NCBI RefSeq assembly: GCF_032401055.1
Contig: NZ_CP135529.1
Coordinates: 1,798,001-1,862,000 of the forward strand
DNA length: 64,000 nt
Source of the DNA: Tardiphaga sp. 709
GTDB lineage: Bacteria > Pseudomonadota > Alphaproteobacteria > Rhizobiales > Xanthobacteraceae
Direction: 5' to 3'
In this document: positions 1 to 64,000 of the stretch, piece after piece
Layout of the letters: each line of letters starts with the position of its first letter
How positions within the stretch are numbered: position 1 is the stretch's first letter
Translations under genes and position numbers: made by a program
The notes under the pieces: model-generated
Seen by the model: the letters and a program-made list of their open reading frames with translations, nothing else
Told to the model about the DNA's origin: nothing
The model's database searches: none

Positions 1-612
1 CACAGCGACATTGTTGCGCACCATTGCCGTCACACCCGGCTCCGCCGAGATCGCCGCGTCGATCGCCTTGTTGGCGAAGGCGGTGAGATGCTGCGGGAAT
101 GGCAGGAAGACCTTTTCGATATCCTCGTCCTTTAGCCCGGCCTTTTTCAGCGCCTGGTTGATGACGGACTCATCGGCCGCGCCATTGGCGATGATCGCGA
201 CCTTCTTCCCTTTGAGATCCGTGAGCGACTTGAACGCGCCAGACTCGATCAGATCCTTGCGCACCATCAGCGCCTTGTAGCTGTAACCGGCGATATTGGT
301 GCCCTTGTCGGCCACCATCTTCAGCTTGAGGCCACGATTGACGGCATTATAGAGCCCGGCGGAAGCCGCGCCTGCCGATGCGTCGAGATCGCCAGCGCCG
401 AGCGGGGCCACCATCTTGGCACCGGAATCGAACGGGATCAGTTCAACCTTGACGCCCTCTTCCTTAAAGTAACCGCGCTTCTCCGCGAGGAACAGACCGA
501 TATCCGATGACAGATTGGTCGTCCCCACCTTGACCGTCTTCATCTCCTGGGCGTTCGCAAGACCCAGCATCGACATCGCAACACCGGCGGCAACAAGCAG
601 ACGTTTCAGCAT
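1..612 (-). CDS. ABC transporter substrate-binding protein, SsuA/TauA (NMT1) type, 3' end outside window
   Basis: Only the first 204 codons are present; the frame is open to the window edge. The start ATG at 612 has AGAGGGA a few bases upstream. The N-terminus is a signal peptide (two Lys/Arg, hydrophobic core, cleavage near ANAQE), so the product should be periplasmic. The mature part begins VKVGTTNLSSDIGLFLAEKRG, then GYFKEEGVKVELIPFDSG and DLKGKKVAIIANG, the pattern of nitrate/sulfonate/taurine-type binding proteins. It follows the amidohydrolase by 53 bases on the same strand and is probably the last visible gene of the molybdenum hydroxylase operon, suggesting that it captures that operon's substrate. 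The ligand cannot be read from sequence, and permease and ATPase genes would lie beyond position 1. Confidence 0.8.
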   Translation of the reverse strand, partial: MLKRLLVAAGVAMSMLGLANAQEMKTVKVGTTNLSSDIGLFLAEKRGYFKEEGVKVELIPFDSGAKMVAPLGAGDLDASAGAASAGLYNAVNRGLKLKMVADKGTNIAGYSYKALMVRKDLIESGAFKSLTDLKGKKVAIIANGAADESVINQALKKAGLKDEDIEKVFLPFPQHLTAFANKAIDAAISAEPGVTAMVRNNVAV

Positions 613-665
613 GATCGGTCCCTCTTTATTTCGCATGAAAGTGATACAGCAGAACGCGCTGCAGC

Positions 666-1670
666 TCAGGGCAAGCGTGGAAACAGACGCCTCGGATTGG
701 TTTCAGCAATCAGTTCGATATCGGCAGCGGAAAAGCCCGCAGCCTTGACGCTGGCAAGGGGATCGCGATCCGCCGGCGGGAAGGACTCGTCAGTACCGAG
801 CGCGACGCGTTCGATGCCTACGGTATCGGCGAGGAAACGCAACGCTTTCGGCGCATGCACGATGCTGTCATAGCCGATGCGCGAGGCGTAGACCGATGGA
901 TCGCATTGCGCGACATCGCCCTGCCCCGCGCGATCCATCCGCGCATGCATCACGTCGAAGCGACCCAGCAGATAAGGAAATGTGCCGCCGCCATGGCTGA
1001 GGACGATCGAGAGCGACGGGAAGCGATCGAGCACACCTGAGAAGATGATCGAGCCAATTCCGAGTGTGGTATCGAACGTGTATTGGGCGATCTGCGTCAG
1101 CGCGAATTTCGCGGCACGCGGCGCAGCATCCACCAAAACGGGATGCAGGATGACCGGCAGCCCCAAGGCTTCCGCCTTGGCCCAGAACAGATCGAGCGGC
1201 TTCTCGCCGATATTGACGCCTTCAACATTGGCCGGGACCATGACCGCGACGGCGCCGAGACCCACAACGCGGTCGAGTTCGGCCGCAGCATCGGCAGCGT
1301 CGACCAGCGGCACCGAGGCGACAAAGGAAAAGCGGTCATTGTTAGTATGGCACCACTCGCCCAGCGTATCGTTGAGCATACGATGCCAATGCGCGCAGGC
1401 ATCTTTCTGAAGGCCATAGCCATAGATGTCCGGCCATGTGGCGACCAGTTGCCGGTCGAGACCCTGGCGGTCGAGGCTGGCACGGCGTTGTTCAACCGGC
1501 TCGACCAGTTGCGGGAAGAACGGCCGAACCCTGAAACCATAGTCGAAGCCGAGGGCCGGCGGCTTGCCATTCCCTGATGGCAGCAGCCTCACACCGCAAT
1601 AGGCGCCGCGGCCATCGATCGCGGACAGCAACTGCGGCGGCACGTAATGGGCATGGATATCGATCGGCAC
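666..1670 (-). CDS. Amidohydrolase-2 family protein, ACMSD-like
   Basis: A 334-residue protein starting at GTG, nine bases after the TAG of the Mo-subunit gene with GGGA between them. It opens PIDIHAHYVPPQ, whose HxH metal-ligand motif is typical of the aminocarboxymuconate-semialdehyde decarboxylase / gamma-resorcylate decarboxylase branch. Further family marks are the conserved VILHPVLVD segment, SHGGGTFPYLLGR (metal His) near residue 230, and ALGTDESFPP near residue 290 (metal Asp). Members decarboxylate or hydrolyse small aromatic-derived acids using Zn or Mn. As the fourth gene of a molybdenum hydroxylase operon it probably acts on the hydroxylated ring product, for example by decarboxylation. 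The exact substrate is inference. Confidence 0.8.
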   Translation of the reverse strand: MPIDIHAHYVPPQLLSAIDGRGAYCGVRLLPSGNGKPPALGFDYGFRVRPFFPQLVEPVEQRRASLDRQGLDRQLVATWPDIYGYGLQKDACAHWHRMLNDTLGEWCHTNNDRFSFVASVPLVDAADAAAELDRVVGLGAVAVMVPANVEGVNIGEKPLDLFWAKAEALGLPVILHPVLVDAAPRAAKFALTQIAQYTFDTTLGIGSIIFSGVLDRFPSLSIVLSHGGGTFPYLLGRFDVMHARMDRAGQGDVAQCDPSVYASRIGYDSIVHAPKALRFLADTVGIERVALGTDESFPPADRDPLASVKAAGFSAADIELIAETNPRRLFPRLP

Positions 1671-1679
1671 AATCAGTCC

Positions 1680-3974
1680 CTATGCGGCATTGGTCGTGCG
1701 CTCGCGCGCATCCTTGATGAGGCGCCACAGACGCGGCGGCGTCAGCGGCAAGTGATGAATCTCGACATCGAGCGGCGCCAGTGCTGCCGCCACCGCATTG
1801 GCCGTCGCTGCAGCCACAGCAACGATCCCGCCCTCGCCCGCGCCCTTGGCACCCAGCGGATTGCTCGGCGACGGCCGCAGCTCCAGCGTCACCGCGCGCA
1901 GGACTGGAAAGTCGCTCGCGGTCGGCACCAGATAATCGGCCAGAGAGGCGTTCAAGAGCTGTCCCTGATCGTCATAGATCAGATGATCGAGGAAAACGCC
2001 ACCCAGTCCCTGCACGATGGCACCGATCGCCTGCCCGTGCACGATGGCCGGATTGATAGCACGCCCGACATCTTCGACTGCGATGTAATCGAGAACTTTC
2101 ACCGCGCCCGTACGTGGATCGACGGTGACATGTGCCGCATGGGTGCCGTAGCTATAGGTGCGCACATCGTTGGAGAATGTGCCGTCAGCTTGTAATTCAC
2201 TATCGGCGGCGAGCGACACGAGCGACACGGATGCGCCGTTATCGGCGATGACGTTCGCGTTCACGATCTTCAATTCGCTGTTGGGCCTGCCCAGATGATT
2301 GGACGCCTGCTGCAGGATCTTCTCGCGGAGCCGGGTGGCGGCGTCGAGCACGGCCGAACCGCCCATCACCACCGCACGCGAATGATAGGTGCCAAAGCCC
2401 TCATCGAGCAGCGTGGTCGAGCCATGCAGCACACGGATGCGATCGAACGGGATCGACAGCGTATCCGATGCGATCTGGCCGAGCACCGTCTCCAGACCCT
2501 GCCCTAGCACGGATGAGCCGACGGCCACCGTCAGCGAGCCGTCCTTTTCGAGGGTAAGCGCGGCGTTCTCCTTCGGGCCGGCGCCGCCGCTTTCGACGAA
2601 ACAGCCGAGCCCGATGCCATGACGTACGCCATCTATCAATTTGCCTTGCAGATGACGTTTCTCGAACCAGCCTATCTCTTTCAAGGCGCGCTCGAACACC
2701 TCGACATAGTCGCCGGTGTCGTAGGATGTCGGCCCCTCATAGGGCACGAGCCCATCGATCGGATATGGCAATTCCTGTTCGGTGATCAGGTTTTTGCGCC
2801 GGAATTCGGCGATGTCGATGCCGAGATCCATGGCGGCCATGTCGATCAGCCGCTCGCGAAAGAAATTCGCCTCGAAGCGGCCCGGCCCGCGATAGGTGCC
2901 GACCGGCGTCTTGTTGGTCATGAAGGCTTCGACGGAGACGCTGACATTGGGGATGCGATAAGGGCCGGGCAGAAACTGCGCTGCCTTGGCCGGCACCACG
3001 CCGCCATTGGTGCGGATATAGGCGCCCATATCGGCGAATACCCGGCCGCACAAACCCAGCATCATTCCGTCGCTGCGGCAGGCGAGCGACAATTCGCAGG
3101 CGATATCGCGTGAGTGATTGATCGCCATCAGATGCTCGCGGCGATCCTCGATCCATTTGACCGGGCGTGCCAGTTTGCGGGCAGCGAAGGGGATCAGGAA
3201 ATCCTCGGGATAGAATTCGCCGCGCACACCGAAGCCGCCGCCGACATCGATCTCGATCAGATCGATGTCATCCTCGCGAAGGCCCAGCATCTGCGCCAGC
3301 GCGCGGCGGTTATAGAACGTAACCTTTGTCGCGCCTGTGACGACGAGCCGACCGGCCGATGAATTCCATTCTGCGAGAAGGCCCCGCGTCTCCATGGGCA
3401 GCGCCGTGTGGCGCTGCACGCTGAAGCGCTCGGTGCGCACATAGTCCGCCGACGCGAAGGCCGCATCGGCATCGCCAAACCCGGCATCGTAGCGCAGCGC
3501 AACGTTATCTTCGGCGAAGTCGAACAGCGGAGTTTCACTTGCGCCGCGCTCAGTGACTGCGGACAGCGCTTCAAATTCGATGCTGATCGTCTCCAGCGCA
3601 TCCTCGGCCAAGGCGCGGCTGTCGGCGACGACGATAGCGATGGGCTCACCGACATAACGCACCTTGTCGCTTGCGATGACAGGCTGACGGAATGGCTCGA
3701 ATTCGGGCAGCGGCGCCAGGCGAAGCGGGATGATGGGGATGGTGCCGCCGATATCTTGCGCCGTAAGCACGGCGTGAATACCCGGCATCGCCAGCGCAGC
3801 CGATGCGTCGATGGACGCGATCCGCGCATGGGCGATGGGGCTGCGCAGGATCGCGGCATGCAGCATCCCCTCGACGGCAAGGTCATCTGCAAATTTGCCG
3901 GATCCCGACAGGAAGCGCGCATCCTCCATGCGCTCGACCGCGCTGCCGACCAGGAGTTTGGCGATATCGCTCAT
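1680..3974 (-). CDS. Molybdenum hydroxylase large (molybdopterin-binding) subunit, xanthine dehydrogenase/CoxL family
   Basis: 764 residues from the ATG that overlaps the preceding 2Fe-2S gene by ATGA; an upstream in-frame Met is less likely. It begins with the DIAKLLVGSAVERMEDARFLSG signature of aldehyde oxidase / xanthine dehydrogenase large subunits, followed by VGEPIAIVVADS, GGGFGVRGEFYPEDF and VGTYRGPGRFEAN. The catalytic glutamate lies in GAKGAGEGG near the C-terminus. The CO-dehydrogenase loop AYxCSFR is absent, so this is not a form I CO dehydrogenase. With the adjacent FAD and 2Fe-2S subunits it should form a cytoplasmic heterotrimer that hydroxylates a ring or aldehyde carbon with water-derived oxygen. 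The substrate is unknown; a small N-heterocycle or aromatic acid fits the neighbouring decarboxylase-like gene. Confidence 0.9.
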   Translation of the reverse strand: MSDIAKLLVGSAVERMEDARFLSGSGKFADDLAVEGMLHAAILRSPIAHARIASIDASAALAMPGIHAVLTAQDIGGTIPIIPLRLAPLPEFEPFRQPVIASDKVRYVGEPIAIVVADSRALAEDALETISIEFEALSAVTERGASETPLFDFAEDNVALRYDAGFGDADAAFASADYVRTERFSVQRHTALPMETRGLLAEWNSSAGRLVVTGATKVTFYNRRALAQMLGLREDDIDLIEIDVGGGFGVRGEFYPEDFLIPFAARKLARPVKWIEDRREHLMAINHSRDIACELSLACRSDGMMLGLCGRVFADMGAYIRTNGGVVPAKAAQFLPGPYRIPNVSVSVEAFMTNKTPVGTYRGPGRFEANFFRERLIDMAAMDLGIDIAEFRRKNLITEQELPYPIDGLVPYEGPTSYDTGDYVEVFERALKEIGWFEKRHLQGKLIDGVRHGIGLGCFVESGGAGPKENAALTLEKDGSLTVAVGSSVLGQGLETVLGQIASDTLSIPFDRIRVLHGSTTLLDEGFGTYHSRAVVMGGSAVLDAATRLREKILQQASNHLGRPNSELKIVNANVIADNGASVSLVSLAADSELQADGTFSNDVRTYSYGTHAAHVTVDPRTGAVKVLDYIAVEDVGRAINPAIVHGQAIGAIVQGLGGVFLDHLIYDDQGQLLNASLADYLVPTASDFPVLRAVTLELRPSPSNPLGAKGAGEGGIVAVAAATANAVAAALAPLDVEIHHLPLTPPRLWRLIKDARERTTNAA

Positions 3975-4468
3975 TGCGCCGCCTCGCATTGCACGTCGCT
4001 ATAGGCAATGCGGGCTTCCATGATCGCCGCGATGATCGGCAGATAACCGGTGCAGCGACATAGATTTCCGGAAATCACTTCTCGGATGCGATCCTCATCT
4101 GCATGTGGCTCGTGGGTCAGCAATGCATGCGCCGTCGCGAGAATGCCGGCCGTACAGAAGCCGCATTGCAAAGCGTGATGTTTGCGGAACGCAAGCTGCA
4201 ACGCACTGAGATGCGCTGCGCTGCCAAGACCCTCGACGGTGGTTATCTCGCGTCCTTCTGCCTGCGCCGCCAGCATCAGGCAGCCGCGGACGGCGGCACC
4301 ATCGACGATGACCGTGCAGGCACCGCAGACCCCGTGCTCGCAGCCCAGGTGTGTGCCGGTCAGGTGCAATTCGTCGCGCAGCGCATCCGCCAGCGTGGCG
4401 CGTGGTTCGACCGTGACGGTCGTTTGCGTGCCGTTGACGGTTAAACGGACAGGGCGCGCCGATATCAT
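3971..4468 (-). CDS. Molybdenum hydroxylase small 2Fe-2S subunit (CoxS family)
   Basis: 165 residues, normal for the family. The N-terminal plant-type [2Fe-2S] site reads CEHGVCGACTVIVDG with a fourth Cys in GCLM. The C-terminal four-helix domain carries the second cluster, CGFCTAGIL and NLCRCTGY. It passes electrons from the Mo centre to the FAD subunit. Both ends overlap the neighbours by ATGA (start with the FAD-subunit stop, stop with the Mo-subunit start), so the three subunits are translationally coupled and made in equal amounts. Confidence 0.93.
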   Translation of the reverse strand: MISARPVRLTVNGTQTTVTVEPRATLADALRDELHLTGTHLGCEHGVCGACTVIVDGAAVRGCLMLAAQAEGREITTVEGLGSAAHLSALQLAFRKHHALQCGFCTAGILATAHALLTHEPHADEDRIREVISGNLCRCTGYLPIIAAIMEARIAYSDVQCEAAQ

Positions 4469-5343
4469 GCTGCCTCCGGCAAAGTGATGTCGGCCGCACG
4501 CGCCAGCGCCCGCTCCAGCAACACACCGAGAAGATCGCGGCGATAGGCAGCCTCCGCGTGGATATCATCGGCAGGATCGACCGCGTCCCGCGCGGCAGCC
4601 CCGGCCTGTAAAATCACGTCGGCATCGATCCGGCGGCCATCGAGGATGGCCTCGACACCGGGCAGTCGCATGGGGCGATCCGCAACGCCGATGACCCCGA
4701 TATGCGCGTTATACGCCAGGCCCTGCGCGTCGATGTCGTAAAATGCGGCAACACCCGCCAGCGCAAAATCTCCGCGGCGGCGCGCAAATTCCTCGAAGGC
4801 CCAGCGCCGCGCCTTCTTCCAAAGCGGGAGACGTATGCTGGTCAAGATTTCGTTGGCCTCCAGAACCGTGCTGAGACCGCCGGTGATGAACTCGTTTGCG
4901 CTCAAGATGCGGGTCCCGGTCGATCCGACGATCGTCAGCATCGCATCGCAGGTCACCGCAATGCCCGGCATCTCGGCGGCCGGATCGGCATGGGCCATGC
5001 TCCCGCCGACGGTGCCGCGGTTACGAACCTGGTAATGCGCGACATGGGCGATGGCCGCCGCCAGTAGCGGATGCGCCTGTGCGAGCCGCGCATCACGCTC
5101 GATATCCCGCCAGGTCACGAGGGCGCCAAAGTCGATGCCCTCAGCGGAAATACTGATACTTTTGAGATCTGGCAGCCGTCCGATATCGACCAGCACGCTT
5201 GGTGCCGCCAGCCGGAAAGCAAGCATCGGCATCAGGCTCTGCCCACCCGCGATCACCTTGGCATTGCCACCATGCGCCGCGAGCGCGGCAATCGCCTCGG
5301 TCAGCGTAGCAGGGCAAATATAGTCCAGCGGCGGAAGCTTCAT
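4465..5343 (-). CDS. Molybdenum hydroxylase medium FAD-binding subunit (CoxM family)
   Basis: 292 residues, the usual size. FAD-binding motifs are visible: the pyrophosphate loop AKVIAGGQSLMPMLAFRLA near residue 30 and the second motif RNRGTVGGSMAHADPAAE near residue 105. It is the first gene of the minus-strand operon, so the promoter must lie in the 130-base gap shared with the divergent IclR gene. The subunit accepts electrons from the 2Fe-2S protein and passes them to an unknown acceptor. Confidence 0.92.
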   Translation of the reverse strand: MKLPPLDYICPATLTEAIAALAAHGGNAKVIAGGQSLMPMLAFRLAAPSVLVDIGRLPDLKSISISAEGIDFGALVTWRDIERDARLAQAHPLLAAAIAHVAHYQVRNRGTVGGSMAHADPAAEMPGIAVTCDAMLTIVGSTGTRILSANEFITGGLSTVLEANEILTSIRLPLWKKARRWAFEEFARRRGDFALAGVAAFYDIDAQGLAYNAHIGVIGVADRPMRLPGVEAILDGRRIDADVILQAGAAARDAVDPADDIHAEAAYRRDLLGVLLERALARAADITLPEAA

Positions 5344-5358
5344 GGGCTGATTTGCTAC

Positions 5359-5375
5359 TTCTCAATTGCTGAGAA
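5359..5375. promoter_or_regulatory. Perfect inverted repeat, candidate IclR operator
   Basis: TTCTCA-ATTGC-TGAGAA is a perfect 6-bp inverted repeat with a 5-base spacer, 16 bases upstream of the FAD-subunit ATG. A second perfect palindrome lies at 5381-5395. Position between divergent regulator and operon suggests operator sites; binding is inferred. Confidence 0.45.
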
Positions 5376-5380
5376 CACTA

Positions 5381-5395
5381 TCTTATCTTATAAGA
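5381..5395. promoter_or_regulatory. Second inverted repeat in the IclR / molybdenum hydroxylase divergent promoter
   Basis: TCTTATCTTATAAGA: TCTTAT and ATAAGA pair perfectly around a 3-base centre. It sits five bases from the other palindrome in an AT-rich patch that stands out from the surrounding high-GC DNA and probably overlaps a promoter. Confidence 0.35.
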
Positions 5396-5484
5396 AGGTA
5401 CGCGCACGGCAATGTTTGTTGGTGCGCAAATGATATCCACATGCTGCCGTTTCCATTGGCAAGCATTACCGAATGGAGGTTCCG

Positions 5485-6291
5485 TTGGCCATCAAGAGAG
5501 CCGCAACTGCGTCGAAACGCGTCGACCAGACGGACCGTCCTCCTGCTGCGGATGGCAGTTCGCGAAAGATACTTCGCGCCCTGCTGGCCTTCTCCACCGA
5601 TCGTCCGCGGCATTCCGCAGAAAGCCTGTCTGAACAGATCGGCGTGCCACTGTCGTCGACTTATCGGTATATTGGCATCTTGCGCGAAGCCGACCTCATC
5701 GACGAAGACGGCCGCGGCTCGTTCGTGCTCGCGCCGCGCGTCATCGGCCTGGCTCAGGCGGCCCGAGCCGGCACCGATCTCGCCTCCATTGCACGCCCCT
5801 TCATGAAGCGCGTCTCTCAGGAGGTCGGAGAAACCATCATCCTGCTACGCCGATCGGCCGATCGCGCCGTATGTATCGAGCGCGCCGAATCGTCGTCACG
5901 CATTCGCCTGACCTTCGAGGTCGGAACGGCCTTGCCGCTGCACCGTGGCGCCGGACCGAAGATGCTGCTCGCGCATATGCCTGAAGCTGAATGCGAGACA
6001 ATCCTCGATGACGCCGTTCGGCGCGATCCCGGCTTCGCACCACATCGCAGGCTGCTGGTGCGCGAGCTCGCCGTGATCCGCGAGCAGGGATGGTCGGAGT
6101 CGCGTGCGGAGATCACGCCGCATGTCTATGCCGTCTCCGTTCCCGTCCGCGATTCCAGCGGTGTGATCGCCGCGGTCTCGTTCGTCACGCCAGCATTCCG
6201 CACGCCCAAAGCCAGCCAGATCAGGCTGCGCGAACATCTGCAGCATGCGGCCACGGATATCAGCAGGGCTTACGCAGCCGTCAGCCTCTGA
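5485..6291 (+). CDS. IclR family transcriptional regulator
   Basis: About 268 residues. The TTG at 5485 is preferred because GGAGG ends five bases before it; an in-frame ATG at 5473 has no ribosome site and itself overlaps that GGAGG. The N-terminal winged helix reads KILRALLAFSTDRPRHSAES...SSTYRYIGILREADLI. The C-terminal effector domain shows FMKRVSQEVGETIILLRRS, LPLHRGAGPKMLLAHMP and SVPVRDSSGVIAAVSF, as in IclR proteins. It diverges from the molybdenum hydroxylase operon and most likely controls it in response to the substrate or an intermediate. Confidence 0.88.
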   Translation: MAIKRAATASKRVDQTDRPPAADGSSRKILRALLAFSTDRPRHSAESLSEQIGVPLSSTYRYIGILREADLIDEDGRGSFVLAPRVIGLAQAARAGTDLASIARPFMKRVSQEVGETIILLRRSADRAVCIERAESSSRIRLTFEVGTALPLHRGAGPKMLLAHMPEAECETILDDAVRRDPGFAPHRRLLVRELAVIREQGWSESRAEITPHVYAVSVPVRDSSGVIAAVSFVTPAFRTPKASQIRLREHLQHAATDISRAYAAVSL

Positions 6292-6313
6292 CGGCCGCGT
6301 GTAACGGAAACGA

Positions 6314-7765
6314 TCAGATCGGATAGTGCTGCGGGCCAGTCTCGATGGTAATCCAGCGCAGTTCAGTGAACTCAGCAATGCCGGCCTTGCCGCCGAACCG
6401 ACCGTAGCCCGACGCCTTCACCCCGCCGAACGGCATCTGCGCCTCGTCATGCACGGTCGCGCCGTTAATGTGGCAGATTCCAGACTCGATCCGCTTCGCG
6501 ACATCCAGTGCACGGGCGATATCGCGGCCGAACACCGCTGCCGATAGTCCGTATTCGGTATCGTTGGCCACACGCACGGCTTCCTCGACACCATCGACGC
6601 GCACCACGCTGACAATCGGGCCGAAGGATTCCTCGCTGTAGATGCGCATCGCCGAGGTGACGTGATCGAGTACTGTAGCCGACATCAGCGTGCCATCGAC
6701 GCTGCCGCCTGCCACAACGCGGGCGCCCTTGCCCACGGCGTCCTTGATCAGCGCCTGCATGCGATCCGCAGCATCCTTGCCGATCAGTGAACCGAGCGGT
6801 GTATCGCCCTTGCGGGGATCGCCAGCGACAAGATGACCGGCCTTGGCGGCGAGCTTGGCCACGAAAGCATCAGCGACCCTCTGATCAACCACAAGGCGCT
6901 CGGTAGACATGCAGATCTGCCCCTGATTCATGAATGCTCCAAAGGCCGCGGCCGCCACTGCTGCATCAAGATCCGCATCGTCGAGCACCACCAGCGGCGC
7001 CTTGCCGCCGAGTTCGAGCAGCACCGGCTTGAGATATGTCGCGGCAGTCTGCGCGATGATGCGCCCGACGCGGGTCGAACCGGTAAAGTTGATCCGGCGC
7101 ACGGCGGGATGCGAGATCAGCGCATCGATCAGCGCGGGCGCATCTTCCGGCGCGTTGGTGATCACATTAAGTACGCCCGGCGGCAGACCGGCTTCGCGCA
7201 GGCACTCGCCGATCAACCGATGTGTGCCCGGGCAGATTTCCGATGCCTTGAGAATGACAGTGTTGCCGCAGGCCAGCGGTAGCGCGACCGCACGTACGCC
7301 GAGGATGACCGGCGCATTCCACGGCGCGATGCTGAGCACAACGCCCGCGGGCTGGCGGATCGCCATCGAGATGCAGCCGGGCTTGTCGGACGGGATCACC
7401 TCGCCGGAAATCTGCGTCGTCATCGCCGCCGCCTCGCGCAGCATGTTGGAGGCGAGATGAACATTGAAGCCGGCCCAGCCGGCGGTGGCCCCAGTTTCTG
7501 ATGCCATCAGTGCGATGAAGTCAGGCGCCTTGCTGGCAAGGATATCGGCCGCCTTCAACAGAATGGCGCGCCGTGCTCCCGGCCCCGTCGCCGACCATAC
7601 AGGGAAAGCAGCGGCAGCGGCATCAGCGGCACGCTTGGCATCGGCGATTTGGGCTGCCGCGGCGCGCGAGGCGATATCGCCGGTCATCGGATTGAGGCGA
7701 TCGAATGTCGCGCCGTCGATGGCCTGCACATCCTGGTTCTCGAGCAGCAGATTGATCTGGTTCAT
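6314..7765 (-). CDS. NAD(P)-dependent aldehyde dehydrogenase, aromatic-aldehyde (vanillin/salicylaldehyde) type
   Basis: 483 residues. Catalytic residues are present: Asn150 in SIAPWNAP, Glu251 in LLELGGKAP and the nucleophile Cys285 in NQGQICMSTE; GS-rich NFTGSTRVG at 226-234 binds the cofactor. The QGQICMSTERLVV version of the active-site loop is common in salicylaldehyde and vanillin dehydrogenases. GGAGGA precedes the ATG by seven bases. It lies 33 bases after a livF-type gene on the same strand, so it is probably the last gene of that importer operon and oxidises an aldehyde derived from the imported compound. Exact substrate unproven. Confidence 0.88.
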   Translation of the reverse strand: MNQINLLLENQDVQAIDGATFDRLNPMTGDIASRAAAAQIADAKRAADAAAAAFPVWSATGPGARRAILLKAADILASKAPDFIALMASETGATAGWAGFNVHLASNMLREAAAMTTQISGEVIPSDKPGCISMAIRQPAGVVLSIAPWNAPVILGVRAVALPLACGNTVILKASEICPGTHRLIGECLREAGLPPGVLNVITNAPEDAPALIDALISHPAVRRINFTGSTRVGRIIAQTAATYLKPVLLELGGKAPLVVLDDADLDAAVAAAAFGAFMNQGQICMSTERLVVDQRVADAFVAKLAAKAGHLVAGDPRKGDTPLGSLIGKDAADRMQALIKDAVGKGARVVAGGSVDGTLMSATVLDHVTSAMRIYSEESFGPIVSVVRVDGVEEAVRVANDTEYGLSAAVFGRDIARALDVAKRIESGICHINGATVHDEAQMPFGGVKASGYGRFGGKAGIAEFTELRWITIETGPQHYPI

Positions 7766-7798
7766 GGCGATGTCCTCCGTTGGATGTTTTTGAAATGC

Positions 7799-8521
7799 TC
7801 AGGCCGCGCCGCTGGCGAGACCGCCGAGATAGGCGCGGCGCACGGCGTCGTCGGATTGAAGGGCTGCAGCGGTGCCGCTGCCGGTGATCCTGCCGTTCTC
7901 GATCAGGTAGCCGCGATCGGCGATAGCGAGACTTTCGCGGGCGTTCTGCTCCACCAGCAGCAGGCCGACACCGGTCTCACGCACCTTGCGCAAAGCGGCG
8001 AACAATTCGCGGACCAGCAGTGGCGAGAGGCCAAGGGACGGTTCGTCGAGCAGAAGGATGTCGGGGTTCGACATCAGCGCGCGACCGATAGCGACCATCT
8101 GCTGCTCGCCGCCGCTCATGGTACGCACCGTCTGCGCCAAGCGTTCGCCGAGCCGCGGGAACAGCGTCATCACCTTGGCACGCTGCGCTGCCTCGACAGC
8201 CCGCGCACGCTTCGGATTGGCGCCGAGCAGCAGGTTTTCGGCCACGGTCAACTCGCCGAATACACCACGCCCTTCCGGTACCAGCGCAAGCCCAGCTTCC
8301 ACGATCTCATGAGGCGGCAGACGGGACAGATCACGACCGGCGAGTTTGACGATCTTGGCTGGTGACGGGAGCAAGCCGGCGATGGCCTTGAGCAACGATG
8401 ACTTGCCGGCGCCATTGGCGCCGAGAATGACAATGATCTCGCCGCGCTCGACATGGAGCGCCGCATCGCTCAACGCGTGATGCTGGCCATAGGTGACGCT
8501 GATATTGGAGACCTCAAGCAT
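7799..8521 (-). CDS. Branched-chain-type ABC transporter ATP-binding protein (LivF family)
   Basis: 240 residues. Walker A GANGAGKSS, signature MSGGEQQMVAIGRALM, Walker B LLLDEPSLGL and the His switch region LLVEQNA are all intact. The EGRGVF insert is characteristic of LivF. Its ATG overlaps the stop of the LivG gene by eight bases. It works as heterodimer partner of LivG on the cytoplasmic face of the importer. Confidence 0.92.
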   Translation of the reverse strand: MLEVSNISVTYGQHHALSDAALHVERGEIIVILGANGAGKSSLLKAIAGLLPSPAKIVKLAGRDLSRLPPHEIVEAGLALVPEGRGVFGELTVAENLLLGANPKRARAVEAAQRAKVMTLFPRLGERLAQTVRTMSGGEQQMVAIGRALMSNPDILLLDEPSLGLSPLLVRELFAALRKVRETGVGLLLVEQNARESLAIADRGYLIENGRITGSGTAAALQSDDAVRRAYLGGLASGAA

Positions 8522-9257
8522 CCGCCGGCACTCCCAGATAGGCTTCGATCACCGCAGGGTCGCTCAGCACAGCAGCTACAGGCCCTTCTGCAATCTTGCG
8601 GCCACTGCTCATGACCACACAGCGATCGCAGAGCGAACGGATCGCATCCATCACGTGCTCGACCAGCAGAATCGACAGCCCCTCCTGTTTGAGCGATCGG
8701 ATCAGCTCGATGCCGATCAGCAATTCGGACGGGTTCAGACCGGCGAGCCATTCGTCGAGCAGCAGCAGGCGCGGCTGCAGCGCCAGCGCGCGTGCCAGTT
8801 CGAGCCGCTTGCGGTCGATATAAGTGAGTTCCGATGCGGGCCGTCCGGCAAAGCCGGCGAGACCGACCCGCGCGAGCAGGCCGGCCGCAGCTGCCGCCAT
8901 CGCGTCGCGTGCAAGCGGCGCATGATGAAAGGCCAGCCCGGCCTCAACATTCTCGCCGCAGGTCATGCCGTCGAGCACGCGCACCAGCTGGAACGTGCGC
9001 GCGAGACCGAGTCGCGCGATGCGATGGGTCGGCCAGCCCGCGATATCGTGGCCGGCGAAGGCAATCACGCCCGCATTCGGCGACAGCACGCCGGAGATCA
9101 GGTTGAGCGCCGTGGTCTTGCCGGAGCCGTTGGGACCGAGCAGCCCAACGATCTCGCCGGCATGCACCGTCAGGTCGATGCCGTTGACGGCGATGAGACC
9201 GCCAAAGGCGCGGGTCAGGCCTTCGATGCGAAGCACTGGCGTTGCGCTGGGGGTCAT
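8514..9257 (-). CDS. Branched-chain-type ABC transporter ATP-binding protein (LivG family)
   Basis: 247 residues from the ATG overlapping the LivM stop by ATGA; the reading frame continues upstream inside livM but that part is not protein-like. Walker A GPNGSGKTTALN, GLARTFQLVRVLDGMT (LivG-specific), Walker B LLLLDEWLAGLNP and VEHVMDAI are visible. The ABC signature is slightly degenerate (ELTYIDRKRLELARAL instead of LSGGQ), which occurs in some LivG proteins. It should pair with the following LivF. Confidence 0.9.
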   Translation of the reverse strand: MTPSATPVLRIEGLTRAFGGLIAVNGIDLTVHAGEIVGLLGPNGSGKTTALNLISGVLSPNAGVIAFAGHDIAGWPTHRIARLGLARTFQLVRVLDGMTCGENVEAGLAFHHAPLARDAMAAAAAGLLARVGLAGFAGRPASELTYIDRKRLELARALALQPRLLLLDEWLAGLNPSELLIGIELIRSLKQEGLSILLVEHVMDAIRSLCDRCVVMSSGRKIAEGPVAAVLSDPAVIEAYLGVPADA

Positions 9258-10201
9258 GCCTGCGCTCCCCGCATCTTCGACGCCGTGGGTCGCCAGGTTT
9301 TCAACCTCTCCCAGAGGCCGACCACGCCTGATGGCAGCGCATAGACGATCAGCAGGAACACCACGCCCATGATCAAGGTCGATGTGCTGGGAAAGCGCGC
9401 GGACAGAAAGTCGAACAGCAGCGTCAGCGGAATGGCGCCGAGCGCTGGACCCCACAGGCGATGGGCGCCACCGAGCAGCGCCATGATCACCACTTCGAAG
9501 GAAATGGTCGCGTTGAAGGCGATCGATGGCTCTATATAGGTGAAACGCGGCGCCATGATCGCACCAACCAGCGTCATGAAGGTGGCGGTGATGGTGAACA
9601 GCGCGACCTTGGCGATGGTGACGTTGATGCCGCAATGCCGCGCCACAGTCTCGTCCTCGCCGATGATGCGCAGTGCGAAGCCGAAGCGCGAGCGGGCGAT
9701 CAGCCAGCCAGTACCGAACACGATGACGGCAAGCGCCAGCAGCTGCCAGTAAATGTCGTTCTGGGTGATATCGACAAAGACGTAACGCCCGAGCACGCGG
9801 GTCTTGTTGACCTCGTACCAGACCACGATCTGGCGCACGAGTTCGGCGAGACCGAAGGTGAAGATAACGAAATGCACGCCGCTCAGCCGCAGCGTCGACA
9901 GGCCGACGATGACGGCCATGACCGCGCCGATCACGGCCGCGATCAGCAGCACCAGCGACCACGGCAATTGCTCGCCCAGAACGGCGACGGTGTATGCGCC
10001 GACACCGAAGAAGGCTGTGGTCGCCAGCGACACATAGCGCGTCGGGCCGGAGAACATGCCCCAAGCCGTCGCCAGCACCGTGAATTGCAGGAGACTGATC
10101 GCGAGCGCGAGGTGATAGGCATCGACAATCATCGGGACGAATGCGAGCGCAACCACGGCTGCGAGACAGATCGCGCCGGTCATCATTTGGGTACGGCTCA
10201 T
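9254..10201 (-). CDS. Branched-chain-type ABC transporter permease (LivM family)
   Basis: 315 residues with about eight to nine hydrophobic segments. LivM marks are the GPTRYVSLATTAFFGVGAY loop near residue 52, RSRFGFALRIIGEDETVARHCGIN in the middle, and a C-terminal LLIVYALPSGVVGLW. It is an inner-membrane permease. Both ends overlap neighbours by ATGA, so LivH, LivM and LivG are translationally coupled. Confidence 0.92.
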   Translation of the reverse strand: MSRTQMMTGAICLAAVVALAFVPMIVDAYHLALAISLLQFTVLATAWGMFSGPTRYVSLATTAFFGVGAYTVAVLGEQLPWSLVLLIAAVIGAVMAVIVGLSTLRLSGVHFVIFTFGLAELVRQIVVWYEVNKTRVLGRYVFVDITQNDIYWQLLALAVIVFGTGWLIARSRFGFALRIIGEDETVARHCGINVTIAKVALFTITATFMTLVGAIMAPRFTYIEPSIAFNATISFEVVIMALLGGAHRLWGPALGAIPLTLLFDFLSARFPSTSTLIMGVVFLLIVYALPSGVVGLWERLKTWRPTASKMRGAQA

Positions 10202-11067
10202 CGCTGCGCCCTACCGAAAATACCGGCCGGCTTCACCAGCAGCACACCGAGGAACAGCGCGAAATTCACCGCAAGCGTCAGGCCGGGATCGATGAAGGTC
10301 GCCACCAGCGCTTCGCTCAGTCCCAGCGCCAGCCCGGCGACGAGACAGCCCAGCAAATTGCCGACGCCGCCCATCACGACCACGATCAGCGCCTTCATGG
10401 TGAACACCACGCCGGAGGTGGCGCTGAAGGTCAGGAACATGCTGATCAGCACGCCGGCAGATGCCACCAGCGCGCCGCCGAGCGCAAAGGCCAGCGCCGA
10501 TGTTCTGGTCACATCGATGGCGACCAGCTGCGCAGCGATGGGATCAACAGCTACGGCGCGGATCGAGGTGCCGATCCGCGTGCGGGTCAGTGTGAGATAC
10601 AGCGCCAGACCAACGACGACCGCGAGGCCAAAAGCAATCAGGCGGTTGAGCGCCAACACTTCGCCGACGATCTTCACAGGAATGGCAAGGAACGAATAGC
10701 TGAAGTAAGCGCCACCGAACATGGTCAGCATGATGCCCTGCACGATGAACATCATGCCGAAGGTCGCCAGAATACTATCGACCTCAAGGGCGTCGCGGGT
10801 GCGCGCGCGGCGCACCAGCGGCGTGAGCAGCACGCGATACAAGAGATAGCTGATGCCGAAACTGACCGGAATGACAAACGCCAGTCCTGCGAGCGGATTG
10901 AGCGCCCAGCCGGTGAACAGCCAGTAGGACGCAAAGGCCGCACCGATCAGGAACTCGCCATAGGACAGGTTCATGATCCGCGCCACGCCATATTGCAGGG
11001 TCAACCCCATGGCGATGAGCGCGTACATGCCGCCCAGCACTAGGCCGGTGAGAACCGCGTTTGTCAT
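10198..11067 (-). CDS. Branched-chain-type ABC transporter permease (LivH family)
   Basis: 289 residues, largely hydrophobic. It starts TNAVLTGLVLGGMYALIAMG and continues YGVARIMNLSYGEFLIGAAF, the hallmark LivH N-terminus; TRTRIGTSIRAVAVDPIAAQLVAID is the conserved cytoplasmic loop. It forms the membrane channel with LivM. It follows the binding-protein gene by 30 bases. Confidence 0.92.
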   Translation of the reverse strand: MTNAVLTGLVLGGMYALIAMGLTLQYGVARIMNLSYGEFLIGAAFASYWLFTGWALNPLAGLAFVIPVSFGISYLLYRVLLTPLVRRARTRDALEVDSILATFGMMFIVQGIMLTMFGGAYFSYSFLAIPVKIVGEVLALNRLIAFGLAVVVGLALYLTLTRTRIGTSIRAVAVDPIAAQLVAIDVTRTSALAFALGGALVASAGVLISMFLTFSATSGVVFTMKALIVVVMGGVGNLLGCLVAGLALGLSEALVATFIDPGLTLAVNFALFLGVLLVKPAGIFGRAQR

Positions 11068-11097
11068 TCTGTCAGACCAGATGCAGGAGGGACGCGA

Positions 11098-12324
11098 TCA
11101 CTGCGCCTTCCATACCGGCTTCGGCACGACGGGCGCACGCGCGCCTTCGTTACCCGACGGGCCGACGCCATAGAACTCGCCGTCCTGCCACTGCCCGACC
11201 CACCAGTACTTGGTCGGCATGTTGTTCTCGAGCTTCACCTTGCCGATCACGGTGTCGAAACTGCCGCTCTGCAGATCCTTGATGACCGCAGCGCGATCGA
11301 CCTTGCCAACCCGCTCGATCGCCTGCTGCAGCATCTGCAGGCCGGCATAGGTGACCGCACTGGCCCAGCGATCCGGCTCGGCACCATTCGCGGCCGACGC
11401 CTTGTGCCGCGCCAGATAGTCCTTGATGGCCGGGCTGTCGCCATTCCAGCCGCCGATGCCCATGACGCCTTCGGCATTGGCGCCGAATTTCTGCTTGAAC
11501 AGCGGGAATGCCGTGCCGACACCGGTGTAGAAGATCTTCGGATTGAAACCGGAGATGCGTGACTGTTCCGTGATCGCGATCGTGTCCGGCGGATAGCTGA
11601 AGGCGATGAACACGTCGGGGTTCAGCGCCTTCACCTCGTTGATGATCGGGCTGAGATCCTGCGTGCCGACCGGATAGGTCTTGTCATAGGCGAGCTTGAA
11701 CTTGGCGGCTGTAAGAGCTGGCCTGGCGGCACCAGAGAGATCGATACCGAAGCCGTCGGCGATGCTGGCCATTGCCACGGTGTCGCCGATCTTGCCTTCG
11801 GTGCGCAGCTTCACCAGCAGCTCAACCAGCGTCTTGGCGGCATCGGCGCTGGTGCCGAGCAGCCAGAAACTGTTGGGCCAGCGCTTCGCCAGTTCGGGCG
11901 CACGGTCGGTCACCGCCGTCGAGGCGATGTGCGGATAGCCGGCCTTGTTCAGGATCGGGCCAACCGCGAGATTCAGGCCGGTGCCCCAGGGCGGCAGGAT
12001 GAAATCGACCTTGTCCTGGGTGATCAGCCGCTCCAGCGCCTTGGCGGCTTCCTCGGCGCTCGACCGGTCGTCATACTGGACGACCTCGATTGGGACGCGC
12101 TTGTCGCCGAGTTTGAGCCCGCCGGCGGCGTTCACTTCCTTCACCCACAGCTCGTAGTTGGGAATCGTCGTTACCGCGGCGCCGCCGGCGGCGGGGCCCG
12201 TGCGCGAGATCGCATAACCGATCTTGACCGACGTCTGGGCCTCGGCTGCGCCGCCCCATCCGACGGCCGCCGCACCGACCACTGCGAGTAGTCCTGCCGC
12301 AAGGCGCTTGACTGCTGACACCAT
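11098..12324 (-). CDS. Branched-chain-type ABC transporter substrate-binding protein (LivJ-like)
   Basis: 408 residues with a signal peptide (KRLAAGLLAVVGAAAVGWGG...AEAQ) and a periplasmic type I binding fold: VKIGYAISRTGPAAGG, ELWVKEVNAAGG, VQYDDRSSAEEAAKALERL. First gene of a minus-strand operon SBP-LivH-LivM-LivG-LivF-aldehyde dehydrogenase. Relatives bind amino acids, amides, urea or aromatic acids; with an aromatic-type aldehyde dehydrogenase at the end of the operon an aromatic or other small organic acid is a reasonable guess. A short inverted repeat (ACGCC TTGT GGCGT) lies upstream near 12350. Confidence 0.9.
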   Translation of the reverse strand: MVSAVKRLAAGLLAVVGAAAVGWGGAAEAQTSVKIGYAISRTGPAAGGAAVTTIPNYELWVKEVNAAGGLKLGDKRVPIEVVQYDDRSSAEEAAKALERLITQDKVDFILPPWGTGLNLAVGPILNKAGYPHIASTAVTDRAPELAKRWPNSFWLLGTSADAAKTLVELLVKLRTEGKIGDTVAMASIADGFGIDLSGAARPALTAAKFKLAYDKTYPVGTQDLSPIINEVKALNPDVFIAFSYPPDTIAITEQSRISGFNPKIFYTGVGTAFPLFKQKFGANAEGVMGIGGWNGDSPAIKDYLARHKASAANGAEPDRWASAVTYAGLQMLQQAIERVGKVDRAAVIKDLQSGSFDTVIGKVKLENNMPTKYWWVGQWQDGEFYGVGPSGNEGARAPVVPKPVWKAQ

Positions 12325-12473
12325 GTTATCCTCCCCGAATTCTTTTCACCGACGCCTTGTGGCGTTCGATGGCCGGAGACTAGTCCAGCGTTTGGGGCTG
12401 GGAATTGGACGCATCCGGGGAAAGATTGTATTGATCCGTGTAGGCGAGCTATTTCACGCGACGGATTGTCCCA

Positions 12474-13397
12474 GTGCTCGAGACCGCGCACATCGTTTCA
12501 GGTCCCACCGGCTTCGCGGAGAAGCCGCTTCCGGCATTGCATGCGGAAAGATTCGCACCCGGACTGGCGCCGCGCAGCTGGATCATCCGGCAGTCGGTAG
12601 CCAGGCGCTCGCACCTGCTGGTGATCGAAACCCGGCGCGGCACCGCCACGATGCGCGGCACCACGGTTGCCATTCAGTCCCCCGGCCTGTTGTGGCTTCC
12701 CGGCGATCACGAAGGCACGTTGGAAGTCGAAGCCGGCGCACAAGGCTATCTGATTTCAGTGTCGGACGATGTCCTCACCCGCACCGTCGCCGGCAGTGCC
12801 GAGGCGCTGCACCTGCGGCGAACCATCGACCGGCTGGTGCTGCGCGAAGGCGCGCAACTCGCGACGACTTTTGCGGCCGTCACGGAATCCTGCAGCACGC
12901 TGGTGCGTGAATTGAATACGCCGGGCCGCGGCAGCGCGACGATGACATCGACGCATGTGTTGTTGCTGTGCCTCCACCTCTGGCGCTCGGTGATTTCGGA
13001 GGAAGCCCCCGACGATGCCGCACAGCGCGGCGACGGTCCTCGCCTCGTTGGCAATTTCCTGCAGATGGTCGAACTGCATTATCGCGACGGCTGGCCTATC
13101 GCACGCTATGCGGCTGCACTCGGCGTCACTGACGACAAGCTGCACGCACATTGCAAGCGCGAGAAGGGCTACAGCCCGCGCGCCATCGTGCATCAGCGCC
13201 TGATCCACGAAGCCTGTATGCGGTTGCGGCAGCTCGATCTGCCAGTCGAGCAGATCGGCTATGGTCTCGGCTTTCGCGATCCCGGCTATTTCAATCGCTT
13301 CTTTCGCAAGTATCAAAACGCCTCGCCAGGCGCCTATCGGCGCCGCGTGCGGCTCGATCCAGGTCAGCACGGTCCGTCCTATGCGGCATGGCCGTGA
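12474..13397 (+). CDS. AraC family transcriptional regulator
   Basis: 307 residues from a GTG start. The first 180 residues form a cupin-like sensor (RGTTVAIQSPGLLWLPGDHEG). The C-terminal 100 residues hold the two AraC helix-turn-helix motifs, including RYAAALGVTDDKLHAHCK and the signature IGYGLGFRDPGYFNRFFRKY. It diverges from the Liv/aldehyde dehydrogenase operon with about 150 bases between the starts, so it probably activates that operon when its ligand is present. Confidence 0.88.
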   Translation: MLETAHIVSGPTGFAEKPLPALHAERFAPGLAPRSWIIRQSVARRSHLLVIETRRGTATMRGTTVAIQSPGLLWLPGDHEGTLEVEAGAQGYLISVSDDVLTRTVAGSAEALHLRRTIDRLVLREGAQLATTFAAVTESCSTLVRELNTPGRGSATMTSTHVLLLCLHLWRSVISEEAPDDAAQRGDGPRLVGNFLQMVELHYRDGWPIARYAAALGVTDDKLHAHCKREKGYSPRAIVHQRLIHEACMRLRQLDLPVEQIGYGLGFRDPGYFNRFFRKYQNASPGAYRRRVRLDPGQHGPSYAAWP

Positions 13398-13849
13398 CTG
13401 TCCCACCGTCGATCAGTGCTGTGTCTCTTTGAAACCTGCGTGATCAATTTGGAACAGCGCGCGTTAAGCATGACTCGATATTGAATCGGGGTCACAACAT
13501 CCATTTCCGCGCTCTGTTTCAGATGTCACTTCATGACGCCGTTCACTATTCGGCCCAAAGCGGGGTGAAAGGTGCCTACGAGATCGTCATCGACGTAGGA
13601 TCGCACCCATAAGACGCATGCGACGGCGCCAATTACCGACTCCAGGTGGAGCGGAATACTACTTGGCGCGGCAGGGCTGCATTTGCTCGACTGTGTCCGA
13701 GTGTTTCCGCCGATATGCCTTATCGCGAAGGTGAAAATCTTAGACGTTGTGCTGGTGACAAAAGCCTGCGAAAGCAGGATATTGATGAAATTGCGACTTA
13801 TCAGCGCACCTACGGTATTGGCGTTCACCCGTTTTCATAGTGTCGGCCC
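13398..13849. other. Intergenic stretch without recognisable gene
   Basis: About 450 bases between the AraC gene and a glycosyltransferase gene. Short open frames on both strands have no recognisable protein character and no good ribosome site. The composition is less GC-rich than the flanks, and no clear repeat or terminator was seen. It presumably holds the promoter of the glycosyltransferase gene. Confidence 0.5.
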
Positions 13850-15028
13850 ATGACCATCGAGATCGTCCAGATCGTCCAGGAGTTGAGTTCAGTCGGCGGC
13901 GTTGAGAGCGTGGCCAGCGAACTCGCATGCGCATTCAGCCGCGCCAAGATCGCCAACACAGTTCTTGCCAGCGCCGTCGGCGAAAAGGCAACGCCAGGTA
14001 CGCGCATCGAGCGGGTCGGCGCTTGGCTTTCGCACATCAAGACGCGCGGCATCCTGCGCTATCTTGGTCGCGCTTTTGTTGTTCCCACCTTCACATTGCT
14101 GGCGACGCGCGCCGCCTATCATCATCCCAAAGCCGTCATCATCAGCCACGGCGACAGCCTGACGGGCGACGTGCTTGTCGTACACGCCGTCAATGCGCAG
14201 AGCCTCGCCGAAAAGCGCAACGCCGGCTCCTGGTCATGGCTGCTGAATCCCATGCATCTGTGGGTGGCCCTGCGTGATCGCTGGATGATCGGCGGCCTTC
14301 GCTATCGCATGTATGTCGCGGTCTCGCCGCGCGTCGCAACCGAACTGCAAGAGATCTACAAGGTACCAGCGTCGCGCATCCGCGTAATCCCCAACGGCAT
14401 CGACCTCAATCGCTTCGCCCGCGACACCGCGGCCGGTCTCAGGATTCGTGAGGAATTCGGCATCCCCGCAAACGCCAGGCTTCTGCTGTTCGCCGGCCAT
14501 GAATTTCGCCGCAAGGGTCTGGCGCATGCCATCGGCGCGCTCGAGCGCCTCGGCTCCGATGTCTGGATGCTTGTGGTGGGTTCGGATAATCCCGCGCCCT
14601 ATCGCAAACTGGCGACAACCTCCGCCGATCGGCTGGTCTTCGCGGGATCCCGCACCGATATGCCGGCCCTCTACGCTGCGGCCGACGCCTTTGTACTGCC
14701 GACTGCCTATGAAACTTTCTCGCTGGTCTGCATGGAAGCCATGGCCTGCTCGACGCCGGTGTTTGCGACACCGGTCGGTGGGATCGAGGATTACCTTGTC
14801 GACGGCGTGAACGGTTATCAGATCAAGATGGACGGCGCAGACATCGCCGAGAAGATCGCGATGGCATTCTCCGATCCGGCGACACTGGCTCGGCTGTGCG
14901 AAGGCGCGCATGCCACAGCACTGAATTACGGTTGGGACTATGTCGGTTCGCGCTACATCGAGCTGCTGGAGCAGGTGCAGGCGTCGAAGAACGAATTTGC
15001 GCCGGGCGCCATGGCGGTCGGCGCCTGA
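13850..15028 (+). CDS. Glycosyltransferase family 4 protein
   Basis: 392 residues with a GT-B fold. The N-terminal half has the acceptor-side GGVESVASELACAFSRAKI glycine turn. The C-terminal half has RIRVIPNGIDLNRFA, LLLFAGHEFRRKGLAHAI and the nucleotide-sugar site AYETFSLVCMEAMACSTPVFATPVGG, with E-x7-E-like spacing. It probably adds a sugar from an NDP-sugar to a surface polysaccharide at the inner membrane. It faces the minus-strand polysaccharide operon convergently. Confidence 0.85.
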   Translation: MTIEIVQIVQELSSVGGVESVASELACAFSRAKIANTVLASAVGEKATPGTRIERVGAWLSHIKTRGILRYLGRAFVVPTFTLLATRAAYHHPKAVIISHGDSLTGDVLVVHAVNAQSLAEKRNAGSWSWLLNPMHLWVALRDRWMIGGLRYRMYVAVSPRVATELQEIYKVPASRIRVIPNGIDLNRFARDTAAGLRIREEFGIPANARLLLFAGHEFRRKGLAHAIGALERLGSDVWMLVVGSDNPAPYRKLATTSADRLVFAGSRTDMPALYAAADAFVLPTAYETFSLVCMEAMACSTPVFATPVGGIEDYLVDGVNGYQIKMDGADIAEKIAMAFSDPATLARLCEGAHATALNYGWDYVGSRYIELLEQVQASKNEFAPGAMAVGA

Positions 15029-15042
15029 TCGCAAGCGCCTGC

Positions 15043-16209
15043 TTAAGGGCGCGGCCGGTCAGCCCCGCGCTTTGCATCGACGGCCTGTTGGCAGGCCGAC
15101 ACCAGCGCATTCGCCACAACCTCGTAAGTGAAACGCGTCAGCACGTTGTCGCGCGCAGCTGCGCCGCGGCCCAGCAACTGCTGCGGGTCGCCAACAAGCC
15201 GATCCAGCAGTGTCGCCAGCGCGTCCGGATCGCGCTCGGGAATGATCCAGCCGCCCTTGCCGACAACGTCGGGAATAGCGCCGCCGGTCGAACCGATCAC
15301 CGGCACGCCGCAAGCCTGCGACTCGACGATCACCCGGCCGAACTGCTCGCGCACGGCGCTGGTAGTGCGTGTCAGCAAGATCATCGCATCGAGGCTCCGC
15401 AGAAACGCCGCGACATCTGCCGGCTTGCCCCAGCCCTGAAACGTCACACGATCCGTCAGACCCAGTTCGGCTGCGCGCTGCTTCAGCGCCGCCTCATGCG
15501 GACCTTCGCCCATGATTGCCAATGTCACATGTGCCGTGGCGCGCTTCATGGCATCGAGAGCATCGTCAAGACCCTTCTCTTCGACGAGACGTCCGACATA
15601 GCCGATACGCAGTCCCCGCCCGGACGCAATCGGCGCCTGGCGCTCGCCGGTCTGATTGAAGGTCGCGAGATCGACACCATAGCCAATCGGCGACACTGGC
15701 CCCGCATAACCGCGCGCACGGACGACTGCTGTCGCCTCCGGACTGCGCGAGAGAATATGGTCGGTATTCCGCAGCACGTCCTTGCGGATAAACTCGAATG
15801 GCGGAGGCAAGCGCTTGAGGATGTTCTGATCGACTTCCAGGACCATCGCGGCGCGGCCCTTGAGGATGCGCGCCTGCATCGCGACGACGCTCCACGGCTC
15901 TTCCCAGAGATGGATCACATCCGGATCGACCTCACGGATGAGACGCCGCAAGCCCGGATAAAAATGCAGGTACCAGCTCATCGGGCCCGCACGCGGCAGG
16001 CGGATCGGCATGACATGCACGGTCATGCCGGGATCATCGGACGGATCTGCAATAATCGTACGGCCGAACTGATACCAGGTAGCCGGGACGACGAGATGCA
16101 TATCGACGTCATCGCGTCCGACGAGTGGGTAGTATCGCAGACGCCCCGCATCGCGGCTGACGGCGGAATGTGCAATCGAGAGGACCTTGAGACGACGACT
16201 GCTAGACAC
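15043..16209 (-). CDS. Glycosyltransferase family 4 protein
   Basis: 388 residues starting at GTG, eight bases inside the end of the deacetylase gene. It shows VSRDAGRLRYYPLVG at the N-terminus, SPIGYGVDLATFN, LRIGYVGRLVEEKGLDDALDA and the donor-site segment EQFGRVIVESQACGVPVIGS. The HLWEEPWSVVAMQA segment recurs in rhizobial exopolysaccharide glycosyltransferases. Last gene of the minus-strand polysaccharide operon; donor and acceptor unknown. Confidence 0.87.
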   Translation of the reverse strand: MSSSRRLKVLSIAHSAVSRDAGRLRYYPLVGRDDVDMHLVVPATWYQFGRTIIADPSDDPGMTVHVMPIRLPRAGPMSWYLHFYPGLRRLIREVDPDVIHLWEEPWSVVAMQARILKGRAAMVLEVDQNILKRLPPPFEFIRKDVLRNTDHILSRSPEATAVVRARGYAGPVSPIGYGVDLATFNQTGERQAPIASGRGLRIGYVGRLVEEKGLDDALDAMKRATAHVTLAIMGEGPHEAALKQRAAELGLTDRVTFQGWGKPADVAAFLRSLDAMILLTRTTSAVREQFGRVIVESQACGVPVIGSTGGAIPDVVGKGGWIIPERDPDALATLLDRLVGDPQQLLGRGAAARDNVLTRFTYEVVANALVSACQQAVDAKRGADRPRP

Positions 16210-17224
16210 GCCCCGTCATCCTCGCGGCCACACCCGTCAGGCCAGACAGATGGAGCTCCATGGTCGCGAGACTACGATCCGAACCATTGATCGTGCAGCG
16301 TGGCAGGTTGTAGGCATCCTGGCCATTGCGCACGAGGCCCTTGCGGGTCGTCGCTGCACTCGCATAACCGGCATCACGCGCGATCGCGAAATCGCGCGGA
16401 CCGCAATCGCCCGAACGTCCATAGGGAAATGCGAAATGCCTGGCGGGGATGCCAAGGCGCTCGACCAATCGGTCGCGACCGCCCTTGAGTTCGAAGCGTG
16501 CGCCATCGGGCGACAGCGACGAAATGCGGGCATGCGTCACAGTGTGGCCGCCGATCTCCACCAACGGATCGTTGCGTAACTCTTCAAGCATCTCCCAGGT
16601 GATCGCGTGCTTCCAGTGCATCGCGTCGATGTCGACACCATTGAGTTCGCAAAATTTCTTGTAAGAAGCCGCAGCTTGCGGACCATCCCAACGGTCTGCA
16701 ATACGATAGAACGCCGCACGCTTGGCATCAGACGTCGGCACGTCGATCGCACCGTCCTCAAGGATGACCTGGTCGTTGTTGAGCAAGGTATCTTCCAGAC
16801 CTGCGGCCCATAGCGGAAGCGTACCGTCAGGAATGCCCGTCGTGACAAACAGCGTCACCGGCACATTGTGACGGCGAAACAGCGGGACAATTTCCTCATA
16901 CGTATCGCGATAGCAATCGTCGACGGAGAAGTTGACGAAGCGATCGTTGGACTTTCCAGCCTTCGAGCGCTGGATCGCTTCTTCCATCGTCACGACATCC
17001 CAGCCGCGCCGCTTCAGATGCGACAGGAACTGATCGAGAAAATTCGTATCGAGATAGAAGTCGCGGTTCGGCAGCTTCTCCCAGGCCCGAGCGGAGGCGC
17101 CGCGATGAAAGGTCATCAGGCAGCCACGCGTGCCCATGAACATATCGGCAGCCATGCTGATCGGGCGAACCAGCGCTTCGGAAGACGCCATGCGTCGGGC
17201 GGCGCTGGATAACAGGTGCTTCAT
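16202..17224 (-). CDS. Polysaccharide deacetylase (NodB-homology, carbohydrate esterase 4)
   Basis: 340 residues. Motif 1 is NFSVDDCYRDTYEEI, giving catalytic-base and metal Asp residues; motif 2 is GGHTVTHARISSLS with the two metal His; motif 3 is FAFPYGRSGDCGPRD. No clear signal peptide. Enzymes of this type remove N- or O-acetyl groups from sugar polymers; within this operon it likely tailors an exopolysaccharide or its lipid-linked unit. It overlaps the downstream glycosyltransferase by eight bases. Confidence 0.87.
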   Translation of the reverse strand: MKHLLSSAARRMASSEALVRPISMAADMFMGTRGCLMTFHRGASARAWEKLPNRDFYLDTNFLDQFLSHLKRRGWDVVTMEEAIQRSKAGKSNDRFVNFSVDDCYRDTYEEIVPLFRRHNVPVTLFVTTGIPDGTLPLWAAGLEDTLLNNDQVILEDGAIDVPTSDAKRAAFYRIADRWDGPQAAASYKKFCELNGVDIDAMHWKHAITWEMLEELRNDPLVEIGGHTVTHARISSLSPDGARFELKGGRDRLVERLGIPARHFAFPYGRSGDCGPRDFAIARDAGYASAATTRKGLVRNGQDAYNLPRCTINGSDRSLATMELHLSGLTGVAARMTGRV

Positions 17225-17278
17225 CGAAAAGTCCTCAGACGATCAAGGCACTCTCTAATACAAAAACGCATATCAAAA

Positions 17279-18778
17279 TCACAAGCGCCCCCGGACGCGC
17301 GCAAATGCCGCAATGTAGACGCCCGGCATCAGCATCGCGACAGACAGCGCAAGGCAGACCAGATAGGCAAAACCACCGGCGAAAAGCCGCTGCCACGGGC
17401 CCGTCAGAACCTCATGAATTTGCCAGCTGAAGAGTGCCATCAGCGCTGCCGGGAAACACGCGAGAAACATCAGGTAGAGCAGCTTGCGCCGGGACCCCAG
17501 GACGATCATGACGCCAGCCAGAAGAACGATACCACGGGCGGCTTCACCCAGTCCAAGCAACAAGGTGCCCCATTCATGCGCCGTGGGCAGGTATGAGGTG
17601 AGAAGGTTAACTACGATATTAACCAGATAGGCACTGACGATGATGGCAGCGGCCGCAAAGTTCCGGCCTGCACCATTGAGAATGCGGATCAGGATCCAGC
17701 CAAGCGTCGCAGCCCATAGGCCAAGTGCGATGCCGCGCAAAGCCTGACTGGTCAGGAACAGCGCCTGCTCGTTGAAGGCGCCGCGCAGAAACACCAGTCG
17801 CACGATCTCCGGCGCAAACATCGCGAGAAAGACTGACGCTGGCACTGCGAGTGCGAGAATAGGCCGCGCGATCCCTTCGATCTGCGCGCCGACATCCTTT
17901 GGCGGATGACTGGACAGTACCGCGAGCCCGACTGGCTGACTGATCAGCAGCAGCGCGCTTTCGGTCAATGTCCGCGCATAATCCAGCGAGGCCACCGCAC
18001 CGGTCCCGACCCGCGATGCCAGCAGGCGTTCGATCCAGACATTGGCCTGTTCGGCGACCGGTAGCGCGAGCAGCGGTCGCAGCCGACGGAAGAATTCGCG
18101 GCCCGATGCCAGCACCGATGACAGCGACAGGCCCTTGAAGCTGAGCACCCCTTCGCGCCACATCGTGTAGAGGCCCCAGGCGCCGAGTGCGTTGAAGGCA
18201 ATCGAGAACGACCAGGCCAGTGTATGGAAGTTGCCGGACACAGCGACCAGCGCAATACCCATGAGCACGGCGATGTTCAGGATGCTGGCGCGGATATTCG
18301 TCAGGCGCGTCCGGCCGAGTGCGATTTCCCCCGCGGCCAGTACGTTGATCATCGCCGAGGCCGGCATGCCCAGCGCCATGATGCGAATGAAGTCGAGAGT
18401 GAGGCTACGCCCCTCCGCCGAAAAGCCGCCGACCAGCGCGTCCACAGCCCGCTCGCCGAGCGCCTGTAGCCCGATCATCAGGATCATAGCGATGCCGGTG
18501 ATCGCCACCGTCATGGCGCCCAGCCGCTGAGGTCCGTTGCCATCCTTCAGCGCATCCCGGTGCATCGGGATCATCACGGCGGGTACAGTTTCGTTCTGCA
18601 GGAAGGCTAGCGGCAGCATCACCGCCGTGATCGCGCCACGAAAACCGTCCGCGACCAGCGAAGCGCCAAGCACTTGCGCCATCAGAATCTCGCGACCGAA
18701 GCCCAGCAGTTTGCTGGTCAGCGCACCGCTGATGAGAATGGCTGTAAACTTCCGCGTCGAGTGCCGGGCGCCGCTCAT
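17279..18778 (-). CDS. MurJ/Wzx-like lipid-linked oligosaccharide flippase (MVF/MOP superfamily)
   Basis: 499 residues with roughly twelve to fourteen hydrophobic segments. The N-terminus SGALTSKLLGFGREILMAQVLGAS matches the TM1 signature of the MurJ/MviN group, and ARTLTESALLLISQPVGLAVLSS matches its second half-repeat. It sits among polysaccharide glycosyltransferases, so it more likely flips an exopolysaccharide repeat unit across the inner membrane than lipid II. It could still be a second MurJ; sequence alone does not decide. Confidence 0.8.
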   Translation of the reverse strand: MSGARHSTRKFTAILISGALTSKLLGFGREILMAQVLGASLVADGFRGAITAVMLPLAFLQNETVPAVMIPMHRDALKDGNGPQRLGAMTVAITGIAMILMIGLQALGERAVDALVGGFSAEGRSLTLDFIRIMALGMPASAMINVLAAGEIALGRTRLTNIRASILNIAVLMGIALVAVSGNFHTLAWSFSIAFNALGAWGLYTMWREGVLSFKGLSLSSVLASGREFFRRLRPLLALPVAEQANVWIERLLASRVGTGAVASLDYARTLTESALLLISQPVGLAVLSSHPPKDVGAQIEGIARPILALAVPASVFLAMFAPEIVRLVFLRGAFNEQALFLTSQALRGIALGLWAATLGWILIRILNGAGRNFAAAAIIVSAYLVNIVVNLLTSYLPTAHEWGTLLLGLGEAARGIVLLAGVMIVLGSRRKLLYLMFLACFPAALMALFSWQIHEVLTGPWQRLFAGGFAYLVCLALSVAMLMPGVYIAAFARVRGRL

Positions 18779-18848
18779 GAGCGCGCCGCTACGGCCCGAT
18801 CAGGGGCCGTCCGAGAACTCAAATTGCAAACTGAGCAGTCATGCGCGG

Positions 18849-20003
18849 TCACACGGGCGCTCCCGCGGCCGCTCGCCCGATCAAGTTGGAAACCGTCTGC
18901 AGCATCTGATCGACGCTGTAATGCGAGCGCGCTCGCGCTTCGGCATATTGCAACTGGCCCGCCAGTTCAGGCGGGCGCGACATGACCTTGGTGATAGCGG
19001 CGGCCAGCGCATCGGCATCCCCTGGCGGCACCAGCGTTCCCGCCTTGCCGACCTCGAGAATATCGGACGCCGCACCGGCATCCGTCGCAATCACAGGCAC
19101 ACCCGCGAGCATGGCTTCGACGAGTGTGCGACCGAAGGGTTCAGGATCAATCGAAGGATGGATCATCGCATCGACGGCGCGCATCAGCCTCGGCACGTCG
19201 CCGCGCTGGCCGAGGAAATGCACGCGATCGCCAAGACCGAGATCCGCCACCATCCGGTTGAGCTTCTCGGCATAAGACTCTTCGCCAAACAGCGCAGCCC
19301 CCGCAATAATACAGCTGACGCCCGGCGTCTTTGCGAGAGCCTGCAACACGATATGCTGCCCCTTCCAGGCCGCGAGGCGACTGAAGACGCCGACGAGCGG
19401 TCCTTCGGGCAATTTCAACTCGCGCCTGATCTCGAGCGGCGTGCTGGCGTCCGGTGGCACATCAAGGCCGTTGGGCACGATCGCGACCAGCTCCTTGCGG
19501 CCGCCTTGCGCAATGAAGGCATCTGCAGCAGCTTGCGAAGGAACGACCACCTTTGCCGTACAATAATTCGCCAGCGCCACCTGCACGCGGCGCTGCGTGG
19601 CGCCGAAATGCTCACTGCTGATGATATCGTGCAGGTGCCAGATCAGCGGACGCCGCGCCAGCGTGGCGGCGACAGCCGACAACACAAAGGCCTTCTGCGA
19701 ATTCGCATAGATGACGTCATGACGGCGCGCTTCGCGCGTCAATTCGGCAATGATGGCCCCGAGCCGACCAATCAGCGGAAAGGCTTTCAGGATCGAGCTG
19801 TCGCGCCTGACATCCGAGAGCCCCTCGCCCCAGCGCGACACACGCACCTTCAGGCCCTTGGCTGCAAGCGCCTGATGCAGCGGGCCATCCTCGAACAGGA
19901 AGGCCGCCTCGCCCGCCCATGGCTGAACAATATCAATCAGAACGAGCTCAGCGCCGGAGATCGAGCCCGTATGGCAGACAAACAGAACGCTGGGAGCGGG
20001 CAT
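18849..20003 (-). CDS. Glycosyltransferase family 4 protein
   Basis: 384 residues from the ATG at 20003, which shares one base with the preceding stop (TGATG); a GTG one codon earlier gives a 4-base overlap and is equally possible. GT-B features are VLFVCHTGSISGAELVL, VVVPSQAAADAFIAQGG, VPNGLDVPP, VGVFSRLAAWKGQHIVLQA and the donor site EPFGRTLVEAMLAGVPVIAT. Translationally coupled to the upstream Wzz/kinase-like gene. Confidence 0.88.
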   Translation of the reverse strand: MPAPSVLFVCHTGSISGAELVLIDIVQPWAGEAAFLFEDGPLHQALAAKGLKVRVSRWGEGLSDVRRDSSILKAFPLIGRLGAIIAELTREARRHDVIYANSQKAFVLSAVAATLARRPLIWHLHDIISSEHFGATQRRVQVALANYCTAKVVVPSQAAADAFIAQGGRKELVAIVPNGLDVPPDASTPLEIRRELKLPEGPLVGVFSRLAAWKGQHIVLQALAKTPGVSCIIAGAALFGEESYAEKLNRMVADLGLGDRVHFLGQRGDVPRLMRAVDAMIHPSIDPEPFGRTLVEAMLAGVPVIATDAGAASDILEVGKAGTLVPPGDADALAAAITKVMSRPPELAGQLQYAEARARSHYSVDQMLQTVSNLIGRAAAGAPV

Positions 20004-22300
20004 CACGTCGCTCCGGCATAAGCATTATTCGAAACCCGGTCTGTGCCGCTCGGCGTATTGGCGTCCGGCATCATGGTGACGGCAATGCCGAAGACGCTGC
20101 CGCCCGCGACACGGATCGCGCTGGATGTCGCCACTGCCTGCCCGATCGACGAGCGGCCGGAACGCATGCAGAGCAGCACGCCATCGACCTGCCTGGCCAG
20201 CACGCCCAGATCGGTCTGGATGCCCGGCGATGGCGCGTCGATCAGGACAACGTCGTAGATCTGGCTCCAGAGCAGGAGATCACCGAGCGGTTTACGCATC
20301 AGCAACTCGGCGGATGCCGAGAACGGCCCAGCAGGAATGACGTCGAGATTAGAGGTCGCGGTGCGGACCACCGCTTCGCGCGGCGTGATGTCGCCGCGCA
20401 GAATTCCCTGCAGCCCCATGCTGCTGCGCAAGCCCAGGGCTGTTTCGAACTTCGGCGCGCCGAAATCGCATTCGATCACGAGCACGCTGCGGCCAGCCGT
20501 TGCGAGATATTGCGCCAGCGTCAGGGTCAGAAACGTTTTGCCCTCGGCCGTCGTCGGCGACGCGACCAGAATCTTGCGGCGTGTCCTGGCGTCGTTCGAC
20601 ACGAGCAGGCCCGTCGCCAGATCGCGGAGTGCATCCTGATAGTGGCGATCCTGCAGCGCGAGCGGCAGCGCACGCGCCAGCGAGGCGCCTGACTGCGCTA
20701 TGAGGATCGCACCGATAGGCGATTCCGATGGATCGCGCTTGACGGTCGGCAATCGTGCCAAAACGGGCGCGCCGGTGACGACGGCCAATTCCGATGACGA
20801 CGTCGGCAGTGGCGGTCCAGGACGCGGCGTCACGGGGGCAGTCGCCTGAACAGGGGCCGGAGCGACCGGTGCGGCGACTGCGACAGGTGCAGCTACGGCG
20901 GCAGGCGCGGCTGCACGCACCGGGCGAATAGTTGCAGTCCGCAGCCGGGACAGACCCGCAAGATTGACGCGATCGCCGAAGAAGGCAGCGACGAATGCGA
21001 GCAGCAGGCCCAGCGTGCCGCCAGCGGCCAGGAACGGAATTTTCTTCGGGAAAAACGGCTTGGTCGGCAGTTCGGCAAGGCTGACCAGCCGTGTATTGCC
21101 GATCAGCACGCGGCGCTCGGTTTCGAGTTCGCTGGCGCGTTTGTAGAGATCGGCATATTGCTGGCGCTTGATCTCGGTGCTGCGCACCATGCTCTCGATC
21201 GAGGCCTCGTCCGATGTCGCCGAGCCGACTTCAGACTTCACGGCATCCATCTGCTTTCTGAGCGCGTTCACGAGGGAATCATTGGCGTCGAACGCCTTCT
21301 GCGCGCTGGCGGCGATGCTCGCCACTTCCGTGGCCATGCGCTCCTTGATCGCGGACTGCTCCTGCTCCAGCGCACGCAGCGACGGGTGCCGCGGCCCGAG
21401 CACATTGGCCTGGCTGGCGAGCTGCGCGGTGACGACCGTGAGCTGCTGCTTGAGATCGGCGATCGAGCGGTTTGACAGCACTGAAGGGGAATCGACAGCG
21501 CGCGCCTGATTGGCCTTGATCTCCTGCAAGCGGGCGAGCGCATCGGCACGCGCGGTTTCGGCAGTGGACAATTGCTGGCTGATGCTGCTCAGCCGCTCCG
21601 AGCTGATCGGCGCCAGCGATCCGCGCATCAAGCCCTTGTTGCGGCGAAATGCCTGGATCTTGGTATCGGCATCGCGCAACTCTGCATCCAGCTGCTTGGC
21701 TTCCTTCCAGAGATAGGACGCGGCAACCTCGCGGCTGCTGGCACCCGATGTCCGCTGCTCGTCGAGAAACGCATTGGTCAGCGCATTCGCCATCTTCTGC
21801 GCGACTTCGGGGATCGACGAAGTGTAGGAGATATTGATGACGCGCGAACGTCCAACAGCACCAATCGCGAAATTCCCAGATACGTAGTCGATCAGCGCCG
21901 CCGTATCGGTCCGCATCTTTTCGCAGGTGGAGCTGCTGCTTCTGCTCTGACACTCTTCAATCGCGGCATCCGTGACGCCCGGCTGCTGCATGGCGAGCCG
22001 CATCACCCGCGGCGAGCGCGCGATCAGCAGCTGGCTTTCGACGTCGGCGGGGTCACCGATTTTTTGCGCCCATGCGGCCGATGCGTTGCTGTTGCTGGGT
22101 TCCTGTTCGGCGACGATCACCGAACCTGTGGCGAGATAGCGCACCGGCAGCACGACCAGCGCAATGACCGTCAGGATCATCACGCCGAGAAACACAGCGC
22201 CGAACAGGCTACGATTGCGCCAAACCCTGAGCAGCGGGCTCTCGCCCGCCGCGCCATCGGCGGCTTCCGTATTCGTAACGATGGCGCGTTTGGTGAACAT
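20003..22300 (-). CDS. Polysaccharide co-polymerase / BY-kinase-like chain-length determinant (Wzz + CpsD/CapB domains)
   Basis: 765 residues. The Wzz domain has a TM near residues 32-52 and a second before the cytoplasmic part (FLAAGGTLGLLLAFVAAFFG), with a long coiled-coil periplasmic region between. A Pro/Ala-rich linker follows. The C-terminal ATPase has Walker A ASPTTAEGKTFLTLTLA, Walker A' VLVIECDFGAPK and Walker B VVLIDAPSP. The tail holds a single Tyr (NNAYAGAT) instead of the Tyr cluster that most bacterial tyrosine kinases autophosphorylate. It controls polymer length and export at the inner membrane and is the first gene of the minus-strand polysaccharide operon. Confidence 0.87.
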   Translation of the reverse strand: MFTKRAIVTNTEAADGAAGESPLLRVWRNRSLFGAVFLGVMILTVIALVVLPVRYLATGSVIVAEQEPSNSNASAAWAQKIGDPADVESQLLIARSPRVMRLAMQQPGVTDAAIEECQSRSSSSTCEKMRTDTAALIDYVSGNFAIGAVGRSRVINISYTSSIPEVAQKMANALTNAFLDEQRTSGASSREVAASYLWKEAKQLDAELRDADTKIQAFRRNKGLMRGSLAPISSERLSSISQQLSTAETARADALARLQEIKANQARAVDSPSVLSNRSIADLKQQLTVVTAQLASQANVLGPRHPSLRALEQEQSAIKERMATEVASIAASAQKAFDANDSLVNALRKQMDAVKSEVGSATSDEASIESMVRSTEIKRQQYADLYKRASELETERRVLIGNTRLVSLAELPTKPFFPKKIPFLAAGGTLGLLLAFVAAFFGDRVNLAGLSRLRTATIRPVRAAAPAAVAAPVAVAAPVAPAPVQATAPVTPRPGPPLPTSSSELAVVTGAPVLARLPTVKRDPSESPIGAILIAQSGASLARALPLALQDRHYQDALRDLATGLLVSNDARTRRKILVASPTTAEGKTFLTLTLAQYLATAGRSVLVIECDFGAPKFETALGLRSSMGLQGILRGDITPREAVVRTATSNLDVIPAGPFSASAELLMRKPLGDLLLWSQIYDVVLIDAPSPGIQTDLGVLARQVDGVLLCMRSGRSSIGQAVATSSAIRVAGGSVFGIAVTMMPDANTPSGTDRVSNNAYAGAT

Positions 22301-22655
22301 GCGCGTCAGACTTTACTACGGGGCGCTGGCACCGCACATCCCCGCGCCGCAACGGTGCTCACCCTGCGCAACCACCCATGACCGACCGCGACACGCATAC
22401 TGAACCCTTTGTCCCCCGAACCACAAATCCACTGCGGGGAGCAGGTCTACTATCCATTCATTAGGGATGTTTTGGTTAAGGGCGGGTTTAAAATGCCAAC
22501 CAATACCTTTGCGCTGCCCAATTAGTAAGCTGTTACGCATCTCCCCGGACCGGTGCCACATTAGCGAGCTTAGGTAGGTACGGCAGCTTTGGTTGGGAGC
22601 CGGAACCAAATCTCGCAGCGGGGCGTTCCGGAATTGCTGCAACCGGAGTTCCCCG
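22301..22655. other. Divergent promoter region between polysaccharide operon and DUF1328 gene
   Basis: About 355 bases without a credible gene. It must contain promoters for the minus-strand polysaccharide operon and for the plus-strand small membrane protein. An AT-richer patch around 22450-22530 is the most promoter-like part. No clear palindrome was found. Confidence 0.4.
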
Positions 22656-22829
22656 ATGAGCCTTCTGAAATGGGCGCTGATCTTCTTTCTGATTTCCGTC
22701 GCTGCCGGCCTGTTCGGCTTCACCGGCATCTCCGCCGCCACGGCGGATGTCGCGCGCGTGCTTTTTTATATCTTCCTCGTGATCTGCATCGTTCTGCTGG
22801 TATTGGGGATCACGATCTTTCGGGCCTGA
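22656..22829 (+). CDS. DUF1328 family small membrane protein
   Basis: 57 residues, [20 protein letters not shown] followed by [20 protein letters not shown] and a second TM ending GITIFRA. This two-helix pattern with the GFTGIS turn is diagnostic of the YtjA/DUF1328 family, short inner-membrane proteins of unknown function. The ATG is chosen because GGAG lies seven bases upstream and the frame before it is not protein-like. Monocistronic, with a GC-rich hairpin on its stop codon. Confidence 0.88.
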
Positions 22830-22848
22830 CGCGCCGGGCGGCGCGTCA
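22827..22848. terminator. GC-rich hairpin between convergent genes
   Basis: TGACGCGCC and GGCGCGTCA form a perfect 9-bp stem around a GGGC loop. It includes the DUF1328 stop codon and ends 10 bases before the LivF stop on the other strand. The U-tract is weak, so this is a possible bidirectional terminator only. Confidence 0.4.
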
Positions 22849-22858
22849 ATTCCGGAAT

Positions 22859-23572
22859 CTAGTGAATGCCGACACCGACCAGCCGATCGACCAGGGCGCG
22901 GTCGGCAGTCAGCACATCCGGCGTGCCGCTCCAGCTGGTACGGCCCCGCTCCATCACCATGACGCTGCTCGCGAAATCCAGCGCGCGTTCGATCTGCTGC
23001 TCGACCAGAATGATGGTGACTTCACTAGTGGCGGCCAGCTTCGCCAGCAGTGCCATCAACTCGTCGCAGATCACGGGCGCCAGACCTTCCAGAGGCTCAT
23101 CGAGCAACAGGATCGAGGGTTTGCCCAGCAGTGTCCGGGCCATCGACAGCATCTGCTGCTCGCCGCCTGACAGCTGCTTGCCGTAATTGCCGCGGCGTTC
23201 GCGTAGCCGCGGGAACATCGCATAGGCTTCATCGAGCGCCGACGCCGGCCGGCCCTTCAGCCCGGTGCGCAGATTCTCCTCCACCGTCAGCGAGGCGAAG
23301 ATGTCGCGGGTCTGCGGCACATAGCCGATACCGAGATCGGCGCGCGCCGAGGTGCGCTTGGCCGTGACGTCCTGGTCGCCAATCCTGATCTCACCGCCAT
23401 GGCGCGTCGTCAGGCCCATCAACGTCGCCAGCAGTGTGGTCTTGCCCATACCGTTACGGCCGAGCACGGCCAAGCGATCGCCTGCCTTCACCGAGAACGA
23501 AATGCCCTCGATGATCCGCGTCGCGCCATAGCCCGCGCTCAGATTCTGGATATCAAGTGGCGCGGCGGGCAT
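22859..23572 (-). CDS. Branched-chain-type ABC transporter ATP-binding protein (LivF family), second system
   Basis: 237 residues from the second ATG (23572), which has GGGGAG eight bases upstream; the ATG at 23578 leaves only two bases of spacing. Walker A GRNGMGKTTLLATLMG, signature LSGGEQQMLSMARTLL, Walker B ILLLDEPLEGLAP and LVEQQIERAL are intact. Last gene of the nine-gene catabolic/transport operon. It overlaps the end of the LivG gene by about 20 bases. Confidence 0.92.
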   Translation of the reverse strand: MPAAPLDIQNLSAGYGATRIIEGISFSVKAGDRLAVLGRNGMGKTTLLATLMGLTTRHGGEIRIGDQDVTAKRTSARADLGIGYVPQTRDIFASLTVEENLRTGLKGRPASALDEAYAMFPRLRERRGNYGKQLSGGEQQMLSMARTLLGKPSILLLDEPLEGLAPVICDELMALLAKLAATSEVTIILVEQQIERALDFASSVMVMERGRTSWSGTPDVLTADRALVDRLVGVGIH

Positions 23573-24317
23573 CGGCATAGCTCCCCAAATATGCGCGGCG
23601 CACTTCGTGATCGGCGGTGACCTGATCAGGCGATCCCTCGAAGATCAACCGCCCGGCAGCCAGCACCAGCACGCGCTTGGCAAACTTGAACACCAGATCC
23701 ATGTCGTGCTCGATCATCAGCACGGCGATATCATCAGGCAGACGATTGATCGCCTCGAGGATTTTGGGTGCTTCATCATGCGGTACACCGGCGGCAGGCT
23801 CGTCGAGCAGGAGCACCTTGGGATGCAGCGCAAGGCCGATGGCGAGCTCGATCAGGCGCTGCTGGCCGTAAGCGAGCTCGACCACCTTGCGATAGGCCAG
23901 CCTGTCGAGACCTAGATGGCTAAGAATCTCGCTCCACTCGGCGCGTACCTCCGGCAGCTCCGTCGAGGATGAGAAAAACCGCCGCGAGATGCGCTTGCGC
24001 TGCATGATCGCCAGGGCGACATTGTCGGCGACGGTGAGATTGGCGAACAGCCGCGTGGTCTGGAAGGTGCGCACCAGGCCGCGACGCACGCGATCGGGAA
24101 TGCTGAGGCCGGTGATCTCGTCACCGCCCATGAAGAACTGCCCTTCGCTCGGCGCGATGTCGCCGGTGATCAGATTGACCAGCGTGGTCTTGCCGGCGCC
24201 GTTCGGGCCGATCAGCGCGACGCGGTCGCCGGCAGTCAATTTGAAATTGACGTCGCGCGTCACATGTAGACCGCCGAACGAGCACGACACGCCGCGGGCT
24301 TCGAGGAGATCGCTCAT
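23553..24317 (-). CDS. Branched-chain-type ABC transporter ATP-binding protein (LivG family), second system
   Basis: 254 residues from the ATG overlapping the LivM stop by ATGA. Walker A GPNGAGKTTLVNLITG, LivG-typical RRGLVRTFQTTRLFANLTVADN, and Walker B VLLLDEPAAGVPHDEA with MIEHDMDLVF are present. The signature motif is modified (LAYGQQRLIELAIGLA), as usual in LivG. It pairs with the downstream LivF. Confidence 0.92.
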   Translation of the reverse strand: MSDLLEARGVSCSFGGLHVTRDVNFKLTAGDRVALIGPNGAGKTTLVNLITGDIAPSEGQFFMGGDEITGLSIPDRVRRGLVRTFQTTRLFANLTVADNVALAIMQRKRISRRFFSSSTELPEVRAEWSEILSHLGLDRLAYRKVVELAYGQQRLIELAIGLALHPKVLLLDEPAAGVPHDEAPKILEAINRLPDDIAVLMIEHDMDLVFKFAKRVLVLAAGRLIFEGSPDQVTADHEVRRAYLGSYADARRAT

Positions 24318-25315
24318 GCCGCCTCTCCCTTGCGCTTGAAGCGGGAGGCCAGCGACAGCACCGGTTCGATCAGCCCGCGCGGCGCGAACACCACGATCAG
24401 GATCAGCAGCAGGCCGACCAGCGTCATCCAGTGGAACGGATTGGCCGCGGCCACGATATGCTCGAAGATCATGAAGATGATCGTCCCCGCCAGCGCGCCC
24501 CATAGATGCCCTGCACCGCCAAGCACCAGCATCACCAGAACTTCGGCTGATCGTTCGAAGCTGACGCTGTCGAGACCGACGACGCCGGTGCTGATCGCCG
24601 TCAACGCTCCACCGATCCCGGCAACGGCACCAGCGACGCCATACATCGCGACAAGGCGCGGATAGATCGAGACGCCGATCATCCTGGCGCGCAGATCGTC
24701 GTCCTTGATGCCACGGCACATCAGACCAAACGGCGAGCGCACGAAACGCTGCAGCAGCACGAAGACAATGACCAGCACGCCCAGCGAGAACAAAAATGCC
24801 GTGCGGCTGTACATGTCGAAATTGAAGATGCCGAACACCTTGCCCGGTGTGATGCCTGACAGGCCGTCACTGCCGCCGGTCAGCCACGACAGCTTGTTGG
24901 CAAGTGCGGCGACCAATTGCCCCACCGCAATCGACAGCACCAGTTGTGGGAGCCCGCGAAACCGCGTGATCAGCGCACCGGAGATCAGCCCCATGACCGT
25001 TCCCGCGAATACACCGATCGCCAGCAACGCGATGGGATCGGTGATGCCACGCACGCAAGCAATGCCGGCGGCATAGGCACCGACGCCGAATTGCGCAGCA
25101 TGGCCGAGGGTGGCGACGCCGCAATAACCGGTGACCAGATCGAGCGACAGCACCAGGAATGCGATGCCGATCAGCCGCGTCAGGAACGCCAGATCGTCCG
25201 GATACAGAAAGTAGCCGATGGCACCAAGCGCGATGATACTCAGCGCACCTGCCGCCTCCTGACCGAAGGGAATGCTGCGCTTGTGCGGAACGTGGGTCGC
25301 GACGATCTCGCTCAT
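24314..25315 (-). CDS. Branched-chain-type ABC transporter permease (LivM family), second system
   Basis: 333 residues, about nine hydrophobic segments. GYCGVATLGHAAQFGVGAYAAGI is the LivM signature loop; RSPFGLMCRGIKDDDLRARMIGVS is the conserved cytoplasmic loop contacting the ATPases; the C-terminus has VVFAPRGLIEPV. Coupled by ATGA to both LivH upstream and LivG downstream. Confidence 0.92.
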   Translation of the reverse strand: MSEIVATHVPHKRSIPFGQEAAGALSIIALGAIGYFLYPDDLAFLTRLIGIAFLVLSLDLVTGYCGVATLGHAAQFGVGAYAAGIACVRGITDPIALLAIGVFAGTVMGLISGALITRFRGLPQLVLSIAVGQLVAALANKLSWLTGGSDGLSGITPGKVFGIFNFDMYSRTAFLFSLGVLVIVFVLLQRFVRSPFGLMCRGIKDDDLRARMIGVSIYPRLVAMYGVAGAVAGIGGALTAISTGVVGLDSVSFERSAEVLVMLVLGGAGHLWGALAGTIIFMIFEHIVAAANPFHWMTLVGLLLILIVVFAPRGLIEPVLSLASRFKRKGEAA

Positions 25316-26181
25316 GCGTGCGACCTGCCAAATAGGCCATGCGGAAACAGGAACACGACGACGATCACCGACAGATAGAAGAAGAAGTCGCCGAACTCCG
25401 GCGCGAGATATTTGCCGGTGGTGTCGGCGAGGCCGAGCAGGAGTGACGCCGACAGAGCACCAAGGATCGAGCCTGCGCCGCCGACAGAGACGACGACGAG
25501 GAACGTCACCATATAGCGCAGTGCATAGAACGGTTCGATCGGCAGGATCTCCGCGCCGACAACGCCACCGAATGCGCCGAGCCCGATCGCCAGCGCGAAG
25601 GTCACTGCATAGATGATTTCGGTGCGGATGCCCAAGGCGTCCGCCATACCACTATGATCGACCGAGGCGCGTAGCTTGATGCCGAACTCCGTCTTCTCGA
25701 TCAGCAGCCACAGCGCCAGCGCCGTAACCACGCCGCAGGCGATGACAAAGATGCGATGAGTCGGCAGCATGCGGAAACCGATATCGAGTGGACCACTGAG
25801 GGTCTGTGGCAGCGGAATCGATTTCAGCGACGGGCCGAAAATGAAATTGACGATGCCGATGATGAAGAACGTGATGCCGATGGTCATCAGCACCTGAATA
25901 AGCGGATCGGACTTCCGGTAGATTCGACGATACAGCAGAATCTCGAACGGGATCGAAACGATGATGGTACCGATCACTGCCATCAGGATCGCGACGCTAT
26001 AATGCACATGCAGGTCGCGGATCGCATAGGAGGCCAGATAGCCGCCAATCATGGCGAAAGCGCCATGTGCGAGGTTCACCACGCGCATCAGCCCCATCAT
26101 GATGGACAGGCCGATGGAAATGATGAACAGCACCATCCCATAGGCGACGGCGTCGGTCATGATGCTGAAGATGGTACGCAT
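25312..26181 (-). CDS. Branched-chain-type ABC transporter permease (LivH family), second system
   Basis: 289 residues from the ATG at 26181 (MRTIFSIMTDAVAYGMVLF), with AGGA six to seven bases upstream; the frame extends 12 codons further into the preceding gene, which is unlikely to be used. LivH marks are LMRVVNLAHGAFAMIGGYLAS and EKTEFGIKLRASVDHSGMADALG. It begins nine bases after the upstream amidohydrolase, tying transport to catabolism. Confidence 0.9.
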   Translation of the reverse strand: MRTIFSIMTDAVAYGMVLFIISIGLSIMMGLMRVVNLAHGAFAMIGGYLASYAIRDLHVHYSVAILMAVIGTIIVSIPFEILLYRRIYRKSDPLIQVLMTIGITFFIIGIVNFIFGPSLKSIPLPQTLSGPLDIGFRMLPTHRIFVIACGVVTALALWLLIEKTEFGIKLRASVDHSGMADALGIRTEIIYAVTFALAIGLGAFGGVVGAEILPIEPFYALRYMVTFLVVVSVGGAGSILGALSASLLLGLADTTGKYLAPEFGDFFFYLSVIVVVFLFPHGLFGRSHA

Positions 26182-26189
26182 GATTGATC

Positions 26190-27824
26190 CTATACCGAAG
26201 CAGCGACCGAACGCCATTCCGGCGACAGCGGCAAGGCGTCATGGACGACGGCGCCACGCACCATGGTGAGCAGCACCTTCGTCTCTTTCAGAGGGAGGCA
26301 CTCGGCGGCGAAGGGATCGCGATCGAGGGCGATCAGATCGGCCGCCATGCCCGGCATCAGCGTGCCGCGCCAGTCGTCCTGCTTCATCGCAATGGCGCCA
26401 CCGACCGTGTAGCTGTGAATGGCTTCGCGGACGCTGACAGCTTCACCCTGCCCGATCGGCGCACCGCTGTCCGAGGCGCGGTTCACGGCATCGGCGATGC
26501 CATCCCACGGAGACCACGACCCGGTCGGCGCATCAGAGCTGGCGATGTAAGTGACACCCGCGTCGATTACCGAGCGGCCGGGATAGCAACGATCCGCGCG
26601 CGGACCGAAAGCACCGGCAATCGAGCGCCGCATCCGGGTGAGAAAACTCGGCTGGGTGACGACGAGTGCGCCCAATGCCTTCATCCGTGCCAGTCCACCG
26701 GCGGGCGGCACGAAGTAATGTTCGATGCGATGCCGGACATCGGCGCGGGGATGTGCCGCCTGCGCCTTCTCATAGGCTTCGATGATGCAGTCGATACCGC
26801 GATCGCCGGTACAATGAACGGCAACCTGCCAACCGTCCGCATGGGCCTCCACGATCACGCACTGCAGTTCGGCTTCATCGCGCATGAACATGCCGCGGGA
26901 TGGCGTATCGAAGAAATCCTCGCTCACCGCCGAAGTCCGCGCTCCGACGATGCCATCGGCGAAATATTTCAGCGTCATGGACTGCCAGTCGGCGTCTCGC
27001 GTCGGCACCAACCCACGCGCCGCCGCTTCAGCCGGGTCGAGCTGGTTCATGAAGCCGAGCCGCATTGGCAGCACATCGCCATTCGCGCGGATCTCGTTCC
27101 AGATGGCGAATTCATCATCGAAGCCGACGGTGAACCCGACCGCGGCTTCTACGGCAGCAACAAGACCGAACCTAGCGCTATCGGCAATGGTCGCGCGCAG
27201 AGCCGTGGTGAGCTCATTGCGATCCATCGGCGGCGCAGCACGGAAAATCAGTTCGGCTGCGCTTTCTTTGGCGCTGCCGTCCAGTCGGCCATCCTCGGAG
27301 CGCCCGAACGTGCCGCCTTCCGGATCGGCGGTGGCATCATCGATGCCCAGCAGTCGCAGCGCGGCACTGTTGACGACGGCGACATGACCGCAGAAGCGGC
27401 GGATCAGCACCGGATGATCGGGAATGACGCCGTCGATTTCCGCCCGTGTCGGCAGCCGATGCTCCACCACTCCGTTCTCATCGAGGCCCGCACCGTAAAC
27501 CCATTTATCACATGGAATGGCGCGCGCACGCGCAACCAGCAAATCAAGCACATCGGATATCGTGGGCGCATCGCGCGGCGTCACCGGCACCTGGAGTCGC
27601 GCATGGGCGATGGCGAACAGATGAATATGCGCGTCGGTGAGGCCGGGAATGACGGCGGCGCCCGCGAGATCGATCGTCTCGTCGGCGGATGGCGCAACAT
27701 CCGCTGCACCAATCCAGACCACCTTGCCATCGCTGACGACGATGCTGTCCGCGGGGAATTCATCCCAGGCAGAACGATAGATGCGGGCATTGATCAGTCG
27801 AAGCGAGCGCGCGCGGCTGGTCAT
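26190..27824 (-). CDS. Cytoplasmic YtcJ-like amidohydrolase (amidohydrolase family 3)
   Basis: 544 residues, no signal peptide. The metal site begins IPGLTDAHIHLFAIAHA (HxH), with later VAVHCTGDRGIDCI and RHRIEHYFVPPAGG, and the metal Asp in YIASSDAPTGSWSPWDG. The C-terminal beta domain ends MAADLIALDRDPFAAE. Family members hydrolyse amides and N-substituted formamides; real substrates are rarely known. It lies between the binding-protein gene and livH. It is paralogous to the exported YtcJ-like enzyme that starts the same operon, suggesting hydrolysis of related compounds inside and outside the cytoplasm. Confidence 0.83.
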   Translation of the reverse strand: MTSRARSLRLINARIYRSAWDEFPADSIVVSDGKVVWIGAADVAPSADETIDLAGAAVIPGLTDAHIHLFAIAHARLQVPVTPRDAPTISDVLDLLVARARAIPCDKWVYGAGLDENGVVEHRLPTRAEIDGVIPDHPVLIRRFCGHVAVVNSAALRLLGIDDATADPEGGTFGRSEDGRLDGSAKESAAELIFRAAPPMDRNELTTALRATIADSARFGLVAAVEAAVGFTVGFDDEFAIWNEIRANGDVLPMRLGFMNQLDPAEAAARGLVPTRDADWQSMTLKYFADGIVGARTSAVSEDFFDTPSRGMFMRDEAELQCVIVEAHADGWQVAVHCTGDRGIDCIIEAYEKAQAAHPRADVRHRIEHYFVPPAGGLARMKALGALVVTQPSFLTRMRRSIAGAFGPRADRCYPGRSVIDAGVTYIASSDAPTGSWSPWDGIADAVNRASDSGAPIGQGEAVSVREAIHSYTVGGAIAMKQDDWRGTLMPGMAADLIALDRDPFAAECLPLKETKVLLTMVRGAVVHDALPLSPEWRSVAASV

Positions 27825-27903
27825 GTCGAAGGAAATCTCATGTCGCGCGACGATGTCGCAGAAAGAGGGGGATTCCGCAACGAGGCGGAATCCCCGGCAT
27901 TGC

Positions 27904-29079
27904 CTACTTCGTGCTCAGCGCCCAGTCCGGCTGATCGGCGAAGGTCTGGCTCTCCTTGTTGATCAGCTTGCCGTCCACCTTCTCCACACTGCGTAGATAG
28001 ACGTTCTGGCGAATGTGACGCGTGGTGGGATCGATCGACACCGGACCGCGCGGGCTGACCCACTTCATGTCCTTGACGGCGTCGACCGCCTTGGCGGCAT
28101 CGCGCTTGCCATCGGTGGCCTCGATCATCTTATAGATCAGGCGCGCGCCGTCATAGGCCGCGACCGACGTCATGGTGACTTCGTCGAGGTTGCCGCCGCC
28201 CTTCTTGATGGTGGCAAGGAAGGCCGCGTTTTCCTTGGAGTCGTGCGACACCGAATAGTGATAGGTCGAGAGGATACCGATGCCGGCATCGCCGATATTC
28301 GGCAGATCCGGCTCGGTGACGACGTCACCGGTCGACATCAGCTTGACACCGCCGGCCTTCAACCCGTTGTCGATATAGGCCTTGACGAAGCCCAGCGTCG
28401 GCGGGCCGGATGGCAGGAAGGTGAAGATGGTGTCCGCGCCGGAATCCTTGATGCGCTGCATGATCGGGCTGAAGTCGGTGGTGGCGAGCGGAATGCGAAC
28501 CGCTTCGACCACCGCGCCGCCCTCACCTTCGAACGTCTTCTTGAATGCCGCTTCAGCATCGACACCCGGACCGTAATCGCTGACCGCGATGGCCACCTTC
28601 TTGGCGCCGTTCTTCAACGCAATTTTCGCGGCAGGCACAGTGTTCTGCCACATGGTGAAGGAGGTGCGGACGATATAGGGGCTCTTCTCGACGATCGACG
28701 AGGTCGCCGCATTCATCACGATCAGCGGAGTCTTGGATTCTTCCAGCAGCGGCGCGATGGCCATCGCGTTCGGCGTGAAATAGACGCCAGCGAGATATTG
28801 CACCTTGTCCTTGACCAGCAATTCCTGCGCCAGTGCCTTCGACTTGGCGGGATTCGGACTCTCTTCATCGCGATAGATGAATTCGACGTCATGCTTGCCT
28901 GCTTTGGTGCCATGCTCGGCGACCCAGGCGTCGATGCCCATCTTGAAGTTCTTGCCAAACAGCGCGTAAGGGCCCGACATGGTGCCGATCACGCCGACCT
29001 TGATGGTGTCGGCGGAGGCCGTGCCGGTCATCAGGCCGAGAACGGCCAGTGCAAGAATCGATTGGCTGCGTCTGTTCAT
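27904..29079 (-). CDS. Branched-chain-type ABC transporter substrate-binding protein (LivJ-like), second system
   Basis: 391 residues from the ATG at 29079 (MNRRSQSILALAVLGLMTG), which gives a proper signal peptide cleaved near TASADT and has GGGGA about eight bases upstream; the frame extends 18 codons further without signal-like character. Mature type I fold: IKVGVIGTMSGPYALFGKNF, DEESPNPAKSKALAQELLV, GVYFTPNAMAIAPLLEESKT. Relatives in amine and aromatic-acid loci share the MNAATSSIVEKSPYIVRTSF region. It probably binds the pathway's substrate in the periplasm. Confidence 0.9.
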   Translation of the reverse strand: MNRRSQSILALAVLGLMTGTASADTIKVGVIGTMSGPYALFGKNFKMGIDAWVAEHGTKAGKHDVEFIYRDEESPNPAKSKALAQELLVKDKVQYLAGVYFTPNAMAIAPLLEESKTPLIVMNAATSSIVEKSPYIVRTSFTMWQNTVPAAKIALKNGAKKVAIAVSDYGPGVDAEAAFKKTFEGEGGAVVEAVRIPLATTDFSPIMQRIKDSGADTIFTFLPSGPPTLGFVKAYIDNGLKAGGVKLMSTGDVVTEPDLPNIGDAGIGILSTYHYSVSHDSKENAAFLATIKKGGGNLDEVTMTSVAAYDGARLIYKMIEATDGKRDAAKAVDAVKDMKWVSPRGPVSIDPTTRHIRQNVYLRSVEKVDGKLINKESQTFADQPDWALSTK

Positions 29080-29168
29080 TGTGATTGTCCCCGTTGGAAA
29101 GTTAAGAAAGCTATTCGGCAAACCTGTATTCAATAAACGTGCCGAGATCGGCGCGCCGAAATGACGCG

Positions 29169-30605
29169 TCAGAACATCTCGAAATATTCGCGCTGCTCCC
29201 AGTCGGAGACTTCCGCCTGGAAGCGATCGATCTCGGCATTCTTGATGTGGGTATAATAGTCGACCATCGTCGCCCCCATCTTCTCGCGGAAGAACGGATC
29301 TTCCTTGAGCGCAAAGGTCGCCTCGCGCAGCGACTTCGGCAGCAGATCGGCATTGGTCTCGTAAGGCGTATCGGCTGATGGCCCCGGATCAAGCTTGCGA
29401 TCGACGCCGTCGAGACCCGACAGGATCTGCGACGACATATAGAGATAGGGATTGGCGGCGGGCTCGCCGACACGGTTTTCGATACGCGTCGCGGAATCGC
29501 CGACACCGCCGAGCACACGGAGCATTGCGCCGCGATTATCGCGGCCCCAGATCGCACGATCCGGCGCCAGCGAATAGGAGCGATAGCGCTTGTAGCCGTT
29601 GATGGTCGGCGTCGTGAATACGGTTGCCGCGCGCGCATGCGTAAGAAGCCCCGCGAGATAGCCCTGCCCGAACGATGACAGCGGCTGCGTGCCCTCGGTC
29701 GGCATGAACGCGTTTGCGCCGGTTGCACGCGATACGATCGACTGATGCAAATGCCAGCCAGACGACACGACGTTCGGAATCTTCGGCCGGCACATGAAGG
29801 TGGCGTGATAGCCGTGGCGATGGGCGATCTGCTTCACCGCGCTACGGAACAGCACCATGCTGTCGGCCGGCGTCAGGCCCACCGTCGGCGCGAAAGTGAA
29901 TTCGCACTGGCTCGGGCCGTATTCGACTTCCACCGAACGTAGCGGAAGGCCAAGCGCGATCACGTCGCGCCGGATGATTTCGAGCACCGGCTCCATCTGG
30001 TCGTAGCGCTGCTCGGTGAGATAGTTGTAGCCGTGCGAGAGCAGACTGACCTCCGGCGGATTGCCGGGCTGGCCGGCATCCTCCGGCTTCATGCGGTTAT
30101 TCTCGACGTTGAAGATATGAAACTCGACTTCAAGACCGGCGACGAAATCGTAGCCACGTGCGCCGAGATCGCCGAGCACCTTCTTGTAGAGGTTGCGCGT
30201 CGCGAACGGCACCGGGCGGCCATCGGCGAAATGCACGTCGCACAGAACCCACCCGGTCTCAGGCGCCCAAGGCAGAATACGAAACGTGCTGGGATCGGGA
30301 ATCATCAGCACGTCGGCCGCGCCCTGCATTTCCGGAATGCCGAAGCCGCCGCCCGCAGTGAACACCGGAAACACCGTCTTGTGCGACGTGTCCTTGGCGA
30401 ACATGGTCGTGGTGATCGAGCAGCCGCTTTCGAGACAGCGCAATGCCTCGCTGGCGATCAGCGTCTTGCCGCGCAGGATACCGTGCTGATCCGGAAACGA
30501 CAGCCGGATCACTTCGAGCTTATGCTCTTCGACCATGCTGCGCAGCCGGACGGCTGCTTCTTTCTGCTCCGCGGACCACAAACCGTGACGTTCAACGAAA
30601 CTCAA
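29169..30605 (-). CDS. Glutamine-synthetase-like ligase (candidate gamma-glutamyl-amide synthetase)
   Basis: 478 residues if it starts at the TTG at 30605. GGGAG lies just upstream, the Rieske gene ends at 30637, and the next Met would cut off the conserved FVERHGLWSAEQK region. GS motifs are LSFPDQHGILRGKTLI, the metal-binding AGLEVEFHIF, VEVEYGPSQCEFTF, SSGWHLHQSI and RIENRVGEPAANPYLYMSSQ. The NRxGxPxANPYxY and HLHQS details fit the GlnA-like ligases that glutamylate amines (as in aniline and isopropylamine catabolism) rather than housekeeping GlnA. The position directly after a Rieske oxygenase gene supports an activating role. The true amine is unknown. Confidence 0.82.
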   Translation of the reverse strand: MSFVERHGLWSAEQKEAAVRLRSMVEEHKLEVIRLSFPDQHGILRGKTLIASEALRCLESGCSITTTMFAKDTSHKTVFPVFTAGGGFGIPEMQGAADVLMIPDPSTFRILPWAPETGWVLCDVHFADGRPVPFATRNLYKKVLGDLGARGYDFVAGLEVEFHIFNVENNRMKPEDAGQPGNPPEVSLLSHGYNYLTEQRYDQMEPVLEIIRRDVIALGLPLRSVEVEYGPSQCEFTFAPTVGLTPADSMVLFRSAVKQIAHRHGYHATFMCRPKIPNVVSSGWHLHQSIVSRATGANAFMPTEGTQPLSSFGQGYLAGLLTHARAATVFTTPTINGYKRYRSYSLAPDRAIWGRDNRGAMLRVLGGVGDSATRIENRVGEPAANPYLYMSSQILSGLDGVDRKLDPGPSADTPYETNADLLPKSLREATFALKEDPFFREKMGATMVDYYTHIKNAEIDRFQAEVSDWEQREYFEMF

Positions 30606-30636
30606 CGCACTCTCCCGCCGCTGTTCTGATCGATCT

Positions 30637-32004
30637 TCACTCTGCCGCCGGCAGGTGGATGACATTGGACCCCGGCTCGGTCTGGTCAGCCGGAGCCGCC
30701 GCCATCCATGGCGCACCGCGACGACGGGCGACGTCGACTTCCATCCAATAGGTTTCCCAGCCCTTGGTCGGCCCGATGCCGTCCATGGTGCCCGGGCCCT
30801 GAATGCTGCGCGCGGTGTCCGCATCGAGCGACATCATCGGCTTCTGGCCGCCGGCAACCTTCTCGATCTCCGCACGCAGCAGCTTGCGATAGGCGATGAT
30901 CGCCTTGTCGCTGGAGCCGAGATGCTCGCGGGTTCGGTCCTGGATCTTGCCCATCGACTCCACCGCCCACTGATCATGAACATTGATGTCAGCGCCCATG
31001 CCGGTATATGTCTCGTGCTTCTGCTCGTGCGGATTGAAGCCGTAGTCGTTGGTCTTGTTCTTGCGCGAGGTGTAGTTCGGCAGCTCGTAAAGTTCGAGCC
31101 GCTGGTCGGTCATCTTCTTCTTGTCGACCGGTGTCGTATAACTGGTGAAGATCGCATACCAGTAGCAGTTCTCGTCATCGACCGGCACGTGCCACTGGGT
31201 GATCGTCATCTCGGTGCTCATGGGGATGACGAAGCCATGCGGGAATAGCTGGTTGGTGACGCGCACATGGGTGCGCTCGTCGTCGAGCTCGCGCAGCGCG
31301 ATCAAACGCAGACCGTATTCGGTCGATTCGACGTTGATGATCGGACGATCATACTCGCGTAGGATCTTGGTCATCGGCAGTTCGGTGCCGGCGGATGCGC
31401 CGCGGAACTGCTTGCCGTAGGACGCTTTGACGTCCTCGTCCTCAAAGAAGCGATGCAGGAACGACGCATGGGCGGGATCGATGCCGACTTCCAGCGCCTG
31501 CAGCCAGTTGCATTCGAACAGGCCCTTGAAGGCGAAGGTGTATTGGCCGGGTGCGGCGAAGCAGTCGATTTCCGGGAATGCCGGCGGCTCGCCCTCGCCC
31601 AGATAAGCCCAGAGAATGCCGCCCTTCTCGACCACGGGATAAGCGCGCTGCTTGATGCCGGCGCAGAGCTTCGAAGTCTTCGGTTCGGCCGGCGTCTCCA
31701 GGCACTTGCCCTCGACGTCGAACAGCCAGCCATGAAACGCACAGCGCACGCCGCCGCCTTCGAGCCGGCCGAAAGCCAGATCGGCGCCGCGATGCGGACA
31801 ATCACGATCCAGCAGGCCGTAGCGGCCCTGCTCGTCGCGGAAGAGGACAAAATCTTCGCCGAGCAATTTGACCGGACGGATCGGACGATCCCCTTCGAGC
31901 TCATCGACCAGCGCCGCCGGCTGCCAGTACTGGCGCATCAGCTTGCCCGCGGGCGCTTTGGGCCCGATGCGGGTGATCAGGTCGTTCTGCTCTTGGCTCA
32001 TCAT
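30637..32004 (-). CDS. Rieske non-heme iron oxygenase, large (alpha) subunit, phthalate-dioxygenase-like
   Basis: 455 residues. The Rieske [2Fe-2S] ligands are Cys69 and His71 (DCPHRGADL) and Cys88 and His91 (CAFHGWLFD). Mononuclear iron ligands His179 and His184 sit in GIDPAHASFLHRFFED; the third carboxylate is probably in the HDQWAVES segment near residue 355. The N-terminal PAGKLMRQYWQPAAL is typical of the single-component-type alpha subunits in the phthalate 4,5-dioxygenase / vanillate demethylase group. No beta subunit is present. The divergent ferredoxin reductase gene could supply electrons, but no separate ferredoxin gene was seen. It hydroxylates or dealkylates an organic substrate with O2. 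Confidence 0.9.
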   Translation of the reverse strand: MMSQEQNDLITRIGPKAPAGKLMRQYWQPAALVDELEGDRPIRPVKLLGEDFVLFRDEQGRYGLLDRDCPHRGADLAFGRLEGGGVRCAFHGWLFDVEGKCLETPAEPKTSKLCAGIKQRAYPVVEKGGILWAYLGEGEPPAFPEIDCFAAPGQYTFAFKGLFECNWLQALEVGIDPAHASFLHRFFEDEDVKASYGKQFRGASAGTELPMTKILREYDRPIINVESTEYGLRLIALRELDDERTHVRVTNQLFPHGFVIPMSTEMTITQWHVPVDDENCYWYAIFTSYTTPVDKKKMTDQRLELYELPNYTSRKNKTNDYGFNPHEQKHETYTGMGADINVHDQWAVESMGKIQDRTREHLGSSDKAIIAYRKLLRAEIEKVAGGQKPMMSLDADTARSIQGPGTMDGIGPTKGWETYWMEVDVARRRGAPWMAAAPADQTEPGSNVIHLPAAE

Positions 32005-32040
32005 GGCAAGATTTCCTTTTTAACTCTGGCGATGCGCCTT

Positions 32041-33741
32041 TTAACGCTGAAATACGATCTTGCCGCCGACCATCGTCATATCGGCAGTGATGTCCTTGAT
32101 CTGGTCGTCCGGCACCGTCATGAAGTCGGCGGAGAGCACCACGAGATCGGCCAGCTTGCCGGCCTCCAGCGTCCCCTTCCGCGTTTCCTCAAACATGTAG
32201 CGCGATGCCGCGCTGGTATAGAGACGAAGCGCCTGCTCGCGCCCGATCGCTTCGGACGCGCCGTAGACCTGGCCGGCAGGGTCCTTCCGCGTCACCATGA
32301 TATACATCGTGAGGAACGGGTTCAGCGGATTGACCGGGAAATCGGTGCCGGCGCCGAGATTGTCCAGTCCCATTTTCTCGATCAGGGTGCGCGTCGGGAC
32401 CGCACGATCCGCTGTCGGCCTGCCTAGGAAACGCGCGACCGTCGCCGCCTTGTCCCACATGAAGGCGTTCTGGAAATCGATCCGCGCCCCGACGCGGCGC
32501 GCCCGCTCCATCTGTTCAGGGCGGATCAGGCTGGCATGGATCAAAACGAAGCGGCGATCCTTGATCGACTTTTCCTTGTCGGCGGCTTCGAACGCATCCA
32601 GCACCTGATCGACGCCGAGGTCGCCGACGACATGAACGCCGACCCGCCAGCCGCGATTATTGGCGATCGACACCAGCTGCTTCAGCCGCTCGGGCGTGAC
32701 CTGCGCGATCCCATGATAATCGTCATGCGAGTCCGGATAGGCCTCGCGCATCATGGCCGTCTTCAGGGTCATGCCGCCGTCATAGAAAATCTTGATGCCG
32801 CCGAGCTTCAGCCAATCGTCGCCGAAGCCCGACGTGGCGCCGTTGCCGCTCATGATGGCGTCCCAACCGGCGGAGTCCGCGGGCGGCTCCGGTCGAAACA
32901 TCGTTCCGACCCGCACTGTCGCATCGCCTGCCAGAGCGAGCTTTTGCAGGATCTGCGTGTCGCGCGCGCTTGTCGCCCCCTCGACGACGCTGGTGATACC
33001 GAGGCGGTTGAGCGCGGCCTCGGCGAGACGATATTGCCGCAACTCCTCGTCTTCGGTGTAGGGCGGCACGATGTTCTCGACCAGCGGGATCGCCGTCTCG
33101 ACCAGCACGCCATTGATGTCGCCGCTTGCGTCGCGCTCGAAAGAGCCGCCGGCTGGATCGGGCGTGCTCTTGCCGATGCCCGCCTTCTGCAACGCCAGCG
33201 AATTGGCCATCGCAAAGTGACCGACGGTCCGCAGATAGACCGGATTGTTCGGGGAAACGGTGTCGAGCTCCTGGCGGGTCAGGTAGCGCTTTTCCGCGAG
33301 CTGCGACGGCGGATGCCAGCCGCCGGTCGTAATCCATGCGCCGGGCTGTTTCTTCGCAACGAACGCTTTGATGAGCTCAAGCGCGCCGGCCACATCTTTG
33401 GCGCCGCCGAGATTGACCACATAGTCACCGAGCCCGGCCGCTTTGAAATGGGCGTGGGTGTCGATTAGGCCGGGGACCACCGACTTGCCGGCGAGGTCGA
33501 TGACCCGGGTCTGCGGACCCGCGAGCGGCTTGATGGCAGCGTCGCTGCCGACCGCGAGGATCTTGCCGTCGCGGATGGCAAGCGCTTGCGCGATCGTCGA
33601 TTGGCCGTCGAGGGTGAGGATCTTGCCGCCCGTCAGGACGACCTGAGGGGCGTCCTGGTCAGATTGCTGCGCCACAGCCGGCAAGACCGGGGCACCAACG
33701 ACGATTGCCCCCGCAATGATGAATTTCGCAACCAGGTGCAT
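32041..33741 (-). CDS. Exported YtcJ-like amidohydrolase (amidohydrolase family 3)
   Basis: 566 residues with a signal peptide (AKFIIAGAIVVGAPVLPAVAQQ), so likely periplasmic. Metal-site motifs are VVPGLIDTHAHFKAAGLG, VGVHVVGDLGVDQVLDAF, RFVLIHASLI and LGAGTDFPVNPLNPF; the C-terminal strand LADLVVLSADFM closes the metal-dependent hydrolase fold. First gene of the nine-gene minus-strand operon, facing the divergent promoter with the paired 15-mer repeats. Periplasmic hydrolysis of an amide before import by the co-transcribed Liv system is a plausible role; the substrate is unknown. Confidence 0.83.
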   Translation of the reverse strand: MHLVAKFIIAGAIVVGAPVLPAVAQQSDQDAPQVVLTGGKILTLDGQSTIAQALAIRDGKILAVGSDAAIKPLAGPQTRVIDLAGKSVVPGLIDTHAHFKAAGLGDYVVNLGGAKDVAGALELIKAFVAKKQPGAWITTGGWHPPSQLAEKRYLTRQELDTVSPNNPVYLRTVGHFAMANSLALQKAGIGKSTPDPAGGSFERDASGDINGVLVETAIPLVENIVPPYTEDEELRQYRLAEAALNRLGITSVVEGATSARDTQILQKLALAGDATVRVGTMFRPEPPADSAGWDAIMSGNGATSGFGDDWLKLGGIKIFYDGGMTLKTAMMREAYPDSHDDYHGIAQVTPERLKQLVSIANNRGWRVGVHVVGDLGVDQVLDAFEAADKEKSIKDRRFVLIHASLIRPEQMERARRVGARIDFQNAFMWDKAATVARFLGRPTADRAVPTRTLIEKMGLDNLGAGTDFPVNPLNPFLTMYIMVTRKDPAGQVYGASEAIGREQALRLYTSAASRYMFEETRKGTLEAGKLADLVVLSADFMTVPDDQIKDITADMTMVGGKIVFQR

Positions 33742-33759
33742 CCCGCCGCCCCGCCAAAA

Positions 33760-33776
33760 TGTTCAATAGACGAACG
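33760..33776. promoter_or_regulatory. Operator-like 15-mer, copy 1 (PcaR-like)
   Basis: TGTTCAATAGACGAACG, containing the partial palindrome GTTC...GAAC, just upstream of the exported amidohydrolase ATG. It matches copy 2 at 33900 in 15 of 17 positions and resembles the PcaR site remembered from pseudomonads (GTTCGATAATCGCAC). Binding by the adjacent IclR protein is inferred. Confidence 0.55.
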
Positions 33777-33899
33777 AACGTGCGAATATTAGCGTTGGAC
33801 TAATTCTAAGCAAGCGAAATTTTGCAGCTTGAATTGATGCGTTAGTGAGCAAATGCAGCAATTCGCGCCCAAAGCATCACCTTGCGCAGAGCGAACACT

Positions 33900-33916
33900 T
33901 GTTCAATATACGGACG
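33900..33916. promoter_or_regulatory. Operator-like 15-mer, copy 2 (PcaR-like)
   Basis: TGTTCAATATACGGACG, in the same orientation as copy 1 and 140 bases away, about 70 bases before the ferredoxin reductase start. One copy lies near each of the two divergent genes, as expected if one regulator controls both operons. Confidence 0.55.
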
Positions 33917-33983
33917 CAATTCAGGAGCTGATGATGTCGAAGACTTTGAATTCGCGTACGGATCGGACCCAGGGAGCACACTC

Positions 33984-35204
33984 GTGAGCGGCCTCGTAAT
34001 CATCGGCGCCTCTTACGCGGGCGTCCAGGCCGGCATCAGCGCGCGCGAGAAGGGCTATCAGGCGCCGATCCGCATCGTCGCCGATGAAATCCATCTGCCG
34101 TATCAGCGCCCACCATTGTCGAAGGCGTTCCTGTCCGGCGATGTGGCGCACAACAGCCTTTTCCTCCGCGGCGAGGACTATTTCAAGACCCAGGGCATCG
34201 AGCTTGTGCTGGGCCATCGCGCCATCGGACTCGATCGCGCGGCCGGCCGGATCGCACTGGACGGCGGCGACAGCCTGCCTTTCGATCAGCTTGTCATCGC
34301 CACCGGCTCGCGCGCGCGGCGCCTCAGCGTGCCCGGCCATGAGCGCGACGGCATCGTCTATCTGCGCACCCTCGATGACGCGCTGCATCTCAAGCCGCGG
34401 CTCGAAGCAGCCAACGACGTCGCCATCGTCGGAGGCGGCTTCATCGGCCTCGAAGTGGCATCGACTGCAGCCAAGGCCGGCAAGAAGGTAACGCTGATCG
34501 AGGCGCAGTCGCGCCTGCTGGAGCGCGCGGTATCGCCGCTGATCTCGCAATTCCTTCTGGATAGCCATCGTTCCCATGGTCTCGACATCCGCTTCAACGA
34601 ATCCGTCGTCGCCATCGAAGGTAGCAGCGCCGTGCATGAGGTCGTCTGCTCCAGCGGCGTGCGCGTGCGCGTCGACCTGATCGTCGCCGGCATTGGCGGC
34701 ATCGCCAATGACGAGTTGGCCGCGCAGGCCGATATCACCTGCACCAATGGCATCGATGTCGATGAACATGGCCTGACCAGCGCGCCGAACATCTATGCCG
34801 CCGGCGACGTCAGCAATCACCACAACGGCTTCGCCGGCCGCCGCGTCAGGCTGGAAGCCGTGCAGAACGCCACCGATCAGGGCAAGGCTGTGGGCGCGAT
34901 GATCGCCGGCAAGCCGGAAGCCTATGACGCGGTGCCGCGTTTCTGGTCGGATCAATATGACGCCAAGCTGCAGATCGTCGGCCTCTCCGCGCCGACCGAC
35001 AGCGCGGTGATCCGCGGGTCGATGGATGATGGCAAGTTCTCGGTGTTTTACTATCGCGACGGCAAGCTCACCGCCGTCGACAGTATCAACCGGCCCGGCG
35101 ACCAGATGATCGCGCGTCGCCTGATCACTGCAGCGCTGTCGCCGACGCCCGAACAGGCCGCCGATCTGTCATTCGATCTGAAAAAATTCGAAGCAGGCAA
35201 ATAG
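33984..35204 (+). CDS. FAD/NAD-dependent ferredoxin reductase (rhodocoxin/putidaredoxin reductase type)
   Basis: 406 residues from the GTG at 33984, with AGGGAG seven bases upstream; the FAD-binding glycine motif then starts at residue 4 (VIIGASYAGVQAG). Further marks are PYQRPPLSKAFL, the NAD-binding VAIVGGGFIGLEVA near residue 147, IYAAGDVSN and RRVRLEAVQNATDQGKAVG. It transfers electrons from NADH to a ferredoxin or Rieske protein and is the likely redox partner of the divergently encoded Rieske oxygenase. It begins the operon reductase-IclR-CHMI. Confidence 0.9.
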   Translation: MSGLVIIGASYAGVQAGISAREKGYQAPIRIVADEIHLPYQRPPLSKAFLSGDVAHNSLFLRGEDYFKTQGIELVLGHRAIGLDRAAGRIALDGGDSLPFDQLVIATGSRARRLSVPGHERDGIVYLRTLDDALHLKPRLEAANDVAIVGGGFIGLEVASTAAKAGKKVTLIEAQSRLLERAVSPLISQFLLDSHRSHGLDIRFNESVVAIEGSSAVHEVVCSSGVRVRVDLIVAGIGGIANDELAAQADITCTNGIDVDEHGLTSAPNIYAAGDVSNHHNGFAGRRVRLEAVQNATDQGKAVGAMIAGKPEAYDAVPRFWSDQYDAKLQIVGLSAPTDSAVIRGSMDDGKFSVFYYRDGKLTAVDSINRPGDQMIARRLITAALSPTPEQAADLSFDLKKFEAGK

Positions 35205-35220
35205 GGCGGACCAGCGGCTC

Positions 35221-36006
35221 ATGCCCAAGATCAAGCGCCCCGACGACGAACGCGGCAATACCGACTTCATCGAGAGCCTCGATCGGGGCTTGAGGGTGTT
35301 CGAACTGTTCGGCGCGCATTCGCGCCCGATGACGCTGAGCGACGTCGCCAAGGCCGCCGATCTGCCACGTGCCACTGCGCGTCGCATCCTGTTTACGCTG
35401 GAACGCAAAGGCTATGTGACCAGCGACGGCAAGCTGTTCGCGCTCTCGCCCCGCGTGCTGGCGCTGGCTGGCTCCTATATGACGTCCAATCAGGTCGTGA
35501 CCATCCTGCAGCCGGTGCTCGACAGCATCTCCAGCGACGCACAGGAAATCTCGTCGCTCGCGGTGCTTGAGGGCCATGAGGTGATCTTCGTCGCCCGCGC
35601 CAGCCCGGCGCGCGTGTTCTCGGCCGGCATCGATCTCGGCTACCGGCTGCCCGCGTTCTGCTCGTCGGTGGGCCGCGCCATGTTGGGCAAGTATTCCAAC
35701 GACGACCTCACCGCAACGCTGAATGCCATGGACCTCGTGGCGATGACGCCGTTCACGGTCATCGACAAGGAGCTGCTGAAGGCCACCATCATCACCGACC
35801 GCGAGAAAGGCTACTCGCTGGTCGACCGCGAGGCCGAACCGGGCTTCCGCTCGATCTCCGTGCCGGTGCGGCGCTACGATGGCGCGATCGTCGCCGCCAT
35901 CAATATGGGCGCCCATGTCGACCGCGTCTCCACCGGCGAAATGATCGACCGCTTCCTGCCGCTGCTGCGCGACGCTGCCGACTCGGTAAAGCCGCTGCTA
36001 CTTTGA
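35221..36006 (+). CDS. IclR family transcriptional regulator, PcaR/PobR-like
   Basis: 261 residues. The N-terminal FIESLDRGLRVFELFGAHSR and LPRATARRILFTLERKGYV form the winged helix-turn-helix of the aromatic-catabolism branch (PcaR, PobR, PcaU). The effector domain shows VARASPARVFSAGIDLGYRLPAF, SSVGRAMLG and GFRSISVPVRRYDG. It starts 16 bases after the reductase stop. Its closest family members are activated by beta-ketoadipate-type acids, and PcaR-like 15-mers lie in the divergent promoter, so autoregulation and control of both operons is likely. Confidence 0.9.
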   Translation: MPKIKRPDDERGNTDFIESLDRGLRVFELFGAHSRPMTLSDVAKAADLPRATARRILFTLERKGYVTSDGKLFALSPRVLALAGSYMTSNQVVTILQPVLDSISSDAQEISSLAVLEGHEVIFVARASPARVFSAGIDLGYRLPAFCSSVGRAMLGKYSNDDLTATLNAMDLVAMTPFTVIDKELLKATIITDREKGYSLVDREAEPGFRSISVPVRRYDGAIVAAINMGAHVDRVSTGEMIDRFLPLLRDAADSVKPLLL

Positions 36007-36022
36007 TCCAACTGGACAGCCC

Positions 36023-36370
36023 ATGCCGCATATCGTCATCGAACACTCCACCGACGGCCATGGCGGCCTGTTCGACGCCACCAGCCTGATGCAGGCCCTG
36101 CATGATGCAGCAGCCGCCACCGGCATGATGCAGGCGTGGGACATCAAGGTCCGCGCGATGGCCTATGTGGACTATCTGCTTGCCAGGGAACGCGACGGCT
36201 TCTGTCACGTCACGGTGTCCATGCTGGAAGGCCGCACGCCCGAGCAGAAAGTGGCGGTGAGCGAAGCACTGCGTGCCGCGATGGCCAGGCTGCTGCCGCA
36301 GACCAAGAGCCTCAGCGTCGATATCCGGGACATGGACCCCGTCGCCTACAAGAAGCGGCTGAACGAGTAG
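36023..36370 (+). CDS. 5-carboxymethyl-2-hydroxymuconate isomerase-like tautomerase (CHMI/HpaF family)
   Basis: 115 residues, close to the family's usual 120-130. It begins MPHIVIEHS, leaving Pro as the catalytic N-terminal base after Met removal, and continues with YLLARERDGFCHVTVSMLEGRT and EALRAAMARLLP as in CHMI trimers. These enzymes ketonise hydroxymuconate-type ring-cleavage products. In this operon it suggests that the pathway passes through an enol ring-cleavage intermediate, although no ring-cleavage dioxygenase gene is in the window. Confidence 0.82.
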   Translation: MPHIVIEHSTDGHGGLFDATSLMQALHDAAAATGMMQAWDIKVRAMAYVDYLLARERDGFCHVTVSMLEGRTPEQKVAVSEALRAAMARLLPQTKSLSVDIRDMDPVAYKKRLNE

Positions 36371-36384
36371 AGCTGCGCTGACTG

Positions 36385-36539
36385 CCTTCTCCCCGCCTGC
36401 GGGGAGAAGGTGGCGTCGCGAAGCGACGACGGATGAGGGGAGAGCCTCCGCAGGCGCAGAGCGAATGGAGAGCCCCCTCACCCGACTTCCACGCGCTTCG
36501 CGCATTACAGTCGACCTCTCCCCGCAAGCGGGAGAGGTC
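36385..36539. repeat. REP-like palindromic intergenic element
   Basis: A compound element between convergent genes. CCTTCTCCCC/GGGGAGAAGG forms a hairpin at the left end, GTCGC-GAA-GCGAC follows, then GGATGAGGGG. The right half has CCCCTCACCCGACTTCC and the hairpin GACCTCTCCC/GGGAGAGGTC ending at 36539. Such elements are abundant between genes in Bradyrhizobium-like genomes. It may also act as a transcript-end structure for the plus-strand operon. Only one copy was recognised in this window. Confidence 0.75.
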
Positions 36540-36558
36540 AGGCACTCCCCCAAACGAA

Positions 36559-36594
36559 AACGGCGCGGCATTCCCTCGGGAGTGCCGCGCCGTT
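36559..36594 (-). terminator. Rho-independent terminator of the HU gene
   Basis: A long GC-rich stem (AACGGCGCGGCATTCC pairing with GGAGTGCCGCGCCGTT, one G-T pair) around a tiny CTCG loop, followed on the minus strand by TTTTCGTTT. It begins about 50 bases after the HU stop codon. Confidence 0.85.
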
Positions 36595-36645
36595 CTCAAT
36601 TCAGGTCGCTGCGGTCACCTTATGGCGACCGCGCCGGAGGTCCGC

Positions 36646-36945
36646 TTAGACCGCGTCCTTCGCAGCCTTGACCGGGCGGGCGCGCACGATCTTGCGGGCC
36701 GGCTTGGCCTTGAAGGTCATAGCTTCGCCGGTGAAGGGGTTGGTGCCCTTGCGTGCCTTGGTGGCGGGCTTCTTGATGACGACGAACTTGGCGAAGCCGG
36801 GAACGAGGAACACGCCGCTCTTCTTCAGCTCTTTGTAGCCCAGGGTCGCCATGGTCTCGATGACGCCCTTGACGTCCTTCTTCGAGAGCTCAGTGGTCTC
36901 AGCGATTTTCTCGATGAGCTGCGACTTCGTCATTTGGTCTGCCAT
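36646..36945 (-). CDS. HU family DNA-binding protein
   Basis: 99 residues. TKSQLIEKIAETTELSKKDV is the HU N-terminal helix pair, and VPGFAKFVVIKKPATKARKG with NPFTGEAMTFKAKPARKI corresponds to the DNA-wrapping beta arm (usually GFGxF...RxGRNPxTGE). A basic C-terminal tail (RARPVKAAKDAV) follows. It bends DNA and compacts the nucleoid. Monocistronic, with its own terminator and a 250-base upstream region containing AT-rich stretches and CGGG-T6-CCCG. Confidence 0.92.
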   Translation of the reverse strand: MADQMTKSQLIEKIAETTELSKKDVKGVIETMATLGYKELKKSGVFLVPGFAKFVVIKKPATKARKGTNPFTGEAMTFKAKPARKIVRARPVKAAKDAV

Positions 36946-37197
36946 TTTGCACCTTTTGGTTTGCCGTGATTCGGTGAGACAGACACTATGAGGAATTACG
37001 GGAAAAAACCCGTGCTCAATGAAATTTTCACAGATTTTGCCGGGAAAAATGGTGTTTTTTGACCACCAAACCCCGATTCGACTTGTACGGCAGGGTTTCG
37101 GGACCCTCGCAAGCGCAAAATACTTGAAACAAAGGGCCTACGGATTCGCCGAAGGTGACGGAAACGCACCGCAAAAATCACCCGCAGATTCGCCCCC

Positions 37198-37818
37198 TCA
37201 CCACATGGTCTGGCGCGCCCTCTCCGGCCATTGCCGGTCATATTCCGGACCGCCGACCCGGCGCTCGCTCATCTCTGCCAGGATCTCGCCGGGCGTCGGC
37301 AGGGTCCTCGGATCGACGCGTTTGTCAGGGTTCCAGAGATCGGACCGCACGATGGCGCGGGCGCACTGGAAATAAATCTCCCCGACCGTCATCACGATCA
37401 CCGTACGTGGCGCCTTCTCCTCCACGGCGAACGACGCCAGCAGATCCGGGTCCGTTGAGAGATGCGCCGTCCCGTTGATGCGGAGCGTGGTGCCGGCACC
37501 GGGGATCAGGAACAGTAGCGCGATGTTGGGATCGCGCACGATGTTGCGCAGGGAGTCCACGCGATTGTTGCCGCGGCGGTCCGGCATCATCAAAGTGCGC
37601 TCGTCATGGATCCGGACGAAGCCCGGTTTGTCGCCGCGCGGTGAGCAATCCAGCCCCTCCGGGCCGGTGGTCGCCAGAGCGGCGAAGGGCGAGACCTCGA
37701 TCAGCCGCCGGTACTGCGCCGTTACGCAGTCCGCCACCTTGGCGGTGGATGCTTCGCCGATGTTATCGAGACGGCCGTAGATCTCTTCGAGCTGCTCGAT
37801 GGTTTCGATCACCGACAT
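37198..37818 (-). CDS. Pyridoxamine 5'-phosphate oxidase (PPOX) family flavoprotein
   Basis: 206 residues. A split-barrel FMN-binding core is seen in SPFAALATTGPEGLDCSPRGD, RTLMMPDRRGNNRVDSLRNI, NIALLFLIPGAGTTLRINGTA and YFQCARAIVRSDLW. This is the subgroup of 200-residue PPOX proteins (MSMEG_1061-like) of unknown substrate, not true PdxH. Strong ribosome site (GGAGGGGAG). It starts 23 bases after the phnN stop and may be the last gene of the C-P lyase transcript, though no role in phosphonate use is known for the family. Confidence 0.8.
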   Translation of the reverse strand: MSVIETIEQLEEIYGRLDNIGEASTAKVADCVTAQYRRLIEVSPFAALATTGPEGLDCSPRGDKPGFVRIHDERTLMMPDRRGNNRVDSLRNIVRDPNIALLFLIPGAGTTLRINGTAHLSTDPDLLASFAVEEKAPRTVIVMTVGEIYFQCARAIVRSDLWNPDKRVDPRTLPTPGEILAEMSERRVGGPEYDRQWPERARQTMW

Positions 37819-37841
37819 GGCCGCACTCCCCTCCGCCGTAT

Positions 37842-38420
37842 CTATTGACCCCTGATAACCCGTATCAGGTCATCCGCATGATCTTCCGCGACACCAATAT
37901 TGTTGATCGTGACGTCGGCACCTGATGTCTCGACGCTGCGCTTGAGCCGATCGCCGATCGGCCCATCGGTTGAGCGTCCCCGTGCCGCAAGTCGCGCCGC
38001 AAGCACTTCCGGCGGCGCCGTGATCGACACGACGACGACATCTTCATAAGCGGCACGTAGCGTGGGGATAACCGTCCGTGAGATATTGGCAACGACATTG
38101 CGGCCGGCGCGAAGCGCATCATCGATCGAGCGCGGAAGCGCATAACAAAGACCATGCGCCTCCCAGTGAACGGCGAAGGCGCCGCTGGCCTGTGCCTGAC
38201 GGAACGCCTCCGGCGTAACCTGCGCATTATTCTCGAATTCCGACGCCTCGCGCGTCACCACGCGGCGCGTGAACACCACATTGTCGTCATCCGCACAGGC
38301 AGCCTGCGCCAGACCGATGAGCGTATCCTTGCCGGCACCCGAAGGGCCGACCACCAGCACCAATCGGCCGGGTCCGATCCGGCCTGCCTGCGCTTCGGAT
38401 ATGGCCGCGGTGTCGGTCAT
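37842..38420 (-). CDS. phnN: Ribose 1,5-bisphosphate phosphokinase PhnN
   Basis: 192 residues. Walker A VVGPSGAGKDTLIGLA and the guanylate-kinase-like FTRRVVTREASEFE and FAVHWEAHGLCYALP segments identify PhnN. It phosphorylates ribose 1,5-bisphosphate to PRPP, the last step of the C-P lyase pathway. Its ATG overlaps the phnM stop by ATGA. Confidence 0.92.
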   Translation of the reverse strand: MTDTAAISEAQAGRIGPGRLVLVVGPSGAGKDTLIGLAQAACADDDNVVFTRRVVTREASEFENNAQVTPEAFRQAQASGAFAVHWEAHGLCYALPRSIDDALRAGRNVVANISRTVIPTLRAAYEDVVVVSITAPPEVLAARLAARGRSTDGPIGDRLKRSVETSGADVTINNIGVAEDHADDLIRVIRGQ

Positions 38421-39571
38421 GCCACGCGATGTCCTTCGCGCCAGACACTGCGCACCACCGGCACGTCATGGGCGACATGGACGCGGATCACGTCGGCACG
38501 CTTGCCGACTGCGATCTCACCGCGGTCCATGAGGCCGACGGCTTCCGCCGGCCGCTTGGTCACCGTGCGGATCGCGCTCGCCAGATCGATGGATGGCACC
38601 TTGGTCGAAAGCTGCAACGCGCCCATCAGAAGGCTCGACGGCACATAGTCCGACGACAGGATATCCAGCATGCCTTCGCGGGCGAGATCGATCGCCGCGA
38701 TATTGCCGGAATGCGAACCGTTGCGGACGACATTCGGCGCGCCCATCAGGATGCCGATGCCAGCCTTGTGCAGGCCTTGAGCCGCCTCCAGCGTCGTCGG
38801 GAATTCGGCCACCGAGACCTTATCTCCAACAGCTTCGGTCACGTTGTCTTCCGTCGTGTCGTCATGGCTCGCCAGCGGAATATTGCGCCCATGAGCCAGC
38901 GCCACGATCGCCCGCATATTGCCGGCCGCATATTGCTGCTGGCAGGCCAGGCGCTGCGCGAACATCACATCGAGCTCGGCATCGGACTTGCCGCCCTTGC
39001 CGCGATAATAGGTACGCAGCTTCTCCTCGTCGCGGAACTGGCGCTGCCCCGGCGTGTGGTCCATCAGCGACATCAGCCGAACGTTCGGCTTCGCCAATAG
39101 CGCCTTCGCTTCCTCGACCACGGTCGGCATCGGAATCTCACAGCGCAGATGCAGGAAGTGATCGACCCGCAGGAGACTGGCTTCGCCAGCAGAGGCAATG
39201 GAATCCACCAGCACGCCGGCATAGCTGTCGATGCCCTGGCTTGAGTCCTCGCAGCCGACCCGTACCGAGTCCAGCACTGTGGTGATGCCGGACGTGGCAA
39301 GTTGACCGTCATAGGAGACGACGGCAGCGATGGGATCCCAGAACACCTTCGGCCGCGGCATGAAATGCGCTTCGAGATGATCGGTATGCAGTTCGACAAG
39401 ACCCGGCATGATCAGGTCGCCGCGCGCATCGTCGCTACCGCGTGGCGCATCACCCTCGCCGAATTCGGCGATGCGTCCACCAGCGAAGGCGATCCAGCCC
39501 TTGTCGATCACGCGGTCAGCGAGAACGATCCGGGCGTTGCCGATGACGGTTTCGGTCAGTGATGCGGTCAT
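38417..39571 (-). CDS. phnM: Alpha-D-ribose 1-methylphosphonate 5-triphosphate diphosphatase PhnM
   Basis: 384 residues. The metal-binding GLVELHTDHLEAHF, MDHTPGQRQFRD and LASHDDTTEDNVTEA are typical of PhnM amidohydrolases; PSSLLMGALQLS and MDRGEIAVGKRADVIRV complete the fold. It releases pyrophosphate from the ribosyl phosphonate triphosphate made by PhnGHIL, giving the substrate for PhnJ. It begins 11 bases after phnL. Confidence 0.94.
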   Translation of the reverse strand: MTASLTETVIGNARIVLADRVIDKGWIAFAGGRIAEFGEGDAPRGSDDARGDLIMPGLVELHTDHLEAHFMPRPKVFWDPIAAVVSYDGQLATSGITTVLDSVRVGCEDSSQGIDSYAGVLVDSIASAGEASLLRVDHFLHLRCEIPMPTVVEEAKALLAKPNVRLMSLMDHTPGQRQFRDEEKLRTYYRGKGGKSDAELDVMFAQRLACQQQYAAGNMRAIVALAHGRNIPLASHDDTTEDNVTEAVGDKVSVAEFPTTLEAAQGLHKAGIGILMGAPNVVRNGSHSGNIAAIDLAREGMLDILSSDYVPSSLLMGALQLSTKVPSIDLASAIRTVTKRPAEAVGLMDRGEIAVGKRADVIRVHVAHDVPVVRSVWREGHRVA

Positions 39572-39582
39572 GGTTCTCTTTC

Positions 39583-40284
39583 TCAGGCAGCAGCAGCGGC
39601 AAATGACGTGACATCCACCAGCCGGTCGGCGATCAAGTGCCGCACTTCGTCGTCATGCACAATGGCAACCATGGCGACGCCGGCACGTTTTTTCTCGGCG
39701 ACCAGTTCAACGACCACGGCTCGGTTGGCGGCATCGAGCGACGCGGTCGGTTCGTCCAGCAACAGGATCGGCAGATCGGAGATAAAGCCGCGCGCGATAT
39801 TGACGCGCTGCTGCTCACCGCCGGAGAAGGTCGAGGGCGGCAGCTTCCACAGCCGCTCGGGAATGTTGAGACGTTTAAGTAACGCCCCCGCACGCACACG
39901 CGCCTCCTCGCGCGTTACGCCGGCAGCGAGCAGCGGCTCGGCCACGACATCGATGGCGGCGACACGCGGCACCGCGCGCAGGAACTGGCTGACATAGCCG
40001 ATGGTGTCGCGGCGCACACCCAGGATCTCGCGCGGCTCGGCGGTGGCGATATCGATGACATCACCGTTGTGGCGCACGCCGATGGTGCCGCCGTCGCAGC
40101 GATAGTTGCCGAAGATCATCTTCAGGATCGACGACTTGCCGGCACCCGAGGGACCGGACAGCACCACGCATTCGCCGGGCGCGACATGGAACGAGACGTT
40201 GCGTACCACAGGCAGGCGGATGCCGTCCTGCAGATGCATCACGAAGGTCTTTTCGGCGTTGCGGATATCGATCATCGGAATCAT
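39583..40284 (-). CDS. phnL: Phosphonate C-P lyase system ABC-type protein PhnL
   Basis: 233 residues. Walker A SGPSGAGKSSILKMIFGNY (the FGNY extension is PhnL-specific), signature FSGGEQQRVNIARGFI, Walker B ILLLDEPTASLD and the His switch AIVHDDEVR. It associates with the C-P lyase core complex and is needed with PhnGHI for nucleosidase activity. It starts seven bases after phnK. Confidence 0.94.
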   Translation of the reverse strand: MIPMIDIRNAEKTFVMHLQDGIRLPVVRNVSFHVAPGECVVLSGPSGAGKSSILKMIFGNYRCDGGTIGVRHNGDVIDIATAEPREILGVRRDTIGYVSQFLRAVPRVAAIDVVAEPLLAAGVTREEARVRAGALLKRLNIPERLWKLPPSTFSGGEQQRVNIARGFISDLPILLLDEPTASLDAANRAVVVELVAEKKRAGVAMVAIVHDDEVRHLIADRLVDVTSFAAAAA

Positions 40285-40291
40285 GTTGACC

Positions 40292-41116
40292 TCACGCCGG
40301 CAGGATCGAGGAAACGAGCAGTTGCGTATAGGGCTCTCTGGGATCGTCGAGCACCTGATCGGTGAGCCCCGTTTCGATCACGCGACCGCCCTGCATCACC
40401 ATCACGCGATGCGACAGCAACCGCGCCACCGCGAGATCGTGCGTCACGACGATAGCCGACAGACCAAGCTCGCTGACCAGCGTGCGCATCATGTCCAGCA
40501 AACGCGCCTGCACCGATACGTCCAAGCCACCAGTCGGCTCGTCCATGAAGATGAGACGGGGTTCGGTGACGAGATTGCGCGCGATCTGCAACCGCTGCCG
40601 CATGCCGCCCGAATAGGTCCGCGGCGCATCGTCGATCCGCTCAGCCGAAATTTCCACACGCTCGAGCCACGAGATCGCCGTGTCACGAATCTTGCCGTAG
40701 TGGTTCTGGCCCACAGCCATCAACCGCTCGCCGACATTGGCGCCGGCCGAGACTGCCATGCGCAGCCCCATCGCCGGGTCCTGATGCACAAAGCCCCAGT
40801 CGGTGCGAAACAGGAAACGGCGCTCGGCTTCGCCCATCGCCGCAAGATCGCGGGTCACGCCGTCGCGCATCCGGTAGGAGACGCTGCCGGTGGTCGGCGC
40901 TAACTGGGCGGAGAGAATCTGCAGCAGTGTCGATTTGCCGGACCCGGACTCGCCGACGATGGCCAGCACTTCGCCGGAATAGAGTTCGAACGACACGTCG
41001 CGACATGCCGCAAGACGGCCATAAGATTTTCCCAGGTTTGCCGCAACTAGCAATGGCTCGTCGCTGGCCGGCACCGGCGCAGCGCGTTGAGTTGAATTCG
41101 CTGTCACATCAAGCAT
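40292..41116 (-). CDS. phnK: Phosphonate C-P lyase system ABC-type protein PhnK
   Basis: 274 residues from the ATG at 41116 (MLDVTANSTQ), which overlaps the end of phnJ by eight bases; the longer frame runs inside phnJ. Walker A VGESGSGKSTLLQIL, signature YSGGMRQRLQIARNLV and Walker B LIFMDEPTGGLDVS are intact. PhnK binds PhnJ in the core complex and couples ATP use to C-P bond cleavage. Confidence 0.94.
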   Translation of the reverse strand: MLDVTANSTQRAAPVPASDEPLLVAANLGKSYGRLAACRDVSFELYSGEVLAIVGESGSGKSTLLQILSAQLAPTTGSVSYRMRDGVTRDLAAMGEAERRFLFRTDWGFVHQDPAMGLRMAVSAGANVGERLMAVGQNHYGKIRDTAISWLERVEISAERIDDAPRTYSGGMRQRLQIARNLVTEPRLIFMDEPTGGLDVSVQARLLDMMRTLVSELGLSAIVVTHDLAVARLLSHRVMVMQGGRVIETGLTDQVLDDPREPYTQLLVSSILPA

Positions 41117-41993
41117 TTGCGCTCTCCGCATAGGGCGCAGCATTTTCGCTGCCGCGATGCCCCTGTGATTGCCGCGTTTCGCAATAATCGGTGTCGGAGC
41201 AGACGAACATCCGGCTGCCCTTGTCGTCGGTAACGATCTCGTCGAGATAGCTATCCTCGGCGTTGCACAGCGCGCAGCAGGCATTGTGCTTGTAGGGCTC
41301 GAATGGATGATCCTCGAAATCCAGCGACACCACCGATGTGTAAGGCGGGATCGCATAGATCCGCTTCTCGCGGCCGGCGCCGAACAGCTGCAGTGCCGCG
41401 CAATTGTCCATCTTCGGATTGTCGAATTTCGGCGTCGGCGACGGATCCATCACATAGCGCGCATTGACCTTCACCGGATAGGCATAGGACGTCGCGATAT
41501 GGCCGAAGCGCGCGATGTCCTCATAGAGCTTCACATGCATCAAGCCGTATTCGGCGAGCGCATGCATGCGCCGTGTTTCGGTCTCGCGCGGCTCGAGATA
41601 ACGCAGCGGCTCCGGGATCGGCACCTGATAGACCAGCACCTGATGCGCCTGCAGCGTCGCTTCGGGAATGCGGTGCCGGGTCTGGATCACCGTCGCATCG
41701 CCCGTGCTCGTGGTCACCGCAACGCCGGCAGTTTTCTCGAAGAACTTGCGGATCGAGATCGCATTGGTCGTATCGTCGGAGCCCTGATCGATCACCTTGA
41801 GCTTGTCGATGGGGCCGAGGATCGCCGCCGTGACCTGCACGCCGCCGGTGCCCCAACCGTAAGGCATCGGCATTTCCCGGCTGGCGAACGGCACCTGATA
41901 GCCGGGGATCGCAATGGCCTTGAGAATGGCGCGGCGGATCATCCGCTTGGTCTGCTCGTCGAGATAAGCGAAATTATATGTCGGCGCGTTCAT
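41109..41993 (-). CDS. phnJ: Carbon-phosphorus lyase PhnJ (radical SAM)
   Basis: 294 residues. The cluster-binding Cys240, Cys243 and Cys265 (ACCALCN, MFVCSD) plus the catalytic Cys271 (TDYC) match E. coli Cys241/244/266/272 with an offset of one, and Gly31 matches the radical-bearing Gly32. It cleaves the C-P bond of ribosyl phosphonate 5-phosphate, releasing methane or another alkane. ATGA overlap with phnI. All key residues are present, so the enzyme should be functional. Confidence 0.96.
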   Translation of the reverse strand: MNAPTYNFAYLDEQTKRMIRRAILKAIAIPGYQVPFASREMPMPYGWGTGGVQVTAAILGPIDKLKVIDQGSDDTTNAISIRKFFEKTAGVAVTTSTGDATVIQTRHRIPEATLQAHQVLVYQVPIPEPLRYLEPRETETRRMHALAEYGLMHVKLYEDIARFGHIATSYAYPVKVNARYVMDPSPTPKFDNPKMDNCAALQLFGAGREKRIYAIPPYTSVVSLDFEDHPFEPYKHNACCALCNAEDSYLDEIVTDDKGSRMFVCSDTDYCETRQSQGHRGSENAAPYAESANA

Positions 41994-43096
41994 TCCGCAG
42001 CCTCCTGAAGAGCAACTGGCGTCTCGTTGGCGTCGGCGAATTCCTTGCGCAGCTTGCGGAGTAGGCCGAGCTCGGACTGGAAGTCGACGTAATGCGGCAG
42101 CTTCAGATGCTCGACGAAGCCGGTCGCCTGCACATTGTCGGAATGCGACATGACGAATTCCTCGTCCTGTGCTGGCGCCTTGATGTCCTCGCCAAGCTCG
42201 CGCGCGCGCAGCGTGCGGTCGACCAGTGCCATCGACATCACCTTGCGTTCGCTCTGGCCGAAAGCGAGGCCATAGCCGCGCGTGAAACACGGCGCCTCGG
42301 TATCCGAGCCCTTGAACTGATTGACCATCTGGCATTCGGTCAGCGTGATCGATCCCAGCGGCACCGCGAAGCCAACATCCTCGGCCATGAATTCAACCTC
42401 GACCTCGCCGAGGCGGATTTCACCTGCGAAAGGATGGTTGCGGCCATAGCCGCGCTGCGATGAATAGCCGAGCGACAGAAGAAAGCCTTCATCGGCCCGC
42501 GCGAGATTCTGCAAGCGCAGATCACGGTCTGCCGGGAAGCTCAGCGCGTCGCGCGTGAGATCGCCGACAGGCTTTTCGGGATCTTCTGCGGGCGAGGCTT
42601 CGATCAGGCCGTCGCGGCCAAGAATATCGGTGACGCGCGGCATCACGCCCGGCTCTGCATCGGTCATGACGGGCTGATCGGGCGAGGATTCGCCGGTCAG
42701 CACCGGATCGAGCAAACGATGCGTATAGTCGAAGGTCGGGCCAAGCACCTGGCCGCCCGGCATGTCCTTGAAGGTCGAGGAGACGCGGCGACGCACCTGC
42801 ATCTGCGACGTATCGACGGGCTCACTCGAACCGAACCGCGGCAGCGTCGCGCGGAAGGCGCGCAGCAGGAAGATCGCCTCGATCATGTCACCGCGTGCCT
42901 GCTTGATGGCCAGCGCCGCGAGCTCGCGGTCATAGAGCGAGCCTTCGGTCATCACGCGATCGACGGCGAGACCGAGCTGATTGGAGATCTGCGCCAGCGA
43001 TATTTCCGGCACGTCGCGATCGCCGCGGCGTTCATGAGCCAGCAGACGATGCGCATTCTCGATGGCGCGTTCGCCACCCTTGACGGCGACATACAT
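41990..43096 (-). CDS. phnI: C-P lyase core subunit PhnI (nucleosidase)
   Basis: 368 residues. It begins MYVAVKGGERAIENAHRLLA, diagnostic of PhnI, and includes RGYGLAFGQSERKVMSMALVD and TGFVEHLKLPHYVDFQSELG. With PhnG, PhnH and PhnL it transfers phosphonate to the ribose of ATP. Two bases separate it from phnH. Confidence 0.95.
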   Translation of the reverse strand: MYVAVKGGERAIENAHRLLAHERRGDRDVPEISLAQISNQLGLAVDRVMTEGSLYDRELAALAIKQARGDMIEAIFLLRAFRATLPRFGSSEPVDTSQMQVRRRVSSTFKDMPGGQVLGPTFDYTHRLLDPVLTGESSPDQPVMTDAEPGVMPRVTDILGRDGLIEASPAEDPEKPVGDLTRDALSFPADRDLRLQNLARADEGFLLSLGYSSQRGYGRNHPFAGEIRLGEVEVEFMAEDVGFAVPLGSITLTECQMVNQFKGSDTEAPCFTRGYGLAFGQSERKVMSMALVDRTLRARELGEDIKAPAQDEEFVMSHSDNVQATGFVEHLKLPHYVDFQSELGLLRKLRKEFADANETPVALQEAAE

Positions 43097-43098
43097 GC

Positions 43099-43707
43099 TC
43101 AGCCCTCCTTCGCGACAAGACGCGTGGTACGCGGTAGCGCGACAATGGATTCGCCGGACACCAGCACGAGGTCGATGCCGCGGGGAAACAGCGAGGCATT
43201 CAGCGCAAGGCGATCTAGCAGATCCGGCACGCCGATCGCAGCACGCAGGATTGTGGCACCATCGATACCGGGGCCGCGCAGCTCATAGGCAGGGCCTTCA
43301 GTCAGGCTCGCCACCTGCAGAATGATCGTGGTGGAGCGATCCGGATATTCGCCGGTGCCGAAGGCGAAGTGCTCGAAGGACGGCAGCGCGGCAGCATCAG
43401 CCACCACGGCGAAGGCACACACGGCGGGATCGGCGATGACCGGCGCGCTGGTGTGAAACTTGATCCACTTGGCAACATCCATCGTCGCCGCCAACTTGCT
43501 ATCGAGCCACACCGGCGTGTCCTGATCGAACAGCGTGAGCGCGATAGCGGCCGCGCCGCGCATCATCGGCGCAGGTACGCCCGAAACAGCCTGAATCCGC
43601 TGCACGGTGCCGGGACGCGCCATCGCGTCCATCACCGAACGGAAGGTCGATTGCGCTGCAAGCACCTTGTCCGCGAAACCGGCCGGCATTTCCGCAACTG
43701 TCGTCAT
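43099..43707 (-). CDS. phnH: C-P lyase core subunit PhnH
   Basis: 202 residues, normal length. Family features are the FRSVMDAMARPGTVQ segment near residue 22, WIKFHTSAPVI, FAFGTGEYPDRSTTIILQV and ELRGPGIDG. PhnH is a structural, PLP-transferase-fold component of the C-P lyase complex. It lies two bases after phnG and two before phnI. Confidence 0.94.
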   Translation of the reverse strand: MTTVAEMPAGFADKVLAAQSTFRSVMDAMARPGTVQRIQAVSGVPAPMMRGAAAIALTLFDQDTPVWLDSKLAATMDVAKWIKFHTSAPVIADPAVCAFAVVADAAALPSFEHFAFGTGEYPDRSTTIILQVASLTEGPAYELRGPGIDGATILRAAIGVPDLLDRLALNASLFPRGIDLVLVSGESIVALPRTTRLVAKEG

Positions 43708-43709
43708 GA

Positions 43710-44171
43710 TCAGCCCTCCCCGCGCACGAGCGTGTAGAAATCCACTTTGGTCGCCGCCGTCTCTGCGGCCTTCCGCCTGATATCGGCAACGACACGCGCG
43801 CGCAGCGGCGTCAGCACCTGGGCTTCGACAGCATCTGAAAATTCAACGGTCTGAATGAGTGCGTCGCAGAGCGCGATTAGCTGCGCCTTCGCGCCGTCAC
43901 GGCCGAGTGTGTAACCGAAGCCAACCTCGCCTGATGCCAACCGTACAGCGGCACGCGACACGGTCGCCTCGCCCAGATTGAATGGCGCGCCATCGCCGCC
44001 GATCCGGCCACGCAGCATCACCAGGCCGTTTTCCGGCTGACGCAGATGCTCATGGGCGGGAACAGCCACAGCATCGAGATATCCGGCGATATCCGCCGTC
44101 GCGGAGTGCCCAAGCACCCCCATCGCCTCACGGCGCCGGGCCTGCTGGTGGTTCGGGGAGGATGAAGTCAT
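43710..44171 (-). CDS. phnG: C-P lyase core subunit PhnG
   Basis: 153 residues from the ATG at 44171 (GGTGAC just upstream); the longer frame runs through the operator region. RREAMGVLGHS, VMLRGRIGGDGAPFNLGEATVSRAAVRL and ALIQTVEF...AQVLTPL are PhnG hallmarks. First gene of the phnGHIJKLMN operon. Confidence 0.94.
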   Translation of the reverse strand: MTSSSPNHQQARRREAMGVLGHSATADIAGYLDAVAVPAHEHLRQPENGLVMLRGRIGGDGAPFNLGEATVSRAAVRLASGEVGFGYTLGRDGAKAQLIALCDALIQTVEFSDAVEAQVLTPLRARVVADIRRKAAETAATKVDFYTLVRGEG

Positions 44172-44187
44172 GTCACCGCCGCTCAAC

Positions 44188-44213
44188 AAGTTGTATGATT
44201 TACTAGACAACTT
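44188..44213. promoter_or_regulatory. Inverted repeat in phnF-phnG promoter, candidate PhnF operator
   Basis: AAGTTGT and ACAACTT form a perfect 7-bp inverted repeat separated by 12 AT-rich bases, starting 17 bases upstream of the phnG ATG. Position and symmetry fit a dimeric GntR-family repressor site. Confidence 0.6.
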
Positions 44214-44263
44214 TATAGACGGAGGCAATGACCGTTTCGTGACAGCGGCACGATTTTTCGCTA

Positions 44264-45031
44264 ATGCGTGGTCGACATCATTCCGGGACCGATTTTGTGA
44301 CCATTCAGGACAAGCCAACAGGCGTTGCATTGTGGCGGCACGTCGCCGACGGCATCGAGCGCGGCATTGCCGATGGTCGCTATGGCGCTGGCGAAAAGCT
44401 GCCCGGCGAGACCGAACTGGCTGACATCTACCGCGTCAATCGCCATACCGTGCGCCGTGCCCTCGCAACCCTGGCCGAACGCGGCTTGGTACGCGCCGAG
44501 CGCGGCAGCGGCACCTATGTGGAATCGCCAAAGCTTGCATATCCCCTGCGGTCACGCACGCGCTTCTCGGAAATTGCCGGTGCCGGCGGACGCGAGCCGC
44601 AGGCGCAATTGATTGGAGCCTGGGACGATGTGGCAACGCGCGATCTCGCCAGGCAGCTTGGCCTCAAAGCCGGCGCTCCGCTGATCCGCATCGAGGCGCT
44701 GCGCCTCGCTGACAAGACACCGATCTGCGTCGGCACCAACTGGCTTTCGGCCGAACGGTTTCCCGATTTCGGCAAAGTCTATGAGCGCGTGCGCTCGATG
44801 ACCAAGGCGCTGGCGCATTACGGTTTCAAGGACTATCGCCGCGCCTCGACGAAGGTGACCGCGGGGATCATCGACGCGACCGATGCGACACGGCTTGGTG
44901 TCGCGCTCGGGCGTCCGATTTTGATTGTCGATTCCATCGATGTGGATGCCGACGGCACGCCGCTGAGCGCCACGCATTCACGTTTCGTCGCCGAGCGCGT
45001 CGAATTCGTGGTCGATAGCGGTTCGCTTTAG
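44264..45031 (+). CDS. phnF: Phosphonate metabolism GntR-family regulator PhnF
   Basis: 255 residues. An N-terminal GntR winged helix (GVALWRHVADGIERGIADG, LPGETELADIYRVNRHTVRRAL) and a C-terminal UTRA ligand domain (RSRTRFSEIAG, LIRIEALRLADKTPIC, DSIDVDADGTPLSATHSRF). It diverges from phnG and likely represses the operon when phosphate or a pathway intermediate is sufficient. The start ATG at 44264 is used, but a GTG at 44297 closer to the conserved part is possible. Confidence 0.93.
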   Translation: MRGRHHSGTDFVTIQDKPTGVALWRHVADGIERGIADGRYGAGEKLPGETELADIYRVNRHTVRRALATLAERGLVRAERGSGTYVESPKLAYPLRSRTRFSEIAGAGGREPQAQLIGAWDDVATRDLARQLGLKAGAPLIRIEALRLADKTPICVGTNWLSAERFPDFGKVYERVRSMTKALAHYGFKDYRRASTKVTAGIIDATDATRLGVALGRPILIVDSIDVDADGTPLSATHSRFVAERVEFVVDSGSL

Positions 45032-45499
45032 TTAGAACGGGTCGGTGCCGAGACCCGGCACATCGGCCGGGCGCGGCCCTGGCGCCGGCCACAGGAAACG
45101 GCGGTCCTTCTCGGCAATGGCCACATCGTTGATGCTCGCCTCACGGCGGCGCATGAGACCGGCCTCGTCAAACTCCCACTGCTCGTTACCGTAGGAGCGA
45201 TGCCAGTTGCCGGCGTCGTCGTGCCATTCATATTGAAAGCGCACGGCAATGTGATTGCCGTCGAACGCCCACAGATCCTTGATCAGCCGATACTCGTGCT
45301 CCTTCGCCCATTTACGGGTGAGGAATTCGACGATCGCCGGGCGCCCCTGAAAGAACTCGCCGCGATTGCGCCAGGTCGAGTCCTCGGTATAGGCGAGCGA
45401 CACTTTCACCGGATCGCGTGAATTCCAGGCGTCCTCGGCCATGCGGGCCTTCTGGGCGGCGGTTTCTCGGGTGAAGGGCGGAAACGGTGGACGCGACAT
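45032..45499 (-). CDS. DUF1348 / SnoaL-like (NTF2 fold) protein
   Basis: 155 residues. [56 protein letters not shown] and [22 protein letters not shown] are diagnostic of the nuclear-transport-factor-2-like DUF1348 family. Its function is unknown; members are small cytoplasmic proteins. Its stop abuts the phnF stop with no bases between. Confidence 0.88.
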
Positions 45500-45580
45500 G
45501 GGACCCTCGGCTTTGCGATATGCCGGGATTGTAGCCCTGCCGCATGCGGAGTCGATGCCATTCCGCCTATTGGGCGATTG

Positions 45581-46027
45581 CTAAATCTGATCGGCCTTCA
45601 TGGCGATCCGCAGCGCTTTCGGGATCGGCTTGGCGCGGCCGCCAGACACGAAGGCCACCTTGACCTTGGCCTCAAGCAGCAACTCATCGCCGCGGCGCAC
45701 TTCCTGACCCAGCATGATCGAGGCGCCCCTCACCTCCTGTGGAACCGTGACGACGTCAAGCAGATCGTCCAGGACTGCCGGTTTTAGAAAATCAATCTTC
45801 ATCGAACGAACAACGAAGGCAAAGCCGGGCGCATCCTCTCGCGCTTCTTTCAGCAGCTCTTGTTGACTCGTTCCGAGCAAACGCAAGTAGTTCGTTCTGC
45901 CGCGTTCCATGAAGCGCAAAAAATTCGCGTGATAAACAATCTGGCCGGAGTCAGTATCTTCGAAATAAACGCGAACCCGCATATGATGACGACCGTCGCG
46001 AATTTCGCCATCAAGAGAGGCTGTCAC
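45581..46027 (-). CDS. ybgC: YbgC-type acyl-CoA thioesterase (tol-pal associated), mosaic gene
   Basis: 148 residues from the GTG at 46027 with AGAGGA eight bases upstream. The hotdog fold active site is VYFEDTDSGQIVYHANFLRFMERGR (catalytic Asp in EDTD). It hydrolyses short acyl-CoA esters and is normally found next to tolQRAB-pal. The sequence is a mosaic: roughly the first 80 codons are AT-richer with codon use unlike the surroundings, while the rest matches the local high-GC style. A displaced native 5' end of the same gene survives at 50553-50660 behind the nudix gene. Confidence 0.85.
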   Translation of the reverse strand: MTASLDGEIRDGRHHMRVRVYFEDTDSGQIVYHANFLRFMERGRTNYLRLLGTSQQELLKEAREDAPGFAFVVRSMKIDFLKPAVLDDLLDVVTVPQEVRGASIMLGQEVRRGDELLLEAKVKVAFVSGGRAKPIPKALRIAMKADQI

Positions 46028-46195
46028 AGGGAGATTCCTCTTATCAATCACACTTCGGAGAGTAACCGTCTTGCACAGAGGCACCCTCCCCAGCAAGTGC
46101 CAATCGCTTTGGGCTTGAACCTTGCTTGGGATGCACCTGGAATCTTGGTTGCGGGACGCGCATCTCTTTGTCGAATGACAATTAGCCGGCGTTGG

Positions 46196-48980
46196 TCAGT
46201 GTCCGGCCGATTCCCGGCTCATTTTCTCCAAAAGACCGCGCATCGCGTCGATCTGCAGACCGAAGCCTGCCCAATCCCCAGACCTCAACAGCTTCATTGC
46301 CTCGTTATAGCGATCAAGCGCCTCTTGCGCCCTGTTTTCCGCAGGGCTCGCACGTGGCATTTCCGTCGCAGCACTCAGCGATGTCGGCGACGCGTTAGTT
46401 TCGATGAAAAGCGCGGACAAGGCCTCGGCAAGCGTCTCTTTCATGACGACATGCTCGCCGTAGGCGGCGATCACGCGCTTGAGCTCCGGCAAGTGTCCGT
46501 GGACCGCGCGCAGGTACAGCGGCGACACGTACAGGATCGAATTCTCGATCGGGATCACCAGCAGGTTTCCGCGGATCACCCGTGAACCCATCTGGTTCCA
46601 CAACGATATTTGCTGGGAGATCTCCGTGTTCTGATGAATGCGCGCCTCGATCTGGAACGGTCCGTAGACGAGCTTCTCCTTGGGAAATTCGTAGACGATC
46701 AATTTTCCATAGTCTGGAGCGTCGCAGCGCGCTGCCAGCCATGCGATCATATTGTCGCGTCGGCTTGGCACCATGGGGATCATGATAAAGAACTCGGCTT
46801 GGGTTTCTCCGGGCAGCCGCATCACAATGTAGTAAGGGACCATCGGCGCGACGCCGTCGCCGGCCGGCTGGCGCGGAAACTGCCAAAGATCCTCTCGGTT
46901 ATAGAAAACGTCGGCAGATGCCATGTGATAGGTCTGGTAAAGCTGCGCCTGAATTAGGAAGAGGTCCTCGGGATAGCGAATGTGCTTTTGCAGATCGGAC
47001 GGCATTGCCGCAAACGGCTTGAATAGCCCCGGAAAGATCTCGCTGGTAGGTGGCCACGATCGGGTCCGCCTGATCCATCAGATAAAAGTCGACACTGCCG
47101 TTATAGGCGTCGACGACGGCCTTCACGGAATTGCGGATGTAGTTCAGATTGCGGCCGGGCGCAGGCTGAGCTGAGGGGAAATAGTCGCTGGTTGTATAGG
47201 CGTCCTGGATCCAGAACATCCGCCCCTCGCTGACGACCAGGTAGGGATCGTGGTCGAGGCTGAGGAACGGGGCGATCATGCGTAGCCGTTCCCCGATATT
47301 GCGCCGGATCATAATCCGGCTGTCGTCGGTGATGTAGCTGGAGAGCAGCAGGTTCATATCGTTGAAGTGGTGAGCGAAGATGATTTTTCGCAACATCCCC
47401 GTCAGCGGTATGCCACCGGCACCGTCGTAGGCCGCGTATACGTTTTCACTCCCCTTCGGATAGTCGAATTCCGGCGTGGTCGTCCTGACGACAACGTAGT
47501 TGCTCTCCTCTTGTCCATAATAAATGCGCGGTTCGCGGATTTCGGGGCCGCCATCCGCAACGGGAGGAATATCCCGCAGGTAAAGCAGTGGAAGCCCTTC
47601 AGCGCTCTTGTGCATTACCGGGCTCATCACCGCTCCATTGCCGTGGGTGAACAGCAGGTGGAGGTTGACCCACGTCTGGGCGTTCGGCGGCAGCAGTGAG
47701 GATCTGAGCTCGCGCGCCGACAGCATCACGCTCTGGTAGGTGCCGCGAAGCCAGTAGCGGTCGACATCCAGGTCGCTTAATTTGTAGTAGGTGCGTATCT
47801 CCTGTAGCTGGGCGTAGGTATCCGCCAGCGGCTGCCCGTCCCACAATCTGATGTTCTCGATGGTCGCCTTGTTGGCTTCGAGTGTCGCGAAGGTAAGGTC
47901 CTGTTCGGCAGGAAAGGGCTTGGCGGCGATCCGGTCGAGATTATAGGCTTCCCTGGTCAGGCGGATGCTGCGTTCGATGTAGGGCCGTTCCAGTTCCAGT
48001 TCGTTCGGTTTCACGTAGAAGCGCTGAAATAATGTCGGGATCACGCCGGACAGCAGGAAAGCGCCGCCGAAGACGAGTAACATCGCGGCAGTGGGGAGTC
48101 GGTAGGTCCGCGCCCACAGGTTCGCCCACGCGGCGCATGCCGCGACGATCGAAAGCCCGATCAGCAACCGGAGAACGGGCAGTTGCACCTGGATATCGGT
48201 GTAGCTCGCGCCAACCACTACGCCATTGTCTCCGTAGAGCAGCAAATAGCGGTCGAGCCCGTAGGACCATGCCTTCACCGCAAAGAGCAAGCCGAGCAGC
48301 GCCGAGCCGTGAGCAACCGCTATCGGTGATATCGACCACCGCTGGACGTGGTATTCGATCTGACCATGCATCCAATAGATCACTGCGGCGAAAAGCGCGC
48401 TCATGAACAGCGTTAGCAATGCCCAATTCCTGATGGCGATATAGGCGGGCAGAGAAAACAGATAGAAACCAATATCCTTGTCATACAGCGGATCGTTCGC
48501 GCCATATGGCACGTGATAGAGGAACTGCAGAATGATGTTCCAGTTGCCGACCTCCCCCCATGCGACAAGCAGAGCGAGGAGTCCGGCGCCGCCAGCGATG
48601 GCGAGGCGCCATGGCAACCGATCGCGTATGAACTCGAACGGATCGGGCGGCACCGCAGTGGCCGCGAGTTTCCAGTCGAAGCCGACGGGAAGCCGGCCTC
48701 GCCGCCGTCGGGCAAGAAAAAGTGCCAGCCGGGCGTTCGCCCACATGATGACGGCAGTTGCCGCAAAGACGACGGAAAAGACTGCGGCTTTCGCGCCGAT
48801 CGATGTCCAAAAAACCTGCGAATAGCCGACCGCGGAGAACCACATCCAGTCGACCAGGAACTCGCCGACAATCGCGAAAAGGATCAGGCAAATTCCGGAG
48901 AAGATGGCAGTCACAATCACCCCGACCACGGCGTTTCGCCCTGGCGTCTTCCGTTCGGGCCCGGTAATCCCGATCGTCAT
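46196..48980 (-). pseudogene. UPF0182 family membrane protein, interrupted by a frameshift
   Basis: Two adjacent frames together make one UPF0182 protein of about 925 residues. The first (48980 to about 47040) has seven hydrophobic segments (e.g. FSGICLILFAIVGEFLVDWMW) and the large extracellular part with DRYWLRGTYQSVMLSARELR, LLFTHGNGAVMSPV and ADPIVATYQR. Near 47035-47045 homology jumps to another frame, continuing IFPGLFKPFAAMPSDLQKHI and MIPMVPSRRDNMIAWLAARC. A one-base loss (or equivalent) explains it; a sequencing error is possible. UPF0182 proteins are large membrane proteins of unknown function. The gene lies in the segment that seems inserted into ybgC. Confidence 0.8.
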
Positions 48981-49221
48981 GAACGGATTATAGCAGAAGG
49001 AGAGAGGTGGCGGTGCCTGTCTTGAGCGCTCGCACCTGTTTTTTCTGCGTCGGCCTTCCTACATCAGAACTGAGGTGCGCATCGCCTTACGCGCGCCCAA
49101 TCGGGAGAGCGCGCGCCATGAGCGGTGATCTCACGATGTAGTTGTGCTTGTGCGCCCTCACCAACGGTCGGGATGGCATGCCGAACCGACGCGAGGGAGG
49201 AACGCGGCAGGAGCGCTTGTC

Positions 49222-50439
49222 ATGACTGATTTCGCCGGTCTCGAAGCCCGTTTTGGCGCAGGAAACTATGCACCGTTGCCGGTCACGATCGTCCGCGGGG
49301 CTGGAGTCTACGTGTGGGACGAAGCTGGCAGACGCTACATCGACATGATGGGCGCATATTCGGCGGCAAGCTTCGGCCATTGCCATCCGCGCCTCGTCAA
49401 AGCGCTGACAGAACAGGCACAGCGCCTGGATACGATCTCGCGCGCTTATTTCAGCGATCGGTTGGGGCCTTTTCTCGCAAAGGCTTGTGCACTTACCGGT
49501 ATGGATGCCGCGTTGCCGATGAACAGCGGCGCGGAAGCCGTCGAGACGGCGCTCAAGGCGGCACGTAAATGGGCCTACAAGGTCAAGGGTGTGCCGACCG
49601 ACCGGGCTGAAATCATCGTCGCGGAGGGAAATTTCCACGGCCGTACCATCTCGATCGTCGGCTTTTCTTCGCAAGCCCAATATCGCGACGGCTTCGGGCC
49701 GTTCCCGCCCGGCTTCACGCGCACGCCGTTCGGCGATGCGTCGGCGCTCGCCGCGGCCATTACCCCTGACACCGCGGCCTTTCTGGTCGAACCAATTCAA
49801 GGCGAAGGCGGGATCAATGTGCCGCCCCCTGGATATCTCGCTGAGGTCGCGCGCATTTGCAAGGCGAACAACGTGCTGCTGCTCTGCGACGAGATCCAGA
49901 GCGGTCTGGGACGTACTGGACGCCTGCTCGCGTGTCAGCATGAAGGGGTAACACCCGACGGTCTGATGCTCGGCAAGGCGCTCGGCGGCGGGATGTTGCC
50001 GGTTTCGCTTTTCCTCGCCCGTCGCGAGGTCATGCAGGTTTTCACTCCGGGTGACCACGGCAGCACGTTCGGTGGCAACCCGATTGCATCGGCGGTTGGA
50101 TTAGCCGCCCTCGACACACTGATCGACGAGCGATTGATTGAACGTGCCGCGACTGTCGGCGCGCATCTCCTCGATCGGCTCTCTGCGATCAAAAATCCGA
50201 TCATCCGCGAGGTGCGCGGTCGCGGTTTGTTTGCGGGGGTCGAGTTACACCGCAACATGGCTAGTGCCGGTACGGTGATCAGCCGCTTGCTTCAGGCGGG
50301 AGTGCTGACCAAAGATACTCACCGGAACACGATACGCTTTGCGCCCCCCTTGATTATCGACGAGTCACAGGTGGATTGGGCCGTAGACCGATTGACCGAA
50401 GTACTGGACGAGATCGCCGCATCGACGGTTCAGGCCTAG
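49222..50439 (+). CDS. rocD: Ornithine aminotransferase (class III PLP enzyme)
   Basis: 405 residues from the ATG at 49222 (AGGAG nine bases upstream). It shows GAYSAASFGHCHPRL, LPMNSGAEAVETALKAARKW, LCDEIQSGLGRTG and the PLP-lysine region DGLMLGKALGGGMLPVSLFL, as well as GDHGSTFGGNPIASAV. The YAPLPVTIVRGAGVYVWD N-terminus is typical of ornithine-oxo-acid transaminase, converting ornithine plus 2-oxoglutarate to glutamate semialdehyde. It is the only plus-strand gene in the segment inserted into ybgC. Confidence 0.87.
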   Translation: MTDFAGLEARFGAGNYAPLPVTIVRGAGVYVWDEAGRRYIDMMGAYSAASFGHCHPRLVKALTEQAQRLDTISRAYFSDRLGPFLAKACALTGMDAALPMNSGAEAVETALKAARKWAYKVKGVPTDRAEIIVAEGNFHGRTISIVGFSSQAQYRDGFGPFPPGFTRTPFGDASALAAAITPDTAAFLVEPIQGEGGINVPPPGYLAEVARICKANNVLLLCDEIQSGLGRTGRLLACQHEGVTPDGLMLGKALGGGMLPVSLFLARREVMQVFTPGDHGSTFGGNPIASAVGLAALDTLIDERLIERAATVGAHLLDRLSAIKNPIIREVRGRGLFAGVELHRNMASAGTVISRLLQAGVLTKDTHRNTIRFAPPLIIDESQVDWAVDRLTEVLDEIAASTVQA

Positions 50440-50552
50440 CGGCCGCCAATGTTGGGCAAGCCTGCTATCTGAGGATTACCGAACCCAAGCGAAAGATTTG
50501 CAATAGTCCGGTCTTTAGAATCGGGCGCGTTAGTCTGTTCCCCGAAAGGCAA

Positions 50553-50660
50553 TTACAAGCTTCCCGCCAAATCGGCATCCTCGCAATAAACCCGCACCTG
50601 CATGCGACGCAGGCCGTCGGCGATGGCGCCGTCGAGATGGAAGGTCGTAGAACGCGTCAT
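50553..50660 (-). pseudogene. Truncated native 5' end of ybgC
   Basis: Thirty-five codons starting at an ATG that overlaps the nudix stop by ATGA. The product has the YbgC N-terminal segment FHLDGAIADGLRRMQVRVYC followed by EDADLAGSL, then TAA. It aligns residue by residue with the start of the intact YbgC at 46027 (SLDGEIRDGRHHMRVRVYFE) and diverges after the EDxD motif. It is the stump left by an insertion or recombination that moved the rest of the gene about 4.5 kb away. Confidence 0.82.
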
Positions 50661-51067
50661 AACGAAAAACCGTGAGCTGCGAGTGGCAGCACGTGATCAC
50701 GCGTCAATGGCGCCAGGACAATAGCCTCAGGCGCAGTTGGATTGATCCAAATCGCTTCGGCGATCTCGGCCTGGGGCGCGATCGCGCCATCCACCTCGAC
50801 CGCATAGACGCTGGCCCGCACCCGCCATCCCGGCTCATTCGCGGCGACGCTATCGAACTGTCCGAGCGCTTGCGCAGAACCCGGCACCATTCGACATCCC
50901 AACTCTTCGCCGATCTCGCGCCCCAGCGCGGTCAGATCGTCCTCACCAGCATCGCGTTTGCCGCCCGGCTGCATGAAGGCCTCGGTGCCGCGCTTGCGCA
51001 CCACCAGCATGCGCCCTCTATCGTCACGGATCAGCGCGGCGACCACGCCGATGATCTTTTCGGTCAT
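50657..51067 (-). CDS. NUDIX hydrolase
   Basis: 136 residues. The Nudix box is complete: GKRDAGEDDLTALGREIGEE followed by LG (G-x5-E-x7-RE-x2-EE-x-G). The N-terminal VVAALIRDDRGRMLVVRKRG resembles MutT-like house-cleaning enzymes. It lies six bases after ruvB and overlaps the ybgC stump by ATGA, so it belongs to the ruv operon. Confidence 0.9.
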   Translation of the reverse strand: MTEKIIGVVAALIRDDRGRMLVVRKRGTEAFMQPGGKRDAGEDDLTALGREIGEELGCRMVPGSAQALGQFDSVAANEPGWRVRASVYAVEVDGAIAPQAEIAEAIWINPTAPEAIVLAPLTRDHVLPLAAHGFSL

Positions 51068-51073
51068 CGCGGA

Positions 51074-52123
51074 TTACTCCTCGTCGCTCGCTCCGAACAA
51101 TCCGATCTGGCTCTCATCCCGTTTCGGCTCATTCAGTCCCAGATGCTTGAACGCATGCGAAGTGAGCAGACGCCCACGCGGGGTGCGCTGCAGATAGCCG
51201 CACTGGATCAGATAGGGCTCGATGATGTCCTCGATGGCATCACGCGGCTCCGACAGCGCGGCCGCCATGGTCTCGACACCAACGGGGCCACCGGCATAGT
51301 TCATGGCGATGGTGGTGAGATAACGGCGATCCATCGCATCGAGACCCGCACTGTCAACTTCCAATGCGGACAGCGCGTGGTCGGCGATTTTGCGATCGAT
51401 CGCTGACGCATCCGCAGCGGAGGCAAAGTCACGCACACGGCGCAACAGACGCCCGGCGATGCGCGGCGTGCCGCGCGCGCGGCGCGCAATCTCGTTAGAG
51501 CCTTCAGGGGTCATGCCGATGTCCAGCACGCGGGCACCGCGGGTGACGATCTTTTCGAGCTCGTCGATCGTGTAAAAATTCAGCCGCAGCGGAATGCCGA
51601 AACGATCACGCAGCGGATTGGTCAGGAGACCCGCACGGGTGGTCGCGCCGACCAGCGTGAATTTCGACAGCTCGATCTTCACCGAGCGTGCGGCAGGGCC
51701 TTCGCCGATGATGAGATCGAGCTGGAAATCCTCCATCGCCGGATAGAGCACTTCCTCTACTGCAGGGCTGAGTCGGTGGATCTCGTCGATGAACAGCACA
51801 TCGCGCTCTTCGAGATTGGTCAGCAATGCCGCGAGATCGCCGGCCTTGGCGATGACGGGACCGGATGTCGCACGAAATCCGACGCCGAGTTCGCGCGCCA
51901 CGATCTGCGCCAGCGTGGTCTTGCCGAGGCCGGGCGGGCCCACAAACAATGTGTGATCCAGTGCCTCACCGCGCTTACGAGCTGCATCGATGAAGATCTG
52001 CAGATTCGCGCGCGCCTGTGCCTGGCCGACGAAATCGGACAGCGACTGCGGGCGCAGCGTGGTGTCGCCGACATCGTCAGAGCGGCGCTCAGGTGTAACC
52101 ATGCGATCGGGTGGCGTATTCAT
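51074..52123 (-). CDS. ruvB: Holliday junction DNA helicase RuvB
   Basis: 349 residues. Walker [16 protein letters not shown], Walker [21 protein letters not shown], sensor 1 [19 protein letters not shown] and the C-terminal winged helix [16 protein letters not shown]+ motor that drives branch migration with RuvA. Its start overlaps the upstream membrane-protein gene by ATGA. Confidence 0.98.
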
Positions 52124-52620
52124 GATGCGACGTTACCACGGTGCAACGGCCGCGCGAACCACCAGCACAGGCTGGCTGGAATCACGGCAATGCCCGCGAG
52201 CAATACGGACAGCGACAGCGCCTGCGTGAGCGATCGAACGCCGGGCAAAATCACTGCTGACGATTCAGAGGGCTGAACGAACATCCCAAAACCGATGAAG
52301 CCGGCAATGCCGACGGCCGCAGCGAGCCACGCCATCCAGATCGCGTTTTGCCCGGCATAGACGGCCGACAGCGCGAAGACGACGCCGGCACCGAGCGACG
52401 GCAGCAGCGCCGCCAATGCAGCGACGAATGCCAGCAGCCACAGTGCAATCGAGACAAGCGATCTGAAACCATCGAGATCGGCGACAGAGAAGATCAATTG
52501 CAGGATCGACGCACCCAGACCAGCCACAAGCAACGACACGAGTGCAGCCACGGATAGCGAACCGACAATACCGAAGATTGCGACAATGCCGATCACACGG
52601 GCAATTCTGGCAAGGCTCAC
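52120..52620 (-). CDS. Small integral membrane protein of the ruv operon, unknown function
   Basis: 166 residues with about four strongly hydrophobic segments (around 10-45, 55-80, 83-115 and 132-155) and a short basic C-terminal tail. No domain is recognised. It is locked between ruvA and ruvB by ATGA overlaps at both ends, so it is translated together with the recombination helicase. Hypothetical genes at this spot occur in relatives, but no role is known to me. Confidence 0.8.
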
Positions 52621-53234
52621 TTCGCCAATTCCTTCAGCCCGAGCTTGATGAGTTGCGCCGTTTCCGCACCCTCGCCTGCGCTGCGCGACGCGGCTGCGAC
52701 GGCGGCCGCCGCCTGCGGCTGGCCATAGCCGAGATTGACCAGCGCCGAGATCGCATCCCTGACGGCGCCTGGTGCGCGGTTGTCGTCCATCGCGCCGGCG
52801 AGTTGCGCGACGACCGGATCGACGGACGCAAAGGCCGGCGCCTTGTCCTTCAATTCGCTGACGATGCGCTCGGCCACTTTAGGACCGACGCCCGGCGTGC
52901 GCGCCACGGCCGTCTTGTCGCGCAGCGCGATGGCATTGGCGAGGTCGGCCGGCGGCAGCGTGCTAAGCACGGCGAGCGCGACCTTGGCGCCGACGCCCTG
53001 CACGGTCTGCAGCAGGCGAAACCATTCGCGCTCCATATCGCTGCGGAATCCGAACAGCTTGATCTGGTCTTCGCGGACATAGGTTTCGATGGCGAGCACC
53101 GCAGCTTCGCCCGCCTGCGGCAGTGCCTGCAGCGTGCGTGCAGAACAATGCACCTGATAACCGACGCCCTGTACGTCGAGGATCACATAGTCCTCGCCGT
53201 AGCTGTCGATCAGGCCTTTGAGCTTGCCAATCAC
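52617..53234 (-). CDS. ruvA: Holliday junction DNA helicase subunit RuvA
   Basis: 205 residues. [20 protein letters not shown] is the OB-fold N-terminus; [14 protein letters not shown] and [19 protein letters not shown] are the two HhH DNA-binding motifs; the C-terminal RuvB-binding domain holds [16 protein letters not shown] overlaps with ruvC upstream and the membrane protein downstream. Confidence 0.98.
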
Positions 53235-53758
53235 GCGCCGACGACCTTGAGGCGCAGTGCCGTGCTCTGACGGTGATGCGCATGGGTGATGGCGATCGCC
53301 AGTGCATCGGCTGCATCGGCGGATTTCGGCTCGGCCTTCGGCAGCAGAATCTTCAGCATCACCTGGATCTGGTTCTTGTCGGCATGGCCCGCGCCGACCA
53401 CGGTCTTCTTCACCTGATTGGGCGCGTATTCGGCGACGGCAATGCCGAACATCGCCGGCGTCATCATGGCGATACCGCGCGCCTGGCCGAGCTTCAGCGT
53501 GGCGACGCCGTCCTTGTTGACGAAGGTCTGTTCGACCGCAGCTTCGGCCGGCTGGAAGTCGCCGAGCACCTTGGCGAGCCCTTCATGAATGCCGAGCAGC
53601 CGGCTCGCCAGCGGCATATTGTCCGGCGGTTCCACCGAACCGCAGCCGATATAGGTCAGCCGGTTGCCGTCGATTTCGATCACGCCCCAACCGGTGCGGC
53701 GCAGGCCCGGATCGATGCCGATGATGCGGACAGGAGGGCGAATCGCAGGGTGTGTCAT
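53231..53758 (-). CDS. ruvC: Holliday junction resolvase RuvC
   Basis: 175 residues from the ATG at 53758 ([18 protein letters not shown]); the frame extends 19 codons further but without family similarity. Catalytic acids are Asp15 ([13 protein letters not shown]), Glu near 73 (AAVEQTFVN) and the late Asp pair ([17 protein letters not shown]). It cuts Holliday junctions symmetrically. Confidence 0.97.
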
Positions 53759-53844
53759 CCCACAGGGATAACGCCGGTCGGACCGGAACGAAATAGAAAC
53801 GCGCCACCATCCCAAGAGAATAGAGTGGGAAGCTGAGCCCCTGC

Positions 53845-54591
53845 TCAGCCGCCCATCTTGGCCATCAGCGCGTCCGACACCTCGAAGTTGGCATAGACGT
53901 TCTGCACGTCGTCATGCTCGTTCAACAGGTCCATCAGCTTGATCAGCTTCTCGCCGGTCTCGTCATCGACCGAGAGCGTGTTCTGCGGCTTCCAGATCAC
54001 CGCGGCCTTGCGGGCTTCGCCGAACTTGCCTTCCAGTCCCTTGGCAACCTCGCGGAACGTCTCCTGCGACGCGTAGACCTCGTGGCCGCCCTCGCCCGAC
54101 ACCACGTCATCCGCGCCGGCCTCGATGGCAGCTTCGAGCATGTCGTCAGCAGAGGCCTTGTCGGCGTCATATTCGATCACGCCGACATGGTCGAACATGA
54201 AGGAAACTGAGCCGGTTTCGCCCAAATTGCCGCCGGATTTGGTGAAGTAAGAACGGATGTCGGAAGCGGCGCGATTGCGGTTGTCGGTCAGCGCCTCGAC
54301 GATGACGGCGACGCCACCGGGGCCGTAGCCCTCGTAGCGGATTTCATCGTAGTTCTCGCCGTCGCTGCCGATCGCCTTCTTGATGGCGCGCTCGATATTG
54401 TCGCGCGGCATGTTTTCTTGCCGGGCGGCGATCACGGCGGAGCGCAACCGGGCATTCATCGATGGGTCGGGCGTCCCCATCTTGGCAGCGACGGTGATTT
54501 CGCGCGCCAGCTTGCTGAACAGCTTGGACTTCTGGGCATCCTGCCGGCCCTTGCGGTGCATGATGTTCTTGAATTGGGAATGTCCGGCCAT
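53845..54591 (-). CDS. yebC: YebC/PmpR family DNA-binding / translation-associated protein
   Basis: 248 residues. [20 protein letters not shown] is the invariant family start; [20 protein letters not shown] and [20 protein letters not shown] follow, with [18 protein letters not shown]. Members regulate transcription or relieve ribosome pausing. Upstream neighbour of ruvC in the standard order, with 86 bases between. Confidence 0.96.
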
Positions 54592-54776
54592 GCGGTCTCT
54601 CTTGAAGCGTCAGGGTATTTAGGGCTGCGGCGCGGGGTTATAGGCCGCGAAATCGGCAAAATCAAAAATTTGCAGCCGAATCCGGCCAATCTTCGCAATA
54701 CCGCAACCGACCTTAACCATCACTTCACGCCGAGGTGCAAGGTTACCCGCATAGATTGTATTCATTGGGGTCACCG

Positions 54777-56528
54777 ATGGCGTTTGGACTGTTCCGCAAG
54801 CGGCAGCCGGAAGCGGCTGAAGTGGTGATGATTGCTGAAAACACAGCGCCTTCTGTAGCACCGCGGCACCCTGAACCAGATACCGCTGGGGACATCCTGG
54901 AGTTGCTGGAACTCGAGCTGGGCGCGCTTATCCGCCAGCTTGAGCGTGCCGCGACCTCCGTCGCCGGCGGCGCCGAATCGACCGCCACCACCCTCTCCGC
55001 CATCCGCGCCCGCACCGATGTGCTGGCCGACCGCAGCAGTGCCGCGCAATCCACCGCCACGACCTTCGCGCAGGCGGCCGATAAATTCACCCACTCGGCC
55101 GAAGGTATCGGCGCCCAGGTGCGCGATGCCAGCCGGCTTGCGGACGAGGCCGGCGCCGCCGCCCATGAAGCCAGCGCCAACGTGGACCGGCTGCGCGACT
55201 CCTCCGCTGCAATCAGCAATGTGTTGGAGCTGATCGCGCAGATCGCCCGGCAGACAACGATGCTGGCGCTGAACGCGACCATCGAGGCGGCACGCGCAGG
55301 CGCTGCAGGCCGCGGCTTCTCGGTCGTCGCCACCGAGGTCAAGGCGCTGGCGGTGCAAACCCAGAACGCCACCGAAGAGATCAGGAAGAAGATCGACACC
55401 CTGCAGCGCGACGCTGCGAGTTCGGTCGATGCGGTGCATCGCATCTCCACCGCCATCGACGCGATCCGCCCGGTGTTTGCCAATGTGAATGGCGCAGTCG
55501 CCGAGCAGAACGCGACGACCAGCGAGATGTCGCACAATGCCACCACCGCCTCGCAGTTCATCGTCTCGGTCGGCGACAGCGCCGCGGAAATCGATAGCGC
55601 TGCGAAGGAAGCGGCTGCCCATGGCGAGCATGTCGCGCAGGCCGGCCAGGCCGTGACGATGTTTGCCTCACGGCTGAAGTCCCGCTGCGCGGTACTGCTG
55701 AAACAGAGCGAGCGCGAAGACGAGCGCCGACGCGAAAAGCTGCCATGTCACCTCAATGTCGATCTTCAGGCGCGCGGCGGCCAGATCCGCGCACCGGTCT
55801 ATGAAATCTCGATGGACGGGATCCTCATCGGCGGACCAGACGCGAACCGGCTTCCGTTGCACGACATCGTTGCTGCTGAACTCAGCGAGGTCGGCCCCTG
55901 CCGCCTGCGCATTGCCGAACATTCCCCCGCCGGCGCACAGGCACTGTTCGTCGCGCCCGACAACCATCTCATCAGCCGGATCGAAGACCGGCTATGGGCT
56001 ATTCATGACGAAAACACCGAATTCGTCACCCGCGCCATTGATGCCGGCGCCGCGCTCAACAAGATCTTTGCCGACGGTATTGCATCCGGCGCTATCAGCA
56101 TCGACGACATGTTCGACGACAACTACGTCGAAATCCCTGGCTCCAGTCCGGTGCAGTACCGGACAAAGATTCTCGGCTGGGCCGACCGCGCACTCCCCGA
56201 ATTCCAGGATGCATTTCTCGCCAAGGACAGCCGCATGGCGTTCTGCGCCATGATCGACCGCAACGGCTATCTACCGGTACATAACAGCATCTATTCCAAG
56301 CCGCAGCGCCCGGGTGATGTCGCCTGGAATACGGCCAACTGCCGCAACCGCCGCATCTTCAACGATCCGGCTGGATTGGCCGCCGGTCGCAATACACGTT
56401 CCTACCTGATCCAGAGTTATGCCCGCGACATGGGCAACGGTCAGACCGTGATGATGCGCGAGATAGACGTGCCTGTGCGCATACAGGGACGCCATTGGGG
56501 CGGCTTCCGCACGGCGTACAAATTATGA
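54777..56528 (+). CDS. Soluble methyl-accepting chemotaxis protein with PilZ-like segment and C-terminal sensor domain
   Basis: 583 residues, no transmembrane segment. The signalling hairpin is at about 50-300 with the tip LIAQIARQTTMLALNATIEA (152-171) and GRGFSVVATEVKALA (178-192). Residues 312-395 look like a PilZ domain: basic REDERRREK, then VYEISMDGILIGG at 341-353 matching the D/N-x-S-x-x-G motif (here Glu replaces Asp). The last 170 residues, ending GRHWGGFRTAYKL with DRNGYLPVHN near 494-503, resemble the ligand domain found at the C-terminus of some cytoplasmic receptors. It may couple c-di-GMP or a metabolite to a chemosensory array. The ATG is chosen for length and GGGG upstream. 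Confidence 0.82.
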   Translation: MAFGLFRKRQPEAAEVVMIAENTAPSVAPRHPEPDTAGDILELLELELGALIRQLERAATSVAGGAESTATTLSAIRARTDVLADRSSAAQSTATTFAQAADKFTHSAEGIGAQVRDASRLADEAGAAAHEASANVDRLRDSSAAISNVLELIAQIARQTTMLALNATIEAARAGAAGRGFSVVATEVKALAVQTQNATEEIRKKIDTLQRDAASSVDAVHRISTAIDAIRPVFANVNGAVAEQNATTSEMSHNATTASQFIVSVGDSAAEIDSAAKEAAAHGEHVAQAGQAVTMFASRLKSRCAVLLKQSEREDERRREKLPCHLNVDLQARGGQIRAPVYEISMDGILIGGPDANRLPLHDIVAAELSEVGPCRLRIAEHSPAGAQALFVAPDNHLISRIEDRLWAIHDENTEFVTRAIDAGAALNKIFADGIASGAISIDDMFDDNYVEIPGSSPVQYRTKILGWADRALPEFQDAFLAKDSRMAFCAMIDRNGYLPVHNSIYSKPQRPGDVAWNTANCRNRRIFNDPAGLAAGRNTRSYLIQSYARDMGNGQTVMMREIDVPVRIQGRHWGGFRTAYKL

Positions 56529-56542
56529 TTTGGGTTTGTAGA

Positions 56543-56580
56543 CGGCGCTGCGCTGCCACCTGAGACCTGGCGCAGCGCCG
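56543..56580. terminator. GC-rich hairpin after the chemoreceptor gene
   Basis: CGGCGCTGCGC pairs perfectly with GCGCAGCGCCG around a 16-base loop, 14 bases after the chemoreceptor stop and about 50 bases from the stop of the convergent small gene. There is no strong U-tract on either side. Confidence 0.5.
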
Positions 56581-56627
56581 CCTATTCCGTCTGCGAGTGG
56601 GCTAGCAGCCGAAACTGCCAAGGCGTC

Positions 56628-56897
56628 CTAGCCGCCGCTCGTTCGGCCCTCCGCATTGTCATCTCCGCCGTATGAACCGCCGCCATATCCATATGGCGCG
56701 CTGTATCCATATGAACCGGGGCCGGCACCAAATCCGCGATAGACCGTTACGGGGGCGCTTCCCTCATACCGCGCGTGAGAGGACATGATCCGTCGATGCT
56801 TGCTGGCAGCGCTATGCCCGTCTTTGGCCTGCGCGGTCGAGCTCGAAGTGCCGGCGATCAGTAAAGCGGCGCCCAACAGAATGAATTTATTCATCAC
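56628..56897 (-). CDS. Small secreted Gly/Tyr-rich protein, unknown function
   Basis: 89 residues. The N-terminus is a signal peptide (MMNKFILLGAALLIAGTSSS cleaved near TAQA). The mature part has a short basic stretch (SKHRRIMSSHARYEG) and a low-complexity tail rich in Gly, Tyr and Ser (GSYGYSAPYGYGGGSYGG). Similar short secreted proteins are common in Bradyrhizobium-like genomes but have no assigned role. No operon partner. Confidence 0.65.
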   Translation of the reverse strand: MMNKFILLGAALLIAGTSSSTAQAKDGHSAASKHRRIMSSHARYEGSAPVTVYRGFGAGPGSYGYSAPYGYGGGSYGGDDNAEGRTSGG

Positions 56898-57132
56898 ATT
56901 TTTCCTTGGTCAACGAGCCCCGCGACCTCAGATGCGCACGCTTGGCTCTCAAGGTAGCGCCAATCACGCGTAGTTGAATTTCGGCTTGCGGTACCCCGTC
57001 CTGCATGGACAGCGGCGGCGAGACCCATTGGAGCCATTTGCCCATTCGCTCCGGGCATGGGGGGCCGTGTCACACCGCTGACATTTGCATCGGTCCATAA
57101 CCGTGGACCCATTCGATACAAGCGGAGCTACC

Positions 57133-58059
57133 ATGACCGAACATTCCCTCGACGACGCGCAAGCAATCCACGACCGCATTCGTGCAGAGATGCTGGACGG
57201 CTTCGACGAAGAACTCGAGCTCGAGATCGATGACGATCGTCTCGACGCCCTGACCAACGAAATGTCCGACCACAGCCCGGCGGAGACCATCGAGCGACGC
57301 CTCTATTTCAAGGAACTGTTCCGCCTGCAGGGCGAGTTGGTGAAGTTGCAGAGCTGGGTGCAGCAGAACAAGCTCAAGGTCGTGGTGATCTTCGAGGGTC
57401 GCGATTCCGCTGGCAAGGGTGGCGTCATCAAGCGGATCACCCAGCGGCTCAATCCGCGCGTCTGCCGCGTTGCCGCACTCCCCGCGCCGAATGAGCGCGA
57501 ACGCACCCAATGGTACTTCCAGCGTTACGTCTCGCACCTTCCCGCCGGCGGCGAGATCGTGCTGTTCGATCGTAGCTGGTACAACCGCGCCGGCGTCGAG
57601 CGCGTGATGGGTTTCTGCACCGAAGATGACGTGGAGGAATTCTTCCGCTCGGTGCCGGAATTCGAACGCATGCTGGTGCGCTCGGGCATCATCCTGGTCA
57701 AATACTGGTTCTCGATCACCGATGAAGCGCAGCACCTGCGCTTCTCGATGCGTATCGCCGATCCGCTCAAGCAGTGGAAGCTCAGCCCGATGGATGTCGA
57801 GGCGCGCACCCGCTGGGAGCAATACACCAAGGCAAAGGAAGCGATGCTCGAGCATACGCATATTCCGGAAGCCCCGTGGCATGTGGTGCAGGCCGTCGAC
57901 AAGAAGAAGGCCCGCCTGAACTGCATCGCGCATCTGCTCGAACAGCTTCCCTATCAGGAGGTCGAGCATCCGCCTGTGGTTCTGCCTGCACGCGTGCGCA
58001 ATCCCGACTATCACCGCACGCCGGTGCCAGCCGAAATGTATGTGCCGGAGCGGTACTAG
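57133..58059 (+). CDS. ppk2: Polyphosphate kinase 2 (PPK2)
   Basis: 308 residues from the ATG at 57133 (GGAG six bases upstream). Walker A FEGRDSAGKGGVIKRITQRL at 87-106, lid region DRSWYNRAGVERVMGFC at 146-162 and the conserved SPMDVEARTRWEQYTKAKE. This is the one-domain class that moves phosphate between polyphosphate and nucleoside diphosphates. Monocistronic, followed by a hairpin. Confidence 0.94.
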   Translation: MTEHSLDDAQAIHDRIRAEMLDGFDEELELEIDDDRLDALTNEMSDHSPAETIERRLYFKELFRLQGELVKLQSWVQQNKLKVVVIFEGRDSAGKGGVIKRITQRLNPRVCRVAALPAPNERERTQWYFQRYVSHLPAGGEIVLFDRSWYNRAGVERVMGFCTEDDVEEFFRSVPEFERMLVRSGIILVKYWFSITDEAQHLRFSMRIADPLKQWKLSPMDVEARTRWEQYTKAKEAMLEHTHIPEAPWHVVQAVDKKKARLNCIAHLLEQLPYQEVEHPPVVLPARVRNPDYHRTPVPAEMYVPERY

Positions 58060-58136
58060 CCCCACAGTCGGCAGATCGCGTGCCGTTTTTCGGGCAGGCC
58101 GAGCCTAACGCAACCGCAATATTCTTTTGAATAAAA

Positions 58137-58172
58137 GTCATCCGACGCCCACGACAGAGGGCGTCGGATGAC
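58137..58172. terminator. Perfect 14-bp hairpin downstream of ppk2
   Basis: GTCATCCGACGCCC and GGGCGTCGGATGAC pair without mismatch around an 8-base loop, 78 bases after the ppk2 stop. The best U-tract (TTTTATT) follows the stem on the minus strand, while the plus side has only ATTTTA ten bases on. It probably ends ppk2 transcription; a minus-strand transcript could also end here. Confidence 0.65.
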
Positions 58173-58356
58173 GTCGCGCAGATTTTACCGCGATTTATCC
58201 GACAGACACGCTCGCGCGACATACAAACCAATGTATAGTCCTGCTGCATCTTATTGCTGCTTTTGAAATGATGACCGTACGCCTATAGTACCGTCGTTGG
58301 TCGATGACGAACCATTCGCCATTGCATCATCGAGTCGAGCAAACGGGGGTCTCACT

Positions 58357-58818
58357 GTGGCAAATCTCAATATCAACGGCGAGCAGAAGTCCTTCGACGC
58401 ACCAGACGACATGCCTCTGCTCTGGGTGCTGCGCGATATTCTCGGCATGACCGGCACAAAATTCGGCTGCGGCGTTGCGCTATGCGGAGCATGCACCGTG
58501 CATGTCGACGGCAGGGCCGTGCGCTCCTGTCTGCTGCCGGTCAGTGCGGTGAGCGGACGCGCCATCACCACAATCGAAGGTGTCGGCGCCACACCGGTCG
58601 GCGCCAAGGTGCAGAAAGCCTGGCTCGATCTCGAAGTCATTCAATGCGGCTACTGCCAATCCGGACAGATCATGTCAGCGGCGGCGCTCCTCGCTTCTAC
58701 GCCGACCCCCGACGATTCTGACATCGATGCCGCCATGGCCGGAAATATCTGTCGCTGCGGCACCTATGTCCGGGTGCGTGAAGCCATCAAGCATGCTGCC
58801 TCCGAACGGCAAACCTAG
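58357..58818 (+). CDS. Periplasmic molybdenum hydroxylase small 2Fe-2S subunit (isoquinoline 1-oxidoreductase alpha type)
   Basis: 153 residues from the GTG at 58357, with GGGGG seven bases upstream. The first cluster is [15 protein letters not shown] plus the Cys of RSCLLP; the second is [11 protein letters not shown] and [10 protein letters not shown]. The C-terminal version CRCGTY rather than CRCTGY is typical of the IorA branch, which has no FAD partner and passes electrons to cytochromes. It lacks its own signal and presumably rides with the Tat-targeted large subunit. Confidence 0.9.
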
Positions 58819-58827
58819 GAGTCGGCC

Positions 58828-61032
58828 ATGAAACTTGCAGACAACATGCTTGTTGCGGCCAGTCCTGCAAACAAGCCTTCTGGCCTGTCACGGCGCAATT
58901 TGCTCGCTGGCGCCTTTGCCGGCGGCTTTATGTTCGCCTTCCAGCTTCCGGTCCGCGCGGCCAATGAGCCGACGCAACCTCCCGATACGACGGAGGGCAA
59001 ATTCGCCCCCAACGCGTTCATCCGCATCGACACTACCGGCAAGACGACACTGGTGATGCCGCAAGTCGAGATGGGGCAAGGCATCTATACCGCCATCGCT
59101 ATGATCCTCGCCGAAGAGCTCGACGCCGACTATGCGCAGATCACGCTGCAACATGCGCCGCCCAGCGACAAGCTCTACGGCAATCCAATTTTCATCATCC
59201 AGGCGACCGGCGGATCGACTTCGGTGCGCGCATTCTGGAAACCGCTGCGCAATGCCGGTGCAACCGCGCGTGCGATGCTGGTGCAAGCCGCAGCCGAACA
59301 GTGGCAGGTCGAACCTGCGAGCTGCACGGCGTCGAATGGGCAAGTGATGCATACGGCCAGCGGGCGCAAACTGTCCTATGGCGAGTTGTGCGACGCCGCC
59401 GGCAAACTCACACCGCCGAAGGACGTCGCGCTCAAGGACCCGAAAGACTTCTCGGTGATCGGCAAGCCGCTGAAGCGCTTCGACACACCGGACAAGGTCA
59501 ACGGCAAGACGATCTACGGTATCGACGCGATGGTGCCGGGCATGACATTCGCGACGCTGGCACAGTGCCCGGTGTTCGGCGGCAAACTCGCCAAGGTCGA
59601 TGACCGCGCGGCGAAGAGGATTCCGGGCGTGCGGCAGATCGTGGTGCTCGACGACCTCGTGGCCGTGGTCGGCGACCACATGTGGGCCGCCAAGTCTGGG
59701 CTCGAAGCACTCGACATCACCTGGGACGAAGGGCCCAACGCGAAGATCAGTTCGAAGGACATCTGGGCGCATTTGCGCACGGCCAGCGAGACGGACGGCG
59801 TGATCGCCAAATCCGTCGGCGACATCGCTAAGGGTCTCGCGACCGGCGAACGGATCGACGCGTCCTACGAGATGCCGTTCCTTGCGCACGCGACCATGGA
59901 GCCCTTGAATTGCACGGTGCACTTCAAGGGAGATTCCTGCGAGGTCTGGACGGGCACGCAGATCATGTCGCGGGTGCAATCCGAAGCCGCCAAGGCCGCG
60001 GGCCTGCCGGTCGACAAGGTGACGGTCAACCAGCACATGATCGGTGGTGGCTTCGGCCGCAGGCTTGAGCCTGACATGGTGGTGACGGCGGTGCGCATCG
60101 CCAAACAGGTCAATGGACCGGTCAAAGTGGTGTGGACCCGCGAAGAGGACATCCAGCACGACATTTATCGCCCCGTCTATCGCGACAACATCTCGGCGAC
60201 CCTGTCGAACGGCAAAGTGGTCGGCTTCAAGTACAAGATCGCCGGCTCGGCCGTGATCGCGCGTTGGCTGCCGCCTGCGTTCCAGAAGGGCATCGACATC
60301 GACGCCATCGATAGTGCTGCGGACCAGCCGTACGACTTCCCGCATTTCCAGTGCGAATATGTCCGTGTCGAACCGCCGGCGGTGCCGACCGGCTTCTGGC
60401 GCGGCGTCGGCCCGAACAACAATGTGTTCGCGATCGAGAGCTTCATGGATGAGCTCGCTCGCAAGGCCGGCAAGGATCCCGTCGTGTTCCGGCGTGAATT
60501 GCTCGGCAAGGCGCCGCGGATGCTGGCGGCCCTCAATCTCGCGGCAGAGAAGGCCAACTGGGGTCAGCCGCTGCCACCGCGTGTCGGACGCGGCGTGAGC
60601 ATCCAGCCCACCTTCGATACCTCGATCGCGACTGTGGTCGAAGCGGAGATCGATTCGCAGGGTGAAATTCGTCTGCGTCAGGTCAACGTGGCGGTCGATA
60701 CCGGCATCGCTGTCAATCCTGACACCATCGTGGCGCAGATCGAAGGCGGCATCGTGTTCGGCCTCACAGCCGCACTTTATGGCGATATCACCATCGAGAA
60801 GGGACGCGTGCAGCAGTCCAATTTCCACGACTACCGCATGCTTCGGATCGACCAGATGCCGAAAATCAATGTCCACCTCATCAAGAGTGGCGAAGCGCCC
60901 GGCGGCATAGGCGAGTGCGGCGTGATCGGCGGACCGCCGGCACTGCGTAATGCGATTTATGCCGCGACTGGCGTTGCGTTGCGGAGGATGCCGATCGACC
61001 GCGATGCGATCGCCGAGAGGAAGAAGTCATGA
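58828..61032 (+). CDS. Tat-exported molybdenum hydroxylase large subunit (isoquinoline 1-oxidoreductase beta type)
   Basis: 734 residues. A twin-arginine signal (SRRNLLAGAFAGGFMFAF) precedes the mature part. Molybdopterin-site motifs are VEMGQGIYTAIAMILAEELD, GGGFGRRLEPDMV and TGFWRGVGPNNNVFAIESFM, with catalytic Glu in GGIGECGVIGGPP. IorB-type enzymes oxidise N-heterocycles or aldehydes in the periplasm. AGGAG precedes the ATG by ten bases, and the stop overlaps the cytochrome gene by ATGA. Confidence 0.92.
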   Translation: MKLADNMLVAASPANKPSGLSRRNLLAGAFAGGFMFAFQLPVRAANEPTQPPDTTEGKFAPNAFIRIDTTGKTTLVMPQVEMGQGIYTAIAMILAEELDADYAQITLQHAPPSDKLYGNPIFIIQATGGSTSVRAFWKPLRNAGATARAMLVQAAAEQWQVEPASCTASNGQVMHTASGRKLSYGELCDAAGKLTPPKDVALKDPKDFSVIGKPLKRFDTPDKVNGKTIYGIDAMVPGMTFATLAQCPVFGGKLAKVDDRAAKRIPGVRQIVVLDDLVAVVGDHMWAAKSGLEALDITWDEGPNAKISSKDIWAHLRTASETDGVIAKSVGDIAKGLATGERIDASYEMPFLAHATMEPLNCTVHFKGDSCEVWTGTQIMSRVQSEAAKAAGLPVDKVTVNQHMIGGGFGRRLEPDMVVTAVRIAKQVNGPVKVVWTREEDIQHDIYRPVYRDNISATLSNGKVVGFKYKIAGSAVIARWLPPAFQKGIDIDAIDSAADQPYDFPHFQCEYVRVEPPAVPTGFWRGVGPNNNVFAIESFMDELARKAGKDPVVFRRELLGKAPRMLAALNLAAEKANWGQPLPPRVGRGVSIQPTFDTSIATVVEAEIDSQGEIRLRQVNVAVDTGIAVNPDTIVAQIEGGIVFGLTAALYGDITIEKGRVQQSNFHDYRMLRIDQMPKINVHLIKSGEAPGGIGECGVIGGPPALRNAIYAATGVALRRMPIDRDAIAERKKS

Positions 61033-62375
61033 CGCCCGCCGCACGTCGCATTCTCGGCAGCGTCATTGTGATCGGTGTCGTGGCTGCAGCCGGCGCCGCG
61101 CTCTATGTGCGCGGTCCCGGACCGATGGCCTTCTCTGGTGGGCCGAAAGTGGCGCTGGCGGACTACAAGGGCGCTAATCCGACCGGCGCTCCCGCCAACA
61201 TGACCAACGCCAGCCCGATCGAGCGCGGCGAATATCTCGCACGTGCGGCGGATTGCATGGTCTGCCACACTGCGCCCGGCGGAAAGGAATATGCCGGGGG
61301 CTTCGCATTCAAACTGCCGTTCGGCACGCTGTATTCGACCAATATCACGCCGGACAAAGAGACAGGCATCGGCAACTACACCGATCAGCAGTTTCTCGAC
61401 GCCGTTCGAAGCGGCAAGCGCCACGACGGCGCCCGCCTCTATCCGGCAATGCCCTATACGTCCTACACCTACATGACCGATGCGGACACGCTCGCGGTCA
61501 AGGCCTATCTGTTCAGCCTCGCACCGGTGCGCGCAGCGCCGCCTGAGAATACGCTTGCCTTTCCGTTCAATCAGCGCTGGGCAATGACGTTCTGGTCGGC
61601 ATTGTTCAATCCCGATACGCGCTTCGAACCCGATACGTCGCAAAGCCCGGAATGGAACAGGGGCGCCTATCTCGTCGAGGCGCTGGCGCATTGCGGCGAA
61701 TGCCACACGCCGCGCAATCTCGGCTTCGCGCTCGACAACCGCAAGAAATTCGCTGGCGCCCTAACCGCCGGATGGCGGGCCTTCAATATCACCTCGGACA
61801 AGACGACAGGCCTTGGCGGCTGGAGCGACGACGATGTCGTTTCCTATCTGTCGATCGGACATGCCAAAGGTCATGGCACCGCTTCAGGGCCGATGGGCGA
61901 AGCGGTGGACCACAGCTTCAGCAAGATGGCGCCGACGGATATCAAGGCGATGGTCGCATTCCTGCGCACAGTGCCGGCGCTGCCCTCGCCTGATCTGCCC
62001 GCGAAACTCGCGCCACCCGCACCGCCCTCGCACAGAGACGGCATGACAGCGAATGCGCTTGGCAAGACGGTCTTCCAGGGCGCCTGCGTGAGCTGCCATG
62101 GCTGGACAGGCGAGAGCGCACTCTCGCCCATGGCCACGCTGACTGGCGCGTGGGCCGTTAACGATCCCGGCGCGACGAACGTGGCGCAGATCGTGATCTC
62201 CGGCACCAAGCGGCATACGCCGCAAGGCGCACTCTCGATGCCAGCTTTTGGCAAGAGCCATTCAGATACGGAGATCGCGGCTGTCGCGAATTACGTGACC
62301 GCGCGCTTCGGCAGCAAGGGATCGCAGATCACGGCAAGCGACGTCGCGGATTTGCGCAAGCAGACGGAGCAGTAG
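61029..62375 (+). CDS. Membrane-anchored triheme cytochrome c, electron acceptor of the molybdenum hydroxylase
   Basis: 448 residues. An N-terminal hydrophobic anchor (ILGSVIVIGVVAAAGAALYV) is followed by three heme sites: CMVCH at 76-80, CGECH at 222-226 and CVSCH at 353-357. The three-domain layout matches the cytochrome subunits of membrane-bound gluconate, alcohol and aldehyde dehydrogenases. ATGA coupling to the large subunit indicates a three-part periplasmic dehydrogenase feeding ubiquinone or terminal oxidase. Confidence 0.92.
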   Translation: MTPAARRILGSVIVIGVVAAAGAALYVRGPGPMAFSGGPKVALADYKGANPTGAPANMTNASPIERGEYLARAADCMVCHTAPGGKEYAGGFAFKLPFGTLYSTNITPDKETGIGNYTDQQFLDAVRSGKRHDGARLYPAMPYTSYTYMTDADTLAVKAYLFSLAPVRAAPPENTLAFPFNQRWAMTFWSALFNPDTRFEPDTSQSPEWNRGAYLVEALAHCGECHTPRNLGFALDNRKKFAGALTAGWRAFNITSDKTTGLGGWSDDDVVSYLSIGHAKGHGTASGPMGEAVDHSFSKMAPTDIKAMVAFLRTVPALPSPDLPAKLAPPAPPSHRDGMTANALGKTVFQGACVSCHGWTGESALSPMATLTGAWAVNDPGATNVAQIVISGTKRHTPQGALSMPAFGKSHSDTEIAAVANYVTARFGSKGSQITASDVADLRKQTEQ

Positions 62376-62381
62376 GCCGAA

Positions 62382-63206
62382 CTAGTTCAGCCAGAACTCG
62401 GGCACGGCCTGCGACAGACGCCCACCGAGCCGCACCGGCGCAACGCGCAATGCAAGCCCTGTCTTGTCGTCGGTTTCGACTGCAACGCCCGACAAGGTCG
62501 CCGGGCCGAAGGCGGGCTCGAAGCGGCCGGAGGGAATGCCGGTCGTGAAGCGCCTGACAGGCTCTTCCTTCTGCATACCGATCACGGAATCATAGTCGCC
62601 GGTCATGCCTGCATCGGTCATGTAAGCTGTGCCGCCGGACAGGATTTGATGATCGGCGGTCGGCACATGCGTATGCGTGCCGACGACGAGGCTCACGCGG
62701 CCATCGCAGAAGTAACCCATGCCCTGCTTCTCGCTCGAGGCTTCGCCATGGAAATCCACCACGATGGCGTCCGCGGCTTCCACCAGCGGACAGGCATCGA
62801 TCTCCTTGCCGACAGCGCTGAACGGATCGTTGAGTGGCTCCATGAAGACACGCCCCATGGCGTTGATCACGAGCGCACGCGCACCATTCTTGGCGTCGAT
62901 CAGCGCAGCACCGCGGCCCGGGGTGTGGCGCGGGAAGTTCAACGGACGGATCAGACGCGGCGCGCGTTCGATGAACACCAGCGCCTCTTTCTGATTCCAG
63001 GCGTGATTGCCGAGCGTCACCGCATCGGCGCCGGCGTCGACAAGATCATTATAGATCGTCTCGGTGATACCGAAGCCGCCGGCGGCGTTCTCGCCATTGA
63101 TGATGACAAGATCGAGCTTCCAGTCGCGGATCAGGCCGGGCAGTTTTTCGAGGATCACCACGCGGCCGGTTTTGCCGACCACGTCGCCGATGAAGAGAAT
63201 ACGCAA
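62382..63206 (-). CDS. TIGR00282 / YmdB-like metallophosphoesterase
   Basis: 274 residues. It begins MRILFIGDVVGKTGRVV, then INGENAAGGFGIT, TLGNHAWNQKEAL, DFHGEASSEKQGMGYF and GTHTHVPTADHQ, which supply the two-metal site. Bacillus YmdB hydrolyses cyclic nucleotide 2',3' or 3',5' phosphodiesters; the role in alphaproteobacteria is not settled. One base separates it from the 5-FCL gene. Confidence 0.93.
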   Translation of the reverse strand: MRILFIGDVVGKTGRVVILEKLPGLIRDWKLDLVIINGENAAGGFGITETIYNDLVDAGADAVTLGNHAWNQKEALVFIERAPRLIRPLNFPRHTPGRGAALIDAKNGARALVINAMGRVFMEPLNDPFSAVGKEIDACPLVEAADAIVVDFHGEASSEKQGMGYFCDGRVSLVVGTHTHVPTADHQILSGGTAYMTDAGMTGDYDSVIGMQKEEPVRRFTTGIPSGRFEPAFGPATLSGVAVETDDKTGLALRVAPVRLGGRLSQAVPEFWLN

Positions 63207-63207
63207 G

Positions 63208-63795
63208 TCAGATGCTCCGAAAATCGATCGTCCGGGTTTCGGTTAGCACATAATCCAGCGCCACGTCGTGTGGCTGCATGGGAATGGCCCCGATTTCCTG
63301 GGTGTCGAAGGCCACGCCTATGGAGATAAAGGGCTTGATGGCGTGCAGTTGCGAGAAAGTGCGGTCGTAATGCCCCGCGCCATAGCCAATGCGGTGGCCG
63401 GCGCGGTCGAAGGCCGCGAGTGGTACCAGCAGGATATCGGGGATCAGTGGCGGCGCTTCCGGTGCTGGTTCCGGAATGCCTAGTGAACCGCGTACCAGCG
63501 CGTCGTTCGGGCTCCAGAGCCGGAACATCAGGGGCTCATCACGGGCGATGATCACCGGCAGCGCCAGTCGCGCACCCTGGGCGGCGAGATGCTGCATCAA
63601 CGGGATCGGATCGATTTCGCTGCGGATGGGAGAATAGCCGGCGACGATGTCGCCGGCCCTGACCGGGAAAGGCAGCCCACGCGCTGCGATGGCTTGTGCG
63701 GCTGCCGACCGTTCGGCCTCGCTCAGCGCCGTGCGGCGTGCCAGCGCGGCGATGCGGAGCTCAATCTTTGTCGGAGTGGGCGGCGTGTCGGACAT
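63208..63795 (-). CDS. 5-formyltetrahydrofolate cyclo-ligase
   Basis: 195 residues. IAALARRTALSEAERSAAAQ, ILVPLAAFDRAGHRIGYGAG and GHYDRTFSQL give the ATP- and folate-binding GxGxGxYDR motif. It converts 5-formyl-THF to 5,10-methenyl-THF using ATP. Located downstream of the likely 6S RNA on the same strand, the conserved ssrS-ygfA pairing. Confidence 0.95.
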   Translation of the reverse strand: MSDTPPTPTKIELRIAALARRTALSEAERSAAAQAIAARGLPFPVRAGDIVAGYSPIRSEIDPIPLMQHLAAQGARLALPVIIARDEPLMFRLWSPNDALVRGSLGIPEPAPEAPPLIPDILLVPLAAFDRAGHRIGYGAGHYDRTFSQLHAIKPFISIGVAFDTQEIGAIPMQPHDVALDYVLTETRTIDFRSI

Positions 63796-63914
63796 GCCGC
63801 ACGATATTCTGCCCGCCGGGCCTATGAAAGCACGGGACGCCCTTCACCCTCATCTTTGTCGCGTGAGGTTAAGATGCACGGCGAAAGCCCGCAAACGGCC
63901 GGAGCCATCAGAAA

Positions 63915-64000
63915 AGTAAAAGTGCGAAGCCACGATGGCCGTTGAAGCACTCGATCCCGGAGCACCTACGAAAGTAGGTGGGCACCATGTGACCAGGTCC
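63915..64000 (-). ncRNA. ssrS: 6S RNA, 3' half (5' half beyond the window)
   Basis: Directly upstream of the 5-FCL gene on the same strand, the usual alphaproteobacterial site. The minus strand reads GGACCTGGTCACATGGTGCC, then the hairpin CACCTAC-TTTC-GTAGGTG at about 63963-63980, then CTCCGGGATCGAGTGC. This corresponds to the 3' side of the 6S central bubble with its small hairpin and the closing stem. TTTTACTTTT near 63911-63925 would end the transcript. The 5' half cannot be seen, so pairing of the closing stem is not tested. Confidence 0.65.

Follow-up and report, generated by a model that had tools for sequence, protein, structure and literature searches.

To our knowledge, the closest characterized relative of the locus described here is SadABD(C), the 4-aminobenzenesulfonate 3,4-dioxygenase system of Hydrogenophaga intermedia PBC, which turns its substrate into 4-sulfocatechol and in which the roles of sadC and sadD were reportedly described in a 2012 paper. 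Both systems place an alpha-only Rieske oxygenase gene directly before a glutamine synthetase-like (GS-like) gene, a comparison made on gene organization. Related chemistry is represented by AtdA1, NpaA1 and DcaQ (aniline, 1-naphthylamine and chloroaniline, respectively), where, as proposed below, a GS-like gamma-glutamyl-arylamine synthetase feeds a Rieske oxygenase. The consulted portion of PMC5632844 names the sad components of PBC and describes the pairing of Rieske-alpha and GS-like genes in the sad operon of 4-aminobenzenesulfonate degradation, and thus the original prediction overstated its case in calling the present system undescribed.

We analyzed a window of 64,000 nucleotides from Tardiphaga sp. 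709 (contig NZ_CP135529.1, positions 1,798,001 to 1,862,000), in which all nine minus-strand and three divergent plus-strand genes of that prediction are present and uninterrupted at their expected places. On balance, we favor the view that these genes encode a Rieske dioxygenase system for arylamines that depends on gamma-glutamylation and is served by its own importer, with 4-aminobenzoate (PABA) as the most likely substrate. The observations behind this proposal (gene content, synteny, protein families, a loop signature and the presence of pcaH) are read directly from sequence, with domains called by Pfam and NCBIfam profiles. Compared with SadABD(C), the window carries an IclR regulator instead of a GntR regulator, lacks an operon-encoded ferredoxin of the plant-type [2Fe-2S] class, and adds a Liv importer and two YtcJ genes; its substrate is a prediction. 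In the AtdA1, NpaA1 and DcaQ loci examined, the oxygenase has both an alpha and a beta subunit, and a glutamine-amidotransferase-like protein is encoded as well, whereas neither a beta subunit nor the amidotransferase-like gene was found in the window locus.

The GS-like protein resembles arylamine-activating enzymes

The GS-like gene (29169..30605, minus strand; Gln-synt_C) most likely starts at TTG 30605, downstream of a GGGAG motif, to yield a protein of 478 aa; the start of a longer open reading frame at 30824 was set aside in its favor. The best PDB relative of the product is NpaA1 (8wwu, 462 bits), and the next scores 193. In a 31-row tree, the GS-like rows are separated from the GlnA- and PuuA-like rows (98/99), with the exact places of the long-branched PuuA and own_L002 rows being unsure. 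Bit scores and tree together group the window protein with NpaA1 and DcaQ, apart from GlnA or PuuA, and rule out a housekeeping or PuuA-type glutamine synthetase. AtdA1 and NpaA1 belong to the gamma-glutamyl-organic-amine synthetases (GoaS), enzymes that glutamylate organic amines instead of ammonia. The original prediction had named a position inside the GlnA/PuuA clades as evidence against itself, and the tree places the protein elsewhere.

GSI enzymes do not have the N-terminal loop called motif 15, which in NpaA1-type enzymes lines an amine tunnel located between subunits. This extra loop (V68-M81) is aligned in full in the GS-like proteins and is gapped in both GlnA rows. The catalytic Glu pair is retained in all 156 aligned GS-like sequences. 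At NpaA1 position 75, Lys occupies 149 of the 156, window included, and the remaining seven have Phe or His; position 80 is Lys or Arg in 148 of the 149 sequences with Lys75. The Lys75 rows form one group in the 31-row tree (92/98, just under the star threshold; 89% of bootstrap trees). AtdA1, NpaA1 and DcaQ instead have Phe at this tunnel position, and mutation of NpaA1 Phe75, which lies in the amine tunnel loop, shows its importance for aniline according to the part of PMC11335346 consulted. We infer that Lys75 together with Lys/Arg80 may shape a pocket suited to a ring that bears a negatively charged substituent, and the GS-like protein is predicted to be an enzyme of the gamma-glutamyl-arylamine type.

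The same Lys75 occurs in a Hydrogenophaga sad-type locus and on a plasmid from Novosphingobium SA1, which degrades sulfanilate, so this residue would mark an anionic ring substituent without distinguishing carboxylate from sulfonate. The same chemistry might act on sulfanilate (4-aminobenzenesulfonate) or on a different arylamine with an anionic group, for instance 3-aminobenzoate or 4-aminosalicylate, a reading that we regard as distinctly less probable than PABA. The pair on the SA1 plasmid, pSA3, shares 78% (Rieske) and 69% (GS-like) identity with the window proteins and is presumably the sulfanilate dioxygenase of that strain, and the Hydrogenophaga locus in sadABD order (L216) has the same Lys75/Arg80 combination. 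Hydrogenophaga matches in general are 46-52% (GS-like) and 56-60% (Rieske; one partial match, 63%) identical to the window proteins, with aniline-type enzymes, for instance G546:C3, included in the GS-like figures; one genome (G903) has an additional, closer pair at 62% and 67%. A sulfanilate-degrading Bradyrhizobium also appears in the reference list of PMC5632844, and the consulted text of that paper states that PBC requires PABA as a vitamin despite carrying sad, which counts against PABA as the substrate. Weighing against sulfanilate are the orthology of the binding protein with one that binds 4-hydroxybenzoate, a regulator of the PcaR/PobR type, and the frequent occurrence of the pair in Bradyrhizobium-like genomes, where exposure to sulfanilate would not be expected.

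An alpha-only Rieske oxygenase and its conserved partner

The GS-like start lies 31 nt beyond the stop of the Rieske oxygenase gene in the window (30637..32004, minus strand; Rieske and LigXa_C), which encodes a single, alpha-only subunit. All 20 aligned rows share residues C69, H71, C88, H91, H179, H184 and D344, which we take to coordinate the cluster and the iron, and Arg248 aligns with Arg244 of phthalate dioxygenase KF1, a residue presumed to have a carboxylate role. Alpha-only Rieske oxygenases normally have no beta subunit. Because the Rieske companion is of this one-subunit type, the absence of a beta gene is normal, and the idea of a split aniline dioxygenase that has lost its beta subunit was rejected, since the alpha-only type is intact.

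Electrons could be supplied through the divergent FAD ferredoxin reductase (33984..35204, plus strand, start corrected to ~33984; Pyr_redox_2 and Reductase_C), a relative of AndAa/HcaD. No ferredoxin gene was found in the window locus, which counts against the proposal, and the 23 Fer2 matches of the genome all lie outside it. A ferredoxin remnant was sought by eye in a six-frame translation of the region between the reductase gene and the first amidohydrolase gene (33742..33983), and none was seen; this divergent intergenic region holds an imperfect inverted repeat (33831-33864).

In 144 of 149 Lys75 loci, a Rieske gene lies no more than 6 kb from the GS-like gene, whereas the other genes are optional. 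Specifically, the CHMI/tautomerase-like gene of the window (36023..36370, plus strand; CHMI, 45.5 bits) has a relative in 17 of 69 sampled loci, and the full set is present in only five of the 69, all from the genus of the window, and in two of 80 named top-match loci (L035 and L041; L035 and L142 are the same contig). The original prediction would have counted a failure of the gene set to recur together elsewhere as evidence against itself, and this applies in part: the pair does recur, but among the loci sampled the full set is confined to these few. The two core enzymes occur widely and have relatives in known degraders of aniline and sulfanilate.

Importer and regulator point to aromatic acids

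The periplasmic binding protein (SBP; 27904..29079, minus strand, start corrected to 29079; Peripla_BP_6) is 83% identical over 367 residues to R. palustris PDB 4evs, which we take to be RPA0985, and 80% identical over 386 residues, signal peptide included, to R. palustris 4f06. The SBP of locus L154 in another genome is identical to the 4f06 chain over residues 23-391, and its gene adjoins the same Rieske and GS-like pair. Orthology of the window SBP with the RPA0985 type is upheld by both sequence and synteny. The binding data concern 4-hydroxybenzoate: RPA0985 shows a thermal shift (delta Tm) of 29.5 C in the presence of this compound, and the stem "aminobenzo" is absent from the main text of the same paper as consulted (PMC3223731).

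The remaining importer genes, all on the minus strand, encode LivH (25312..26217, start possibly ~36 nt later) and LivM (24314..25315) permeases, both BPD_transp_2, and LivG-type (23553..24317, start corrected to 24317) and LivF-type (22859..23578) ABC ATPases. Both ATPases match Liv/Urt-type profiles, and LivF has syntenic orthologues in relatives. R. palustris needs PABA, and the RPA0985-type SBP occurs in 19 of the 69 sampled loci, which would suit an importer that collects PABA or 4-hydroxybenzoate for biosynthetic use and simply adjoins an unrelated pair for amine oxidation. We consider this very improbable, as in those 19 loci the SBP gene lies downstream of the pair on the same strand, either directly or a few kb further (L145). 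Given its presence in 19 of 69 loci, however, the SBP cannot speak for every locus.

The IclR regulator (35221..36006, plus strand) belongs to the PcaR/PcaU/PobR family, scoring 301.1 bits against TIGR02431 (cut-off 284.75). Three of four regulators of relatives also exceed this cut-off, and the fourth is a 109-aa fragment without a match. Three claims of the original prediction, namely an arylamine-type GS-like enzyme, amine activation ahead of the Rieske oxygenase and a linked importer, gain support.

The YtcJ amidohydrolases are optional

Two YtcJ-type amidohydrolases (Amidohydro_3) are encoded on the minus strand: AH1 (32041..33741), which is exported judging from a signal peptide recognized by eye, and the cytoplasmic AH2 (26190..27824). 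Both keep the HxH and later His/Asp motifs, as read by eye, and their sole solved relative is uncharacterized. The original prediction made them core enzymes, with AH1 cleaving an N-acyl arylamine outside the cell, the amine being imported, glutamylated and oxidized, and AH2 hydrolyzing the glutamyl amide. The signal peptide of AH1 and the position of AH2 between SBP and LivH in all 14 sampled loci that have AH2 agree with this scheme. Nevertheless, AH1 occurs in eight and AH2 in 14 of the 69 loci, so these amide-cleaving steps lack support as core reactions. All 14 AH2 loci carry the RPA0985-type SBP, and none of the 50 loci without that SBP has AH2. Moreover, dioxygenation at the amine carbon would be expected to free the glutamyl amide without a hydrolase. 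We judge the scheme improbable.

AH2 was also considered, and rejected, as a stand-in for the amidotransferase-like hydrolase. The two never occur together in the 69 loci, but this exclusion is uninformative because our queries matched an amidotransferase-like gene in just three of them (L117, L200 and L201) and most loci have neither.

A candidate route from PABA to protocatechuate

For PABA, the predicted substrate, order of steps, product, leaving group and hydrolase roles would be as follows. PABA would be taken up by the SBP-LivHMGF importer, and the GS-like enzyme would use ATP to couple glutamate, through the gamma-carboxyl, to the ring amine. With electrons from the FAD reductase and from a ferredoxin whose gene lies elsewhere, the alpha-only oxygenase would then dioxygenate carbons 3 and 4 and so release the amine, for which glutamine is chemically the simplest form. 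The protocatechuate that remains would enter the pca pathway located elsewhere in the genome, where pcaH scores 366.9 bits (cut-off 296.4) and adjoins a second intradiol match. The PcaR/PobR-family regulator would sense an aromatic acid, and the YtcJ hydrolases may be accessory, perhaps releasing PABA from N-acyl or conjugated forms.

We propose 4-aminobenzoate as substrate and protocatechuate as product on the basis of the SBP, the Lys75/80 loop, the PcaR/PobR regulator and neighboring PnbB genes. PnbB, a 4-hydroxylaminobenzoate lyase, is encoded beside the pair in a few relatives. Counting against the proposal, it was not found in the genome of the window, and among 58 genomes searched nine bear PnbB, of which one is known to have it near the pair; in five of the other eight it is on a separate draft contig. 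Four plasmids were also searched for PnbB, having been picked after a nitroreductase or PnbB had already been seen there. The literature searched, mostly outside subscription journals, yielded no gene for a bacterial 4-aminobenzoate oxygenase. A 4-aminobenzoate pathway as such is not claimed to be new, because a metabolic reconstruction gives one for the Ralstonia solanacearum complex via 3-oxoadipate, with genes unnamed in the part of PMC10470067 consulted.

Implications

The locus connects the SadA-type enzyme class with a binding protein and regulator of the 4-hydroxybenzoate/protocatechuate kind, and it offers a substrate prediction, two candidate specificity residues (GS-like positions 75 and 80) and a binding protein of solved structure for a system that many soil bacteria possess, Bradyrhizobium-like ones among them. 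In 4-aminobenzoate, a carboxylate directly takes the place of the sulfonate of 4-aminobenzenesulfonate. Gan et al., in the consulted text of PMC5632844, describe fair conservation of the sad operon across every Hydrogenophaga genome reported at the time and consider its original substrate likely to be a natural compound similar to 4-aminobenzenesulfonate.

More speculatively, and with considerable doubt, the system might be dedicated to the aerobic destruction of PABA, a vitamin precursor, including what is liberated from the breakdown products of folate. One of the YtcJ hydrolases would then free PABA from a conjugate, glutamate would be added to the amine, at the end opposite to the glutamate of folate, and the ring would be converted to protocatechuate and opened. 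If true, PABA turnover would be common among Bradyrhizobium-like bacteria of soil, and the natural substrate of SadA-type enzymes would have a name.

Gene arrangement and relatives of the ligase

The window (G000:C1:1798001-1862000, in the 6.36-Mb genome of Tardiphaga sp. 709) carries a locus at 22859-36370. On the minus strand, in transcription order, lie genes for an exported YtcJ amidohydrolase (AH1), a Rieske oxygenase alpha subunit, a GS-like protein (predicted gamma-glutamyl-arylamine synthetase), a periplasmic binding protein (SBP), a cytoplasmic YtcJ amidohydrolase (AH2), LivH, LivM, LivG and LivF. The plus-strand genes encode an FAD ferredoxin reductase, an IclR regulator and a CHMI-like tautomerase. 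The coordinates of the original prediction were correct in general, with some gene starts misplaced, among them that of the GS-like gene, which most likely begins at TTG 30605. We consider it very probable that this locus encodes a gamma-glutamylation-dependent Rieske arylamine system.

In a search of solved structures, the top match of the GS-like protein is NpaA1 (8wwu, 462 bits), with the remaining matches at or below 193 bits. The GS-like protein of Bradyrhizobium sp. NFR13 is 97% identical to that of the window, and those of Methylobacterium plasmids are 73-74% identical, closer than that of plasmid pSA3. Among the plasmid relatives of about 50% identity is that of Delftia pLME1, whose gene is accompanied by those for an amidotransferase and the two oxygenase subunits in what we take to be the chloroaniline dca cluster. 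In a 31-row tree, in which PuuA, own_L002 and L195 are long-branched, the window's protein clusters with the others that have Lys at NpaA1 position 75 (Lys75), 20 rows in all, next to the aniline-type and other GS-like proteins. This cluster has support of 92/98, slightly below the star threshold, and is recovered as a single group in 89% of 200 bootstrap trees. E. coli GlnA, PuuA and two own GS proteins of the window's genome, which has three Gln-synt_C matches besides the locus gene, lie outside the GS-like rows (98/99).

Amine-tunnel signature

NpaA1 is a gamma-glutamyl-1-naphthylamine synthetase whose amine pocket, as described in the available text of PMC11335346, is lined by loop V68-M81 of the neighbouring subunit and has a bottleneck formed by Phe75, Phe86 and Trp235; the Phe75Ala change almost wholly abolishes aniline activity. 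The alignment took a single GS-like protein from each of 156 loci (153 different sequences), a set that includes the best 80 of 584 loci found and yields counts that are not independent because it holds many close relatives and a few contigs reached twice (L035 = L142; L194 = L205). Lys occupies position 75 in 149 of these 156 proteins, and the other 7 have Phe or His there. Of the Lys75 proteins, 148 carry Lys or Arg at position 80 and one carries Gln; Glu232 and Glu234 are retained in all 156. Basic residues predicted at the tunnel bottleneck would fit a ring carrying a negative group.

A window-type Rieske gene lies within 6 kb in 144 of the 149 Lys75 loci. The exceptions are L111 (cut by the locus end), L179, and L161, L162 and L163, whose genomes (G008, G117 and G078) carry the orthologue on another contig. 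No such gene was found near any of the seven GS-like genes with Phe or His at position 75; among these loci, the two-subunit oxygenase type is found at L118, L194 and L205, and genes annotated as alpha and beta subunits at L210.

Oxygenase and electron supply

The nearest solved relatives of the Rieske oxygenase, which contains a LigXa_C domain (Pfam), are 9ina (447 aa, with no name more specific than Rieske protein) and, at 214-231 bits, 7fhr (named as a putative phthalate 4,5-dioxygenase) and 7fjl; all of them are presumably beta-less homo-oligomers. Arg248 and the cluster and iron ligands are invariant in 20 of 20 aligned rows.

The FAD reductase is related to AndAa and HcaD. The window's locus contains no ferredoxin gene, and inspection by eye revealed no remnant of one. 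A ferredoxin gene adjoins the reductase in other loci (e.g. L147, L150, L153 and L157), and a reductase without a recognised ferredoxin occurs in 19 of 156 loci, 80 of which are the best 80 of 584. All 23 Fer2 matches in the window's genome lie outside the locus. The electron carrier would thus have to be encoded elsewhere, unless the reductase acts directly.

Core genes and accessory modules

Modules were counted by tblastn, which misses weak homologues and genes beyond the fetched stretch, in 69 sampled Lys75 loci (the window, 59 genome loci and 9 plasmid records); left out were L194, of the Phe75 type, and the 80 top-match loci (best 80 of 584, mostly one clade). The RPA0985-type SBP is present in 19 loci, a second SBP type in 4, AH2 in 14 and AH1 in 8, and the reductase, ferredoxin and tautomerase in 25, 18 and 17, respectively. 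IclR regulators occur in 31 and GntR regulators in 7, followed by amidotransferase-like (3), PnbB (4) and nitroreductase (3) genes. Only 5 of the 69 carry the complete window gene set, all from the window's genus (the window and L139-L142); the set also occurs in L035 and L041, among the best 80 of 584 loci. Across all 156 loci (80 being the best 80 of 584), SBP, AH2 and AH1 number 31, 23 and 11, and tblastn found no case of AH2 without the RPA0985-type SBP. These counts therefore define the Rieske and GS-like genes (hereafter, the pair) as the core and the hydrolases as extras. Among 149 genomes of the family, GS-like matches occur in 68 (1e-90), Rieske matches in 64 (1e-120), and SBP and AH2 matches in 27 and 16 (both 1e-100).

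Surroundings and other loci

The locus is flanked by C-P lyase phosphonate genes (38417-43096, minus strand) for PhnI, PhnJ, two ABC ATPases and an amidohydrolase at the expected PhnM place; the order of genes 37198-40284 beside the locus is kept in L139, L140, L142 and L143. Elsewhere on the minus strand are a polysaccharide block (16202-22300: polysaccharide deacetylase, MurJ-like flippase, glycosyltransferase and a GNVR/CbiA tyrosine-kinase-like protein) and a second Liv-type binding protein (Peripla_BP_6, 11098-12324).

In another genome group of the family (L166, L168, L170, L171, L173 and L178), the pair lies near the expected replication origin, between a PfkB/metallo-beta-lactamase-fold block and gyrB, a RecF-like gene, dnaN and dnaA, as identified by Pfam on L173 and by sequence clusters in the other loci. 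In L202, from a Nitratireductor plasmid, the Rieske protein (5624-6982) is 82% identical to that of the window and the GS-like protein (8968-10428) only 52%, a mismatch suggesting that each gene was exchanged independently of the other. On a Novosphingobium SA1 plasmid (L116), folP (1343-2173) lies 8-10 kb from the pair; its product, dihydropteroate synthase, uses 4-aminobenzoate.

At 1e-100, GS-like matches occur in 30 and Rieske matches in 31 of 40 Hydrogenophaga genomes, broadly in line with the conservation in this genus of sad, the 4-aminobenzenesulfonate system, reported in the available text of PMC5632844. Locus L216 resembles sad in carrying GntR, Rieske, GS-like and ferredoxin genes in the sadABD order, and its GS-like protein has Lys75 and Arg80; the proteins of Hydrogenophaga intermedia PBC themselves lie outside the comparison. 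Among plasmids of named sulfanilate degraders, pSA3 of Novosphingobium resinovorum SA1 carries the pair closest to that of the window (Rieske 78% and GS-like 69% identical); the same text (PMC5632844) describes SA1 as such a degrader.

Binding protein and candidate substrate

The window's SBP shares 83% identity across 367 residues with 4evs, which we take to be RPA0985. The SBP of L154 equals PDB 4f06, presumably a protein of R. palustris HaA2, without difference over residues 23-391, which suggests that the genome of L154 is that of this strain; the L155 SBP shares 97% identity with 4evs. Both loci have the order IclR, Rieske, GS-like, SBP, LivH, LivM, LivG, LivF, and because their SBP genes follow the pair, the solved para-substituted-benzoate binding protein belongs to this operon type. 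With 4-hydroxybenzoate, RPA0985 shows a melting shift of 29.5 C, as given in the available text of PMC3223731. This ligand offers no amine to a gamma-glutamyl ligase; its amine analogue, and the candidate substrate, is 4-aminobenzoate.

AAHS transporters adjoin the pair in Caballeronia and Cupriavidus, resembling PcaK with scores below the equivalog cut-off, and L198 has a LigB-type ring-cleavage gene close to the pair. PnbB (PF16155, 4-hydroxylaminobenzoate lyase) converts 4-hydroxylaminobenzoate to protocatechuate, and 4-aminobenzoate is the over-reduction product. A PnbB gene lies 1.4-5 kb from the GS-like gene in M. nodulans pMNOD01 (where a nitroreductase gene adjoins it), Caballeronia p2, Cupriavidus C39 p1 and genome G503, and 11.7 kb away in Cupriavidus HN-2 p2. 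It occurs within 12 kb in 4 of 9 plasmid records with the pair (three in the fetched stretch, one by record search; the remaining five were checked in the fetched stretch only). Among 58 searched genomes, 9 have PnbB: near the pair in 1, distant on the same contig in 3, and on another contig of a draft, where distance is not readable, in 5. A genome search did not find PnbB in the window's own genome, which has a pcaH match above cut-off with a second intradiol match adjoining. On balance, we favor, with moderate confidence, 4-aminobenzoate as the substrate together with protocatechuate as the product.
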